NCBI GenBank assembly: GCA_951802425.1
Contig: OX637801.1
Location: 2,728,001 to 2,792,000, forward strand
Reading direction: 5' to 3'
Length of the DNA: 64,000 nt
Source: Clavaria fumosa
Lineage: Eukaryota > Basidiomycota > Agaricomycetes > Agaricales > Clavariaceae
The position numbers and the translations under genes were made by a program. The notes under the pieces were generated by a model. The model searched no databases and had not been told where the DNA came from. It saw only the letters and a program-made list of their open reading frames with translations. This document shows, piece by piece, positions 1 to 64,000 of the stretch. The stretch's first letter is position 1; each line of letters begins with the position of its first letter.

Positions 1-191
1 AAGTGCTCGACTCCAAGATCGACAAACGCTGCACCTGCAAACTCCTATACCTGGTGCGGTGGTCCGGATATGAAGGAACCGATGAGGAAACATCCTGGCT
101 TCCCGCTACGGAACTTGTCCACGCCTCCGAGGCCGTTTCAGATTTCCACCAAGCTTATCCGAACAAGCCCGGACCTCTCAATACCCTCTAG
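1..191 (+). pseudogene. Gypsy integrase C-terminal chromodomain (element A')
   Basis: The frame is open from the window edge to a stop at 189-191. It encodes the C-terminal end of a Ty3/gypsy polyprotein. The chromodomain signature is visible as LLYLVRWSGYEG followed by DEETSWLPATEL and a C-terminal helix ending in DFH. In chromoviruses this domain follows the integrase and directs integration to modified chromatin. The sequence closely matches the decayed chromodomain at about 32880-33100, so the two belong to one family. The rest of pol lies outside the window. LTR-D interrupts its 3' region at 558. Domain identity is clear; whether the upstream element is intact is unknown. Confidence 0.85.
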
Positions 192-194
192 ACC

Positions 195-358
195 TTTCCC
201 CGTTCACTCTGATACCCCGAAATTTCTCTTATGCTTCTATTTACGTACATTTTCCATTCAATCCAATTCCGTCTCTTTTCTCCGTTCACTCCGATACCCC
301 AAAATCTCTCTTATACTTCTACTTACGTACATTTTCTGTTCTATACTACTCCATCTCT
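195..358 (+). repeat. Two-copy 82-bp direct repeat in the A' 3' region
   Basis: Two consecutive units, at about 195-276 and 277-358, share cgttcact...gataccc...cttacgtacatttt with a period of 82 bp (the cgttcact anchors are at 201 and 283). They lie just past the chromodomain stop. Simple-sequence tracts (aaaat)n at 376-400 and (gtctctcc)n at 408-440 follow. Nothing coding is seen between 191 and 557. Confidence 0.7.
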
Positions 359-557
359 CGCTTCTCCGTCTTCTCTAAAATAAAATAAAATAAAAAAATC
401 TGTATTTCTGTCTCTCCGTCTCTCCGTCTCTCCGTCTCTTTCTCTGTTCCTGTCTCCAAAAACTCCGAAAACTCTAAAAAACCTCCTTTCTTCTTATTCC
501 TTTTCTCCGTAAACTCCGAACCTTTGATTTTTTCTCCCAAGTCCGACTCCGAACCTC

Positions 558-1282
558 TGTCACGGTCCTAACAAGGTTAGCGGCGAAGGGGTTAGCGGAG
601 CGGAGCGGAGATATTCTATCGGAGTCCGGTCGGAGTTCGATATCGGAGAAACGGAGAAGTAAACACGAGGAAGAGAGACTTATGGGACTGCAGCCTCAAC
701 GTATGTGTTGTGCCACCGCGTATATACGTGTCCCTATTTATCAAACAAGAACAATACCTAAGGGAGGATCAGAACACAAGTCAAAACTCCGAAGTTGATC
801 GGAGTCCGCCGGAGTTGGTCGGAGTTGATCGGATGACATGGAGAACGTCGAGGACGATGAGGACGAAAGCTCAGAGATGTTTTTAGGATCAAGAGACGTT
901 AATATTCGAACTGAGGAGCAGGGAGATACAGGTGGAAACTTATACTGCAAGGACAGAGTATAGGAGTAATGTGAAACAATGTACTTATCAAATTACTAGG
1001 AGAGTTTCACCACTTGTGCCTGTGCAATTTTCTTGGAACAAAGAAACAACAACAAAAGTGACTCCCATGGGTCAAGGGTATCCTCTCAATAGTAAACAGA
1101 ATGAGGGGATGGAGGGAGAAGGTTCTAGAACGAAGTCCGAATGGTCCGAAGGTCGGCGGAGTAAAGTCCGATGAAGATGCGGAGTGGGGCGTACGGAGTT
1201 ACGGCGGAGCGGATCGGAGTTGGTACAGAGCTCGGAGTCCGGGGCGGGGATAGTGCTTATGCAAGCGGATGGGATCGTAACA
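558..1282 (-). mobile_element. LTR-D copy 1 (3' LTR, minus orientation)
   Basis: This 725-bp LTR reads TGTTACGATCC to GACCGTGACA on the minus strand. It matches the plus-oriented copy at 2666-3390 and the solo copy starting at 9126. A polypurine tract (AAGAGGGGGATAC on the minus strand, 1283-1295) directly precedes it, so it is the 3' LTR of a minus-strand element whose internal part lies to the right. The 5 bp at 553-557 (acctc) are the presumed target site. ACTCCG motifs recur throughout this LTR family. Confidence 0.85.
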
Positions 1283-1300
1283 GTATCCCCCTCTTAGGGT
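1283..1300 (-). other. Polypurine tract of element D
   Basis: The minus strand reads ccctaagagggggatac immediately before the LTR TG. The preceding bases (ggtctcaggggtt, gacc) closely resemble those before the element A LTR at 34955-34990. This shows D and A are related and fixes the direction of D as minus. Confidence 0.7.
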
Positions 1301-1514
1301 CGAACCCCTGAGACCCTGTGGCCAAAGTCCGCGTGAACACGTGGCTCCCATATCAAGTTAGCACCGGAGTTTTGCGGCGCTTCGATCGGAGTCCGAAATT
1401 TTTTTTGGGGGTTAAAACGATTGTGTGCGTCACACTCCGCTTTTCTCTTCCTTAACTCATCACTCCCACCACTCGCCCCTAACACGGGCAATTCCTTTCA
1501 AAAAAAAACTTATC

Positions 1515-2509
1515 ATGTCCAACACGCAATCGACGCCCGGAGCCGGGCCCAGTCGCCCCTCCCGCCCTCACCCACGACCCGTCGTCGCCGCCCCCACGCA
1601 ACCTCGCGTGGTGGACGAGGACCCCGAGATCGCTGCCCTCACGAAGAAAATTAACGCGTTGAGGGAGAAAAGGGCGAGGGAGGCGGGAGGAGGAGGAGCG
1701 GAAAGCGAGGGAGGCAGCGGATAGGGTGCGGCGGGAGGAGCTGGAGAGGGCGAAGGCGGTGGAGGCGAAGCGGAGGGCGGCGGAGGTGGTGCGGGAGCAA
1801 GGGGTGGGGAGGAAACGGTCTCCGACACCGGAGACGGAGGCGGATCGCGCGGAGTGCGCGCGATGCCATAGGTTGGGGGTGGCCTGTGTGTGGCTGAGTG
1901 GGGGGCGGGGGACGGGGGACGGCCTGCAATGCCTGTGCGGGGGCGAAGCAGAAGTGCGGAGGAGGAGAGGCGGAGAGGCCGGAGCGGAAAAAGGTGAAGG
2001 GGACGCGGACCAAGCGGTCCGCAGAGTCGGAGGAGGATAGGGCGGAGATGTGGGTGCCGCGGGGTTGGCGGATGGAGGAGGAGGTTAAAAATTTGATGCA
2101 GGCCACGCATAGCGTGGTCCTGAGGGGGGTGTTTGCGATGGAGGAGTGGAGGACGGAGGCCGCAGCGGAGCGGAAGGCCGCGGCAGAGGATCGGAAGATC
2201 CTCCGCAGGATTTTGGAGAAGTGGGGGAAGAGGATGGAGGTGGCGGAGAAGGTGGAGGCAGCGGAGGAGGTGAGGAAGGAGAAGGCAGAGGTTCTGAGGG
2301 CGGAGGCGGAGGACATGGTGGTGGAGGTGACGGGGAAGGAGAAGGAGAAGGAGAAGGGAAAGGCGAAGGAGGTGGGGTCAGAGAAAGAGGCGGAGGAAGA
2401 GGCGGAAGCGGAGGCGGAGGCGGAGGCAGGAGAAGTGGGAGCGGAGTCCGGGCTTAAGGAGCCCGAAGGAATTTTGCAGGCGTCGCCCGGCTCGCCCCCC
2501 TCCGCCTAA
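1515..2509 (+). pseudogene. Zn2Cys6-like gene of element D, antisense to it, frameshifted
   Basis: An ATG at 1515 opens a proline-rich N-terminus and then a charged helical segment. The reading frame moves twice: near 1690 in a GGAGG run and near 1900 in a G-run. The second and third frames together supply CARCHRLGVAC and CNACAGAKQKC, each CX2CX6C, the two halves of a fungal binuclear zinc cluster. A long Lys/Glu/Ala-rich coiled-coil-like tail ends at 2507-2509. It lies antisense to the LTR and polypurine tract at its left, just as in elements G1, G2 and A. DNA binding is inferred from cysteine spacing only. It could be called simply an unknown cysteine-rich transposon protein. Confidence 0.6.
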
Positions 2510-2665
2510 AAAATAAAAATTTATATACTTGTATTTATTGTTTCTTTTTTCTTTTTTGTTTTCTTTTATATAAAATTTTTGTTTTTTATCTTTGAACTCG
2601 AGTGAAAAGTAAGCGGAGTGAAAGGAAAATAAAGGTAAGACAACACGGAGAAGACGAAGAGAGGT

Positions 2666-3390
2666 TGTTACGACCCCATCCGCTTGCATAAGAACCATCT
2701 CCGCCCTGGACTCCGAGCTCCGTACCAACTCCGATCCGCTCCGCCGTAACTCCGTACGCCCCACTCCGCATCTTCATCGGACTTTACTCCGCCGACCTTC
2801 GGACCATTCGGACTTCGTTCTAGAACCTTCTCCCTCCATCCCCTCATTCTGTTTACTATTGAGAGGATACCCTTGACCCATGGGAGTCGCTTTTGTTGTT
2901 GTTTCTTTGTTCCAAGAAAATTGCACAGGCACAAGTGGTGAAACTCTCCTAGTAATTTGATAAGTACATTGTTTCACATTACTCCTATACTCTGTCCTTG
3001 CAGTATAAGTTTCCACCTGTATCTCCCTGCTCCTCAGTTCGAATATTAACGTCTCTTGATCCTAAAAACATCTCTGAGCTTTCGTCCTCATCGTCCTTGA
3101 CGTTCTCCACGTCATCCGATCAACTCCGACCAACTCCGACGGACTCCGATCAACTTCGGAGTTTTGACTTGTGTTCTGATCCTCCCTTAGGTATTGTTCT
3201 TGTTTGATAAATAGGGACACGTATATACGCGGTGGCACAACACATACGTTGAGGCCGCAGTCCCATAAGTCTCTCTTCCTCGTGTTTACTTCTCCGTTTC
3301 TCCGATATCGGACTCCGACCAGACTCCGATAGAATATCTCCACTCCGTTCCGCTAACCCCTTCGCCGCTAACCTTGTTAGGACCGTGACA
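2666..3390 (+). mobile_element. LTR-D copy 2 (plus orientation)
   Basis: This 725-bp TG...CA LTR is inverted relative to 558-1282. It is preceded by gaggt (2661-2665), the reverse complement of the acctc that borders the outer end of copy 1. The sequence after it (gtcccagaagg) is neither a recognisable primer site nor a matching TSD. It may be a displaced 5' LTR of D or an independent insertion. It contains eleven ACTCCG hexamers. Confidence 0.8.
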
Positions 3391-3419
3391 GTCCCAGAAG
3401 GTCACAAAGGTGTTAAGCA

Positions 3420-3743
3420 TAGAGTGTGACATGGGTACGGGTAACCCACATGGGTTTCCTGGCAGGTACAGGTATGGGTAGGGTACAGGTAAGCATTCTG
3501 CTACCTGTGCACTTTAAAATAAGCCCTAGAACATCCAAAACAGACAGGAATTGGTTGAGATACATATGCCTATAACAATCTGAAATCACTGTTTCAAGCA
3601 TATCTCACTCAATTCCTGTCCGTTTTCAATGTTCTAGGGCTCATTTTGATGGGTAAACCCGCTGGGTATAGGTATGGGTACATCCCGGGTGCGGGTATGG
3701 GTCAGTGTCAAGATACCCACAGGCTTACCTGTGTCACACCCTA
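3420..3743. mobile_element. hAT-like MITE-1, 324 bp
   Basis: The left end is TAGAGTGTGACA, and the right end read inward is TAGGGTGTGACA. The flanks are an 8-bp near-perfect duplication, gttaagca (3412-3419) and gttaggca (3744-3751). Internal sequence is rich in GGGTA blocks, and the centre folds back on itself (ccctagaacat pairs with atgttctaggg). The TAGRG ends and 8-bp TSD fit hAT elements. There is no coding capacity. Confidence 0.85.
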
Positions 3744-3751
3744 GTTAGGCA

Positions 3752-4479
3752 AAGTGTAGAAAGGAGTGGAGAAGTGAAAGGTGTTGCTAAGAGGGTTGAA
3801 AGTAGTCATGACAATGAGGAAAGGTGTGTCAGTGAAGGCAATGACTTTGCCAATTGAGGGGAACCTGGAGGGGTTCCAGAAGAGTTAGTACCAAGATGAG
3901 GGAAGAGAAATACTTAGGTGCATGAGTATGTACAAGTGCAGAGGATGATTTAGATGAAAGCAGAGTGTGTCTTGGTGTTGTCAAGGTCACCAAGCAAGAC
4001 AAGACCTATCAATCATGTAGATTCCAAGCTCAAAGGGCATACTAGCCTCAAGCTTAAACCAAAGTGCATCAATATCAAGTCTACAGTACCATAAGTACAG
4101 GTGAGACTGACAGTATATATGTGTGTTGTAGGTATGTAACTACTTTGGGAAAGTACAAAGGTCTCCAGGTGACAGAACTATAGTAGTATGGGGTATGTTT
4201 AGTTGTAGAGTGACCATCTGTGTGTTCTACTAAGGTCACAAGGGGATAGGGAAACATAGGTAAGGTTGCAAGCCTGACCTAGTAAATAATCATATACATA
4301 ACTATAACTACAGGGGATCCTCAGATCATAGATAGCATAGCTATCACCAGATTCTGGCATATCCATGCATGGAGATATTCTAATTAGAACAATATGACTT
4401 GTGCATTTGAATTGTAATTTACCATTTGAAAATATATTCTAATTAGAATTGATTGAGGCTGTGCTCTGGGCTAAGGTAG
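3752..4479. other. Unassigned, no gene recognised
   Basis: No convincing reading frame, LTR edge or known motif was found. The sequence is ordinary in composition, becomes AT-rich after about 4300, and leads into the tandem array. Confidence 0.5.
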
Positions 4480-4985
4480 TAATGCATCAGATACTGTAAT
4501 TACCAATCAATTGTATGATGCATTGGCTTATAAACTCAATATGGAGCAGTGCATCCATGAAATCATGCATTATGAATTGTAATTACAAATCAGATTGGTG
4601 CATCAGCAATTCTAATCACAAATCAGACACATGCATCAGTAATTGTAATCATAAATCAATTGTGTCATGCATCAGCTAAGATGGAGCAATACATTCAGGC
4701 TGTCATGCATTATCAATTGTAATTACAAATCAGACTCATGCATCAGTAATTGTAATTATTAATCAATTGTGTCATGCATCAGCTTATATGTAGGAATGCA
4801 TGCAGGCTGTCATGCATCATCAATTGTAATTACAAATCAGACTCATGCATCAGTAATTGTAGTTATTAATCAATTGTGTCATGCATCAGCTTATATGGAG
4901 CATTGCATGCAGGCTATCATGCATTATCAACTGTAATTACAAATCAGATTGATGCATCAGCAATTGTAATTATTTATCAATTATC
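4480..4985. repeat. 107-bp AT-rich tandem array
   Basis: The block catgcatta/catcaattgtaattacaa...catgcatcag...catgcaggctgt repeats with anchors at 4704, 4811 and 4918, which gives an exact period of 107 bp. More diverged units extend left to about 4480. Each unit holds several ATGCAT and caattgtaatta palindromes. It abuts the presumed LTR of element B. Confidence 0.85.
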
Positions 4986-5269
4986 AGACTGGGTCTCACG
5001 CAACTTGGGGGTAAGGTTGTGATGACAATACTAACATAAGGGGAAAAGAGTACAAAATAGGAAAAGATGAAGTATATATACTGAACACTTCGGCATTTGC
5101 TGGTGTTCCCATGCTCAGACCTTGCAGATCATGTGATGCACCCAAGCCCCAAGTCAGGTGATCTCTTGATTATGTAATCCTCCACCACAGGTCATGTGAC
5201 CTTCCAACAATCTTCTCTAGTTTCTCCACAACTCCTCTTTTGGGATGGCTTAGGTAAGTGATCCTAACA
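4982..5269 (-). mobile_element. 3' LTR of chromovirus B
   Basis: The right edge (minus-strand TGTTAGGATCAC) is well placed: it directly follows a minus-strand polypurine tract TTAAGAGGGGTGA at 5270-5282. The left edge at 4982 is inferred from similarity to the element E LTR end (tatcagactgggtctcac against tgtcagtccaagtccctcac), which implies a mutated terminal CA. A TATA-like tatatact lies inside at about 5075. Confidence 0.55.
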
Positions 5270-5284
5270 TCACCCCTCTTAAGG

Positions 5285-6690
5285 CTGGGTGTCTCAACCA
5301 GCTAGCTTGGCCTTGTCAGGGTGGGCAAGGAAGAAGTCCTGGAGCAGCAGCGCCATGTTGGTGAGATTATGTCATGGCTCCCAGGTGTTCTCCTCCACAG
5401 GGTACCCCAACCACTTCACTAGATACTTCACCTCACATCCCACCTTCTTGACATCAAGGATAGCTTCAACATCGTACTCCAGGTGGTTGTCCTTGATCAT
5501 GACAGGGGGTGGTGGTGGAGGATTCTGGGAGGTGAAGAAAGGGGCAATATAGGGAGTGAACAGCACCTCATTGAAGACAGGGTGGATGTGCCAGGCTGGG
5601 GGGAGCTTGAGTTGATACCCACCTGGCCCAACCTTCTCCATAATGGTGAAGGGGCCTGCTTGCTTATGGTTGAGCTTCTTGGAGGGCCAGTCCATCTTCA
5701 GGTTCCAGGTATCCAGCCAGACCAAGTCTCCCTCAGCATACATATGACTCAGGCACTTCCCAGCATTGTAGCTCTTTTTCATCACTTCTGCCACTTTCTC
5801 CATAGCCTCTTTGGCTGCTCTTCAGGATTCTGTGAGCTTGTCCATCCACTCATCTGCCGCTGGGTTCACTTTTGAGGGAGGCTGGATTCCACCATTCCAA
5901 GGGTGTTGGCCATACTCAAGGAAGAAAGGTGTCTGTCCCATTGCTGAGTGCTCATGATTGTTAAGAGCAAACTCTGCAGTGGACCACCATTCAGCCCAGT
6001 CATCCTGGAGGTGGTCCACATAAGCCTGGAGATAGATCTCCATCTTCTGGTTCACCTGTTCTGTCTGTCCATCAGTCTGTGGATGAAAGGCCATACTTGG
6101 ATTTGCCTTTACCTGAATCATGGAGTAGAACTCCTTCATGAAGCAGGACATGAACTGGGAGCCTTTGTCACTCACGACCTTGTGAGGGACTCCATGGTCA
6201 CAAAACACTCAATCCTGGAGGAGGTGTGCCACTCCAAGTCCTGTGAGGTCAAGCCCAATTGCTTCAAGCAGCATCCATTTTGTGAACTTGTCAACAATGA
6301 CAAGGATGGCATTATGTCCACAGGAGAGGGGGAGGGGACCAACTATGTCCCATGAGATCACTGACCAGGGACCATTGGGAACAGGGTGGGGGTGGAGTGG
6401 GGCAGCCCAACTTGGTATGGTCAGGCTTTGTCCACTGGCATGTCTCACACCCCTGGGCATACTGATCTGCATCTTTCATCATGTCCAGCCACCAATAACC
6501 CTTCACTAGTGCTGCTCTCAACTTCCATGGTCCAGGGTGTCCAGCAGCAGGGAGGTCATGCTCAAATTTGAGGACAGCCTCACAAGCTCCCAGGGGGACC
6601 CAAGTGACTATCCCCTTTTGCCAGAGTCCAGCACAATCTTGTGTCCACTCATCGTCAAGCTCCTCAGGCTTCTGCAAGTGTGCCGTGCTA
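5285..6690 (-). pseudogene. Chromovirus B integrase and chromodomain
   Basis: Minus-strand frames, broken by stops near 5372, 5810 and 6209, encode an integrase closely related to that of element E. Visible in order are the Zn-binding CEGCQWTK-like end, the core aspartates in SWDIVGPL and VSDKGSQF, the core Glu in TEQVNQ, the GDLVWLD segment, and a chromodomain (LEYDVEAILDVKK, YLVKWLGYPVEENTWEP). The activity would be cDNA insertion, but the frame is not continuous. Plus-strand frames here are shadows. Confidence 0.8.
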
Positions 6691-7480
6691 TTTCAGGAGT
6701 AGCATCTCCATTTCCAATGTGAATGACACATGGGTCTCCACTTCCAGGAAGACTTGTACCAGCATGTCCTCCTCCACCATCTCTCCATAGTCTGGCCTCC
6801 ACAAGAGTGCATCTGCCTTTGTGTTTGACTTCCCAGTGCAATACTTTATCTCAAAGTCAAAGCACTGGAGCTCCCCAACCCAATGAACCTGCCTTGGCTT
6901 CAACTTCTGGGGCTTCTGGAAGTACTGAAGATTCACATGGTCTGTCCAGATCTTGATTGTCTCATCTGCTCCAATGAGGTACACTCACCACTCACAAAGT
7001 GCCCAAATCACAGCCAAGAACTCCTTGTCATACACATCATAGTTCTTTTCAGCTGCCATCAGGGCCTTGGAGATGTAGTCCACCACTCTCCAGGTCCCAT
7101 CCACCTGCTGCTGTAAAAGCACTCCACCAGTTGCCAAGTTGCTTGCATCCATCTCTACCTTCCATCTCCCTTTGTCTTGTGGTAGAGCCAAGACTGGGGC
7201 TGATATGAGAGCCAAGTGGAGATCTTGGAAAGCTGCTTCCTCCTCCTCCTCCCATTTCCACAGAACCTTCCCAGTCAGCCAGAATAGTGGTTTAGCTTGG
7301 GCAGAGAGGCTCCCAGTGTGTTCTGTAATCCAAACCACATGACAGCTGGTTCAAAGAGTCCACAAGGTGTCAAGAAGGTGCAGTGGTGCTGGTGCTCTGG
7401 CCAGACCTGCATGGATGGAAAACCTCCCTTCACATCAATCTTAGAGTAGATCGATGCTCCCTTAAGCACATCCACTTCAG
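6688..7480 (-). pseudogene. Chromovirus B RNase H and reverse transcriptase remnant, catalytic segment deleted
   Basis: The minus strand encodes an RNase H (VEMDASNLATGGVL, YDVYDKEFLAVIWAL, WTDHVNLQYF). Upstream, the RT text passes from MWFGLQNT directly into a segment equivalent to AKPLF.LTG in element E. The roughly 110 residues that carry YIDD in E are missing, with the junction near 7315-7325. The copy is therefore catalytically dead. Other frames show several stops. Confidence 0.8.
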
Positions 7481-8351
7481 ATGCAGGGGAGGGGGTATTT
7501 GTCCTTGATCAGATGTGCATTCAGCCTGGAGTAGTCGATAATCGGCCGCAGTTTGTTCTTCTCATGTTTGAAGAAGAAAGGGCTAGCATATGGGGATTTC
7601 GAGGGCCAGATATGTCCAGAAGCCAGCTGCTCATCCACCCAATGGTTCATCTCCACCATCTCATCTCGTGTCAAAGAGTATAGCTTGGAGGAGAGGTGCT
7701 CAGGGTCCTTTCTGAACTCGATCTTGATATCGAAGTCCGGTTGGGAGTGGGGAAGCTCATCCCACTTTGCTTCACTAAAAACTGAAGGGTAGCAGCTGGG
7801 CCAATCAGGGTAGGGCCAGAGTTGGGAAAATGGGTGTTCTTCTCGTGTTTGAAGAAGAAAGGGCTAGCATATGGGGATTTCGAGGGCCAGATATGTCCCG
7901 AAGCCAGCTGCTCATCCACCCAATGGTTCATCTCCACCATCTCATCTCGTGTCAAAGAGTATAGCTTGGAGGAGAGGTGCTCAGGGTCCTTTTTGAACTC
8001 AATCTTAATATCAAAGTCCAGCTGGGAGTGGGGAAGCTCATCCCACTTTGCTTCACTAAAAACTGAAGGGTAGCAGCTGGGCCAATCAGGGTAGGGCCAG
8101 AGTTGGGAAAATGGGTGTCTGGAATACTCACAGATGTGAGGGTACTTGTCTTCAGGGGTGTGGCAGCTTTCAGGAATGGGGAACACTGTGGGGGGAAGTG
8201 GGTAAGGCTTAGCTCTGCCTTCTGCCAGTTGATATCTGGGTTATGTTGCTTGAGCCAGTCATGCCCAAGGATGACCTTGTGGGACTGGGACTTTCCCAGC
8301 AGAAAGTGGATCCACTCCTGGTGGTCACCAACCCTCACCAACAACTCTATC
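7477..8351 (-). pseudogene. Chromovirus B protease to RT N-terminus with internal duplication
   Basis: The minus strand carries the end of the aspartic-protease region (WIHFLLGKSQSHKVILGHDWL) and the RT N-terminus (LASGHIWPSKSPYASPFFFK, LRPIIDYSRLN). A 281-bp tandem duplication (7555-7835 and 7836-8116) repeats the SPYASPFFFKHEKN region and shifts the frame. Sequence upstream of the protease, including gag, is missing because X-type sequence is joined at 8352. Confidence 0.8.
7555..8116. repeat. 281-bp tandem duplication inside B pol
   Basis: Two adjacent copies begin gttcttctc at 7555 and 7836 and run through gttgggaaaatgggtg. They differ at a modest number of positions, so the duplication is not recent. 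Confidence 0.9.
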
Positions 8352-8667
8352 TGTTGGGCTTGTGACAGCAAAACCCCTTTGGTGTGCAAGGGTAGAGCGA
8401 GGTGTCTGTTCAGTCTCTAATGCTAGTCAATAGTCCTGTCAGACTTGTCTCTCTATATGCAGGGAATACTCCTGCTGTAGTCAGAGTGTCTGGTAATAGG
8501 TCTGTGGATTGGCTCAGAGTAGTTGGTCCTTTATCCAAGTCCTCATGTACCTCTGGTAATACTCGAACCAATAGAGGTTCTGTTTGATTGATGGGTGGCT
8601 GGTGAAACTCTCAGGAGGGATGACTTGCAACCTTAAAGGTGGGAAGATGAATCCTTCCAGTGCAAAG
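8352..8667 (-). pseudogene. Fragment of repeat X (leader and start of its ORF)
   Basis: The minus strand matches the sequence split by element C (38010-38125 then 49430-49650), including aaggattcatcttcccacc and the encoded text YYQRYMRTWIKDQLL and LALETEQT. It has several stops here. It lies between the truncated ends of B (8351) and A (8668), so both junctions look like deletions or recombination points. Its function is not recognised. A gag-like protein of an LTR element is one possibility. Confidence 0.6.
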
Positions 8668-9125
8668 TGACCTCTTGGACAGGAATGTCATTGTCTACCT
8701 AGACGACATTCTTGTCTATTCCGACAACCCGGACAAACATGTCCAGCATGTCCGGGAAGTCTTCCGACATCTCCGAGCTCATGGACTTTATGCACACGCT
8801 GGGAAGTGTTTCTTCCATACCAAGGAAGTTGAATACCTCAGTTTCCTGCTGTCCCCGAAAGGCCTCATTATGGACCCTGGAAAAGTAAAAGTCATCTGGA
8901 AATGGCCTGAGCCCCGAAAGGTCAAGGACGTCCAATCATTCCTTGGCTTTGTGAACTTCTACCAGAGATTTGTTCTCCAATATTCTGACATTGTCATACT
9001 GCTAACCCGACTGACCCAGAAATCTGCTACCTTCAACTTTTCCACAGAATGTCTCAAGGCTTTTAAAGCATTGAAGGAAGCATTTACCACAGCCCCTGCA
9101 TTGGCAACATTCATTCCTGACGTTC
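8668..9125 (+). pseudogene. Element A reverse transcriptase, 5'-truncated
   Basis: The frame opens with SDLLDRNVIVYLDDILVY, which contains the RT catalytic YLDD. It continues through PDKHVQHVREVFRHLR and FLGFVNFYQRF into the RNase H linker. Everything upstream (gag, protease, RT fingers) is missing at the junction with X. Solo LTR-D interrupts it after cgttc (9121-9125). The frame resumes at 10448 with IIVEMDTSDYAIATIL. Confidence 0.85.
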
Positions 9126-10447
9126 TGTTACGACCCCATCCACTTGCATAAGCATGATCCCTGCTCCGGACTCCAAGCTCCGTACCAACTCTGATCCGCT
9201 CTGCTGTAACTCCATGCGCTCTGCTCCGTGCCTTCTTCGGACTCCGTTCCGCCATACTTCGGACCCTTCGGACTTCATTCTAGAACCTTCTCCCTCCATC
9301 CCCTCATTCTGTTTACCATTGGGAGGATGCCCTTGACCCATGGGAGTTGTTTCTATTATTATTTCTTTGTTCCATGAAAATTGCACAGGCACTTGTGGTG
9401 AAACTCTCCTAGTAATTTGATATGTACATTGTTTCACATTACTCCTATACTCTGTCCTTGCAGTATAAGTTTCCACCTGTATCTCCCTGCTCCTCAGTTC
9501 AAATATTAATGTCTCTGACCCCCAAACATCTCTGAGCTTTTGTCCTCATTGTTCTTGACATTCTCCATGTCATCTGACCAACTCTGACCAACTCCAGCGG
9601 ACTCCGATATTCTCGGAGTTCGACTTCTGTGTTTGATTTCTTCTTGGCATTGTTTCTGTTTGTTAAATAGGGACAAAGTATATACATGGTGGCACAACAC
9701 ATTAGTGTTGCCACAGCTATGACTAGTAGCTGACTAATAGCCATAGCCTTAGCTGATTGTAGCTGTAGCCTAGCTGGCAATCAGCTATGGCTACAAAGCA
9801 GCTATGACTATGGCTATTGATATTTCCATAGCTGATAGCTGCAGCTAAGCTATGGCTAGGTTTGATGTAAAGTTTCAAGTGAAATAAGTTGAGAATAGCA
9901 CTTTATCTTTCAAATATTTCACTGTTAAATGCTCTATTATCTTGTTAGCCATGTTGTAACTCACCTTTTTATCCCTGCTGTGCTGACTTTATCATTCTTA
10001 GACTTGTTGCATATGAACCAGCTTATAAACTGACAGTGACAGTGGTTGTAACTGGTGATAGTAGTGGCATTGCATTATTAGTCAAAGTGGCAGTACCACA
10101 GTGTCATGACCACCAGGGCATTACAGCAGTGAGAATGAACACATAATTATAATATAAGAGTTGGCAGCTAAGCCATGACTATAGTCAGCTAAACTCACCA
10201 GCTGCAGCTATGACTACAGCTAAGACAAATTGAGACCAGCTAGAGTAGTCACGAGCTGCAGCTGGTCTGGCTGGCTCGTGACTAGTCTAGCTGCGGCAAC
10301 ACTACAACACATATGTTGAGGCCGCAGTCCCATCCGTCTCTGTTCTTCTTATCCATTCCTCCACTTGTCCAACTTCGGACTCTGCTACTATAACTCCACT
10401 CTGTTCCGCTAACCCCTTCGCTACTAACCTTTGTTCAGACCTTGACA
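9126..10447 (+). mobile_element. Solo LTR-D inserted in element A RT, carrying MITE-2
   Basis: The LTR runs TGTTACGACCCC to GACCTTGACA. Its flanks are cgttc (9121-9125) and cgttc (10448-10452), a perfect 5-bp TSD, so this is a solo LTR left by LTR-LTR recombination. Without the 602-bp MITE and its 8-bp duplication the LTR is 712 bp. It interrupts the reading frame of A exactly, and removing it restores continuity of the surrounding text. Confidence 0.95.
9703..10304. mobile_element. hAT-like MITE-2, 602 bp
   Basis: The ends are TAGTGTTGCCACAGC and, inverted, GCTGCGGCAACACTA. The flanks are perfect 8-bp duplications caacacat at 9695-9702 and 10305-10312. The interior is AGCT/CTAG-rich and has no ORF of note. 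The terminal sequence equals that of MITE-4 at 44001, so one hAT transposase probably moved both. Confidence 0.95.
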
Positions 10448-11861
10448 CGTTCCAATCATTGTTGAAATGGACACATCAGATTACGCGATTGCCACAATCC
10501 TGTCCATCGAATTTCCGGCATGAGAAATTCATCCAGTCGCATTCCATTCCTGCACTATGCACGCTGCGGAATTGGATTATGACATGCATGACAAGGAACT
10601 CTTAGCGATATTCGAGGCTTTCAAGGTCTGGCAACATTACCTCGAGGGATCCACATTTCCCGTACAGGTGTACACCAACCATAAAAACCTGGAATATTTC
10701 GGCACCACCCAGACTTTGACCCGATGTCAAGCCTGGTGGTCAGGGTACCTTTCTGCGTTTAATTTGGAAATCCGATTCTGCCCTGGAAAACTCAGAACCA
10801 AACCCAACACTCTGACCCGACGATGGGACATCTACCCTAAGGAGGGGGAAAGCGGATATGCCGATGTAAATCCGCACAATTTCCGACCCATATTCACACC
10901 AGAAAAGCTCACGGACGCCCTCCGGGAAGCACAAACCATGCTTCGATCCGTCCTCGTTATGGATGACCAACAACTCCGATCCGACATTCGGGACTCTCTT
11001 AGGAGCAACCCGATTGCCTGTGCGCGACTTGACGAAGTTCTCGCAGATCTGCACATCAAACCACGATGGTCCGTAGATGATACCAGACTTCTCCAATTGG
11101 ACAACCAGATTTATGTCCCTGATGTCTGAGACCTCCGACTTCGAGTCCTGCTGTACCAACATGACCACCCAGTCTCCGGCCATTTTGGACTCAACAGGAC
11201 ACTAGACCTGATCCACCAGGAATATATGTGGCCTGGCCTCCAAAAGTTCATCACAGAATACTGCAATTCCTGCACAAACTGCGGGAGATCTAAAGTCCCC
11301 TGGAATAAGCCCTATGGACTTCTCCAGCAACTTCCGAACCTGGAGAAACTGTGGAATTCAATTTCCATGGACTTCGTCGAAAAGCTACCCGAGTCCGGAG
11401 GATTTGCTTCCATCCTCGTAGTTGTCGACTGGCTGTCCAAGCAAGGGATCTTTATCCCGACACATGACACCATTACCTCCTTGGAATTGGTGAAACTTTT
11501 TGTTACTCATGTCTTTTCCAAGCACAGGATTCTGTCTCATGTAACATCCAACTGAGGTCCGGAGTTCGTCTCCCACTTTTTCCAGTCCCTGGGAAAAGCA
11601 CTCAGCATGAAATTACATTTCTCGTCCAGGCATCACCCCGAAGCCGACAAACAAACTGAGCATACTAACCAGACCCTAGAACAGTATCTCCAAGCGTACT
11701 GTAACTACCAACAGGATGACTGGTCCGACCTACTCCCACTTGTGGAATTTGTGTATAATAATGCCCTGAGTGTGACAACCAGAATTACTCTGTTCTTCGC
11801 GAACAAGGGATTCCACCTGAATCTTTCCATTTCCATTTCCGGCACCTTCTCTTCTGCCCGG
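10448..11861 (+). pseudogene. Element A RNase H and integrase (first part)
   Basis: RNase H is visible as EMDTSDYAIATIL, YDMHDKELLAIFEAF, YTNHKNLEYF and a FCPGK stretch. The integrase zinc finger follows (HPVSGHFG...CNSCTNC), then the core with DFVEKLP. The second catalytic region reads TSN-stop-GPEF, so the usual Asp is lost and a stop is present. TEHTNQ carries the Glu. Stops at about 11128 and 11553 break the frame. Element G2 interrupts the protein inside its C-terminal half at 11861, and the sequence continues at 32507. Confidence 0.85.
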
Positions 11862-11909
11862 TGTAGTAGGCTGTGCAGGTGTTGGCTGCAAATAGATGTT
11901 CGCAGCCGG
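11862..11909 (-). mobile_element. G2 3' LTR, piece 1
   Basis: These 48 bp starting tgtagtaggctgtgcagg match the first 48 bp of the LTR at 31601. They end in ccgg, the TSD of solo LTR a. Confidence 0.9.
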
Positions 11910-12826
11910 TGTAGTAGGCTGTACAGGTGTTGGCTGCAAATAGATGTTCGCAGCTGGGTTCTTCAGGGGGTCTTATTACACAACGGGTACACTAGACAGA
12001 ACTTTGGAGGATGTAGAGGTTGAGTGCAAAAGGTTCAGAGAGTGAAAATATACGTTGTCCGGAGTATCCGGTATCGGATCCGATAGAGTCCGATGTTTGG
12101 ATCGAAGGTTCGAGGGGCCGGCGACGACGAAGGCCAGCGGATCAATAGGTATGACGAAGGGTGAGCTTGCTAAAAATCACAGCACGATGTGGGCGTTCAA
12201 AAAGCTGGATTTCCATATAGTCCGGTACATACTTAAGTACATTTTTCTAAGTACAGCATACCCGATTCTACGGAAATCTCCGGAAGCTATAGAAGGCAGT
12301 GTGATATCGTACAAGGGGTCATATAGGGGTCTTTAATTTGTAAAGGAGTCATGCGGTTCGGAGGGAAGGAATATCCGATGACTAGCACATGTCTGGATCG
12401 CTCGTAAACTGAAGGAGAGTGTAGGTGGTACAGCAAAGGAGTACTAGGAACAAAGGGCAAGGCAGTGCAAAGGGTCTGAAACGTATCAATGAATGGATAC
12501 TTGAAAGGGATCAAAATATGAAATTTACAGCATGGTATATGAAATACGGGAATGGGAATGGAATAGTGAGTGCGTTGAGCGCTGACCATGCTGGAGTGAT
12601 GAAATGGAAAGGCATAGGCGGTGTGTGTGACCTGTGGGTTGTGATCATCATGGGGAATTAGAGACCGGAGAGTCCGATGTCAGATATTTATCGGATGTTC
12701 CGGATGTCGTCGGACAGTATCGGATCGTTATCGGATCACGTCGGGCGTAATTATCTTGGATGCCAAAATATCCGGATAGTCGATATCTGTTAAGTTTCCT
12801 TGTTTAAACAACATATCATCCTTACA
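11910..12826 (-). mobile_element. Solo LTR a (G family) nested in the G2 LTR
   Basis: This 917-bp LTR runs from tgtagtaggctg to atccttaca. It is flanked by ccgg at 11906-11909 and 12827-12830. Removing it rejoins gcagccgg to gttcttcagg, exactly as in the intact 906-bp LTR at 31601. It has no internal region, hence a solo LTR. Confidence 0.92.
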
Positions 12827-13103
12827 CCGGGTTCTTCAGGGGGTCTTATTACACAATGGGAACACTAGAAAGAACCTTGGAGGATGTAGAGGTTGAGTGC
12901 AAAAGGTTCAGAGAATAAGAATATACGTTGTCCAGAGTATCCGGTATCGGATCCGATAGAGTCCGATGTTCGGATCGAAGGTTCGAGGGGCCGGCGACGA
13001 CGAAGGCCAGTGGATCAATAGGTATGACGAAGGGTGAGCTTGCTAAAAATCACAGCACAATGTGGGTGTTCAAAAAGCTGGATTACCATAGAACCTGGTA
13101 CGT
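12827..13103 (-). mobile_element. G2 3' LTR, piece 2
   Basis: The sequence continues the G2 LTR from ccgggttcttcagg to cctggtacgt, where G1 begins. The last four bases, acgt (13100-13103), are repeated after G1 at 22940-22943. Confidence 0.9.
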
Positions 13104-14020
13104 TGTAGTAGGCTGAACTGGTGTTGGCTGCAACTAGGTGTTCGTGGCCTGGTTCTTCAGGGGGTCTCGTTTACACGACTGGGACACTAAACAGAACTTC
13201 GGAGGATATAGAGGTTGAGTTGTAAAAGGTTCAGAAAGTGAGAGTATACGTTGTCCGGAGTGTCTGGTGTTGGATCCGATAGGGTCCGATGTCTGGATCA
13301 AAAGTTCGAGGTGCCGGCGACGACGAAGGCCAGCGGATCGAGGGATACGACAAAGGGTGGGCTTTTTCGAGATCAAAGCAAGATGATGACGGTCCAAAAG
13401 CTTAATTCCCATAGAGTCCGGTATGTACTTATATACATTTTTCTAAGTACAGCATATCCAGTTCTACAGAAATGTCCGGAAGCTACAGAAGGCAATGTGA
13501 CATCGTGTACAAGGTCATGTAGGGGTCATAATCCATAATGGAATCATGCGGATCGGAGGAATGAAATATCCGATAACTAACATATGTCTGGACCGCTCAT
13601 AAAAGAAGGAAAGTGGGGCTGGTACAGCAAAGGGGTACTAGGAACAATGGACAAAGTACTGCAAAGGGTTTGAAACGTTTAAACGATTGAATGGTTGAAA
13701 GGGATCACAATATGAAATTTACAGCATGGTATATGAAATAAAGGAATGGGAATGGAATAGTGAGTATGTCGAGTGCTGACCATGCTGGAGTGATGAAATA
13801 GAAAGGCATGGGCGGTGTGTGTGACCTGCGGGCTGTGATCGTCACGGGGGATTGAAGATCGGAGAGGCCAATATCGGACATTTGTCGGATGTTCCGGATG
13901 TCGTCGGATAGTATCGGATCGTTATTGGATTGTATCAGACATAAATGCTTTGGATGCAAAAATATCCGGATAGTCAATATCTGTCGTGTTTCCATGTTTA
14001 AACAACACATTATCCTTACA
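13104..14020 (-). mobile_element. G1 3' LTR
   Basis: This is the left, downstream LTR of the minus-strand element, from tgtagtagg to atccttaca. TCGGA pentamers cluster at 13855-13925, and TCCGGA palindromes occur elsewhere. Confidence 0.9.
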
Positions 14021-14052
14021 ACGTACTTAAGTACATTTTCGTAAGTACAACA
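14021..14052. repeat. 32-bp copy of G1's right-hand flank, inside its left LTR
   Basis: The sequence acgtacttaag...gtaagtac lies between the end of the 3' LTR and the polypurine region, where G2 has nothing. It matches 22940-22971, the DNA just outside the opposite LTR, with one mismatch. Confidence 0.85.
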
Positions 14053-14202
14053 TTCTCCCGGGGGCTGAAAATGCAACCGCCCTCGGTTGCAACCAAATGG
14101 GGCCAAATAACCGTTTGTTGATCGTAAAGTACGTGTCGTGTCCATGCACACAGGTCCAAACACATACTTGTATTTTTCTTCAACCATCGCGATTCATCGA
14201 TC
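14053..14202 (+). promoter_or_regulatory. Polypurine tract and upstream region of the antisense gene, with CCG-N4-CGG hairpin
   Basis: The minus strand reads CCCCCGGGAGAA at the LTR side, the G1 polypurine tract. At 14073-14090 a 7-bp stem GCAACCG/CGGTTGC encloses CCCT, giving CCG-N4-CGG at 14077-14086. This is the everted CGG arrangement used by Leu3-type zinc-cluster proteins. The same block is kept in G2 at 23549-23566. The ATG of the antisense gene follows at 14203. Promoter function is inferred. Confidence 0.5.
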
Positions 14203-15691
14203 ATGGAAAACTTCGACACTGTAATTTTTCAAAACGTGGTTCAGGCCATGGTGGAAGCACAGGCCGTGGCTCCGGGGAACGTTTTACCTGAACGGGGCCA
14301 AGATGCTGAATACACGGAGTGGGTACGGGGGTACGGAGGGGATGCGGTGCGCAATAGTATTTTTTGTTTGTGGTGTTGAGCTGACATATATGTTTGTAGG
14401 ATGATTTTCTTGCCGGATATGTGGAGGTAGATGAGGGGCTCGTGGCCGTCGCGCAGAGGCTGAAGAAATGGAAGAAGCAGCGTGGTGAAGTATGGGCCGC
14501 CGAGCTGGCCGTGCAACAGGAGCGAACGGAGGCCGAAAAGCGTATTGCGGAGGAGAAAGCGCAGGTAGAGACGGAGGCGGAGAGGATTGCCGAGAAGAGG
14601 GCACGTCTTGCCCGGGCGCGCCTGATCGTTGTTAGTGACAGCGACGACGATGGCGAGGCGGCAGCGGCAACAACAACAACAACAACGGGGGCGGCGGAGT
14701 CCGGCACAATGGCAGCAGCAACGACGATGGTATCGCCGGACGCCGCGGAGCTGCGGAGGTGGAGACAGGAAAGGTACGGATGGCAGCGGCGGAAGATCGG
14801 GACGGTCATCGGACCGTGTGGGGAACCGACGGGGTGACGCCCGTCGGTGTTATCGAGGCGGCGGCAGTGAGTGCGGTGGCCGGGGGAGGCGAGCAGACGG
14901 TCGAGGAGCCCGTGCTGGTGCACCGGGACAGCGGACGGATGACAGCGACCCCGGTGTGGGTGGAGATCGCGAGGCGGAAGGCGGCGGAGCGGGGGCGAGG
15001 GAGGAGGAGCGGAGCGGGGGATGACATAAAGTCCCGGGCTGCGCGGCAGCCTGGAGATAAGGTGAGTGGTCGATTAAAATGTGTGAGGGTTTTAGGTGTC
15101 TGATCTAATGAATAGGAGCACCATCTGGGATGCGAGGAGTGCGCCAGGAAGCGGTGTGCGTGCTACGGAGTGGAGGGGATAGCGTGCCGGTGGTGCTGGT
15201 CATATAAGGTGTCGTGTAGTTTGTCGGCTGTGCGAGGTAAGTAATAATAGTTTCTTTCCGTGCTGAGGTGAATAATAGGTGAGTTTTCAGGGATGAAGTC
15301 GGAGAGGGCACCAGTGTCCGGGGTTGAGGGTGAGTTGAGGAGTTACCGGATCCATGTTGACTAATGTGTCCGAGCAGGTCCGAAGGTGGGGGAGGCGAGC
15401 GGCAGCAAGAGGCCAAGACGGGGTGCGACGCAAGCACCGGTTCGTGAGGAGACGACGCCGGAGGAGGAGGAGGATGAGATCGAGGAAGACGATAGCGTGG
15501 AGGTGGTGGAGGAGCCGCCGGCGAAGAGGAGGAAGGCGGAGGCAGGTCCCAGCCGGAAGGGAAAGGAGCGGGAGACGGCACCAGGGGTGTCCAGAAAGGA
15601 GGCGCTGGAGAGAGCGCTCCAGATGATGGAGAGGGGGGCGGATCAGGTGAGGGCTGGGGCGGAGCTTCTCCAGATGCTCCTTCTCGGCTAG
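14203..15691 (+). pseudogene. Antisense Zn2Cys6-like gene of G1, five exons
   Basis: The ATG at 14203 (MENFDT) starts a gene on the strand opposite G1 pol. Proposed introns are 14347-14399, 15062-15115, 15237-15290 and 15330-15377, all GT-AG and about 50 nt. Exon 2 encodes a Lys/Glu/Arg/Ala coiled-coil-like region and an acidic SDSDDD patch. Exon 3 encodes CEECARKRCAC and CRWCWSYKVSC separated by seven residues, which gives CX2CX6CX7CX2CX6C. Exon 5 holds an acidic stretch, a basic KRRK and a C-terminal helix (ERALQMMERGADQ). A frameshift near 14760 breaks exon 2. The likely role is nuclear DNA binding, inferred from cysteine spacing. The G2 copy confirms the exon structure. Confidence 0.65.
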
Positions 15692-15912
15692 TCATCCACT
15701 AAATACACAAATTTTTTCTTTGTTTTTGTTTTAATTTTATGTTTCGTTACTGAGTGGAAAAATAGGTGAGAAGTGTGAGACTGAGGTATAAAGTGAACGT
15801 TGGGTATAAAGTTTGGACTTGTCCGAAATTTCGATTTTTTTTTTTTTTTTTTTTTACGGTTGAAATCAATGTAAATTATGGAGGAATGAAGGATTGGATG
15901 GAAACAAAATGC
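15692..15912. other. Tail-to-tail spacer between the antisense gene and pol of G1
   Basis: The 220 bp contain T-rich tracts (an uninterrupted run of about 20 T at 15838-15856) and no ORF. The two coding units converge here, so their 3' untranslated ends could overlap. Confidence 0.6.
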
Positions 15913-17310
15913 TTAATGGCGAGGCCGAAGGTTCCGGGTTGCTCCAGAGCGTTGCGGAGGGGTTTCCAGAGTGTCGTTGTCAGCGGCTTCTTTATCGGAT
16001 TGATCAGATGGATCGGCCGCCTGGCTTTCCTCATCTTCGGTGTTGATAGAGTTATGTGACGTCTTGTGTGTTTGATTGTGAGGGACGTCCTCGTTTATCT
16101 CCATTGTTTGGTCGATGATAGCAGTGACCAGAATCGATGTTTGCGACCGCGGATAGTAGGGAATGATGCGGAAAGCTGCGTAGTGGATTTTGGAGACGGC
16201 GCCGTCGAGTTCCGAGAGGATGTATGCGCCGTATTGAGTTCGGCGGATGACGATCATCGGTCCGAAGAATTGCGGTTTTGTTTTCTGATTTAATTCCATT
16301 TCAACGGCCGAATTGTGGATCAATACCAACGATCCGGGTTGGAAGTTGTAATCGATAATAGACTTGTGGTGTGCGTCGATGAACTGCTTGACGGATTGTT
16401 TGCGGGCAGTGAGCACTTTATCAGCGATTGTTGCTAGATCTTCTTCTCGTTTTTGCAGTTGGCAGGCACGAAGGGCTATCAGTTCCGGAGTGGTCATCGG
16501 GGCATCGGCAGTCGGAATTAGATATGTTGCTTCGGATATGTCGAAAGGGAAAAGCGGTTCGACGCTGTGTGCGATGTAAAACAGAGAGTGACCGGTGGAT
16601 CGCTGGATTGTGGTTCGTTCTGCCCAAATGACCGAGGGTAAGATGTCCAGCCATTTCGATTCATCTCCGTCTGCTGCTTTGATTAATGACTCGCGGACTG
16701 ATCGGTGGGCACATTTGATGACGCCATTAGCGCGAGAATTGTATCCGGAAATACAGATGTGATGGATTCCATACTGCTTCTTGAGGAAATCAAGGGCTTT
16801 GATAAATGGGGCACTGTTATCCATGATGATCTCTTCTACTGCTCCCCATCGGCACAGTATATCTTCAAATATGAAGGTTCCGAGAAGTCGGGCGGTCTCG
16901 TTTCGTAGCGGTCTTGCTTCCGGGTATGTGGATAATGAGCATCGGGCGTGGACAAGAAGTCGGAAACCACGGGCTCTGGGAAGGAACATAGTATCAATGT
17001 GCGCTCGACGGAAAAGACCGGCCGGTGTAGCGACTGTCGGCGGAATGAATATCTTTCGGATTTGCCGAGTCTGACACTGGTGACAAGTTCGAACAAACCA
17101 CTTTATGTCTTGATCCAACATCGGCCACCAAAACCTATTTAAAAGATGTGTCCGGATAATGTAAATGCCCTTGTGGCCAAGTGAATCATGTGCCTCCGTG
17201 ATAATTGCAAACTGTTTGTGGTCCGGAGGTACTACCTGATGGCATCTGTTGGGTTGTCGGCGCCATAGCTTGTCATCAAGGATGAAGAACTCGGATGCTG
17301 AGCGGACTAA
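15913..17310 (-). pseudogene. G1 integrase
   Basis: The minus strand gives an HHCC zinc finger (AHDSLGHKG, CHQCQTRQ), then the core with IDTMFLP, a second region reading MDNSAPF (G2 has TDNGTPF) and GVIKCAH where G2 has GVIERAH. The catalytic Glu is thus Lys in G1, explained by GAA to AAA. A stop near 17309 corresponds to CGA in G2. The C-terminus is Ser/Asp/Glu-rich and has no obvious chromodomain. The function would be strand transfer of element cDNA, but this copy should be inactive. Confidence 0.85.
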
Positions 17311-18057
17311 TCATCGGAACTGGTTTGTGTCGGTGCCAGAAGGACGGATTGGATTTCGAAGGAAAGATTCAATTTTGCGGATTTGTTCTTCTCTTTTCTT
17401 AGCCACGTCAGATCGGGGTATAAGGGTGGCGGAGGATTCGTTCGGGGCCGGTGAATCATCGGATGGTAGCGTAGAATTGAGTAGCATCGATCCTGTGTAA
17501 ACTTTGAAGCCAGTATGGGCGATGCCGGCGAGCCGCGCCTCAGATAGATAGGAAGGTTCCGGTGCTCGATTCATGTGTTCCATGGTGAACACGTAGCTCC
17601 GATCGATCCATTCTTCGTGATCTTCGGATTCAGTATCTTCTTCACCATCTGCAGCACATCGGCGTGATAATCCGTCGGCTCCGGTGTGTTTATCTGCGGG
17701 AATGTGAACAAGGTTGAAATCGAAGAGTAGTATACCGGCAATCCATCGATTCATGGCAGCGTTTGGTTGAATGTCTGGATTGTTTAGCATGCCCTTAATG
17801 AATTTCGCATCCATTTCAACTGTAAATTTCAGAAGGCCGATAAGGTAAATCCGGTATGACCGAAGTGCATGGAAGAGTCCATATAATTCGATTTTTGCTT
17901 GAGAGTATCGGGCCTCACGTTCGTTCCACGTAATCGAACCGAATCTGGATGGGTATCGGATTCCATCTTGTCCGATTTGAAATAGTGCGAAGCCGACAGT
18001 GATGTTGGACGAGTCGACAGGCATAATCACAGGTCGTCCAGAGCGGTAATCGATCGG
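17311..18057 (-). pseudogene. G1 RNase H and connection domain
   Basis: The minus-strand frame runs through DSSNITVGFALFQIGQDG, YSQAKIELYGLFHALRSY and VEMDAKFIKGMLNNPD, ending in a variable acidic linker before the integrase. The layout matches an Agaricomycete gypsy family with an RNase H that carries this SQAK...ELYG variant. It follows RT without a gap, apart from a frame break at about 18057. Confidence 0.75.
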
Positions 18058-19158
18058 TCAGATAGCGGATGAGTTGAGAATCGCGTTTTTGAGTCGGTCC
18101 ATCAAATTTTGCTCTTCTTCTTCGAACCTGAATGGAACATCCTTGCAAGTTAGACTGACGAGAGGTCGGGCAAGTATGGCGTAGTTTTTAATGAATATCC
18201 GGAGCAGCCCGCATACACCTAAAAATGATCGGACATCTGTGAGTGTTCCGCAAGGAGGCCAGTCTCGGATGCGCTGAATATTGGAAGCGTCCGGAATTCG
18301 CCCTTCATATGTGCACATGTGTCCGGTAATGATTGCCTCAGGTGTGCAGATTGTCGTTTTCTTGCCATTAAAGGTTCCTCCGACTTTCTTGATTTGTTGG
18401 AGCACCCGATTGACGTTATTCAAATGTTCCCAAACAAACCGCCGTATTTGCGGATTCTCCGGGATCGTCTCGTAGGTGCCGTCCAGAAGCTCATATCGGG
18501 TTTCCGGGCCCTTGATCGCTACATCGTCTACGAATGGGATGGTTACGTGCGGAATTTCGTCTTGTAGTATATGCATGACGTCTCCATGCATAATCTGCGT
18601 CGCGTTGGTGTATCCCATGGGGATGCAAGTGAGTCGTTTGGCTCCGAGAGGGGTTTGAAAGGTGGTAAGGTCTCGGCTTCGCTCGTCCAGAGACCGCTGA
18701 TTGAAGGAGACGAAAAGGTCGAGTGATCCGTAGCATCCGCGTCCGGTGAATGATTCCGCAAAAACCTCCATTATCAGGGGAACCACGGAGTCGCCGATAG
18801 TGACTTTGTTCAATGGCTGGAGGTTGTGTACAAGTCGGAGAGACTTTCTGTCTTTCTTTAACACGCAAAACCACTGGGACTGATAGGAAGAGTTGGATTC
18901 TTCGTAGACTCCCACAGCTATCTTCTCTCGGATGACCTTCAGAACCTCATCGTAGATTCCAGGGGGGATCGGTATATTTTTGAAGATCCAGGGAATGTGT
19001 TCGACTGTCGGAATGATAATCGGATCGAAGTATTTTGCGTCGAATCGTCCTTTTTCGGTCTCTTTCCATGCAAAGGCATCTTCCTGGGCTTTAATAAGAT
19101 AGTGAACGAGTTTTTCTTCCTCCGGCCATAGAAATCTGGTGGGATTTGCGTTGTGCAC
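18058..19158 (-). pseudogene. G1 reverse transcriptase
   Basis: The frame of about 366 residues is intact here. Motifs are SSYQSQWFCVLKKD, LRLVHNLQPLNK, LDLFVSFNQRSLDE, LTTFQTPLGAKRLTCIPMGYTNA and the catalytic FVDDVAIKG, followed by the thumb and connection (FLGVCGLLRIFIKNY). The catalytic aspartate pair is retained, unlike in G2. Upstream coding is interrupted near 19200. Confidence 0.88.
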
Positions 19159-19159
19159 T

Positions 19160-19811
19160 TCTTTCTGGTCTTGAGTATATCGGAGACCAGGGGTGAAATC
19201 AGGGGGGTGTGTTGGAAGAATCAGGATATCGGCTAAGGGGTCCGGATGTCAGCGACGAACAATCCGAAATTCTTCGGGTACTGTTGCTTTGATCGGATTG
19301 ACGCGATTCGCGACTTTCTTGTATTTCTTTCCCAAGTAAACTGGAAAAACGGGGTCTGTAGATGGGGAATTTATTTCGGGAGTATTGTTGTACAAGGGAT
19401 TTGCGACATTTCGACGTGATGGTTCACATCCAATAGCAACTGGGGAATCAATGGAATCGAGAGAAACATCCGAGATACTGATACAAGGAAGGGGATCGAG
19501 GGGAACTAGATTTACAAAGGAAGACAATGAGGAATTGTGAACAGAAGTGGGGGGAATCGCTGGAGCCTCGTATCTGGGTATAGCTTCCGTGTCCACATTG
19601 ACCGGAGAAGAGTCTGTAAATCTGCGGATATTTGAGGCTCCAGCTCTCAAAAATCCGAATGCGGTTTCTTGTTCTTGAGGGTTTTGCGGATCGGGATTTG
19701 CTCTTTTGTTGGCACTATGATGCGTTGTCCTGTGTTTGGATCGTTTAGAATAAGGTCCTGGTCCCCGTGGGGATGGTCTATTGTCTGGGAACCGGTTAAC
19801 ATGAAAAACAG
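19160..19811 (-). pseudogene. G1 protease-RT linker
   Basis: The minus strand encodes a low-complexity linker (SPVNVDTEAIPRYEAPAIPP, PVYLGKKYKKVANRVNPIKA) that leads into RT. It is homologous to 28412-29227 in G2. Stops and frame changes separate it from both gag-protease and RT. Confidence 0.7.
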
Positions 19812-21809
19812 TCATCCGACAAGAACCTCGCAGGGCAACGTGTCTGCCACTTGCATTTGAACATGGAATGTGCACGGACCGATCTGTAGGGGGAAATTTT
19901 TGATGAGTCCGAGCGTCGGAGCGATGGTGCCATGAGAGGATTCCATGTGAATAATGTTTTCGGAGTGTAATGGGTTGCCGAGTTTCTCCCAAACGTCTTG
20001 CTGCATTGCTACAATTGAACTTCCCTGGTCGAGAAGGCACTCCGCGGCAATCCGGTTATCCAATATGCCTTCAACGATGCGGAGCGGAGCGGCATTGACA
20101 GCTACAACAAGATCGGAGGTGTCCGGGGCTGTAATGTGTGTGTAGAGCGTATCCTGTACGACAGACGCGGTGACCAGAACGCGGCGGGCGGTAACCATGT
20201 CCTTCATCTTTTTGCGGATATCTCTGGAAATGGCGAGTAGTTCACGGGGTGTCACGTGGACCGGGATGTCAAGTGCGCGATCGAAAACTTGCTGAACGGT
20301 TACCGGATTTTCGATCGGAGCTTGGTAATGATACTGGATGTCGGGTCTTTCGATTCTTTCCGGCTTTGATGGACAAGTAACCTGGGGTGTCGTAATAACA
20401 ACGGCGGGCGGGGGTGGTAACCTAGATGGCTGGGGATCGCTATTCCTGGGTGTGGGCGCTTTCCTTTTGCCCTTGTCTACTTTCTTCGCGACATCGTTTT
20501 CGAACGTGCGGACCATATTTTCCAACGCAGTCCTCTCGTTATCTTCTTCATCCGATTCGTCTTCCATGTCCGGGGAGTGAGCGGATGGTCCGATCGGCTG
20601 TGCTTCAAATACCGCGGTAGTCGCCGGTTGCATATTCTGGGATTGATAAGTGGCGTAGTACTTGTCAAAGTGCTCCGATAGGTTATTTCCCACAATAGTG
20701 CCTGGCAAGTATTGTCCGGATGGAAGGCAGATTCTGCCTTCGGTGTTCCGTATGCATTTACCAGACTTAATGTATTCGAGGGCCTTCGGACAGGCACTAA
20801 CAAAATGACCTAGTTCCGAGCAGAAATTACACGTCCGGTTTGCAGGGGAATTCGTCGTCTGAGGAGCAGAACATTTTGCCTGTTTGAGAGACTGGGCTGA
20901 TAAAATTGATTCGAGGTGAGCCATTGTGGAAGCGAATGTTGCCAAGGCTGCGGACATATCAAACTCTTCCTTCTTGACCACCGGTTTCGTTTCTCTCCCA
21001 GGGGCTGAAGATGCGAAACGGACGGGTCCGGAGAATTGATCGGTTGTCACAGAGTGTGGGGACGTCGAGGAGAGTAGGAACTCGGCTGCCACGTGTACCT
21101 CATTCATGGGGTATGGATCCTCCGGATGGTGATTTGGTAGTATAATTGCGAGCCGGTTCTCGATCTGGTGTCTTGTATGATCCCCAAATCCGAGGATGTA
21201 AAGTCGGTTTCTGTCATTTGTGGACATACGTTGGGAAGTGATCAAGTGCGAAGTGATCCGGAGAAAGTCCCGGTAATATTCTCCGTGTTCTGCGCACATA
21301 TAAACTCCTTTATGGGCCGAATCCGATATGAAACGATCCAAATCGGCGACGGAAAATAAACGGCCACCATCAGATCCTGGATAAAGGCGTCGGACAGCCG
21401 CTTTGAAGGTTTCCCAGGTCCATACCGGGTCCGGGTCTGGTGTGAGGGTCTCCCAGAGGAGACATGTGTCTGTGTCAAGGTAATGCTTTGCGTACCGAAT
21501 TAAATCAGCTTCGGGAACATCTGGATTAATGCCAGTGAGTACGATGTCGATGTCCTCAAAGTACCGGTTGAGGTGTGTCGGTACTCTGTCAAAGGCGGGG
21601 GCCCCGTGAGCGCCACGGAGCGGATCTCGGTTGGTTAGCCATTTGTATTGGTGCGTACGGTGGTGAGTGAACTTCGTCCAGTAAAATCTGGGGTGCTTCG
21701 GGCGGGAAGTGAAGGGTGTTCGATTCGAGGGGGAGTGGTGTAAGCGGTTCTTCGAAGGTCTGTGGTAATGTGATAACGGGTGTCGCAAAGCTCGTATGGG
21801 AGTATACAA
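19812..21809 (-). pseudogene. G1 gag and aspartic protease
   Basis: The long minus-strand frame contains the gag core (RYFEDIDIVLTG, LYPGSDGGRLFSVADLDRFI), a CCHC knuckle CNFCSELGHFVSAC, a Ser/Pro-rich spacer and the protease with LLDQGSSIVAM. The protease triad reads DQG instead of D-S/T-G in both G1 and G2, so this is a family trait. The N-terminus is out of frame compared with the G2 MSFATPV start. Gag would form the particle and the knuckle would bind RNA. Confidence 0.85.
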
Positions 21810-22022
21810 TGGATGAGATACTTGGGATGTCTGATGGGAGTAGATGAGAAGTTTCGATTACTTCTCTGGTATGTTCGGTATGTGGTGGTTCCGAGGTCGG
21901 ATCCGGGTTTCGCGCTCTTAGTCGTTCGGAACGTCGAGGCCGGGAAGCGGATGAGCCTCTGGGGATCCTTGAAGACTGTAGTGAAGACGTTGTTATGACC
22001 CCCTCGTGGTGGGCTCCAGAAT

Positions 22023-22939
22023 TGTAGTAGGCTGAACTGGTGTTGGCTGCAACTAGGTGTTCGCGGCCTGGTTCTTCAGGGGGTCTTGTTTACACGACTG
22101 GGACACTAAACAGAACTTCGGAGGATATAGAGGTTAAGTTGTAAAAGGTTCAGAAAGTGAGAGTATACGTTGTCCGGAGTGTCCGGTGTTGGATCCAATA
22201 GGGTCCGATGTCTGGATCAAAAGTTCGAGGTGCCGGTGATGACAAAGGCCAGCGGATCGAGGGATACGACGAAGGGTGGGCTTTTTCGAGATCAAAGCAA
22301 GATGATGACAGTCCAAAAGCTTTATTCCCATAGAGTCCGGTATGTACTTATATACATTTTTCTAAGTACAGCATATCCAGTTCTACGGAAATGTCTGGAA
22401 GCTACAGAAGGCAATGCGACATCATGTACAAGATCATGTAGGGGTCATAATCCATAATGGAATCATGCGGATCAGAGGAATGAAATATCCGATAACTAAT
22501 ATATGTCCGGACTGCTCATAAAAGAAGGAAAGTGGGGCTGGTACAGCAAAGGGGTACTAGGAACAATGGACAAAGTACTGCAAAGGGTTTGAAACGTTTA
22601 AACGATTGAATGGTTGAAAGGGATCACAATATGAAATTTACAGCATGGTATATGAAATAAAGGAATGGGAATGGAATAGTGAGTATGTCGAGTGCTGACC
22701 ATGCTGGAGTGATGAAATAGAAAGGCGTGGGCGGTGTGTGTGACCTGTGGGCTGTGATCGTCACAGGGGATTGAAGATCGGAGAGGCCAATATCGGACAT
22801 TTGTCGGATGTTCCGGATGTCATCGGATAGTATCGGATCGTTATTGGATTGTATCAGACATAAATGTTTTGGATGCAAAAATATCCGGATAGTCAATATC
22901 TGTCGTGTTTCCATGTTTAAACAACACATTATCCTTACA
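22023..22939 (-). mobile_element. G1 5' LTR
   Basis: This 917-bp LTR starts tgtagtagg and ends atccttaca. Inside it (to the left) is TGGAGCCCACCACGAGG on the minus strand, a primer-binding-like site. The flank to its right is the remainder of the G2 LTR. Confidence 0.92.
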
Positions 22940-23528
22940 ACGTACTTAAGTACATTTTCGTAAGTACAGCAAATCCGGTTCTACAGAAGTTTCCGGAAAC
23001 TACAGAAGGTAATGCGGTATTGTGTGCAAGGTCATATAGAGGTCATGGATCATAGAAGAGTTATGCGGTTCAGAGGAATGAAGTGTCCGATGATCGGTGT
23101 ACATCTGGACCGCTCGTAAAATGAAGGAGAGTGAGACTGGTACAGCAAAGGGGTACTAGGAACAATGGACAAAGCACTGCAAAGGGTTTGAAATGTTTCA
23201 ATGATCGGATGGTTGAAAGGGATCACAATATGAAATTTACAGCATGTATATGAAATAGAGGAATGGGAATGGAATAGTGAGTATGTCGAGTGCTAACCAT
23301 GTTGGAGTGATGAAATAGAGGGGTGTAGGCGGTGTGTATGACCTGCAGGCTGTGATCTTCATGGGGAATCGGAGACCAGAGAGTCCGATGTCGGATAAGT
23401 ATTGGTCATTATCGGACGGTGTCGGATTGTTATTGGATTGTATCAGACGCAATTGCCTTGGATCCCGAAATATCCGGATGGTCGGTATCTGTCATGTTTC
23501 TATGTTTAAACCGCATATTATCCTTACA
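22940..23528 (-). mobile_element. G2 3' LTR, piece 3
   Basis: The sequence continues from acgtacttaag to atccttaca, matching the second part of the 31601-32506 LTR. It borders the G2 polypurine tract at 23529. Confidence 0.92.
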
Positions 23529-23687
23529 TTCTCCCGGGGGCTGAAAATGCAACCGCCCTCGGTTGCAACCAAACAAGGCCAAATAATCGTTTGTTGATCG
23601 TGAAGTACGCGTTGTGTGGGTGCACATAGGTCCAAACACGCACTTGTGTCTTCTCCAATAACAGCAACACATCAACCATCCAAAAAA
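23529..23687 (+). promoter_or_regulatory. G2 polypurine tract and upstream region of its antisense gene
   Basis: The block is the same as in G1, here directly against the LTR. The hairpin GCAACCG-ccct-CGGTTGC is at 23549-23566 with CCG-N4-CGG at 23553-23562, while the neighbouring bases have diverged. The ATG follows at 23688 after an A-run. Conservation between diverged copies suggests function in reverse transcription, in transcription of the antisense gene, or both. Confidence 0.5.
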
Positions 23688-25269
23688 ATGGAAAACTTCG
23701 ACACTCTCGTTTTCCGGAATGCGGCCCAGGTGATGACGGAGGCACGGACCATGGCACCGGGTGAGGAATTGCCGGAGCGGGGGCAGGACAGTGAGTACGC
23801 GGAGTGGGTGCAGATATATGGGGGTGATGCGGTACGTGGTGTTTCTTTCTTTCTTTTTTACTTTGCACTGACAAGTTTTCAGGATGATTTCCTTGCCGGC
23901 TATGTTGCCGCAATCGACGATGACGTGGAAGTGGACGAAGGACTCGTCCTCGTCGCGCGAAGGCTCAAGAAGTGGCGAAGGCTCCGTGGGGATGAATGGA
24001 CCGCCAAGCAGACGAGGAAACAGGAGGAGGCCGAAGCTGAACAGGAACGTGCGGACAAGGAGAGGGCGGCCGCCGAGAGGGCTGCAGCGGAGACGGAGGC
24101 GAGAAGGGTAGAGGCGGCGAGGGCTGCCGAGAAGAGGGCGCGCCTTGCCCGGGCGCGCCTCATCGTGATCAGTGACAGCGACGACGATGGCGGGGCGGCG
24201 GCGGCAGCAACAGCAACGACAGGAGTGGATGAGCCCACCGCAGCGGCGGCGGCAACAACAACGGTATTGCAGGACATCGCGGAGCTGCATGCGGACGAGG
24301 TGGCGACTGCAGAGGTGGAGACAGGAGAGGTGCGGGTGGCAATGGCAGAGGATCGGGACAGTCATCGGACCGTGTGGGGAACCGACGGGGTGATGCCCGT
24401 CGGTGTTATCGAAGCGGCAGCCGTGAGTGCGGTGGCCGTGGGGGGGCCCGCAGACAGTGGAGGTGCCCCTCACGTTGGAGCCTCGGGTGGGTGGGCGGAT
24501 GACGGCGACTCCGGTGTGGGTGGAGATCGCGAGGCGGAAGGCGGCGGAGCGGGGGCGAGGGAGGAGAAGCGGGGTGGGGGCTGATATAAAATCCCGGGCT
24601 GCACGGCAGCCTGGAGATAAGGTAAGTGGTTGATTAAAATGTGTGAAGGTTTTAGGTGTCTGATCTAATGAATAGGAACACGATCCGGGATGTGAGGAGT
24701 GCGCCCGGAAGCGGCGCGCGTGTTACGGAGTGGAGGGGATAGCATGCCGGTGGTGCCGGATGTACAAGGTGTCGTGCAGCTTATCGGCTGTGCGAGGTAA
24801 GTAATATTCTTTTTATTTCCGTGCTGAGACAAATGATAAGTATGTTTCAGGAGTGAAAACAGAGAAGGCGGCGGTGTCCGGCACCGGGGGTAAGTCAAGG
24901 GGGTATTGGATCCGTGTTGGCTAACGGAGCAGAGCAGGTCCGAAGGCGACAGAGGTGACCGGAGGCAAGAGGCCGAGGCGAGGTGCGACGCGGGCACCGG
25001 TTTGTGAGGAGACGACACCGGAGGAGGAGGAGGAGGAGGATGAAATTGAGGATGACAGCGTGGAGCTGGTGGAGGAGCCGTCAGCGAAGAGGAGGAAGGC
25101 GGAGGCGGGTCCTAGCCGGAAGGGAAAGGAGCGGGAGACGGCGCCAGGGGTGTCCGGATGGAAGGCGCTGGAGAGAGCACTCGAGATGATGGAGAGGGGG
25201 GCGGATCAGGTGAAGGCTGGGGCGGAGCTTCTCCGGATGCTCCTTCTCGGCGAGTCGTTTACAGTGTAA
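23688..25269 (+). pseudogene. Antisense Zn2Cys6-like gene of G2, five exons
   Basis: The ATG at 23688 (MENFDT) is opposite to G2 pol. GT-AG introns are proposed at 23832-23882, 24622-24675, 24797-24850 and 24890-24937, at the same positions as in G1. Exon 2 has a long Glu/Arg/Ala helix and an SDSDDD patch. Exon 3 has CEECARKRRAC and CRWCRMYKVSC, i.e. CX2CX6CX7CX2CX6C. The last exon has an acidic run, KRRK and a helical end. One frameshift lies in a G-run near 24440. Apart from that break, splicing yields a continuous protein. The function is unknown, and a DNA-binding regulator is the simplest inference. Confidence 0.7.
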
Positions 25270-25489
25270 ATGTTTTGTGTTTTCTTTTTTGAATGGAGTG
25301 GAATGTTGTGTGGGAAAAGTGAGTTAGAGGGCGAGGGTGTATGGAAAAGGTTAAAAGAACATCGGGTATGAGGTTTGGACTTGTCCGAAATTTCAATTTT
25401 ATATATATATATATATATTTTGAACGTTTGGGCGTCGATCAAATCAATGAAAATTATAGGAAAATAAAGGATACAATAGAGAAAGATGC
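25270..25489. other. Tail-to-tail spacer of G2
   Basis: The 220-bp spacer separates the stop of the antisense gene from the stop of pol. It contains a (TA)n tract at about 25399-25419 where G1 has poly-T. No ORF is seen. Confidence 0.6.
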
Positions 25490-27169
25490 TTAACGGCGAG
25501 GCCAAAGTTTTCGGGTTGTTCCGGAGCGTTGCGGACGAGTTTCCAGAGCGTCGGTATCAGCGGCTTCATTGTCAGATTCATCAGATAGTTCAGCAGCTTG
25601 GGTTTCCCCATCTCCGGTATTGATGGAGTTATGTGGAGCCTCGTGTATTTGATAGCGCGAGATGTCCTCGTTTATCTCCATCGTCTGGTCGATGATAGAT
25701 GTGACCGGAATCGATGTTTGCGACCGTGGATAGTAGGGAATAATGCAGAAAGCTGCATAGTGGATCTTTGAGATGGCGCCGTCGAGTTCCGAGAGAATAT
25801 ATGCACCGTATTGAGTTCGGCGGACAACGATCATCGGTCCGAAGAATCGTGGTTTTGTCTTCCGATTTAGTTCCATTTCTACAGCTGAATTACAGATCAA
25901 TACCAGCAATCCGGGTTTGAAATTGTAGTCGATGATGGAGTTCCAGTGTGCGTCGATGAACTGCTTGATGGATTGTTTTCGGGCAGCGAGTACTTTATCG
26001 GCGATCGTCGCTAGATCTTCTTCCCGTTTTTGTAAATGGCGGGCACGGAGGGCTATTAGTTCCGGAGTGGTCATCGGGGTGTCGGCGGTCGGAATTAAAT
26101 ATGTTGCTTTGGCTATGTCAAAGGGGAAAAGCGGTTAAATGCTGTGTGCGATGTAAAATGGAGAGTGACCGGTGGATCGTTGGATTGTGGTTCGTTCTGC
26201 CCAAATGACTGAAGGTAACACATCCGGCCATTTCGATTCTTCTCCGTCTGCTGCTTTGATTAACGACTCGCGGACCGACCAGTGGGCACGTTCGATGACT
26301 CCGTTAGCGCGGGAGTTATATCCGGAGATACGGATGTGACAGATTCCATACCGTTTCTTGAGGAAATCGAGGGCCTTGATAAATGGGGTACCATTATCCG
26401 TAATGATCTCTTCTACTGCTCCCCATCGGCATAATATATCTTCTAATATGAAGGTTCCGAGAAGTCGGGCGGTCTCGTTTCGTAGCGGTCTCGCTTCCGG
26501 ATATGCGGATAATGAACATCGGGCATGGACAAGGAGGTGAAAACTGCGAGCCCTGGGTAGGAACATAGTGTCAATGTGCGCTCGATGGAAAAGACCGGCC
26601 GGGGTGGCGACCATTGGTGGAATAAAAATCTTCCGGATCTGTCGGGTCTGACACTGGTGACAAGTACGGACAAACCATTTGATGTCTTGATCCAACATCG
26701 GCCACCAGAACCGATTTAAGAGACGTGTCCGGATAACGTAAACGCCTTTGTGGCCAAGTGAATCATGTGCCTCTATGATAATTGCGAGCCGTTTGTGGTC
26801 CGGAGGTACTACCTGGTGGCATCCGTTAGGTCGGCGACGCCATAGCTTGTCATCAAGGATGAAGAACTCGGATGTGGAGCGGACTAATCGTCGGAACTGG
26901 TTTGCGTCGATGCCCGGTGGACGGATCAAGTTTCGAAGGAAAGATTCAATTTTGCGGATCTGGTCTTCTCTTTTCTTGGCTGCGTCTGACCGGGGGATAA
27001 GAATGGCGGAGGATTTATTGGGGGCTGGTGGATCATCGGATGGTACCGTCGAGTTGAGTAGCATCGATCCTGTGGGAAGTTGGAAGCCAGTATGAGCGAG
27101 ACCGGAGGGGGGTGCATCGGATGGGTAGTGAGATTTCGGTGTTCGATTCATGTATTCCATAGCGAACAC
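25490..27169 (-). pseudogene. G2 integrase
   Basis: The minus strand encodes the HHCC finger (AHDSLGHKGVY, CHQCQTRQ) and the full core: IDTMFLP, ITDNGTPF and NGVIERAH, so the D-D-E residues are all present. A stop near 26134 separates the core from the C-terminal part (GPMIVVRRTQYGAYILSELDG). This is the better preserved integrase of the G pair, while the reverse transcriptase of this copy is not. Confidence 0.87.
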
Positions 27170-27735
27170 GTAGCTCCGATCGATCCACTCTTCATGATCT
27201 TCGGACTCGGTGTCTTCCTCACCATGTCCGGCATGTCGGCATGATAATCTGTCAGCTCCGGTATGTTTATCTGTGGGGATGTGAACAAGGTCGAAATCGA
27301 AAAGCAGTATACCGGCAATCCATCAATTCATGGCAGCATTTGGTTGAATATCCGGATTGTTTAGCATACCCTTAATAAATTTCACATCCATTTTGATGGT
27401 GAATTTCGGAAGACCAATAAGGTATATCTAGTACGACCGAAGGGCACGGAAGAGTCCGTATAATTTGATTTTTGCTTGGGAGTATCGGGCCTCACGCTCG
27501 TTCCAGGTAATTGAACTGAATCTAGATGGGTACCAGACTCCATCTTCTCCAATTTGAAATAGCACAAAGCCGACGGTGATGTTGGATGAGTCAACAGCCA
27601 TGATCATGGGCCGTTCACAACAGTAATCAATCGGTCGAATGGCGGATGAGTTGGCTATAGCGTTTTTGAGTCGGTCCATCGAATTTTGCTCTTCTTCTTC
27701 AAATTTGAATGGAATGTCCTTACGAGTTAGTCTGA
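27170..27735 (-). pseudogene. G2 RNase H remnant
   Basis: Minus-strand fragments (DSSNITVGFVLFQIGEDG, YSQAKIKLYGLFRALRSY) match the G1 RNase H. Frameshifts near 27400 and 27680 and stops break it. Confidence 0.75.
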
Positions 27736-27742
27736 CGAGTGG

Positions 27743-28440
27743 TCAGGCAAGTACGGCGTAGTTTTTAATGAACATCTGGAGCAGTCCGCAAACACCTAAA
27801 AATGATCGGACATCTGTGAGTGTTTCGCACGGAGGCCAGTCCCGGATACGCTGAACATTGGAAGCGTCCGGAATTCGCCCTTCATATGTGCATGTGTGTC
27901 CGGTAACGATTGCTTCGGGTGTGCAGATTGTCGTTTTCTTGCCATTAAAGGTTCCTCTGACTATCTTGACTCGTTGGAGCACCCGGTTGACATTATTCAA
28001 ATGCTCCCAAACGAACCGCCGTATTTGCAGATTCTCCGGGATCGTCTTGTAAGTGCCGTCCAGAAGCTCGTATCAGGTTTCCGGGCCCTTAATCGCTACA
28101 TTGTCCACAAATGGAATGGTTACGTGCGGAATTTCGTCTTGCAGAATATGTGTGACGTCTCCGTGCATAATTTGTGTCGCGTTGGTGTGTCCCATCGGGA
28201 CGCAAGTGAGCTGTTGGGCTCCGAGAGGGGTTTGAAATGTGGTAAGGTCTCGGCTTTGCTCGTCGAGAGACCGTTGATCGAAGGAGATGAATAAATCGAG
28301 AGTTTCGTAGCATCCGTGTCCAGCAAATGATTCCGCAAAAACCTCCATTATCGGGGGAACCGCAGAGTCGCCGATGGTGACTTTGTTTAATGGCTGGAGG
28401 TTATGTACAAGTCAGAGAGACTTTCCGTCCTTCTTTAACA
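27743..28440 (-). pseudogene. G2 reverse transcriptase palm and thumb
   Basis: The text parallels G1 RT, but the catalytic motif reads FVDNVAIKG. The second Asp codon is AAT where G1 has GAT. Stops after GPET and after KSL correspond to CGA codons in G1, so both are CGA to TGA. This copy cannot be autonomous. Confidence 0.85.
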
Positions 28441-29227
28441 CACAAAACCACTGGGACCGATAGGAGGAGTTGGACTCTTCGTAGACTCCGGCCGCTATCT
28501 TGTCTCGGATAACCTTCAGGACTTTGTCGTAGATGCCGGGAGGAATCGGTATATTTTTGAAGATCCAAGGAACATGTTCGACTGTCGGGATGATAATCGG
28601 ATCGAAGTATTTTGCGTCGAATCGTCCTTTTTCGGTCTCCGTCCAAGCGAAGGCATCCTCCTGGGCTTTAATCAGATAGTGAACGAGTTTTTCTTCATCC
28701 GGCCATAAAAATCTGGTGGGGTTTGCGTTATGCGCATCTTTCCAGTCTTGAGTATATCGGAGACCGGGGGTGAAATCGGGTGGGTGTGTTGGAAGTGTTG
28801 GTATATTGGCCAGGGGGTCTGGATGCCGGCGTTGGACAATCCGGAATTCTTCGGGTACCGTTGCTTTGATCGGATCGACGCGGTTCGCTACCTTCTTATA
28901 TTTCTTTCCTAGGTAAACTGGCAAAATGGCGTCCATAGACGGGAAATTCATTTCGGAGGTATTGTTGTACAGGGGGTATGCAATATTCAGATGTGTCAGT
29001 TCACATTCGATAGTGACCGGGGAATCAACGGAATCGAGAGAAATGTCCGAGACACTGATACTGGGAATGGGATCGGGAGGTGCTAAATTTACAAGGGAAG
29101 ACGATGAGAAATTCTGAATGGAAGTGGAAAGGATGGCTGGAGTCTCGTATTTGGGTATAGGTTCCATGTCCACATTGACTGGAGGTGAGTTCGTAGATTT
29201 GCGGATAATCGAGGCTCCAGCCATCAA
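28441..29227 (-). pseudogene. G2 linker and RT N-terminus
   Basis: The open minus-strand frame (VEEFRIVQRRHPDP-like linker, NPTRFLWPDEEKLVHYL, VPWIFKNIPIPPGIYDKV, SSYRSQWFCVLKKDGKSL) ends in a TGA where G1 has CGA. It is better preserved than the same part of G1. Confidence 0.8.
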
Positions 29228-31373
29228 AAATCCGGATGCGGTTTCTTGTTATTTGATGTTTTGCGGACCAGGATTTGCTCCTTTGTTGGCACAATGATTC
29301 GTTCTCCTGTGTTTGGATCGTTTAGAATGAGATCCTGGGCTCCGTGGGGATGGTCAGTTGTCTGAGAGCCGGTTAGCATAAAAAATGGTTGTCCAACGAG
29401 AACCTCGCAGGGTAGCGTGTCTGCCACTTGCATTTGAACATGGAACGTGCACAGACCGATCTGTAAAGGGAAATTTTTGATGAGTCCAAGCATCGGAGCG
29501 ATGGTGCCATGGGATGATTCCATATGGATTACTTGTTCGGAGTGCAACAGATTGCCGAGCTTTTCCCAAACATCTCGCCTCATTGCTACAATAGAGCTAC
29601 CCTGGTCAAGAAGACACTCCGCTGCGATCCGGCTGTCTAGAATGCCCTCAACGATGCGGAGTGGAGCAGCATCGACTGCGACAACGAGGTCGGAGGTATC
29701 CGGGGCCGTAATGTTCGTGTAAAGCGTGTCCTGTACGATGGAAGCAGTGACCGGGATGCGGCGGGCGGTGACCATATCCTTCATCTTTTTGCGGATGTCT
29801 CCGGAAATGGCGAGTAATTCACAGGGTGTCACATGGACCGGAATGTCGAGTGCGCGATCGAACACTTGTTGAACGGTTACTGGATTTTCTATCAGAGCTT
29901 GGTAATGATACTGGACGTCGGATCGTTCGATTCTTTCTGGCTTCGATGGGCGCATGACCAGAGGCGAGGTAATGACAACAGCGGGCGGAGGAGGTAACCT
30001 AGATGGCTGTGGATCGTTATTTCGGGGTGCGGGCGCTTTCCTTTTGCTCTTGTCTATTTTCTTTGCCACATTGTTTGCAAAGGTGCAAGCCATATTTTCC
30101 AGGGTGATCCTCTTGCCATCTTCTTCTTCCGAATTGTCTTCCATATCTGGGGGATTTACGAATGATCCGGTCGGCTGTGCTTCAAATACCGCAGTAGTTG
30201 CCAGTTGCATGTTCTGGGATTGGTAAGTAGTGTAGTACTTGTCAAAGCGCTCGGATAGGTTGTTTCCTATGATAGTGCTGGGCAAGTATCGTCCGGAGGG
30301 AAGGCAAATCCTGCCTTCGGTGTTCTGTATACATTTACCGGACTTGATGTATTCGAGAGCTTTGGACAAGTACTAACGAAATGACCTAGTTCCAAACAGA
30401 AGTTACATGTCTGATTTGTAGGGGAATTCGCGGTCCAAGCGGCAGAACGTTTTGCTGGTTCGGGGGACTGAGCTGATAAAATTGATTCCAGGCGAGCCAT
30501 TGTAGAAGCAAATGTCGCCAAGGCTGCGGACATGTCGAGTTCTTCCTTTTTGACCACTGGTTTCGGTTCCCTCCCGGGGGCTGCAGATGCGAAGCGGATG
30601 GGTCCGGAGAATTGATTGGTTGTCACGGAGTGTGGGGGCGTTGAGGAGAGTAGAAATTCGGCTGCGGCGTGAACCTCATTCATCGGGTATGGGTCCTCCG
30701 GATGGTGATTAGGTAGTATAATCGCGAGCCGGCTCTCGATCTGGCGCCTAGTATGATCCCCAAATCCGAGGATGTAAAGCTGGTTCCTATCATTGGTGGA
30801 CATACGTTGTGAACTGATCAGATGCGAGGTGATCCAAAGAAAGTCCCGGTAGTATTCTCCGTGTTCTGCGCGCATGTAAACCCCTTTTTGGGCTGAGTCT
30901 GATATGAAACGGTCCAAATCGGCGACAGAAAACAAACGACCGCCATCGGAGCCTGGATAAAGGCGTCGGACAGCCACTTTGAAGGTATCCCAAGTCCATT
31001 CCGGGTGCGGGTTGGGTGTGAGAGTCTCCCAAAGAAGACATGTGTCAGTATCGAGGTAATGCTTTGTGTACCAAATTAAATCGGTCTCCGGAATGTCTGG
31101 ATTAATGCCGGTTAGTACGATGTCAATGTCCTCGAAGTACCAGTTGAGATGCGTCGGTACTCCGTCAAAGGCAGGGGCCCCGTGAGCGCCACGGAGCGGA
31201 TATCTTGGTTGATTAGCCATTTGTATTGGTGCGTGGGGTGATAGGTTTACTTTGTCCAGTGAATTCTGAGGTGTTTCTGGTGGGAAGTGAAGGATGCTCA
31301 ATTCGAGGGGGAGTGGTGTAAGCGGTTCTTCAAAGATCTGTGGTAATGTGGTAACCGGGGTGGCAAAGCTCAT
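29224..31373 (-). pseudogene. G2 gag and protease
   Basis: The ATG on the minus strand at 31373 starts MSFATPVTT. The gag core and CCHC knuckle CNFCLELGHFVSTC lie before a single frameshift at about 30300-30370. The second frame carries MSKALEYIKSGKC, a Lys-rich spacer and the protease CLLDQGSSIVAM. The start is supported by the absence of an in-frame upstream Met before the LTR at 31600. Gag and protease were probably one ORF before the frameshift. Confidence 0.85.
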
Positions 31374-31600
31374 GTGGGAGTAAACAATGGATGAACTACT
31401 GGGAATGTCCGATGGAAGAAAGTGGGAAGTTTCAATTACTTCTCTGGCAAGTTCAGTATGTGGTGGTTCTGAAGTCAGATTCGGGTTTCGAGTTTTCAGG
31501 TGTTCGGAGCGTCGAGGCTGGAAAGCGGAGGAGCCTCTGGGAATCCTCGAAGGCTGTAGTGAAAACGTTGTTACGACCCCCTCGCGGTGGGCTCCAAAAT

Positions 31601-32506
31601 TGTAGTAGGCTGTGCAGGTGTTGGCTGCAAATAGATGTTCGCGGCCGGGTTCTTCAGGGGGTCTTATTACACAACGGGAACACTAGAAAGAACCTTGGAG
31701 GATGTAGAGGTTGAGTGCAAAAGGATCAGAGAATAAGAATCTATGTTGTCCAGAGTATCCGGTATCAGATCCAATAGAGTCCGATGTTCGGATCGAAGGT
31801 TCGAGGGGCTGGCGATGACGAAGGCCAGTGGATCAAGAGGTATGACGAAGGGTGAGCTTGCTAAAAATCACAGCACAATGTGGGCATTCAAAAAGCTGGA
31901 TTACCATAGAACCTGGTACATACTTAAGTACATTTTTGTAAGTACAGCAAATCCGGTTCTATGGAAGTTTCCGGAAACTACAGAAGGTAATGCGGTATTG
32001 TGTGCAAGGTCATATAGAGGTCATGGATCATAGAAGAGTTATGCGGTTTGGAGGAATGAAGTGTCCGATGATCGGTGTACATCCGGACCGCTCGTAAAAT
32101 GAAGGAGAGTGAGACTGGTACAGCAAAGGGGTACTAGGAACAATGGACAAAGCACTGCAAAGGGTTTGAAACATTTCAATGATCGGATGGTTGAAAGGGA
32201 TCACAATATGAAATTTACAGCATGTATATGAAATAGAGGAATGGGAATGGAATAGTGAGTATGTCGAGCGCTGACCATGTTGGAGTGATGAAATAGAGGG
32301 GTGTAGGTGGTGTGTATGACCTGCGGGCTGTGATCTTCATGGGGAATCGGAGACTGGAGAGTCCGATGTTGGATAAGTATTGGTCGTTATCGGATGGTGT
32401 CGGATTGTTATCGGATTGTATCGGACGCGATTGCCTTGGATCCCGAAATATTCGGATGGTCGGTATCTGTCATGTTTCTATGTTTAAACCACATATTATC
32501 CTTACA
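31601..32506 (-). mobile_element. G2 5' LTR, intact 906 bp
   Basis: The LTR runs from tgtagtaggctgtgcagg to atccttaca and is followed by the TSD ccgg (32507-32510). It serves as the reference for reconstructing the split 3' LTR. TCGGA motifs recur in 32344-32465. Confidence 0.93.
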
Positions 32507-33118
32507 CCGGGCCAAGGACTTTGCATTGGACTTGGATAAGTTACATCAGGAACTCCGAGCCCACATTGCTGCAGCACAGGAAAGGACTCAGAAGTTTGCC
32601 GATAAGAAACGAATGCCTGCTCCGGAAATCTGACCCGGACAACGAGTCTTCGTCTGAGCTGAATATCTCCATACCACCCAACCATCGAAGAAACTTAGTG
32701 AGAAAATGCTAGGACCCTTCGAAGTTTTGTCTCAAGTCAGACGGAGTTCGTTCGTACTCCGGCTTCTGACGAATTTCCGAGCCATTCACCTGGTCTTCCA
32801 CATATCCATGCTGGAACCGGAAAAACCCAGCAGTATCCCTAACTGTGTCCAACCTCCATTGCCCCCAGTCGAGATTGACAGAGAACCAGAATATGAAATT
32901 TCCGAAATCCTCGACTCAAAGATTGACAAGTGACATCGTCCTTGTCAATTATTGTACTTGGTACGATGGACTGGTTATGAAGGAACCGATGAAGAAACTT
33001 TGTGGATTCTTGCCATGGAGCTCACTCATGCATCGGAGCTGGTTGCGGATTTCCATACCGCATATCCGAACAAGCCCGGACCTTACACCAGACCCTGATG
33101 ATTCCCTACCCAACTTAA
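32507..33118 (+). pseudogene. Element A integrase C-terminus and chromodomain
   Basis: This continues the frame broken at 11861: KLHQELRAHIAAAQERTQKF, a region like GPFEVLSQVRRSSFVLRL, then a chromodomain (EYEISEILDSKIDK, LLYLVRWTGYEGTDEETLW). Several stops are TGA in place of an expected Arg codon. The family is that of the chromodomain at 1-191. Confidence 0.85.
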
Positions 33119-33197
33119 CTCGCACAAAGTTCCGGAGCATGCAGGAAAATACATTGAAAAAAAAAACTATAAGAAACCAAAAAAAAAAATTATGTAT

Positions 33198-34774
33198 TTA
33201 TGCAGGCAATGACTTGTCATTGCCCACAGGAGCTGGCTCCGACCCTTTCTCCGACCCCTTCCCCGCATCCACTTTCTTTGCGGGTCCTGGACCCCCATCT
33301 GCCTTTTCCCCCACATCTGCTTTTTTCTCCGCTCCTGCTTCCTTTACCAGCTCCGCATCTGGCATCTCCGTGTCCTGCGCATCCTCCTCCAACCCTGGAA
33401 TGTCGAACCCAGATTTTGCAAGACTCTCACGGATGTTGCTTTCAACACCGTCCAAGATTTATTTGATAATCTGGGACCACCTCTTTGACATCGCCTCCTG
33501 GTTTAGGGCCCGGTAAAGGGACTGACCATTGGCCGCTGCCACTTCCCTCATGAAACTTTCCCCCATCTCCTGGACAGTGGCTCGGAGGGCCCGCAACTCC
33601 CACACGAGCCATTGCGCCACCTGCAGGAACGTAGCCCCTCCAGGCACTTCCGATGGCATCGGCCCCGGCTTCGGCACCGCTGCCCGCTGCTTTTTCCGCG
33701 CAACCTCCACCTCTGTCTCCACTGCGGAATCCGACTCCGAACCCACGGGCCGTTTCTCCCCCCTTTTCTTCTCCTTCCCTCGCACTGGCTCTCCTGGCCA
33801 GTTGCACATGACATATTTTTCGCGACATTCGTCACAGCTTTTGACCCAACTGGGTCCAGTACACTTGCACAGCTGCCGGAAATTGATCATGACTGGAAGC
33901 CGAAAACGGAAATACGACTTACCAAGTTGCATTTGGCGCACCATAGGCACACCTCATCGGAGTCCCGCTGGGCCACCTCAATTTTTTCGGCCCACCTCCG
34001 GGCCTCCCATTCCTCCTGCTCAACTGCCGCCCATGACAACTCAGCCTCCTGCTGCAAGGCCACTAGTGAATTGTGTGGGTATTGGTACCCGCACGGGTTT
34101 TCTTCATGGGTACGGGTAGGTGCGGGTACGGGTAATGGATTCTGGACCCTTCCAAAACCCGTACCCTTCATAGGGGTACACGGGTAGCCAGTCAGCATGG
34201 ATCCTATTGTTGCATGTGCAGATTTGGCTGTCAGCTCAGTCAACTTGGGCATTGATTTGCATTGGCATGTGGAGTAAGTTAGGTCTAGTGAAGGACAATG
34301 ATGTTATGGGTGTCACAGTACTGGCTGAAATTGAAGGAGATGAGGAGGAGATGGCAGATGGGTGGGACACCATTGTATTTGTGCATAGCGTAGTTAGAAG
34401 TACAAACCCGTACCCATACCCGGCAGTTTAGTGGACCTGTACCCATGGGTAAGGGTACTGTCAGGTGCGGGTAGGGGTACAGTCAAATTTACCTGTGGGT
34501 TACCCATGCCATTCACTAAAGGCCACTGCCTCAGCAGCAGTCCCCCTGACTCTCTTAATTGCCGGCCTCGTGGCCACGATTTCCTCCCACCATGCCCGCA
34601 CCCGCTCGCCTACCTCCGCCTCTCGGCCTCCTCCTCCTTACGACGACGCTCCGCCTCCTCCCGCTGTCTCTGCTCCTCCGCCTCCACCCGGGCTTTTTCC
34701 CGAGCTGCGATCCACCACGCAATCGCCTCCTGCTGAACTTTTAATTCTACAAGTTCAACGTCTTCGTCAGACAT
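33198..34774 (-). pseudogene. Antisense Zn2Cys6-like gene of element A
   Basis: The minus-strand ATG at 34774 starts MSDEDVELVELK, followed by an Arg/Glu-rich helix. A frameshift at about 34620 and MITE-3 (34064-34518) break exon 1. A 50-nt GT-AG intron at 33873-33922 joins CLWCAKCNL to LCKC. Only the spliced form gives CX2CX6CX10CX2CX6C, with CDECREKYVMC as the second half. The C-terminal part is KR-rich, then helical, then acidic, with one in-frame TAA at 33459. The gene lies between pol and the 3' LTR, opposite to pol, as in G1 and G2. The role is inferred as a DNA-binding protein. Confidence 0.65.
34064..34518. mobile_element. hAT-like MITE-3, 455 bp
   Basis: The ends are TAGTGAATTGTGTGGGTA and, inverted, TAGTGAATGGCATGGGTA. 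Perfect 8-bp TSDs aaggccac lie at 34056-34063 and 34519-34526. The termini are rich in GGGTA and GGGTGC blocks like MITE-1. It disrupts exon 1 of the antisense gene of A. Confidence 0.95.
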
Positions 34775-34990
34775 GCCTGATGGTGGTGGTTCAGGTCTAT
34801 AGAGAAAAAGACCGGACTGAGGCAGTGGCTCAGGTTTATATATCTGGCCATGGAAATTTCAAACTCCGCCCGAATTCCTGATCTGGATTTCCGTCTGATC
34901 CCATCACAGACTGATCCAGATCCAATCATCTCTGATGCACACAGGCCCCAAGCAAAAGGTCTCAGGGGTTTGACCTTAAAGGGGAGGCAC

Positions 34991-35744
34991 TGTCATGCCT
35001 GTGCTGCTCCCTTCAGGTCCAGACTGGAAATACTATCTCCGGTTCCAGATCTCTGATAGTTCGTACCTTGTGCCTTGGTACCTGAGGGTACCTGCCCCTG
35101 GCATGGGGCAGGCACCAAGTCCACTTCTGGGGATAAGTCCCCATATGGCAATTCCAGATCCCGTTCTGAGACCCCAATCCATTGTCATGGACTTCCATAG
35201 TTACTCGTCAGAAACCAGCTAGATGTAGTTTACTTACAATCTATTAAGTACCATCTGTGTAGTTGCTTGGTGGTGAAGCCACCAACTTGATAGTAGTAGT
35301 CCATGAATTCCGGATCATGATCCTGATCCCAGTTTCTGCCCTGATGTTCCGTAACCAGTCTCACAACATATCTCTGAGACAGATCCTGTAGTTGCTATCT
35401 TTGATCCCAGTAGCTACCTATGCCCGGGACTCATAGTATATAAACCCTGTACTCTCGTAGCTCATCCGGCAGTCCAGATACTTCGTTTACACCCTCATCT
35501 GTAATTTACCCATTATCTCTTCTCATTGTCTCAAGTCCAACCCAACCATCTCTGTCCGGAAACTATTTCCGACATTCCATAACTCCGAAAACTGGGACAC
35601 TCGGACTACATAGGGGCATCATTTCAATACGTTCACCAAGTCTCACCCAAACCCCAAAGTCCAAATTCCAGCAGGCCCGGAATCCTGACTGACATCTGAC
35701 CAGACTTTGCTCCACCCTCCGACCCTCCAAGCACAATCATAACA
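34991..35744 (+). mobile_element. 3' LTR of element A
   Basis: The LTR is preceded by the polypurine tract ttaaaggggaggcac (34976-34990). It starts TGTCATGCCTGTGC and its inferred end, AATCATAACA, is an imperfect inverted match to the start (TGTTATGATTGTGC). A TATA-like tatataaa is at 35437-35444. Without a 5' LTR or TSD the right edge rests on terminal symmetry. Confidence 0.75.
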
Positions 35745-37690
35745 ATGATGTTGCAAAATCCTGTCCAGAGTGCAGTGTGAGATGAACAATATCATATATC
35801 ACAATGAACCACCCAAGTTATTAATGCTAGAATATCCTGAAAGCTGCATAGAAACCAATCCAAGAATCACACCAGCCACCACAAAATCAATGGCCCAGCT
35901 ACTGAGAGCCACACACCCTGACTCACCACAGAGTCAAGATGTTGCATCAAGAAGGCCACCAAGGGCCACACACCCTGATGCACTGCAGCATCAGGGCATT
36001 GAGCTACTAGGGGGCTGGAGGAGGGAAAGGGCTGTATGCATCCAGCCCTTTCTCTCCTTCAGCTCCTTTTCGCAGGGACAGGAGCACAAAGACAAAGAGG
36101 ATGGTCATGATGGTAGAGGGGAAAGGACAGTGGTGCAAGAAAAAAGATGACCACATGTTTTTGAACTTCAACACAGATTCCCACACTCATGATCACATGA
36201 CCTCACATGGTCTATGCCTAGTTTGGAAGGAGGGCTTACATAATATTTGGCACAGAGTGCCAAACTCATACAAATGCATATTGAGAGCATGGATATTTAA
36301 TATAAAAGCAGGATTGCTTGTAAATATTTAATGTGAAAGCAGGGTTGCTTGGACATTGTCCAGAACAACAAAATAAACTTGCAGCACATGTGAGCAACAA
36401 ATAAACCCATAATCACATGACTTCACATGATGTGTTGCATAAAAATCTTAGCCATGTGATTGTTCAACTTGGCCTTCCTCAACAAGAGCTGCTCAAAAGA
36501 AATGGTCTGGGTACTAGACAGCTATCAACCTATTTTAACCCATGGGTATGAGAAGTGGCTTGAGGTGAAAGGATGTCATGAAAATGTCATCTGCATTGCC
36601 CAACCAACAAATTTCAATCTTTAACTTAAGAAATATGGGCAAATCACAAGAATGAGGGGCCAAACCACAGCTATATATTTTATCACAAGATAAACATGAT
36701 ATCTCTCTATACAAAAGAAAGCCAGGACCCCTCCTCATCAAGGGAAGAACCTGAAGTACTGTATTTGGACCCCCAGGACCCTTCTTCCCATGACTCCTCA
36801 AAGGAGTCTGAGAAGTCTGACTCACCCATGAACCTGAGAGCAGTCCTCAAGGGATGGGAGGTGAACTCCCCATCCCAGATCCTGGCCTCCAGGGCTGCCT
36901 CTCACAGATCCTGCACAGCACTGAGAGGGCTCTCATCATCCAAAGTAGGAGACAGGAGGAGTAGGCGAGGGGGAGATCAATGGGAGGAAGGGCAGGTGAT
37001 GGCAGAGGCACCACCAATGAGGCACCCAGGGTTTGGAGGTCTGGGCCTGAAGACAGTAAGCAGGATGTACAGGACCAGAACCAATCCCAGCCCAGTCTTG
37101 CCCACCTTTGTCACCCCAGGGGGTGGTGGCCCAGGTGATCAGTGAGGGAGGATGAGGAGGAGTCCAGTCCCAAGCTATAGAGAATCAGACTTACCAGAGA
37201 CAGAGAGAAGCAACTTGGCTAACTCACCATGAGGATCATCAAGAAGGTCACAGATGCATCAGTAAGGGCCTTGGGTCAAGGAGCAATCCTTGACAAGATG
37301 GGAAGGATTCCCACAGGCAAAGCAGTGGTCAAGGACCCAGTAAAGGCCTGCATCAGCAGAGATGAGTTGGACCCACCAATGGAAGGTGTCACAGGAGAGT
37401 TTAACCCCAGTGCAAGGGGCAAAAAGGGAGGAACTATGGAAGAACTCCACAATATGGTGGCCTTGGAAGAACATAGCAAGCAGACTCTGAAGAGATGATG
37501 AGAAGGGAGGGCCCCCTTTTATCCAGTCACCATTGAGGGCTGCAGGGCCCCTATCCATCAACCAATCACCCCTAAGAAGATCTCTGACCAAGAAGATCAG
37601 TTTCACTCAATCACTATCATGTCACTCAATCAAGCCAATCATGACTCAGAGCAGCTTGATCACAGATCACCAGATCATTCAATCAACCCA
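35745..37690. other. Unassigned region
   Basis: An open plus-strand frame at 36696-37145 (Ser/Pro/Arg-rich, low complexity) and a minus-strand frame at 37259-37606 overlap in decayed sequence. The latter contains a CCHC spacing, CFACGNPSHLVKDC. I could not decide whether either was coding. A short imperfect repeat (gccacacaccctga) occurs at 35910-35980. Confidence 0.4.
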
Positions 37691-38125
37691 TCAAGATCAG
37701 ACATAGCTGATCACAATGTAATACATTGAAGCAGGGCCTATGCTTGATCACTGATGACATCATCATCATAAGATTTCTCAATCAAATCTGCACTGCTTGC
37801 ACTCAGCATTCTGATGTGGATGCACAGCATTCCTGATCATCTATCAGTTCTGATATTTAATCAATGACTCACCCATCATGTACAGCCCATAGCTAGAGTA
37901 TATAAGACCTAGGACTAGCCCACATGTACCCTAGCTTTGATCTTTTCATCTATACACTTATTTGAGAGAGCTCAACTAAGTCTGACAGCAAACATTACTG
38001 CTGAGAACTTTACACTGGAAGGATTCATCTTCCCACCTTTAAGGTTGCAAGTAATCCCCTCCTGAGAGTTTCACCAGTCACCCATTGATCAAGCAGAACC
38101 TCTATCAGTTCAAGTACTATCAGAG
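37691..38125 (+). promoter_or_regulatory. Leader of sequence X, TATA-bearing, LTR-like
   Basis: A tatataaga box lies at 37899-37907. The block after tttacactggaagg recurs inverted at 8590-8667, so this leader is repeated. A reading frame starts near 38085 (MIKQNLYQFKYYQ) and is cut by element C after cagag (38121-38125). It may be an LTR and leader of an unclassified element. Confidence 0.4.
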
Positions 38126-38465
38126 TGTTACAATTCCGCCATCCCCACCCCTTTCGTATGTCACACCCCCTTCTTTTACCCTTCACACCGTGCACACACC
38201 CCTCTCCCTTCGCCCGTCACATACCACATGCCTCCCCTCCTTCTATGCTATCACCATGAGTCATCACGCGCCTCGTTGCTTACATGTGTCGGTTGTCTCT
38301 CACCATGACTCTTTATGACTCACACCCGTGTACTATATAAGTAGTCTCTCGAGTAACACCTGTCCTTAGGTTGTTACTTCCAATCACTTATCCCTTTGCT
38401 CTCATCCGACCGACTCCCACCTGAGTTCCTTGGATAACTGAGAGTCAACGCGACTTTAGTTGACA
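38126..38465 (+). mobile_element. C 5' LTR
   Basis: TGTTACAATTCC to GTTGACA, 340 bp, with a TATATAA box at 38334-38340 that fits a promoter in U3. It is followed by agtaacaacctc, which lacks the usual TGG of a primer-binding site. Confidence 0.93.
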
Positions 38466-38539
38466 AGTAACAACCTCTCCCCCGCCTACCTCCTCACGGA
38501 CCTAGGCACCCTCACCCCTGCCCGAGCCGAAGCAAGGCT

Positions 38540-39121
38540 TGCGTATTCGGAGAAGACACACTGGCACGCTTCTGGACAGCGTTTGAAAAACACGAGAGGC
38601 GCAGAGCCCTCACGGGACTTGACCAAGACACCGATTTCGAGCAATTGACCCCGCCGAGCACACCGCAGAGCAGAACCTACGAGCGGTTCTTGTACCCGAG
38701 ACAATCCGAATCTGCGCAATTGGCGCCAAGATACCATTTTGCCACCAGAAGAATCTGCGTTCCCCGAGACCCAAGTACAGATAACGTGCTATCGCTTGCG
38801 CACCTACCTGAGTGGCGCACCTTTCGGACCCGACTAGTAGCCCTGCTTACTGAAGTTGCGGCTGAACAAGCTTACGAGCAAAAAAGCCTGGAATTTTTGG
38901 CTGGAGAAGACCACCTCCTTGAAGAAGACAGTGACTACCATAGCGCCCTCGAAGAACTCGAGGACGACACCCACGTATCCATTGCTGTACAAACCGACAG
39001 TTTACCCGAGTACCACTCCACCGAAGCCCAAACCGACCTTACATTCGGCTCATTACAAGACCGCTTACGAATAGACCTGTTCCAGAACCCACCCCGCATC
39101 TACCTCGAGGAATTAGACTGA
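38540..39121 (+). CDS. AUG-free pre-gag ORF of C
   Basis: A long open frame between the 5' LTR and gag has no methionine codon. The whole 660-nt leader (38466-39125) has no ATG in any frame. Recognisable text includes FGEDTLARFW near its start and VSIAVQTDSLPEYHSTEAQTD near its end. The E element has FGEDEYWARYF and YISVEIQTEL in the same order, so this is a conserved protein. It ends in TGA five bases before the gag ATG. The start codon is unknown (near-cognate or spliced). The function is unknown. Confidence 0.55.
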   Translation, partial: CVFGEDTLARFWTAFEKHERRRALTGLDQDTDFEQLTPPSTPQSRTYERFLYPRQSESAQLAPRYHFATRRICVPRDPSTDNVLSLAHLPEWRTFRTRLVALLTEVAAEQAYEQKSLEFLAGEDHLLEEDSDYHSALEELEDDTHVSIAVQTDSLPEYHSTEAQTDLTFGSLQDRLRIDLFQNPPRIYLEELD

Positions 39122-39125
39122 AGAA

Positions 39126-40415
39126 ATGGCTGATGCTGCCCCTGCACCTGCCCCTGCCCCTGCAGCGGCACCGATAACATTGAACCTGAAGATCACCCCC
39201 TACTCAGGGGAACGAGCAGAATTCCAAACGTTCCTTCGCAGTCTCCACCTGGAATTCAGGGTGAATGCTGCTAGATACCCCACAGACTTCCTCAAGGTAG
39301 TCTTTACCTTGAGTAACATGACCGAAGGTTACGCCGCAGAATGGGCAAACCAAGCAGCTACAGTTTTGCTAGAAGAAGGAGGAGAGCAGGTCATTTGGGC
39401 GACGTTTGAAGCGAGAATGAGGGAGGCTTTCTCCCCCATCGAAGACCAAGCCCTGGCGGTCCAGAAGATCAACCTCTTCAGGCAAGTGCAGATGGATGCT
39501 GCACAGTTTTTCCAGAAATTCGAGACGCTGATGAACCAGGCCGGCTACGATGAAGAAATGCACTGGAACGTCATCCATGCGCTACTGATGAGGGCCCTGC
39601 ACCCTAAATTGATGGAAAAGGTGCTCTCTTGCGCCGAACAACCCGCGGATTACCAGGCCTTTCGGGTGCTGGCAATACGGTTAGACCGCCAACACCAGTT
39701 GCACACAGCAGTACAAAGAGAAATGTGAGCCCAGATGGCACCTGCCCCGCGCCCTGGCGGGAACCAACCTGCGCAGCGACTACCCCCTCAGAACCGATTC
39801 TGGTGGTCGCCACAGTGGCAACCGCAAGTCGTGTACCCAGGACCGAACCAGTGGGGCGCACCGCCCGCCCAACAACCCCAGCAAGCGCAATGGCAGTCAC
39901 GTGCGCCGCAGCAGCAACAACAACAACAGGGACCGCCACCTGCGCAATGGAACAGGCAGCCCCCGCCTGGGACAAGACAGGGAACCCCGATGGACACGAG
40001 CCGAGGGACTGGTCCCCGCCGTCCCTTGATCTGCTACAACTGTGGGCAAGTCGGACACCCTGCACGGTTATGCCCAGAGCCACCCCAACGTCATGCCATG
40101 CCCAGACAGCAAGCGAGACTCGGCAGTGCATTCGAGATGCAGTCACCCCCCGGGTACTATACACCACCCCTGCTATCTCCATATCCAGTGCCCGCCTATC
40201 CGCAATCGCACCCAGCCTCTCTCACGTTGTTTAACCCCTCTTATGCCGCCTCTATTGCTACCCGAAATGACTTCGAAGAAATGGAGAACACCATTGCGCA
40301 GTTGCGGGACCAACTGCACATCCAACAGAGACCCCGGGCACCAACCCCTGGGCCCGAAACCACCGAAGTAACCTCGAACATTGGAGAACAGGATTTTCAG
40401 CAGGGATCCGCCTGA
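39126..40415 (+). pseudogene. C gag
   Basis: The ATG at 39126 (MADAAPAPAP) opens a gag with an SGERAEFQTFLRSLHLEF capsid start, a Gln/Pro-rich linker and a CCHC knuckle CYNCGQVGHPARLC near 40030-40070. A single TGA at 39726-39728 splits it, and Arg (CGA) is the likely original. It forms the nucleoprotein particle in this family. The stop at 40413-40415 may be the natural gag terminus, since pol starts in another frame after it. Confidence 0.85.
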
Positions 40416-40471
40416 GTGCTAAGGCAGGATCCTTATATATTGTACCCGCCCGCCGCCATGTAAAACAGCCC

Positions 40472-42370
40472 GTGAATGATACACCGCTATTCCCGTTGTC
40501 GAAAGAGGCTAAGAGGGCTAAGCACACCCTCAAGGACCTCACCTATAAGAAGCTCCCAGGATACAACGATGATGTGGACTGGGACACTGACCCCAGGACC
40601 ACATATGGGAAAGGAGGAGAACGACAACTAGACATGCCAGGATTCATAACCACACTGGACACCAAAGAAACCCACGATATCAAGCTACTAGTTGACTCTG
40701 GCTGCACGATGTCTGTCATGGACCTAGAATGGGCCGTGGCTAGGAAAATAAACCTCACAAGACTCGAGGCCCCTATGATATTCAAGAATATCGATGGGAC
40801 CACGAATATCTCTGGGGCCTTCAAACATTCGGTAGCCCTACGACTTAACATTGGAGGTCACGTCGAAGTCAAACAATTCTCATTGGGGCAAGTCACCGGT
40901 CACCCGGCGATTCTGGGACACGATTGGCTCCGGTACCACAACCCCAATATCTGATGGTTCGAAAAGTACATCTGCTTCGACAAGTGCAAGAAGAAAGACT
41001 GTCACATTGTGAACTACGGCTATGGCTTTCGAGGCCTACATGACACGACAACCACACTTGACTGGAAGGCCTTATATCCCCAGGTGTTTGCTGGAAAGAC
41101 TGGCCAGAAACTACCCAAATCTCTACCGGGAATCGACTACGAAGTGAAGTTCAAAAACGACCCTGGCTTCCTGCGCTCGAAAGTCTACCCACTCACTAAC
41201 AGGGAAGACGAGGCTTTGAAAGCCTGGCTCAAAGAAAATTTGGAGAACGGCCGACTAGTCTGGGGGGAATCGGACTATGTTAGTCCGATTTTCTTCAAAG
41301 ACGAAGGGGACAAGCTGCGACCCATCATCGATTATAAGCGCTTGAACTCGTTTTGCGTCAAGGATATATACCCGCTACCTAGGATCGACGAGACAGTGGC
41401 AAGCCTAAAGAAGGCTAAGGTGTTCACAAGCGTAGACGTAGAATGGGGCTACTGGAACGTCGCAATGGCTGAATGGGCACAACACCTCGCCACGATAATC
41501 ACCAAATACGGCACGGTATGGCCCACCGTCATGCAGTTTGGACTAATGAATGCCCCTTCGGTCTTCCAAAGAAGAATGAACTACATCTTCCGTATGCTGA
41601 TAGCCACTGGAAAGGTGTTCGTGTACATCGACAACATTCTCGTGGCAACAGAGACGACCGAGGAACACCGACGCTTACTACACGAGGTATTCAGGATATT
41701 ACAGGAAAATGACCTCTGCGTCCGCGAATCGAAGTGCAAGATAGAACGGTCAGAAGTCACATTCCTGGGACTGCTAATCTCGGAGGGGAGCATCCGACAT
41801 TCGCCCAAAAAATGCAAAGGGATAGCCGACTGGCCGGTGCCGAAGAACAAACACGCTCTCCAAAAGGGGATCGGCCTACTAAACTACTTTCGAAGATTCA
41901 TACAGGGATTCGCCACTATTGCCAAACCACTATACAAGCTACTAAGCGATAACACACCGTATATCTGGACAGACCGACAAGAACAAGCCTGGAGACGCCT
42001 AATCGATATACTGCAGAGCGATGTAGTGCTGGCGATCCCACAAGATGTAGGCAAGTGGAAAATGGAAGTAGACGCAAGTAATTACACCACCGGAGGAGTA
42101 CTATCACAGCAACAACCCGATGGCGTCTGGCGACCAGTAGATTTCATTTCGAAAACCTTCTCCCCGGCGGAGATGAATTATGCAACATACGACAAGGAGT
42201 TTTTAGCAATCATCAGGGGACTAGAAGAGTGGCGCCACTACTTGCTGGGGGCCAAGGATCCTTTTGAGATCCACACCGACCATGCAAACCTTCAATATTT
42301 TCAAAAAAGTCAAAAACTCAACCCTAGACAAACGTGATGGCAGTCAAAGTTACAATGCTTCAATTTTGAA
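40472..42370 (+). pseudogene. C protease, RT and RNase H
   Basis: Protease: LLVDSGCTMSVMDL and ILGHDWL. RT: LRPIIDYKRLN, VMQFGLMNAPSVFQRRMNYI and the catalytic motif as YIDNILV, with Asn instead of the second Asp. RNase H: VDASNYTTGGVL, YATYDKEFLAIIRGLEEW, HTDHANLQYF. TGA codons at about 40953 (after NPNI) and 42337 (after RQT) fall where Arg is expected. The F copy has YIDDILI, which shows the Asn is a loss. Confidence 0.9.
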
Positions 42371-43353
42371 GTGAAATACAAACCAGGAAAAACAAACATG
42401 AAAGCAGACACACTCTCCCGACGGCCAGACCACTGGGAGGGAACAGACAAGTACGAAAGACCCTCAGTACAGGTTTTCCCAGCCCACTGCCTTGCCACAC
42501 TCTTGATCCCGGAACCGACAATTGATCAATTGCTCCTAGAGGCACATGCAAACACTATGCCACCTAAAGCGATACCCTACGAAAAAGGAACAGATGGACT
42601 CTTCCGACACCAAGGAAAGATCTGGGTACCCCAGGACCTAATACACAAAGTCCTGATGGAACTACACGACTCCCCGCTTGGAGGACATCCCGGACCCGAA
42701 AAAACCTTGGAGAGTGTTACCCGACAATTCACATGGCCAGGGATGAAGGAAGACATAACGGAATATGTGGCCGGCTGTGAGAAATGTCAGAGAACAAAAC
42801 CTGACCGGACGAAGCGACGCGCGCCCCTGCATCCACACGCGATACCGCCCTGCCCGTGGCACACGATCACTTGGGACCTTATCGGGCCGCTATCAAAATC
42901 TACTACCCATAATGCCATTCTTGTAATATGCGACAAACTCACGAAGATGACCCTACTGGAAGCCACGGACACGAAGCTCACGGCACTAGGAGCAGCAAAA
43001 ATCCTACGAGACCGAGTACTTCAAAGCCATGGTGTGCCCTGCAAGGTAATAAGCGACCGAGGATCCCAGTTTGTCTCCAACTTCATGGAAGAGTTTTATA
43101 AAATTATCGGTATAAAAGGGAACCCAAGCACAGCCTACCATCCGCAAACCGACGGGCAAACAGAAAGAATGAACCAGGAGATAGAGATATACCTACGTTC
43201 ATACGTCGATTTCATGCAAGACGATTGGTCGGACTGGCTACCCACTGCGGAATTCGCACTGAACAACCGGCAACACTCTGCTACCAAATACAGCCCTTTC
43301 TTCTTGAACTATGGCTTTCATCCTCGTATGGGTGACATTAGCCTGCCCGATAT
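42371..43353 (+). pseudogene. C integrase, first part
   Basis: The HHCC finger (LHDSPLGGHPG, CEKCQRTK) and the core with WDLIGPL, SDRGSQFVS and TERMNQEIEI keep the D-D-E residues. The frame ends in ISLPD, where the foldback element is inserted (TSD 43347-43353), and resumes at 47604. Confidence 0.92.
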
Positions 43354-43489
43354 CAGTAGTACTGAATGAAATAATTAACTAGACACAGCAGTCAGGTATA
43401 ATTCATAGTGTACTCTTTGCAGCTACAGCTGGACAAGGAATCCTTATGGTCAGTCAACTTGTCAAGTTAACTTGTCAAAGGTAGTACAT

Positions 43490-44590
43490 GGGGGACTAGT
43501 AGACTAGATACAGCTGACAGTTGTGGATCTAGTGGACTAGTTACAGCTACTAGGTGTGGACCTGGTGGACTAGTTGCAGGTGCTAGCTATGGGTCTAGTG
43601 AACTAGTTACAGCTGCTAGCTGTGGGTCCAGTGGACTAGTTACAGCTACCAGTTGTGGATCTAGTGGACTAGGTGCAGCAAGTAGGTGTAGGTCTAGTGG
43701 ACTAGTTGCAGCTATTAGCTGTAGATGTAGTGAACTAGTTACAGCTAGTAGCTGTGGACCTAGTGGACTAGTTGCAGCTACTAGCTGTAGATCTAGTGAA
43801 CTAGTTACAGCTAGTAGCTGTGGACCTAGTGGACTAGTTGCAGCTACTAGCTGTAGATCTAGTGAACTAGTTACAGCTATTAGTTGTAGATGTAGTGAAC
43901 TAGTTGCAGCTAGTAGGTGTAGGTCTAGTGGACTAGTTGCAGCTATTAGCTGTAGATGTAGTGAACTAGTTACAGCTAGTAGCTGTGGGCCTAGTGGACT
44001 TAGTGTTGCCACAGCTTGGCTAGCTGTTAGCCAGCTTGAGAAGCTGATGCTCTTTTTGGTCAAGCTGAAGCTGTAGCCAAGCCTGAGCTGCAGCTTGGCT
44101 ACAGCTTGAGCTGGATCAAGCTGCAGCTAGCTGCCAGCTTAAGCTGAAGCTGATGCCATTTTGTCCAAGCTGAAGCTGTAGCCAAGCTGACTCCGCCTGT
44201 AGCTGCAGCTTGGCTACAGCTTCAAGCTGGCTTCTAGCCTAAGCTGTGGCAACACTAAGTGGACTAGTTGCAGCTAGTAGCTGTGGGCCTAGTGGACTAG
44301 TTGCAGCTACTAGCTGTAGATGTAGTGAACTAGTTACAGCTAGTAGCTGTGGGCCTAGTGGACTAGTTGCAGCTAGTAGCTGTGGGCCTAGTGGACTAGT
44401 TGCAGCTACTAGCTGTAGATGTAGTGAACTAGTTACAGCTAGTAGCTGTGGGCCTAGTGGACTAGTTGCAGCTAGTAGCTGTGGACCTAGTGGACTAGTT
44501 GCAGCTACTAGCTGTGGGTCTAGTCAATTACTAGCTGTAGATCTGGTGAATTAGTTACAGCTACTAGCTGTGGATCTTGTCAGTCAATGA
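43490..44590. repeat. 33-bp tandem repeats, left arm
   Basis: Alternating 33-mers (ctagtggactagttgcag... and ctagtgaactagttacag...) form a 66-bp higher-order unit, for example with anchors at 43759 and 43825. Units are rich in ACTAGT and AGCTxxTAGCT palindromes. MITE-4 interrupts the array. Confidence 0.9.
44001..44257. mobile_element. hAT-like MITE-4, 257 bp
   Basis: The ends are TAGTGTTGCCACAGCTT and its inverse, with perfect 8-bp TSDs agtggact at 43993-44000 and 44258-44265. It is absent from the mirror arm. Its termini match MITE-2 at 9703. Confidence 0.95.
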
Positions 44591-46235
44591 TGTAGATTCC
44601 TTGCAATAAACTATTGTAATTACAATAGGTGGCCATTGTGAGAATGACTGAACAAACAATGGCAAACAAAATATGCCAAAAATAAAAACAAAACTCAAAA
44701 TTGAGCAGCCCTGTGCCTGGTCCCTCAGGTACAGGTTACCAATCAAGCATAGCTGCTTTTGGTAAGCTGCTATGACTGTGGGAATTTTTTTGCATGGCTT
44801 GTAAAATATGACTTTTTATACACCAAAAAATTGGCAAAAATCAGGAGATTCCAGATCCAGACACCCCACATTTGTATCTGCCTTGGTTCAGTGTCAATTT
44901 GCAAAATACACAGAAAATATACATTTTTCTACAGTTCTGCAGTACTCTGGCTTAAAAATGGATAGGAGAGGATACACACACCTATACACACTACCTGTGG
45001 ACATATGGGGAGGGTGTGGATTAGTTTAACAACTCACCCACCATCTCTGTCACCTCCCTGGAATCCATTACTAGGAATTAGGGTGTTATTGGCCTGGGAG
45101 CATGGCTATTTGTTATATTGCAAATTCCAGCCATCAGACTACACCTTATGACATCTAATACAATCATACAGAAGCCCATAATATTTGGTGCAGAATTATA
45201 GATTCCCCATGTCTATTTTCCCAACAATCTCAAAATCTCTCCCCAGACAGTCCCCTTTGTCAAATCACATATTCCTGTGGTCTGATAGCTGACAAGGTAT
45301 GCATGAATACATGTTCAAAGTTTGGGGAAGTTAGGCCAAGTTCTCAGGAAGATAGCTCAGAATGTGTCTTTTGGAGGACAGTCAAGGTCTTCTGTATCCT
45401 TGCCTTCATCTTTGCTCTCACTTTAGACTGTCCTCCAAAAGACACATTCTGAGCTATCTTCCTGAGAACTTGGCCTAACTTCCCCAAACTTTGAACATGT
45501 ATTCATGCATACCTTGTCAGCTATCAGACCACAGGAATATGTGATTTGACAAAGGGGACTGTCTGGGGAGAGATTTTGAGATTGTTGGGAAAATAGACAT
45601 GGGGAATCTATAATTCTGCACCAAATATTATGGGCTTCTGTATGATTGTATTAGATGTCATAAGGTGTAGTCTGATGGCTGGAATTTGCAATATAACAAA
45701 TAGCCATGCTCCCAGGCCAATAACACCCTAATTCCTAGTAATGGATTCCAGGGAGGTGACAGAGATGGTGGGTGAGTTGTTAAACTAATCCACACCCTCC
45801 CCATATGTCCACAGGTAGTGTGTATAGGTGTGTGTATCCTCTCCTATCCATTTTTAAGCCAGAGTACTGCAGAACTGTAGAAAAATGTATATTTTCTGTG
45901 TATTTTGCAAATTGACACTGAACCAAGGCAGATACAAATGTGGGGTGTCTGGATCTGGAATCTCCTGATTTTTGCCAATTTTTTGGTGTATAAAAAGTCA
46001 TATTTTACAAGCCATGCAAAAAAATTCCCACAGTCATAGCAGCTTACCAAAAGCAGCTATGCTTGATTGGTAACCTGTACCTGAGGGACCAGGCACAGGG
46101 CTGCTCAATTTTGAGTTTTGTTTTTATTTTTGGCATATTTTGTTTGCCATTGTTTGTTCAGTCATTCTCACAATGGCCACCTATTGTAATTACAATAGTT
46201 TATTGCAAGGAATCTACATCATTGACTGACAAGAT
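44580..46235. repeat. Core palindrome of the foldback element
   Basis: Positions 44580-45383 pair with 45426-46235. The small frames in the two halves translate to identical text, so the arms are essentially identical. The 42-bp spacer starts aaggtcttctg. No gene is present. Confidence 0.9.
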
Positions 46236-47480
46236 CCACAGCTAGTAGCTGTAACTAATTCACCAGATCTACAGCTAGTAATTGACTAGACCCACAGCTA
46301 GTAGCTGCAACTAGTCCACTAGGTCCACAGCTACTAGCTGCAACTAGTTCACTACATCTACAACTAATAGCTGTAACTAGTTCACTAGATCTACAGCAAC
46401 TAGCTGCAACTAGTTCACTAGATCCACAGCTAATGGCTGTAACTAGCTGGTAGCTGCCACTAGTCCACTAGGTCCACAACTACTAGCTGCAACTAGTTCA
46501 CTATATCTACAACTAATAGCTGTAACTAGTTCACTACATCTACAGCTAGTAGCTGCAACTAGTCCACTAGGCCCACAGCTACTAGCTGTAACTAGTTCAC
46601 TACATCTACAGCTAATAGCTGCAACTAGTCCACTAGACCTACACCTACTAGCTGCAACTAGTTCACTACATCTACAACTAATAGCTGTAACTAGTTCACT
46701 AGATCTACAGCTAGTAGCTGCAACTAGTCCACTAGGTCCACAGCTACTAGCTGTAACTAGTTCACTACATCTACAGCTAATAGCTACAACTAGTCTACTA
46801 GACCCACACCTACTAGCTGCAACTAGTTCACTACATCTACAACTAATAGCTGTAACTAGTTCACTACATCTACAGCTAGTAGCTGCAACTAGTCCACTAG
46901 GCCCACAGCTAGCAGCTGCAACTAGTCCACTAGGCCCACAGCTACTAGCTGTAACTAGTTCACTACATCTACAGCTAATAGTTGCAACTAGTCCACTAGG
47001 CCCACAGCTACTAGCTGTAACTAGTTCACTACATCTACAGCTAATAGTTGCAACTAGTCCACTAGGCCCACAGCTACTAGCTGTAACTAGTTCACTACAT
47101 CTACAGCTAATAGCTGCAACTAGTCCACTAGGCCCACAGCTAGTAGCTGCAACTAGTCCACTAGGCCCACAGCTAGTAGCTGCAACTAGTCCACTAGGCC
47201 CACAGCTACTAGCTGTAACTGGTTCACTACATCTACAGCTAATAGCTGCAACTAGTCCACTAGACCTACACCTACTTGCTGCACCTAGTCCACTAGATCC
47301 ACAACTGGTAGCTGTAACTAGTCCACTGGACCCACAGCTAGCAGCTGTAACTAGTTCACTAGACCCATAGCTAGCACCTGCAACTAGTCCACCAGGTCCA
47401 CACCTAGTAGCTGTAACTAGTCCACTAGATCCACAGCTGTCAGCTGTATCTAGTCTACTAGTCCCCCATGTACTACCTTT
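46236..47480. repeat. 33-bp tandem repeats, right arm
   Basis: Inverse orientation of the left-arm array and longer by roughly 0.4 kb after discounting MITE-4, so repeat number has changed since the arms formed. Confidence 0.9.
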
Positions 47481-47603
47481 GACAAGTTAACTTGACAAGT
47501 TGACTGACCATAAGGATTCCTTGTCCAGCTGTAGCTGCAAAGAGTACACTATGAATTATACCTGACTGCTGTGTCTAGTTAATTATTTCATTCAGTACTA
47601 CTG

Positions 47604-48200
47604 CCGATATGCCGCACACCCCGGAGGCCTCTGACTTTGCCGCAAAATTACAGAAAGCCAGAGAAAACGCAAAGAAGGCCATGGAGAAAGCCACGCAATA
47701 TATGAAAACCGCCTACGATAAACATAAAAATAAAAAAACACTAGACTACAAGAAAGGAAACCTGGTCTGGCTGGACGCCACTAACCTGAACACGGAACGA
47801 CCATCAGAAAAGCTCACGGACAGAAGAGTTGGCCCTTTCGTGGTAGTAGAAAAAGTGGGACCGGCCGCCTACCGACTCAACCTGCCAGCGACTTGGAAAA
47901 TTCACCCAGTATTTAACGAAGTACTGCTTACGCCATATAAGGAAGGAAAATTCCCTAACCAAACTCCGGACGAACGCCCACCTCCCGAGTTAATCGATGA
48001 CCACTTACAATACGACGTAGAAGAAGTATTGAAGAGCCGGAAGCACAGACGTAAGTTACAATATCTGGTAAAATGGGCCGGTTACCCCCACGAGGACAAC
48101 ACGTGGGAGCCAAAGGCGAACCTGAAGAAAGCGGCCGAGGCGATTGCAGACTTCCACTGAAAACACCCTGAGGCGGCACGTTCTCTCACGGTGTCCTTTG
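47604..48200 (+). pseudogene. C integrase C-terminus and chromodomain
   Basis: Resumes with MPHTPEASDFAAKLQKAREN, then GNLVWLDATNL, VEKVGPAAYRLNLPA and the chromodomain (LQYDVEEVLKSRKHRR, YLVKWAGYPHEDNTWEP). TGA at 48158-48160 replaces an Arg that F keeps, and the natural end is SVSFA at about 48203. Confidence 0.92.
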
Positions 48201-48307
48201 CCTGAGTGATCACACACTCAGGGTCGAGCACTTAAAAAGAAAAACCACAGGCGACTTCGCCCACCGAACACCTTCCTCCCCTCTCCTTGCAACCAACACC
48301 CTCTGCC

Positions 48308-49051
48308 ATGCCGCCCGACCGCACACCCACAACCCCATGCCGTGGGACCCCGGGACCGCCTTACTTCGCCCGCCGCGCGGCTGGATGGCCTAACCGCCTA
48401 CCACGCCCACCTCCCGCCGAAACCACTCGCCAACGACCCGGACCTGACCCACGGGGCACACCACCGAGGCTCCAAGGCCCACCGTCGTCCCCCGGTACAA
48501 CCCCCCGCATGCGCCACATCCTAGACGCGGTACGGATCCCCCACGCGTGCCGAGTGCTGGGATTGGACCCCCCACCGCTTATGACCGACGACCCTCCTAC
48601 ACGGATACCACAGTTCCGACAGAACAGAGAACTTCTAGAGCCCGAAGATGACGTCTGGCTCCATAGGATGGCTGAGCAGCTCAGCGTAAGCTTCAGCCGC
48701 GCGATGTGGACCGAAATGCGAGGACTACAATTCGAACAACAACGACGCGTCCTCCGCGCTTCCCCCGTCCTCGTCGAGATATGGGTCAACTCCCGAAACA
48801 CAAGACTGCGATTCGAGATTCCCCTACCACCCAAACCAATCCTACAAGAGGAGTGGGCCGTGCACCATAGCCGCACAGGCCCTGCCTGGGTCATACCCGT
48901 AACTACTGACGTAATGCACCCATGGATCGTTCCCGGCGACGCCTACGAGCACCCCCTCGTACCAGACACACGCGACACCAGCGTCGACCCCCCCACCGAA
49001 CTCCAGGCGCTGACCGAACCACACGAACGTCAAGGGAGTCCGGAAGCCTAG
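48308..49051 (+). CDS. Conserved 3' accessory ORF of C
   Basis: The ATG at 48308 (MPPDRTPTTP) opens an intact frame of about 247 residues, on the sense strand between pol and the polypurine tract. The N-terminal third is Pro/Arg-rich (ARRAAGWPNRLPRPPP). The C-terminal part is folded-looking, with MAEQLSVSFSRAMWTE, LPPKPILQEEWAVHH and DVMHPWIVP. Element F encodes a close homologue in the same place. There is no signal peptide, transmembrane segment or envelope-like feature. The function is unknown. A roughly 100-bp gap and a fresh ATG separate it from pol. Confidence 0.8.
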   Translation: MPPDRTPTTPCRGTPGPPYFARRAAGWPNRLPRPPPAETTRQRPGPDPRGTPPRLQGPPSSPGTTPRMRHILDAVRIPHACRVLGLDPPPLMTDDPPTRIPQFRQNRELLEPEDDVWLHRMAEQLSVSFSRAMWTEMRGLQFEQQRRVLRASPVLVEIWVNSRNTRLRFEIPLPPKPILQEEWAVHHSRTGPAWVIPVTTDVMHPWIVPGDAYEHPLVPDTRDTSVDPPTELQALTEPHERQGSPEA

Positions 49052-49089
49052 CGGGCACGTCAAGACGACGGACCACTGGGAGGGGATAA

Positions 49090-49429
49090 TGTTACAATTC
49101 CGCCGTCCCCACCCCTTTCGTACGTCACACCCCCTTCTTTTACCCTTCACACTGTGCACACACCCCTCTCCCTTCGCCCGTCACGTACCACATGCCTCCC
49201 CTCCTTCTATGCTATCACCATGAGTCATCATGTGCCTCGTTGCTTACATGTGTCGGTTGTCTCTCACCATGACTCTTTATGACTCACACCCATGTACTAT
49301 ATAAGTAGTCTCTCGAGTAACACCTATCCTTAGGTTGTTACTTCCAATCACTTATCCCTTTGCTCTCATCTGACCGACTCCCACCTGAGTTCCTTGGATA
49401 ACCGAGAGTCAACGCGACTTTAGTTGACA
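49090..49429 (+). mobile_element. C 3' LTR
   Basis: This 340-bp LTR is preceded by GGGAGGGGATAA and followed by the TSD cagag. TATATAA is at 49298-49304. Confidence 0.93.
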
Positions 49430-49660
49430 CAGAGGTACATGAGAACCTGGATAAGAGACCAGTTGCTCAGAGCCAATCCACAGATGTATTACCAGACACT
49501 TCAATTGTTACAAGGGTGTTCCTTGTACATTGAGAGACAAGTCAGACAAGACTACCGACTAGCATTAGAGACTGAACAAACACTTCGCTCTACCCTTGCA
49601 CAACAAAGGGATTTTGCTGTCACAAGCCCAACAAAGGAAAGGAGAGGCTGGAAAGAGTAG
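49430..49660 (+). pseudogene. Continuation of the sequence X ORF after element C
   Basis: After the C insertion the X frame resumes as RYMRTWIRDQLLRANPQ, CSLYIERQVRQDYRL and LALETEQTLRSTLAQQ. It ends at a stop at 49658-49660. It matches the fragment at 8352-8590. The amphipathic, Gln/Arg-rich text could be a gag-like coiled coil. I do not recognise the family. Confidence 0.5.
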
Positions 49661-51208
49661 ATAAAACTGTAAGGCATCTCCAACAAGCACACAACAAACT
49701 TGTTGTGAAAGGCAAGGCAATCCCACCATTGCCAGCAGACCTCAATAAAGTATATCCTGTCTTATCAGAGTTTGACTATACTTACTGCAATCCATAGGCT
49801 GTCCTCAACTGGTTCAAGAATACTTGGTCCAAGGGAAACCCTGTCAAATGGCAATCAGATCCTCAAGATGCCAAGGGATTGGACCAAGTGGATGGAGGGG
49901 TTGATCAAGGAGAGAATGAGGCTGATGCAGGGAAGTCTATGTGGGGGAAGAAATGGAACAAAAGAACCATTGCTGGACAGTTGTACAAAGACTGGGTTCA
50001 GCAGGAACAGGAGCAGTTTATTGGGGAGGGCCTCACCCCCTTTGCAGCCCATCAGCCTGCACTTACAAAGGTTTTGGAAGGTCTTAGTGAGGCTGACTGA
50101 GAAAATTGTGCTGAACAAGCCAATAAATGGAATACTGGCTCATAGCCAAGGGAATTGCAGATTGAGTATGTTCAGCCACTATCACAAACATATCTTCATA
50201 CTAACATCAGTAGAAAAGCAGAAAACGATTTATATGGAGTTGTGAATCCCTTCATAAATGACATGCACTGCAAAATGGGCATCTGGCTTGTCATGTTCAC
50301 ATCATACCTGGATGAGGAGGATGAAGCTGTTTGCTCAAATTAACAAAGCAAATTGTGGTGCACCATATGTCTTTACTAACTTGGATTTCCCAGGTTTGAA
50401 ACAAAGGAGAATGATTGCCAATTCATGTCTGAGTACAAAGATTGGAAGAAAGGCAATATGTGGGAGAACTGGTGTCAGTATGGGGCATCCTTTGCAACTG
50501 GTTAGGGCAACAATTGCATCCTTTAGATCATGCTTCCATTCTTGGAAATAGAAAATGATGGAGATGACAAGAAGAAGGCTTGGGCAACACTTACATTTGA
50601 GGATGACTACCCTGTATTACCTGAAAGGCCACAGGATGCCTCACTGCCTGACCTCAAGCAGTTGATTTGTGAATTTGCAAAGGCTGTTCACAGTATGAAC
50701 ACTTGTTCTGCCAGTATTGTTATTTGACTTACATTACTTTGAAGGGCTTGATTGCTGCACATCATCTGTTCCATGGGCCAAATTGGTGGCAAACCCACAT
50801 GAATTTATTGAGCAGGGAATTCCCACTGCCAGTGTACTTAAGGATCCATCCTATATGACAAGGTTGGATGCTGAAGGTGTCTATGACTACTGGCTGGATT
50901 GCCAGAATCATGGAGAAATTCCACTTCAATTCATAAAGCATGGCTGGCATGTGAACAAGGCTTCAAGGAATCCTCAAATTGGATGGGTGACACCAAATGG
51001 GTCTGATGATGATGATGACAAAAGCCACAGGGAGGAGAGCATGGTAGAAAGTGCAGTGCTGAACAGAGAGAAAAATAAAGGGAAAGGAAAGCAAATGAGT
51101 GAGAGGATGCATTCACTATCCCCCACTGAAGGCTCTCCCACTCCTGCCACTCCTGCTGAAGGTTCTCCTGCTCCTGCTAAAGCCTCACCTGCTGCTGCTG
51201 AAGACTGA
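49661..51208 (+). pseudogene. Unrecognised decayed coding region
   Basis: Broken plus-strand frames encode HNKLVVKGKAIPPLPADLNK, KKWNKRTIAGQLYKDWVQQ, VNPFINDMHCKMGIW and, at 50717-51208, VPWAKLVANPHEFIEQGIP, VYDYWLDCQNHGEIPLQF and an acidic then Ser/Pro/Ala-rich tail. The style (TxGQ-like helix, then PWxK...P.EFI) resembles lineage-expanded Agaricomycete hypothetical proteins, but I cannot assign a function. Several stops and frameshifts are visible. Confidence 0.5.
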
Positions 51209-51905
51209 CTTGCATACTTGTCAAAGCTCTCTGCACATGAAGGATATACTCATGCTGTCAAACTCTTGGACTATGTAGTATGTCCCCCATTCTATTCACA
51301 AATCAAGCCCTTATCCACACTCTCATAGCCATGCATTTCCATGGATTATGTAATCACAGCTTCCTGGTGCTGTTGGACATTCAACAAGCCAGTGCTCCCT
51401 GAGACATTTTATGCCAAGAGAAAACACCCTGACAACCTCCTGACAACCTGTATCAATTTGCTAGTTCATTAAAAGGCCTCTTTGAGTCTAAAAATCTACC
51501 AAAGTTGCATGCCCACATGGAGGAACTTTTACTCAGACTTGGTTTAGCACTAAGAGATGTGCACTTTGTACTCTTTACAGAACCCAAAGAACTCTCTGGA
51601 AAGCTTCCATCATACTCTCAGGATATTGACCTTGCTGCATGGGATGTCTTGACTGCAATGGCAGATTATTTGGCAGCAGTAATTGAGAGGTGAGCCTTTC
51701 ACATCAATCTCTTTCACCATGCTCACATTTCAATTATATTAAGGCACTATCACAAACCCAAGCCAGCTAAACCAGTGCCTGTTAAGACTTACATGACAAG
51801 TCTCTTGCCAAGTGCAATGCTGTCACAAAGAGGTCCCTGACTCCTGAGTATTTGAGGAAGCTTGGTATAGCTCGGCCAAATAGGAGCAGAGGAGTGTTAT
51901 TGGAG
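51209..51905 (+). other. Low-information region with short frame
   Basis: A short frame at 51505-51693 (HMEELLLRLGLALRDVHFV) may be a further remnant of the preceding region. Nothing else is recognised before the F LTR. Confidence 0.35.
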
Positions 51906-51909
51906 AGAG

Positions 51910-52136
51910 GTAATGACCTGAGGAAGTACCTATGAACTGGGTCCGTACTTATATGTTGTAGGGTACAGGGTATGAGTCATACGGAGCTGGGGGCAGTGTG
52001 CGAGAACGAGGGATACATGTGGGACCAGCACGGTAGCCGCATGGGAGAAGAAGGGAGTGCATGTGGTAAGGGGCGAGGAGATGGGGGTAGTGTGGGAGTG
52101 GTCATGTGACGAGAGGGATGTGCGTGATTTCTTACA
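51910..52136 (-). mobile_element. 3' LTR of chromovirus F (left edge uncertain)
   Basis: The right edge (minus-strand TGTAAGAAATCACGC) directly follows a minus-strand polypurine tract ACAGGGGGGGACA at 52137-52149. A TATA-containing segment, tatgactca...acatataagta on the minus strand, resembles the C LTR. I could not place the left edge or a TSD. Confidence 0.6.
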
Positions 52137-52173
52137 TGTCCCCCCCCTGTAGTCCGACGTCTCGGCGGGCCGC

Positions 52174-52917
52174 TTACGCTTCTGGGCTCTCTTCACGTTT
52201 GTGCCGGGGTTGTGGTTCGCGTGGTGGATGTGGTGGTTCGGTTTCGGTTGGGGGATCGATACTCGTATCACATGTTCCTGCGACGAAAGGATGTTCGAAG
52301 CTGGGGGTAGGCACAATCCACGGAGTCATAACGTCTGTGGTGACCAGTATCACCCAGGGGGCACCTCCTTGTCTGTGGTGCACGGCCCATTCCTCTTGTA
52401 AGATCGGTTCGGGTGGCAACGGAATTTCGAACTGTATGCGTGAGCTTCGGGAGTTGAGCCAAACCTCGACAAGAATAGGGGAGGCGCGCAGGATGCGTCG
52501 CTGTTGTTTGAACTGGAGGCCCAGCAGTTCGGTCCACATGGCGCGGCTAAAGCTCACGCTAAGTCGTTCTGCCATTCTTTGAAGCCATACATCGTCCTCA
52601 GGTTCGAGGAGTTCCCGGTTCTGTCAGAACTGTGGTATCCGCGCCAGGGGGTCGTCCGACATAAGCGGGGGCGGGTCCAGTCCCAGGGTTGGGCGTGCTT
52701 GGGGGATGCGGACCGCATCCAAGATGTGGCGCATGCGCATGGTGGTGCCAGGCGAAGATGGCGGGCCCTCGAGTACGGTGGGCGCAGGTCTAAGGCACGT
52801 AGTTTCTGCAGGCGGCGGGCGCGGCAACCGATTTGGCCAACCTGCGGCTCGGCGAGCGTAGTACAGGGGTCTGGGAGTCCCGCGGCGAGGGGTCTGAGGT
52901 GTGCGGTCGGGGGGCAT
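52174..52917 (-). pseudogene. Conserved 3' accessory ORF of F
   Basis: The minus-strand ATG at 52917 (MPPDRTPQTPRRGTP) leads into a homologue of the C accessory ORF, including ARRAAGWPNRLPRPPPAET, SVSFSRAMWTELLGLQF, LPPEPILQEEWAVHH and DVMTPWIVP. A single TGA after RIPQF aligns with CGA in C. The matching position between pol and LTR, and protein-level conservation between diverged elements, argue that this is a real protein. Confidence 0.8.
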
Positions 52918-53004
52918 GATGGGGAGATCAGAGTGGGGTGATAGTCGTTTATGTAGCGTGATCTGGTGTCCTTTTAAGTGCTTGTCCATTTTGCAGGGTC
53001 AAGG

Positions 53005-54580
53005 GGGTGTGAGAGCTGTCACGCGAAGGAGATGGAAAGAGCCCGTGCGGCTTGCAGGTATTTCCGGTGGAAATCGGCAATCGTGTCAGCTGCACCTTTC
53101 AGGTTCGTCTTCAGTTCCCAGGTGTTGTCCTCATGGGGGTAGTCAGTCCACTTTACTAGATACTGTATTTTGCATCCGCGTTTTTGGCTCTTTAAGATTT
53201 CTTCCATGCCATACTGTAGGTGTTCGTCAATGAGTTCTGGCGGCGGTCATTTGTCTGGTTCTTGATTTGGAAATTTTCCTTCTATGTATGGTGTGAGTAA
53301 TACCTGGTTGAACATGGGGTGGATTTTCCAAGTCGCAGGTAGATCCAAACGATATGCTGAGGTTCCCACTTTCTCCAGGACTGCAAAAGGCCCTACTCTT
53401 TTGTCCGCAAGCTTTTCTGAGGGCCGTTCCATGTTTAGGTTTTCCGCATCTAACCAAACCATGTTTCCCTTTTTGTATTCTAGTGTTTTTGTGTTTCTTC
53501 GTTTGTCATAGGCGGTTTTCATATACTGAGCAGCTTTCTCCATGGCTTGTTTCGCTTTTTCTCGTGCTTTTTGTAGTTTTTTTGCAAAGTCAGAAGCTTT
53601 GGGTGCGTATGATGAGGTGGGTATACTGATATTTCCCATTCGTGGGTGGTATCCATAGTTTAAGAAAAAGGGGGAGAACTTTGTAGAGGAATGTTGTCGA
53701 TTATTTGAGGCGAATTCCGCTGTAGCCAGCCAGTCGGACCAGTCATCCTGCATGAAGTCCATGTAGGCTCGTAGGTAAATCTCGATCTCTTGGTTCATTC
53801 TCTCGGTTTGGCCATCTGTTTGAGGGTGGTAAGCAGTGCTTGGGTTACCCTTAATGCTGACAATTTTGTAGAATTCTTCCATGAAATTCGAGATGAACTG
53901 TGAGCCACGGTCGCTAATTACTTTGCAAGGCACTCCATAGCTTCGCAAAACTCGGTCGCGCAGGATTTTGGCAGCCCCTAGGGCGGTAAGCTTTGTGTCA
54001 GTAGCCACCAGTAAGGTCATTTTTGTCATTTTGTCGCAGATTACCAGGATGCAGTCATAAGTCGCGGATTTTGGCAGGGGGCCAATCATGTCCCAGGTGA
54101 TGGTATGCCAGGGTTGGGGCAGAATTGCATGGGGGTGTAAGGGAGCGTGGTATTCCATAAGGTCGGGTTTAGACCACTGGCACTTCTCACATCCCCTTAC
54201 ATAGTCTTCCACATCCTGCTTTATCCCTGGCCACATAAATTGTCGAGAGACACTCTCTAGGGTCTTTTCAGGTCCGGGGTGTCCTCCTAGCGGTGAATCG
54301 TGTAGCTCTACGAGTATTTCATGTACCAAGTGTTGAGGTACCCATACTTTTCCATCATGTTTGTATAGCCTGTCTATGTCCTTTTTGTACGGTACACGAG
54401 TGGGGGGAACTTGGGTTTTGTGTGCTTCCACCAACAATTGGTCAATGGTGGGTCTGGGGATAAGTAGCGTGGCAAGTCGTTGGGTAGGGAAAACCCGTAC
54501 CATTGGTTTTTCATACTTGTCGGTGCCTTCCCAATGGTCCGGTCGTCGGGAGAAAGCTGTCAGGACCCATTCATTTTTCC
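53005..54580 (-). pseudogene. F integrase and chromodomain
   Basis: The long minus-strand frame (53247-54587) holds CEKCQWSKPD, WDMIGPLPKS, SDRGSQFISN and TERMNQEIEI, so the D-D-E residues are kept. It continues to GNMVWLDAENL. The chromodomain lies at 53019-53207 (MEEILKSQKRG, YLVKWTDYPHEDNTWE) after a stop near 53245. This copy gives the uninterrupted version of the text that the foldback element breaks in C. Confidence 0.9.
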
Positions 54581-54913
54581 CAAGCATCTGCCTTCATATT
54601 GGTCTTTCCGGGTTTATATTTCACTTCGAAGTTGAAGCATTGTAACTTGGAATGCCAACGGGTTTGATGGGGGTTCAGCTTCTGGCTTTTCTGGAAGTAT
54701 TGTAAGTTTGTGTGGTCGGTATGGATTTTGAAAGGCTCCTTGGCACCGAGTAAGTAATGTCACCACTCTTCCAGGCCTCGGATTATTGCCAGGAACTCCT
54801 TGTCGTATGTGGCGTAGTTCATTTCGGCTGGGGAAAAGGATTTGGAAATAAAGTCGACAGGGCGCCAAGTGCCATCTGGTTGTTGTTGTGACAGTACTCC
54901 TCCGGTTGCATAG
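54581..54913 (-). pseudogene. F RNase H, up to the E insertion
   Basis: The minus strand reads ATGGVLSQQQPDGTWRPVDF, AEMNYATYDKEFLAIIRGL, HTDHTNLQYFQKSQKL. It is cut at catag (54909-54913) by element E and continues at 61525. Confidence 0.88.
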
Positions 54914-55493
54914 TGTCAGTCCAAGTCCCTCACAGAAGCGAGAAGGGGAAAGAAGCTCGATTTCAACGTGAGGACCTACACTCATTACAAAGGCGTTATA
55001 TATACTGGGGGAAGGGGGCTGTGTAGGGAGTGAGTCATAAGTAAGAGAAACGAGGCTATGCGCTCTGAGTCGCGCGGGATAGGGGAGGCAATAAAGGGAA
55101 AAGGGGATGCCGAATAAGGAAGGTAGCGGCGAGGTACGAATGTGGGGAGGACGACAGAGGGAATGCTTGGCGCGGTCTTGGCTGCCCGAGGGGAGACCTC
55201 AATTAAGCCTGTTTAGGTTAGATTGGTTGATGGGGGACGTCAGAGGCATTTTTGCTGATCCGCCTCCATCACGAATTGCAAAGTGTGGGAAATCGCAAGG
55301 AACGTGGGTGGGGGCACGTGATGGGTGCTGGTCGCGGGTCTATAAGCGCCAGGGGAGTCGCGAGTGTGGGGTTGAGGTCGCGGGCGGGCGCTTAAGGTCG
55401 CGAATGGTCACGTGATCCCATACTCGGTCCTCGTAACTAGATCCTAGCGCGTTGCGGACTTAGTGACAGCGGCTTACATAATGGATCCTGACA
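54914..55493 (-). mobile_element. E 3' LTR
   Basis: Minus strand TGTCAGGATCC to GGACTGACA, preceded by the polypurine tract GGAGGGGGCCA (55494-55504). A TATATATA box is at about 54997-55004. Confidence 0.94.
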
Positions 55494-55504
55494 TGGCCCC
55501 CTCC

Positions 55505-57121
55505 TCAAGGCTGGGCGTCTCGACCGGCCAATCGCGCCTTGTCCGGGTGTTTGAGGAAGAAGTCGCGGAGGAGAGTTGCGGTGTTGGTAAGGTTCTGGCG
55601 GGGTTCCCAAGTATTCTCTTCGATGGGGTAGTCTTGCCACTTTACCAGATACCTCACTCCTCGTCCTACTTTCTTCACATCCAGGATCTCTTCGACCTCA
55701 TACTCCAAATGGTCATCGTCAATGGTCGGGGGGGGCGGAGGTGGTCGGGCTTGAGAAGCGAAAGAAGGAGGGATGAACGGGGTGAGGAGCAACTCATTAA
55801 ATACATCATGGATTCGCCAGGCCGGGGGCAGTTTGAGGCGATATCCAGCTGGCCCCACCTTCTCTATGATAGCGAAGGGTCCAGCGCGTTTGTTGTCGAG
55901 TTTCTTGTTTGGGCGGTCCATTTTCAAGTTTCGCGTGTCGAGCCAAACTAAGTCTCCCTTCCCATACTCGCGGCTAGGTCGCTTTCCGCTGTCGTAGCTT
56001 TTCTTCATTGCTAGCGCGGCTTTCTCCATGGCCTCTTTGGCAGCGCGTCGCGACTCTTCCAACTTCGCCATCCACTCATCCGCAGCTGGGTTCACTTCTG
56101 TCTGTGGGTGTATACCTCCATTCCAGGGGTGTCGGCCATAGTCCAAGAAGAAGGGCGTATAGCCTGTTGCGGAGTGTTCCCGGTTATTCAACGCAAACTC
56201 CGCTGTGCTCAACCACTCTGCCCAGTCATCCTGGAGGTGGTCAACATATCCTCGCAGGTAGGTCTCGATCTCCTGATTTACTCGCTCTGTTTGTCCGTCG
56301 GTTTGGGGGTGAAAGGCGGTACTCGGGTTAGCCTTTATCCCAATCATCCGGTAGAATTCCTTCATGAATCAAGAGACGAATTGTGGGCCACGGTCACTGA
56401 CAACTTTCTGGGGGATTCCGTGGTTCCGGAATACTCGGTTGCGGAGGATCCTCGCAGCTCCCAGGCTCGTCAAGTCGAAACCGATCGCTTCAATGAGAGT
56501 GCGCTTGGTGAATTTGTCGACAATTACAAGGATGGAGTCAAACCCGCGGGACTGTGGTAACGGTCCTACTATGTCCCAGCTGATCGCCCACCATGGGCCG
56601 TTTGGGACTGGGTGTGGGTACAGGGGTGCGGCGCGTTTGGTTCGATCGGGCTTGGTTCTCTGACAACCTTCGCACCCGGATACGTACTTCTCCACATCCT
56701 TCACCATCTCGGGCCACCAGTAGGCCTTGACCATTGCGGCTTTCATTTTCTTTTTTCCGGGGTGTCCTGCGGTGGGGAGGTCATGTTCGTAGTTGAGCAC
56801 CACCTCGCGAACGCTTGCGGGTATCCACACAGTGTTGTTTCTCCACCAAAGCCCTAGGCGGTCTCGCATCCAACTGTCATCAATCTCCATGGGCTTCGTG
56901 ACATATTCCGTGCTCTTTTTCTGGAGGAGCGTCTCCATTTCCAAGGTAAAGCTAGTGCATACGTCCATGTCGGCGGGTAGCATCTGGATGGGGGCATCTT
57001 CCTCGGCAGCGTCTCCGTAGTCTGGCCTTCGCGAGAGGGTATCGGCTTTGGTGTTGCTTTTGCCCGTGCGATACTTGATCTCGAAGTCGAAACTTTGGAG
57101 TTCTCCGTACCAGCGTACCTG
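55505..57121 (-). pseudogene. E integrase and chromodomain
   Basis: The minus strand carries TGKSNTKADTLSRRPD, the finger HDLPTAGHPG with CEGCQRTK, the core WDIVGPL, SDRGPQFVS and TERVNQEIE, then GDLVWLDTRNLKMDRP and the chromodomain (LEYEVEEILDVKK, YLVKWQDYPIEENTWEP), ending RDAQP. Catalytic residues are intact. TGA at about 56366 splits FVS from FMKEF, and Arg (CGA) is expected there. Confidence 0.92.
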
Positions 57122-59053
57122 TCATGACTTCAGTTTTTGGGGCTTTCTGAAGTATTGCAGGTTGGCGTGGTCCGTCCAAATCTCGAAGGTCTCATCCACT
57201 CCCACTAGATACGCTCTCCACTCTCTTAGAGCCCTGATGACCGCGAGGAGTTCTTTATCGTAGACATCATAATTTTTCTCGGCGGCTGTGAGGGCCTCGG
57301 AGATGTAGTCGACCGGTCTCCAGGTTCCATCAGGCTGCTGCTGTGAAAGAACACCACCCGTCGCGAGGTTACTCGCGTCCATTTCTACCTTCCACCTGCC
57401 CGAGTCCTGGGGTAGGGCGAGGACCAGGGCTGAGACAAGTGCTCCTTTCACATCCAGGAAAGCCGCGACCTGTTCGCTCTGCCAACACCAAGGGACATTG
57501 CCGGTGAGCTTAAACAGGGGTTTGGCTCGCGTGGACAAGTTGGGGATGAATCTCCGCAAGTGGTTGACCATTCCGAGGAAGCGTTGGAGTTCTTTGACGT
57601 TTCGGGGCACTGGCCAGTTTCGGATAGCTTCTGCCTTGGCCGGGTCATGCTCGAGGCGATTGTGCGAGAGCCTGAGCCCAAGGTAGAACACCTCAGCCTT
57701 CTCGAACTCACATTTGCTTAGCCGGAGGCACAGCCCATTCTCGCGGAATCTTTGCAGGACTCGGTCCATCCAGTGACGGTGGGTCGCGAGGTCATCCGCG
57801 AAGATGATGACGTCATCGATGTACGCGAGGACGTGTCCGCCGGCAACCTCCTCTCTCAGAATGTGGTTCATGAATCTCTGGAAGGTCGCGGGGGCATTCT
57901 GGAGTCCGAACCACATTACCGTAGGTTCGAACAACCCTCGCGATGTTAAGAATGCGCATCTCTCCTGGTGCCCCTCCCACAACCTCATAGACGGAAATCC
58001 TCCCTTCGCATCGATCTTGGAAAAGATCCTGGCTCCACGCAGCTTGTCTACACAGTCGCGGATGCATGGTAGTGGGAACTTATCTTTGATCAGATATGAA
58101 TTGAGGCGCGAATAATCAATGATTGGTCGGAGCTTGTCCTTTTCTCGCTTGAAAAAGAATGGACTGGCATAGGGCGATTTGGAAGGTCTTATTCTCCCTG
58201 ATGTGAGCTGCTCGTCGATCCACCTGTTCATCTCAATTGTCTCTTCTTTCGTCAGCGAGTATAGTTTGGAGGACAAGTGGCCCGGGTCCTCGCGGAACTC
58301 AATCTTAATGTCAAAATCGGGTCGCGGTTTAGGCAACTCGTCCCACTTGGCTTCACTAAAGACCGTTGGGTATAGCGACGGCCAGTCAGGCATGTCTCCG
58401 GTGTCTGAAAAGCGGATATCCATGGTTGTTCGCAATGCATTGTCCCAATCACTGCTCTTTGGATAGGCCCAGGGACTCGCGAGGTGCGGGTCGAAGTGGC
58501 AACTTGCAGGGCAGCGTTTGAAGGAGACCTTCCCCAGTGGCCAATCGATCTCAGGGTTATGTTTGGATAGCCAGTCGTGTCCCAGGATGATTTTGTGTGA
58601 CTTGGCTGTTCCGAGCAAGAAGTGTATTCGCTCTTGGTGGTCCCCTATGGTCAACAGGAGGTCGATGCCATAGCGAATAGGCCCGCTTTTGTTTGCCGAT
58701 CCATCCACATTGTATACCTTGATCGGGTTCTGCAGCGGCACAGGTTCCAGTCCGAGCTCCCTGCACCAGGCTAGGTCCATGAAGCAGTTAGTACATCCCG
58801 AATCGATCAGGACTTTAACGCCTCCCCATTCAGCCGTGGTTAGAGTCTCAAAGTGCGCCGGTAGGGTCAACTCTCTCTTTCGCCTCTTTGGTTTCTCCTC
58901 CGTGACCTTTGTTGTTCTGTTGTCCTCAAGTTCATTCGCGCTCCGGGCGTGTCTCCGTTGCAAGATTGTATATTTGGGTATACTTGCTACGGGTACAGGG
59001 GCGGGGGCGGGAACGAGACTTGTACTGTTACAGAGACGCCAGTTCGGACTCAC
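57122..59053 (-). pseudogene. E protease, RT and RNase H
   Basis: A single frame of about 643 residues: protease KVLIDSGCTNCFMDL and IILGHDWLSKHNPEIDW; RT SPYASPFFFKREKDKLRP, VMWFGLQNAPATFQRFM and AYIDDVIIFADD (catalytic pair intact); RNase H VEMDASNLATGGVL and IWTDHANLQYF. It ends at a TGA after KLKS, again a likely CGA. The ATG overlaps the end of gag by 4 bp. All catalytic residues are present. Confidence 0.93.
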
Positions 59054-60120
59054 TGCGTCTCTCCTCCAAAACCCTGCTCCTGGGTGGGAGCCGGCGGGAG
59101 CTGTTGTTGGTGTTGCTGGGCCTGTGGGGCACCAGCCATCTGCCTCTCTCTCTCGTAGATCGCGAGCCTGTCGCGAAGTAGCGCGAGTTCATTCTCGTAT
59201 TCTTCCACTTCTACTGGGCCAGGGACCATCGCGCGTACCTGCGGCCTCGGGACATAGGGTCGCGAGTCCGGGAGGTGGCAGTTGCGGGCGATGTGTCCTA
59301 CCTGGCCACAGCAAAAGCATCGACGCTCGGCTGCAGGAGCTCGCGTCTGGTCTACGATCATCCGGTCACCGGCACCAGCGGGACGGGGCATGATCTGTGG
59401 AACAGGAGCGCGTTGCTGCTGTTGCGGAGCGGAGGGGAAGCGAGGCGCGGGTCGCGGGGGGTTCGGGTTCGGATAGTGCGGGGGTGTTGGCAGCGGTCGC
59501 GACTGTTGGAACTGAGGCGGGGCCGGGCGGCTGGCGTTCTGCTCGCGGATGATCGCGTCAAGCCGTCGTTGCTGAGCGTCCAGGGTCTCGACCAGATGTT
59601 TCCACTGGGCATAGGTAACTGGCATGGGGTTGACGTTGTAGACCCACATGGTCAACCTCCGGTTGAGATTCGTCTCCAGCCAGTGGATGAGCACGTCAGA
59701 GTCGTCGACCAGGTCCAGTTCTGCCTTGCGCATCAGCGTTTCGAAAAGAGCGAAGAACTCCGCGGCTTCCAGTGCTCCCTGTTTCAGCTTCGCTATGTCG
59801 TTCAGGGCGGTCGCGGTAATGTTTGGGTCGTCGAAGGCTCTCCGCAGATCCACAACGAAATCTTCCCAAGTTCCTGCCACTCCAGCATTCAGGATCTCGT
59901 CACCTCGCATGTTCGCCCATTCCGCTGCGAACCCTTCTCCTGTAATCTTACTCAGCGCAAATAGGATCTTGTTCAGGTCACTGGCATAGAGCCCCTGGTT
60001 TCCCAGGAACTGTAGTTGGAGGGACCTGAGGAAGGTCCGGAAGTTCTTCTTGTTTCCATCAAAAGAAGGAACGGCTAGGTCCAGCCTCGGCATTGGGGCT
60101 GCGGGGACGGCGTCCGCCAT
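59050..60120 (-). CDS. E gag
   Basis: The minus-strand ATG at 60120 (MADAVPAAPMPRLDLAVPSF) starts an intact 356-residue gag: capsid-like region with FRTFLRSLQLQFLGN and FAAEWANMRGDE, a Pro/Gln-rich linker, CCHC knuckle CFCCGQVGHIARNC, and a Gln-rich end. This ATG is the first in any frame after the LTR, about 0.82 kb into the internal region, which supports the start. It overlaps the upstream ORF by 62 bp. Confidence 0.93.
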   Translation of the reverse strand: MADAVPAAPMPRLDLAVPSFDGNKKNFRTFLRSLQLQFLGNQGLYASDLNKILFALSKITGEGFAAEWANMRGDEILNAGVAGTWEDFVVDLRRAFDDPNITATALNDIAKLKQGALEAAEFFALFETLMRKAELDLVDDSDVLIHWLETNLNRRLTMWVYNVNPMPVTYAQWKHLVETLDAQQRRLDAIIREQNASRPAPPQFQQSRPLPTPPHYPNPNPPRPAPRFPSAPQQQQRAPVPQIMPRPAGAGDRMIVDQTRAPAAERRCFCCGQVGHIARNCHLPDSRPYVPRPQVRAMVPGPVEVEEYENELALLRDRLAIYERERQMAGAPQAQQHQQQLPPAPTQEQGFGGETQ

Positions 60121-60944
60121 TTCGGGTGCGGGCGAGGGCGGCGGCGAGGGTTCTGGCGGCGATGGATTCGCGGGTTGGGGTCGCGGTTCCGGCTCTGGAG
60201 TCGCAGGTGATTGTGGTGGTGGTGGTGGCGACGGTGCTTGCCGGGCTAGGTGCTCGTCTAAACTCGCGAAGTCTACGGGGGGTTCGGTATGAACTGGTGG
60301 TGCTGGGGGGGATGGGGTTGATAGGACGGGGGATGAAAGCGAGGGGTCGGTATTCGTGGACGATGAACTGTTCGACTCTGAGGAGGGTAAGCTCTGTCTG
60401 GATCTCCACGGAAATGTACGCGGGTTCGTTCGTCGACTCGTCGTTGTCGCTGTTTACGTAGTCCTCGAGGTTAACGTCGATGGTGCTGTGTGCGGGCGAT
60501 CTCGTGCCTGAGGTCGCGGAGTCTGGTAATGCAATCGCTAGGGCTTCTCTCAATCTCTGCTCTCGTCTGCTCTGTTCTTGTGCGTATAGCCTTCCGAAAT
60601 AAGGCGCGAGTCTTCTTTCCTCCTCAATAATCCACAACTCGAAAGGGCGTAGCTCTCGCGGTCTTAGTACCGCAGTTTCCGTCTCCGAGACGTCGGATTC
60701 CGTAGGTGTGTCTGGGTAGAATTCAGTTCGTACGCGGGTGTCAAAGTACCTCGCCCAATATTCGTCTTCTCCAAAGTCCAGGACCGTGGTGAGCCACTCG
60801 TCCGTTATGTCCTCGTTATGCGTCGGGTATGCCAGGGTGATTCTCTCGTCGTTCTGTTGCACACGACGGGCAGGGGGTAAAGAGAAAGCTAGGCCGACTG
60901 GGGGTTGACAGGGTCGAGGTAGCAAGGGGTGGACGTTGAAATTG
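60059..60944 (-). CDS. AUG-free pre-gag ORF of E
   Basis: The frame is open from inside the LTR to a stop at 60059-60061, about 289 codons from 60925, and contains no Met. No ATG exists in any frame between the LTR and the gag start (60121-60944). Conserved landmarks shared with element C are FGEDEYWARYF and YISVEIQTEL. The C-terminus is Arg/Ser/Thr-rich (RTRNGGRRPRSPNAEAGPS). Initiation must be non-AUG, or the frame is joined by splicing. The function is unknown. Confidence 0.6.
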
Positions 60945-61524
60945 TGTCAGTCCAAGTCCCTCACAGAAGCGAGAAGGGGAAAGAAGCTCGATTTCAACAT
61001 GAGGACCTACACTCATTACAAAGGCGTTATATATACTGGGGGAAGGGGGCTGTGTAGGGAGTGAGTCATAAGTAAGAGAAACGAGGCTACGCGCTCTGAG
61101 TCGCGCAGGATAGGGGAGGCAATAAAGGGAAAAGGGGATGCCGAATAAGGAAGGTAGCGGCGAGGTACGAATGTGGGGAGGACGACAGAGGGAATGCTTG
61201 GCGCGGTCTTGGCTGCCCGAGGGGAGACCTCAATTAAGCCTGTTTAGGTTAGATTGGTTGATGGGGGACGTCAGAGGCATTTTTGCTGATCCGCCTCCAT
61301 CACGAATTGCAAAGTGTGGGAAATCGCAAGGAACGTGGGTGGGGGCACGTGATGGGTGCTGGTCGCGGGTCTATAAGCGCCAGGGGAGTCGCGAGTGTGG
61401 GGTTGAGGTCGCGGGCGGGCGCTTAAGGTCACGAATGGTCACGTGATCCCATACTCGGTCCTCGTAACTAGATCCTAGCGCGTTGCGGACTTAGTGACGG
61501 CGGCTTACGTAATGGATCCTGACA
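60945..61524 (-). mobile_element. E 5' LTR
   Basis: Same 580-bp sequence as 54914-55493 with six CpG transitions. A TATATATA box at about 61028-61035 is oriented to drive the minus-strand element. Confidence 0.94.
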
Positions 61525-62644
61525 CATAGTTGCTCGCATCCACTTCCATCTTCCATTTGCCTTCATCTTGTGGGATTGCCAGCACCACATCACTTTGGAG
61601 TATGTTGATTAGGCATCTCCAGGCGCGTTCTTGTCGGTCTGCCCAAATGTACGGTGTATCATCACTCAATAGTTCATAGAGTGGCTTGGCAATAGTAGCA
61701 AATCCTCGTATGAATCTTCGGAAGTAGTTTAACAGCCCGATTCCCTTTTGAAGAGCATGTTTGTTCTTCGGCACAGGCCAGTTGGCTATTCCCCTGCACT
61801 TCTTAGGGGAATGTTGAATGTTGCCTTTTGAAATTAACAGCCCCAGAAACATAACTTCCGATTGCTCCAGCTTACACTTTGTTTCTCGGACACAAAGATC
61901 GTTTTCTTGTAGCACCTTGAACACCTCGTGTAGTAAGTGTTGGTGTTCTTCGATTGTTTTCATCACGATAAGGATATCGTCGATGTACACAAACACTTTT
62001 CCAGTGCTTATTAGTGTCCACAAGATGTAGTTCATCCTTCGTTGGAAGACCGAGGGTGCATTCATTAAACCGAATTGCATGACCGTCGGGCGTACCGTTC
62101 TGTATTTCGTGATGATTGCGGCTAGCCTTTGTGCCAATTTGTCCATGGCGATGTTCCAATAACCCCATTCCACATCAAGGCTGGTGAACACTTTGGCATC
62201 CTTCAGACTCGCCATGGTTTCATCAATCCTGGGTAGAGGGTAGATATCCTTCACACAGAATGAATTGAGGCGTTTATAATCGATGATAGGGCGTAATTTG
62301 TCGCCTTCGTCTTTGAAGAAAATAGGGCTAACGTAGTCCGATTCTCCCCATGTGAGTCGGCCATTGTCTAGGTTCTCTTTAAGCCAAGCTTTTAAAGCTT
62401 CATCTTCTCTTGCAGTAAGCAGGTATACTTTAGAGCATAGGAAACCTGGGTCATTCTTGAATTTGATTTCGTAGTCGATACCTGGTAGAGACTTGGGTAC
62501 TTTCTGCGAAGCCTTGCCCGCAAATACCTGGGGGTACAGGGCTTTCCAGTTGGGTGTGTCCATTATGTCATGGGTGTTCCGAAAACCATAACCATAATGC
62601 ACAATGTGGCAGTCCTTCTTTTTACACCAGTCGAAGTGGACATA
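61525..62644 (-). pseudogene. F reverse transcriptase
   Basis: The minus strand reads WCKKKDCHIVHYGYGFRNTHD, LRPIIDYKRLN, VMQFGLMNAPSVFQRRMNYI, the catalytic VYIDDILI (pair intact) and LLNYFRRFIRGFATIAKPL. It joins the RNase H at 54913 once E is removed. It is cut at its upstream side by the Tc1-type element at the TA at 62643-62644, so protease and gag of F are outside the window. Confidence 0.9.
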
Positions 62645-64000
62645 CAGTGACCCAAAAAGCTGTTGCAATGTTTTGGCACTTTGAACTAAATGAGGTGTAG
62701 CACATGCAATAAATTTGTTAAACTTATGGAAATATTGGACATGGTAGCCCTTCCTCTTGGCTATCTAATGGTATTTTTTTCATATCTTTATCTTCCTTAT
62801 TTAGTAAGATATCACATGATCCTTCTTGGAGACTCATTGCAACAGTTTTTTGGCTGACTGTTATGAGGGTATAAACCAATCAACAAAATCACATGATCAT
62901 CCACCCTCCTACATATATACCAGGCCTCTCTGGGCATGAAATACCCCTAACATCCAAGATGCGCTCCTTGTCCCCTGCTACCTCTAAACACATCCTCTCT
63001 CTCCTGGATGCAGGCCACTTTGCTCATCACATCTCTGCTGTCACTGGTGTCCACACCAGCACTATCTCTAGGCTTCGCTCTAAGCATCACTCTCACCTTG
63101 CCAAAGCCATTGGAGGTCATCTGCCAAGCTTACTCCCACTTATGTTCACCATGCTATTTGACTTCTAACCTCTGGGAAGGCAGACACTGCTGTCCAGGTA
63201 GGCAAAGTACTCTCTCCCATTTCCAATCAGGCCCTCACTATTGTCCAGGTAACCAGAGCCCTCTCTGACATTTCCAACCAGTCCCTCTGTGCTGAGACAG
63301 TCCACCTACACCTCAAAAAGGCTGGACTGAAGTCTGCAGTGAGGCAGCAAAAGCCCCTCCTCTCAAAGCATCATTGTAGAGAGAGGTTGGACTTTGCAAT
63401 TGCTCACAAGGACTGGACTGTGGAGGACTGGAAGAGAGTGGTATGGTCAGATGAGACCAAGATTAATCACTTGGGCTCAGATGGCAGTTGGGTGTGGAAG
63501 AAGGCTGGAGAAGGTCCTTGTCAGAGGACTGTGAGTGGGACTGTGAAGTTTGGGGGGGGATCTCTGATGATATGGGGATGTATGATGTGGAGTGGAGTTG
63601 GATATGCATGCAAGATTGATGGAAGGATGGATGGGGACCTTTATGTCAAGATTTTGGAGGATGAGCTGCAGTCAGGCATCAGGCATTTTAAGAAGAAGCC
63701 AGTTGATATTATTTTCCAGCAGGATAATGACCCCAAGCATAAGTGCAAGAAGGCCAAGGCCTGGTTCCAGGAGAATGGGATGGAGGTCCTGACATGGCCA
63801 GCACAGTCTCCTGACCTCAACCCTATTGAACACCTATGGGCACACCTGAAAAGGAGGCTGCAGGGGTATGAAACAGCACCAAAAGGGATATTGGAATTGT
63901 GGGAGAGGGTCCAGGTGGAGTGGGAGAAGATAGAATCTTCAGTGTACCAGGAATTGGTAGAAAGCATGCCTAGGAGGGTTGAAGCAGTGTTGAAGGCCAA
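62645..64000 (+). mobile_element. Tc1/mariner-type element, truncated by the window
   Basis: The left terminus CAGTGACCCAAAAAGCTG follows a TA dinucleotide (62643-62644), the usual Tc1 target. About 300 bp of untranslated sequence precede the transposase ATG. The right inverted repeat lies beyond the window. Confidence 0.85.
62959..64000 (+). pseudogene. Tc1-type transposase, frameshifted, incomplete
   Basis: The ATG at 62959 starts an N-terminal helix-turn-helix (ILSLLDAGHFAHHISAVTGV, TISRLRSKH). A frameshift near 63120 and a TGA near 63167 follow. The downstream frame has LHLKKAGLKSAVRQQKPLLS, the catalytic VVWSDETKIN, FQQDNDPKHKCKKAKAW and PDLNPIEHLWAHLK. This is the DD34E-type triad with the typical DPKH. 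A local repeat (VQVGKVLSPISNQAL, VQVTRALSDISNQSL) suggests a small tandem duplication. The frame is open to the window end. Confidence 0.9.

Follow-up and report, generated by a model that had tools for sequence, protein, structure and literature searches.

Antisense zinc-cluster-type genes and CGGA-rich LTRs in gypsy elements of Clavaria fumosa: a candidate self-regulating circuit

We propose, with a probability of roughly 0.55, that at least three gypsy lineages carry an antisense gene of the Zn2Cys6 type whose product regulates the element's own LTRs via the short sequence CGGA. A more ambitious version, to which we would give somewhat less than even odds, holds that the three lineages each acquired a Zn2Cys6 factor of their own in antisense orientation, that CGGA, the half-site of this factor, came to fill their unrelated LTRs (in G mostly as CGGAT, in D and A as CGGAG), that the outcome is a selfish auto-activating or anti-silencing circuit, and that one family is non-autonomous with the regulator as its only intact gene. 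The underlying observation is an element-encoded protein paired with motif enrichment in non-coding DNA, the coding parts being enriched too and binding being a prediction; it suggests that these elements bring their own switch.

Antisense genes and the elements that carry them

The window, i.e. the whole 64-kb stretch of DNA that was analysed, holds four copies of such genes, in elements designated G1, G2, A and D, and all four are damaged: G1, G2 and D carry frameshifts, and A has an early stop and an apparent insertion. The relevant features are as follows.

557-1282, plus strand: D LTR, rich in CGGA/CGGAG
1515-2509, plus strand: accessory gene of D in a copy that is rearranged and frame-shifted, with its Cys blocks at 1855 and 1925
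13103-14023, minus strand: G1 3' LTR, CGGA-rich
14203-15691, plus strand: G1 antisense gene, frame-shifted copy, modelled from 40 aligned copies
14203-14346, 14400-15061, 15116-15236, 15291-15329 and 15378-15691, plus strand: exons of the G1 gene, from the same 40 copies
15131-15217, plus strand: G1 Zn2Cys6-type motif CX2CX6CX7CX2CX6C in exon 3 (motif scan)
15913-21857, minus strand: G1 gag-pol, with RNase H and integrase zinc domain above the Pfam cut-off and RT and protease matches below it
22022-22942, minus strand: G1 5' LTR, 97% identity with the 3' LTR
12827-13101 and 22940-23528: G2 3' LTR, split by G1
23688-25269, plus strand: G2 antisense gene, frame-shifted copy (end coordinate from the original prediction)
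24691-24777, plus strand: G2 motif (motif scan)
31600-32509, minus strand: G2 5' LTR
32496-33095, plus strand: C-terminal integrase part and chromodomain of A, facing the antisense gene tail to tail (tblastn)
33198-34774, minus strand: A antisense gene, disrupted (early stop, apparent insertion)
33804-33949, minus strand: zinc-cluster motif of A, CX2CX6CX10CX2CX6C, interrupted by an intron of 50 nt (~33873-33922), placed from copy L041
34837-34842, minus strand: TATATA box ~68 nt before the A-gene ATG
34991-35500, plus strand: A 3' LTR, first part examined, inner edge ~34991
54910-61524, minus strand: E2, a gypsy element without accessory gene (control)

The original prediction that a gene with two CX2CX6C blocks lies antisense to pol is borne out for G1 and G2, where the gene is on the plus strand, pol on the minus strand and the motif present in 40/40 copies, and equally for A, where the chromodomain at 32496-33095 adjoins the gene and a single intron divides the motif, between CLWCAKCNL and LCKCTGPSWVKSCDECREKYVMC. 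For D the prediction stands in kind and fails for the copy at hand. In the D places with flanks (L086-L089, 4/4) the gene lies opposite the chromodomain end, tail to tail with the integrase C-terminus and with an LTR before its start (Pfam recognises the chromodomain at this C-terminus in L087), whereas in the window copy the two Cys blocks fall in different frames and the order is rearranged, because inverted LTR copies (557-1282 and 2666-3391, 98%) flank the gene, which shares its strand with the adjoining chromodomain fragment 3-188. Compared with L086-L089, the stretch 557-3391 (LTR, D gene, inverted LTR) looks as though an inversion had turned the LTR and the gene around, which self-integration or recombination could bring about. 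None of the matches listed for the D gene falls between the chromodomain of the D-type pol copy at 5372-8416 and the LTR at 2666-3391; a 107-nt tandem repeat occupies 4599-4982, within 3391-5372.

That G and A belong to different lineages, A with a chromodomain and G without, was likewise confirmed, Pfam giving no chromodomain match in the G1 gag-pol at 15913-21857. The G RT shares ~23-24% identity with the RTs of elements E1-E3 of the window, the A integrase pieces 28-42% with E1-E3, and the D fragments 47-79% at the amino acid level with E2 pol. The last ORF of E2 (55505-56368) ends 12 bp from its LTR, and the accessory gene looks modular because E2, D's close relative, leaves no space for it before the LTR. 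In the part of G gag-pol at 19812-21857, DUF4100 is matched weakly, below the cut-off, and the RT is highly divergent, G being a gypsy lineage distant from E1-E3. G1 sits within the G2 3' LTR, and the G1/G2 pair apparently interrupts A, whose pol lies at 10524-12023 and which continues at 32496 with its integrase end and chromodomain. Between integrase and chromodomain (43354-47603) E1 contains 33-nt repeat arrays and a 1,021-nt palindrome (98%, 42-nt loop). The tails after the chromodomain in E1 and E3 (48161-49086 and 52139-53064, 71% identity) hold no recognised gene and no full six-Cys motif, the longest stop-free stretch in E1 being 271 aa and that in E3 165 aa.

The genome searched comprises 48.8 Mb in 17 contigs, and copy counts are lower bounds, the best candidates having been scored. 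The G gene occupies at least 40 places (43 matched stretches, the best 40 of 164 candidates, G1 and G2 included) and the D gene at least 40, some partial and the window included (again the best 40 of 164); A-type genes occupy 27 (30 matched stretches, all candidates), of which 26 were examined, the fragment L067/L068 being left out. These numbers led us to reject capture in a single copy. That a host gene was passively captured not long ago and has since travelled as a passenger is also most improbable: the introns suggest an origin from DNA and not from mRNA, and zinc-cluster matches occur at 16 places elsewhere in the genome, but the abundance of G, D and A-type places, some of them partial, and selection across a median synonymous divergence of ~0.5 among the G copies argue against it. 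In 39/40 copies the ATG of the G gene has an LTR in the 400 bp before it, in 37/40 an opposite-strand integrase follows the gene within 900 bp, and 36/40 have both; absence from other full-length copies, which had been named as evidence against an accessory function, is not what is found for G.

Coding frames, selection and zinc-cluster identity

The model built from 40 copies gives the G gene five exons and four introns, the latter 48-54 nt long in the G1 copy of the window. Exons 1, 3 and 4 measure 144, 121 and 39 nt in 40/40 copies, GT..AG borders all four introns in 38/40 (L016 and L037 have lost the acceptor of intron 3), and CX2CX6CX7CX2CX6C is kept throughout (40/40). The frame is open in 19/40 copies, in 18 of them from an ATG (L029 has AAG). 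In these 19 copies, which were selected by their open gene frame, median dN/dS is 0.25 (range 0.21-0.49; 135/171 pairs with dS >0.05), and variable columns number 133, 139 and 248 (of 405) at the three codon positions. Four of the five alternative frames have dN/dS of 1.2-1.7; the three minus frames contain on average 2.5, 3.5 and 4.6 stops with dN/dS of 1.61, 0.34 and 1.46, respectively, the value of 0.34 (mean of 3.5 stops) belonging to the frame with the shared wobble position. Coding of this region on the pol strand, where there are open frames of 290 aa and 430 aa, was rejected on the basis of stops and dN/dS, and these frames look like shadows of the G gene. Amplification of G is recent, because seven copies (L022-L028) differ at just 0-4 of 1323 nt.

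The D gene is a single exon, open from the ATG in 7/16 copies (15 plus the window copy), with CX2CX6CX10CX2CX6C kept in 7/7 open copies and a median dN/dS of 0.38 (15/21 pairs with dS >0.05, 7 open copies). The test of frame and strand is weaker here than for G, because the alternative frames have dN/dS of 0.53-1.29 and two minus frames are nearly stop-free (averages of 0.1 and 0.4 stops).

The start of the A gene can be placed in 22/26 loci, and CX2CX6CX10CX2CX6C is obtained after splicing in 14/22 copies, in frame with the ATG in 12, with splice sites picked by motif search and L043 excluded, its match being another arrangement. In 22/22 copies a TATATA (21) or TATAAA (1) lies at -64 to -68 from the ATG, and in 20/22 copies the 400 nt before it contain the end of LTR pieces that resemble the L045 LTR; the edge in the window is set at ~34991 because several genome places match 34775-35500 only from there on. 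Since dN/dS has a value of 0.37 (0.27-0.67; 8 copies, 28 pairs) in the first 270-300 codons and of 0.49-0.83 (6 pairs) across the full open length, selection on A is weaker or the A genes are mosaic.

The comparison of dN/dS among copies that the original prediction had proposed (G 0.25, D 0.38, A 0.37-0.83 by part compared) thus yields purifying selection, which together with kept introns, Cys spacing and the many copies sustains the predicted selected accessory protein, most strongly for G. Regulatory roles are possible for antisense transcripts of LTR elements (PMC7264820), and the antisense RNA itself, e.g. as small RNAs, might be the functional product and the frame incidental; we regard this as very improbable, given that the dN/dS of 0.25 in G and the conserved Cys spacing and introns speak for selection at the protein level.

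The A-type copies differ in what surrounds the gene. A recognisable opposite-strand chromodomain lies behind it in 3/26 loci (L041-L043), the others being decayed or undetected; a search for pol in nine other loci returned weak, broken RNase H/integrase relics in five, nothing in three and a short chromodomain match in L062, the relics having ~30-41% identity (52% in one 23-residue piece). L044, L045, L049, L050, L052 and L057 resemble one another at 93-99% in the 1.4 kb that follow the gene, L047 and L053 aligning there over 531 and 370 nt only and L062 at 85%. In an A-type element with LTRs at C5:2081125 and C5:2087134, no frame beyond the gene exceeds 151 aa, and no RT match was found. To judge by this element, the one that was traversed, and by incomplete views of others, one A-type subfamily seems to be non-autonomous and to keep no intact gene but the antisense one. 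In L045:1-3755 and L092:1-2601 it is seen with an LTR pair, an open antisense gene and pol relics only; at the locus edge of L049 and L050 there is D LTR sequence (96-97%).

Zn2Cys6 clusters follow the spacing CX2CX6CX5-12CX2CX6-8C, which is found in 40/40 G copies, in 7/7 open D copies and, after splicing, in 14/22 A copies. Against the curated PF00172 cut-off of 21 bits, five peptides scored 22.2 (A-type, two partial stretches), 19.9 (D) and 11.2 and 11.7 (G), the second A-type peptide being unlisted. Pfam gave no zinc-cluster match for full-length G or for the window pieces of D and A, and the matches listed for the G, D and A proteins include no activation domain. The D protein has 12 relatives from other sources at 59-76% identity; five match the whole query and seven 29-67% of it, the six Cys are kept in 11/12 (P0014 is the exception), and Zn_clus matches 10/12 at E<=1 (best E 0.0035). 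A PDB search with the alignment of these relatives returned weak rows only (best E 0.29). The four relatives of the G protein (L024), of 244-255 aa and without zinc cluster, say nothing on the cluster because their match is confined to the exon 2 part, and for the A-type protein (L045 residues 135-320) there is no relative at E<=0.001 among 2703 candidates. In hhalign the G, D and A proteins align with one another best at the Cys segment, with E of 1.4e-4 for D-A and of 0.017 and 0.04 for G against the other two, D-A being the only alignment that appears convincing. Across the six frames of the window there are two instances of the full six-Cys pattern, both in G, against 0/60 in block-wise dinucleotide shuffles. 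The product would be a small protein of Zn2Cys6 type with a charged coiled-coil-like region, a zinc cluster, and basic and acidic stretches, and zinc binding by the G, D and A proteins is probable.

CGGA in the LTRs and beyond

The CGGA hypothesis was drawn from the G LTR first and tested afterwards. The G1 3' LTR contains at 13860-13918 a run TCGGA..TCGGAT..CCGGAT that proceeds in steps of 15, 11, 9, 10 and 10. When all 136 tetramers are ranked by observed counts versus those in dinucleotide shuffles, CGGA comes first in all five LTR stretches of G and D (21 vs 6.3 expected in G1, 17 vs 5.8 in G2, 23 vs 7.0 in an extra G LTR, 26 vs 7.7 in the D LTR and 13 vs 2.4 in a second one) and first again in the A LTR of L045 (36 vs 10.5). 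Ten of the 22 A-type upstream stretches (726-900 nt) were ranked, with CGGA first in seven, second in L047, and not enriched in L043 and L046. Two control LTR families without the gene place it at ranks 60 (E1) and 134 (E2), and two host stretches at 135 (L090) and 114 (L091).

Among G copies, CGGA reaches z >3 in 38/40; the two that fall short are L036 (2.9, half-length) and L039, where the LTR is missing. Retention between copies is 60% for CGGA, 41% for other tetramers with a CpG edge and 51% for tetramers free of CpG (13/40 copies), and it is higher for CGGA than for other CpG-edge tetramers in 145/156 ordered pairs, pairs that are not independent of one another. Just short words are shared between the LTRs of the three families (best E 0.026 over 21 nt), and the most frequent base after CGGA is T in family G and G in the other two. 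The Zn2Cys6 protein Pho7 reads TCG(G/C)(A/T).., and others typically read CGG pairs (PMC5559640); as the core of known Zn2Cys6 half-sites, CGGA is hence a candidate site in these LTRs. The function suggested at the outset, LTR activation or anti-silencing, gains support from this enrichment, which backs it independently.

CGGA is not exclusive to LTRs, because G gag-pol (rank 1, 123 vs 68) and the accessory genes are enriched as well (A 51 vs 19, rank 1; D 39 vs 16, rank 3; G 42 vs 24, rank 4); A pol has it at rank 2 (20 vs 10), and there is no enrichment in D pol (1 vs 3.1), E1 (26 vs 38) or E2 gag-pol (55 vs 54). Outside the LTRs of these elements the z values equal or surpass those of the LTRs, and the fold enrichment is 1.8-2.7 there versus 2.9-5.4 in the LTRs of G, D and A.

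It might be argued that this enrichment merely mirrors CpG decay context or coding bias and not protein binding, inasmuch as CGGA contains a CpG, Ala-Glu coding is able to raise it inside genes, and G gag-pol shares in it. We consider this unlikely: the shuffles preserve CpG counts, the A-type copies with many CGGA remaining (L044, L045, L049, L050) are strongly enriched, the CpG-poor D pol does not spare the tetramer, and the LTRs have no known coding.

A further account, doubtful in our view and yet to be taken seriously, accepts the protein as real and gives it another role, e.g. as a repressor that curbs the element, in integration targeting, in nuclear import or at host promoters, the CGGA richness having some other cause; it overlaps with the artefact just discussed, and the odds of the two are not meant to add up with the rest to one. 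The enrichment inside G gag-pol and the accessory genes would fit, the charged coiled-coil-like regions are compatible with many roles, and the sign of any regulation is unreadable from sequence. Conversely, the ratio of observed to expected CGGA peaks in the non-coding LTRs of three families that have only short words in common, the E1 and E2 LTRs lack such a rise, and the sites are kept between G copies. One A-type subfamily, moreover, seems to retain the gene beside a decayed pol, which argues against a mere pol cofactor.

A proposed circuit and its relation to known systems

Under the preferred reading, namely regulation of the element's own LTRs, the zinc-cluster protein would bind CGGA in the LTRs of the element that encodes it, and binding would raise LTR transcription or prevent silencing, acting on gag-pol at the 5' LTR and on the antisense gene itself at the 3' LTR. 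Such a circuit could feed back on itself, because the 3' LTR region is upstream of the antisense gene; the A gene would use its own TATA box. What is observed is the gene with its strand and position, the introns in G and A, the Cys spacing, purifying selection, and the enrichment of CGGA with, in G, its retention; zinc and DNA binding, CGGA as the site and the sign of the effect are inferred, and the protein might act by activation or by a VANC-like removal of silencing. Antisense placement would also let introns survive, since the sense genomic RNA cannot splice them out; if the reading is true, the preservation of introns and promoter is a simple reason for that placement. The recognisable DNA-binding-type motif and the enriched candidate site make the function directly testable with one protein and one LTR.

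An antisense gene read from the 3' LTR side is familiar from an animal retrovirus, HTLV-1, whose HBZ is a DNA-binding-type regulator of the bZIP class. The likeness lies in an antisense regulator gene on that side, and the difference in the bZIP, no homology being implied. An antisense promoter has been described in the 3' LTR of HTLV (PMC7264820).

The original prediction did not know the architecture as a described standard of fungal gypsy elements, a statement that is too wide, since antisense genes at this place are on record. Boty/BcGypsy1 of Botrytis cinerea carries brtn antisense between pol and 3' LTR (Zhao 2011 as cited in PMC8365987, PMC7264820), and resembles our elements in being a fungal gypsy element with an extra antisense gene; the descriptions in these two sources mention neither zinc cluster nor LTR motif. 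Plant elements have antisense aORFs (Grande gene23, RIRE2, Retand, PvRetro13) that agree in position and strand, occur in most copies and in some cases have nuclear products; they belong to another kingdom, their products are described as without clear similarity to other proteins, except for an SMC domain in PvRetro13, and their roles are given as not yet determined (PMC7264820). Placement of this type, opposite pol and beside the 3' LTR, is seen in 36/40 G copies and in 4/4 D places with flanks, while A-type copies have LTR pieces in 20/22 and the opposite-strand chromodomain in 3/26. The main text of a survey of fungal LTR retrotransposons (PMC3248453) does not contain the words 'antisense', 'zinc', 'opposite' or 'accessory', and a zinc-cluster gene antisense between pol and 3' LTR was not found in titles or abstract openings among the matches listed, in which subscription literature is thinly covered. 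Antisense placement is thus already known; zinc-cluster content in several lineages is what we did not find in print, and CGGA enrichment in the LTRs is new here.

With Gal4 and Pho7 the proteins share the six-Cys spacing and a CGG-type half-site as candidate target (PMC5559640), and differ in that their genes are carried by retroelements and that G lies far from the family profile. VANC proteins of VANDAL transposons remove silencing via motif arrays, with binding and demethylation demonstrated (PMC5735166), and the common theme is an element-encoded protein with dense short motifs in the element's own non-coding DNA, binding being inferred in our case; VANDALs are DNA transposons, with DUF1985/DUF287 domains and another motif (PMC5735166). 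If the reading proposed here is true, retroelements, like VANDAL transposons, can carry their own sequence-specific regulators.
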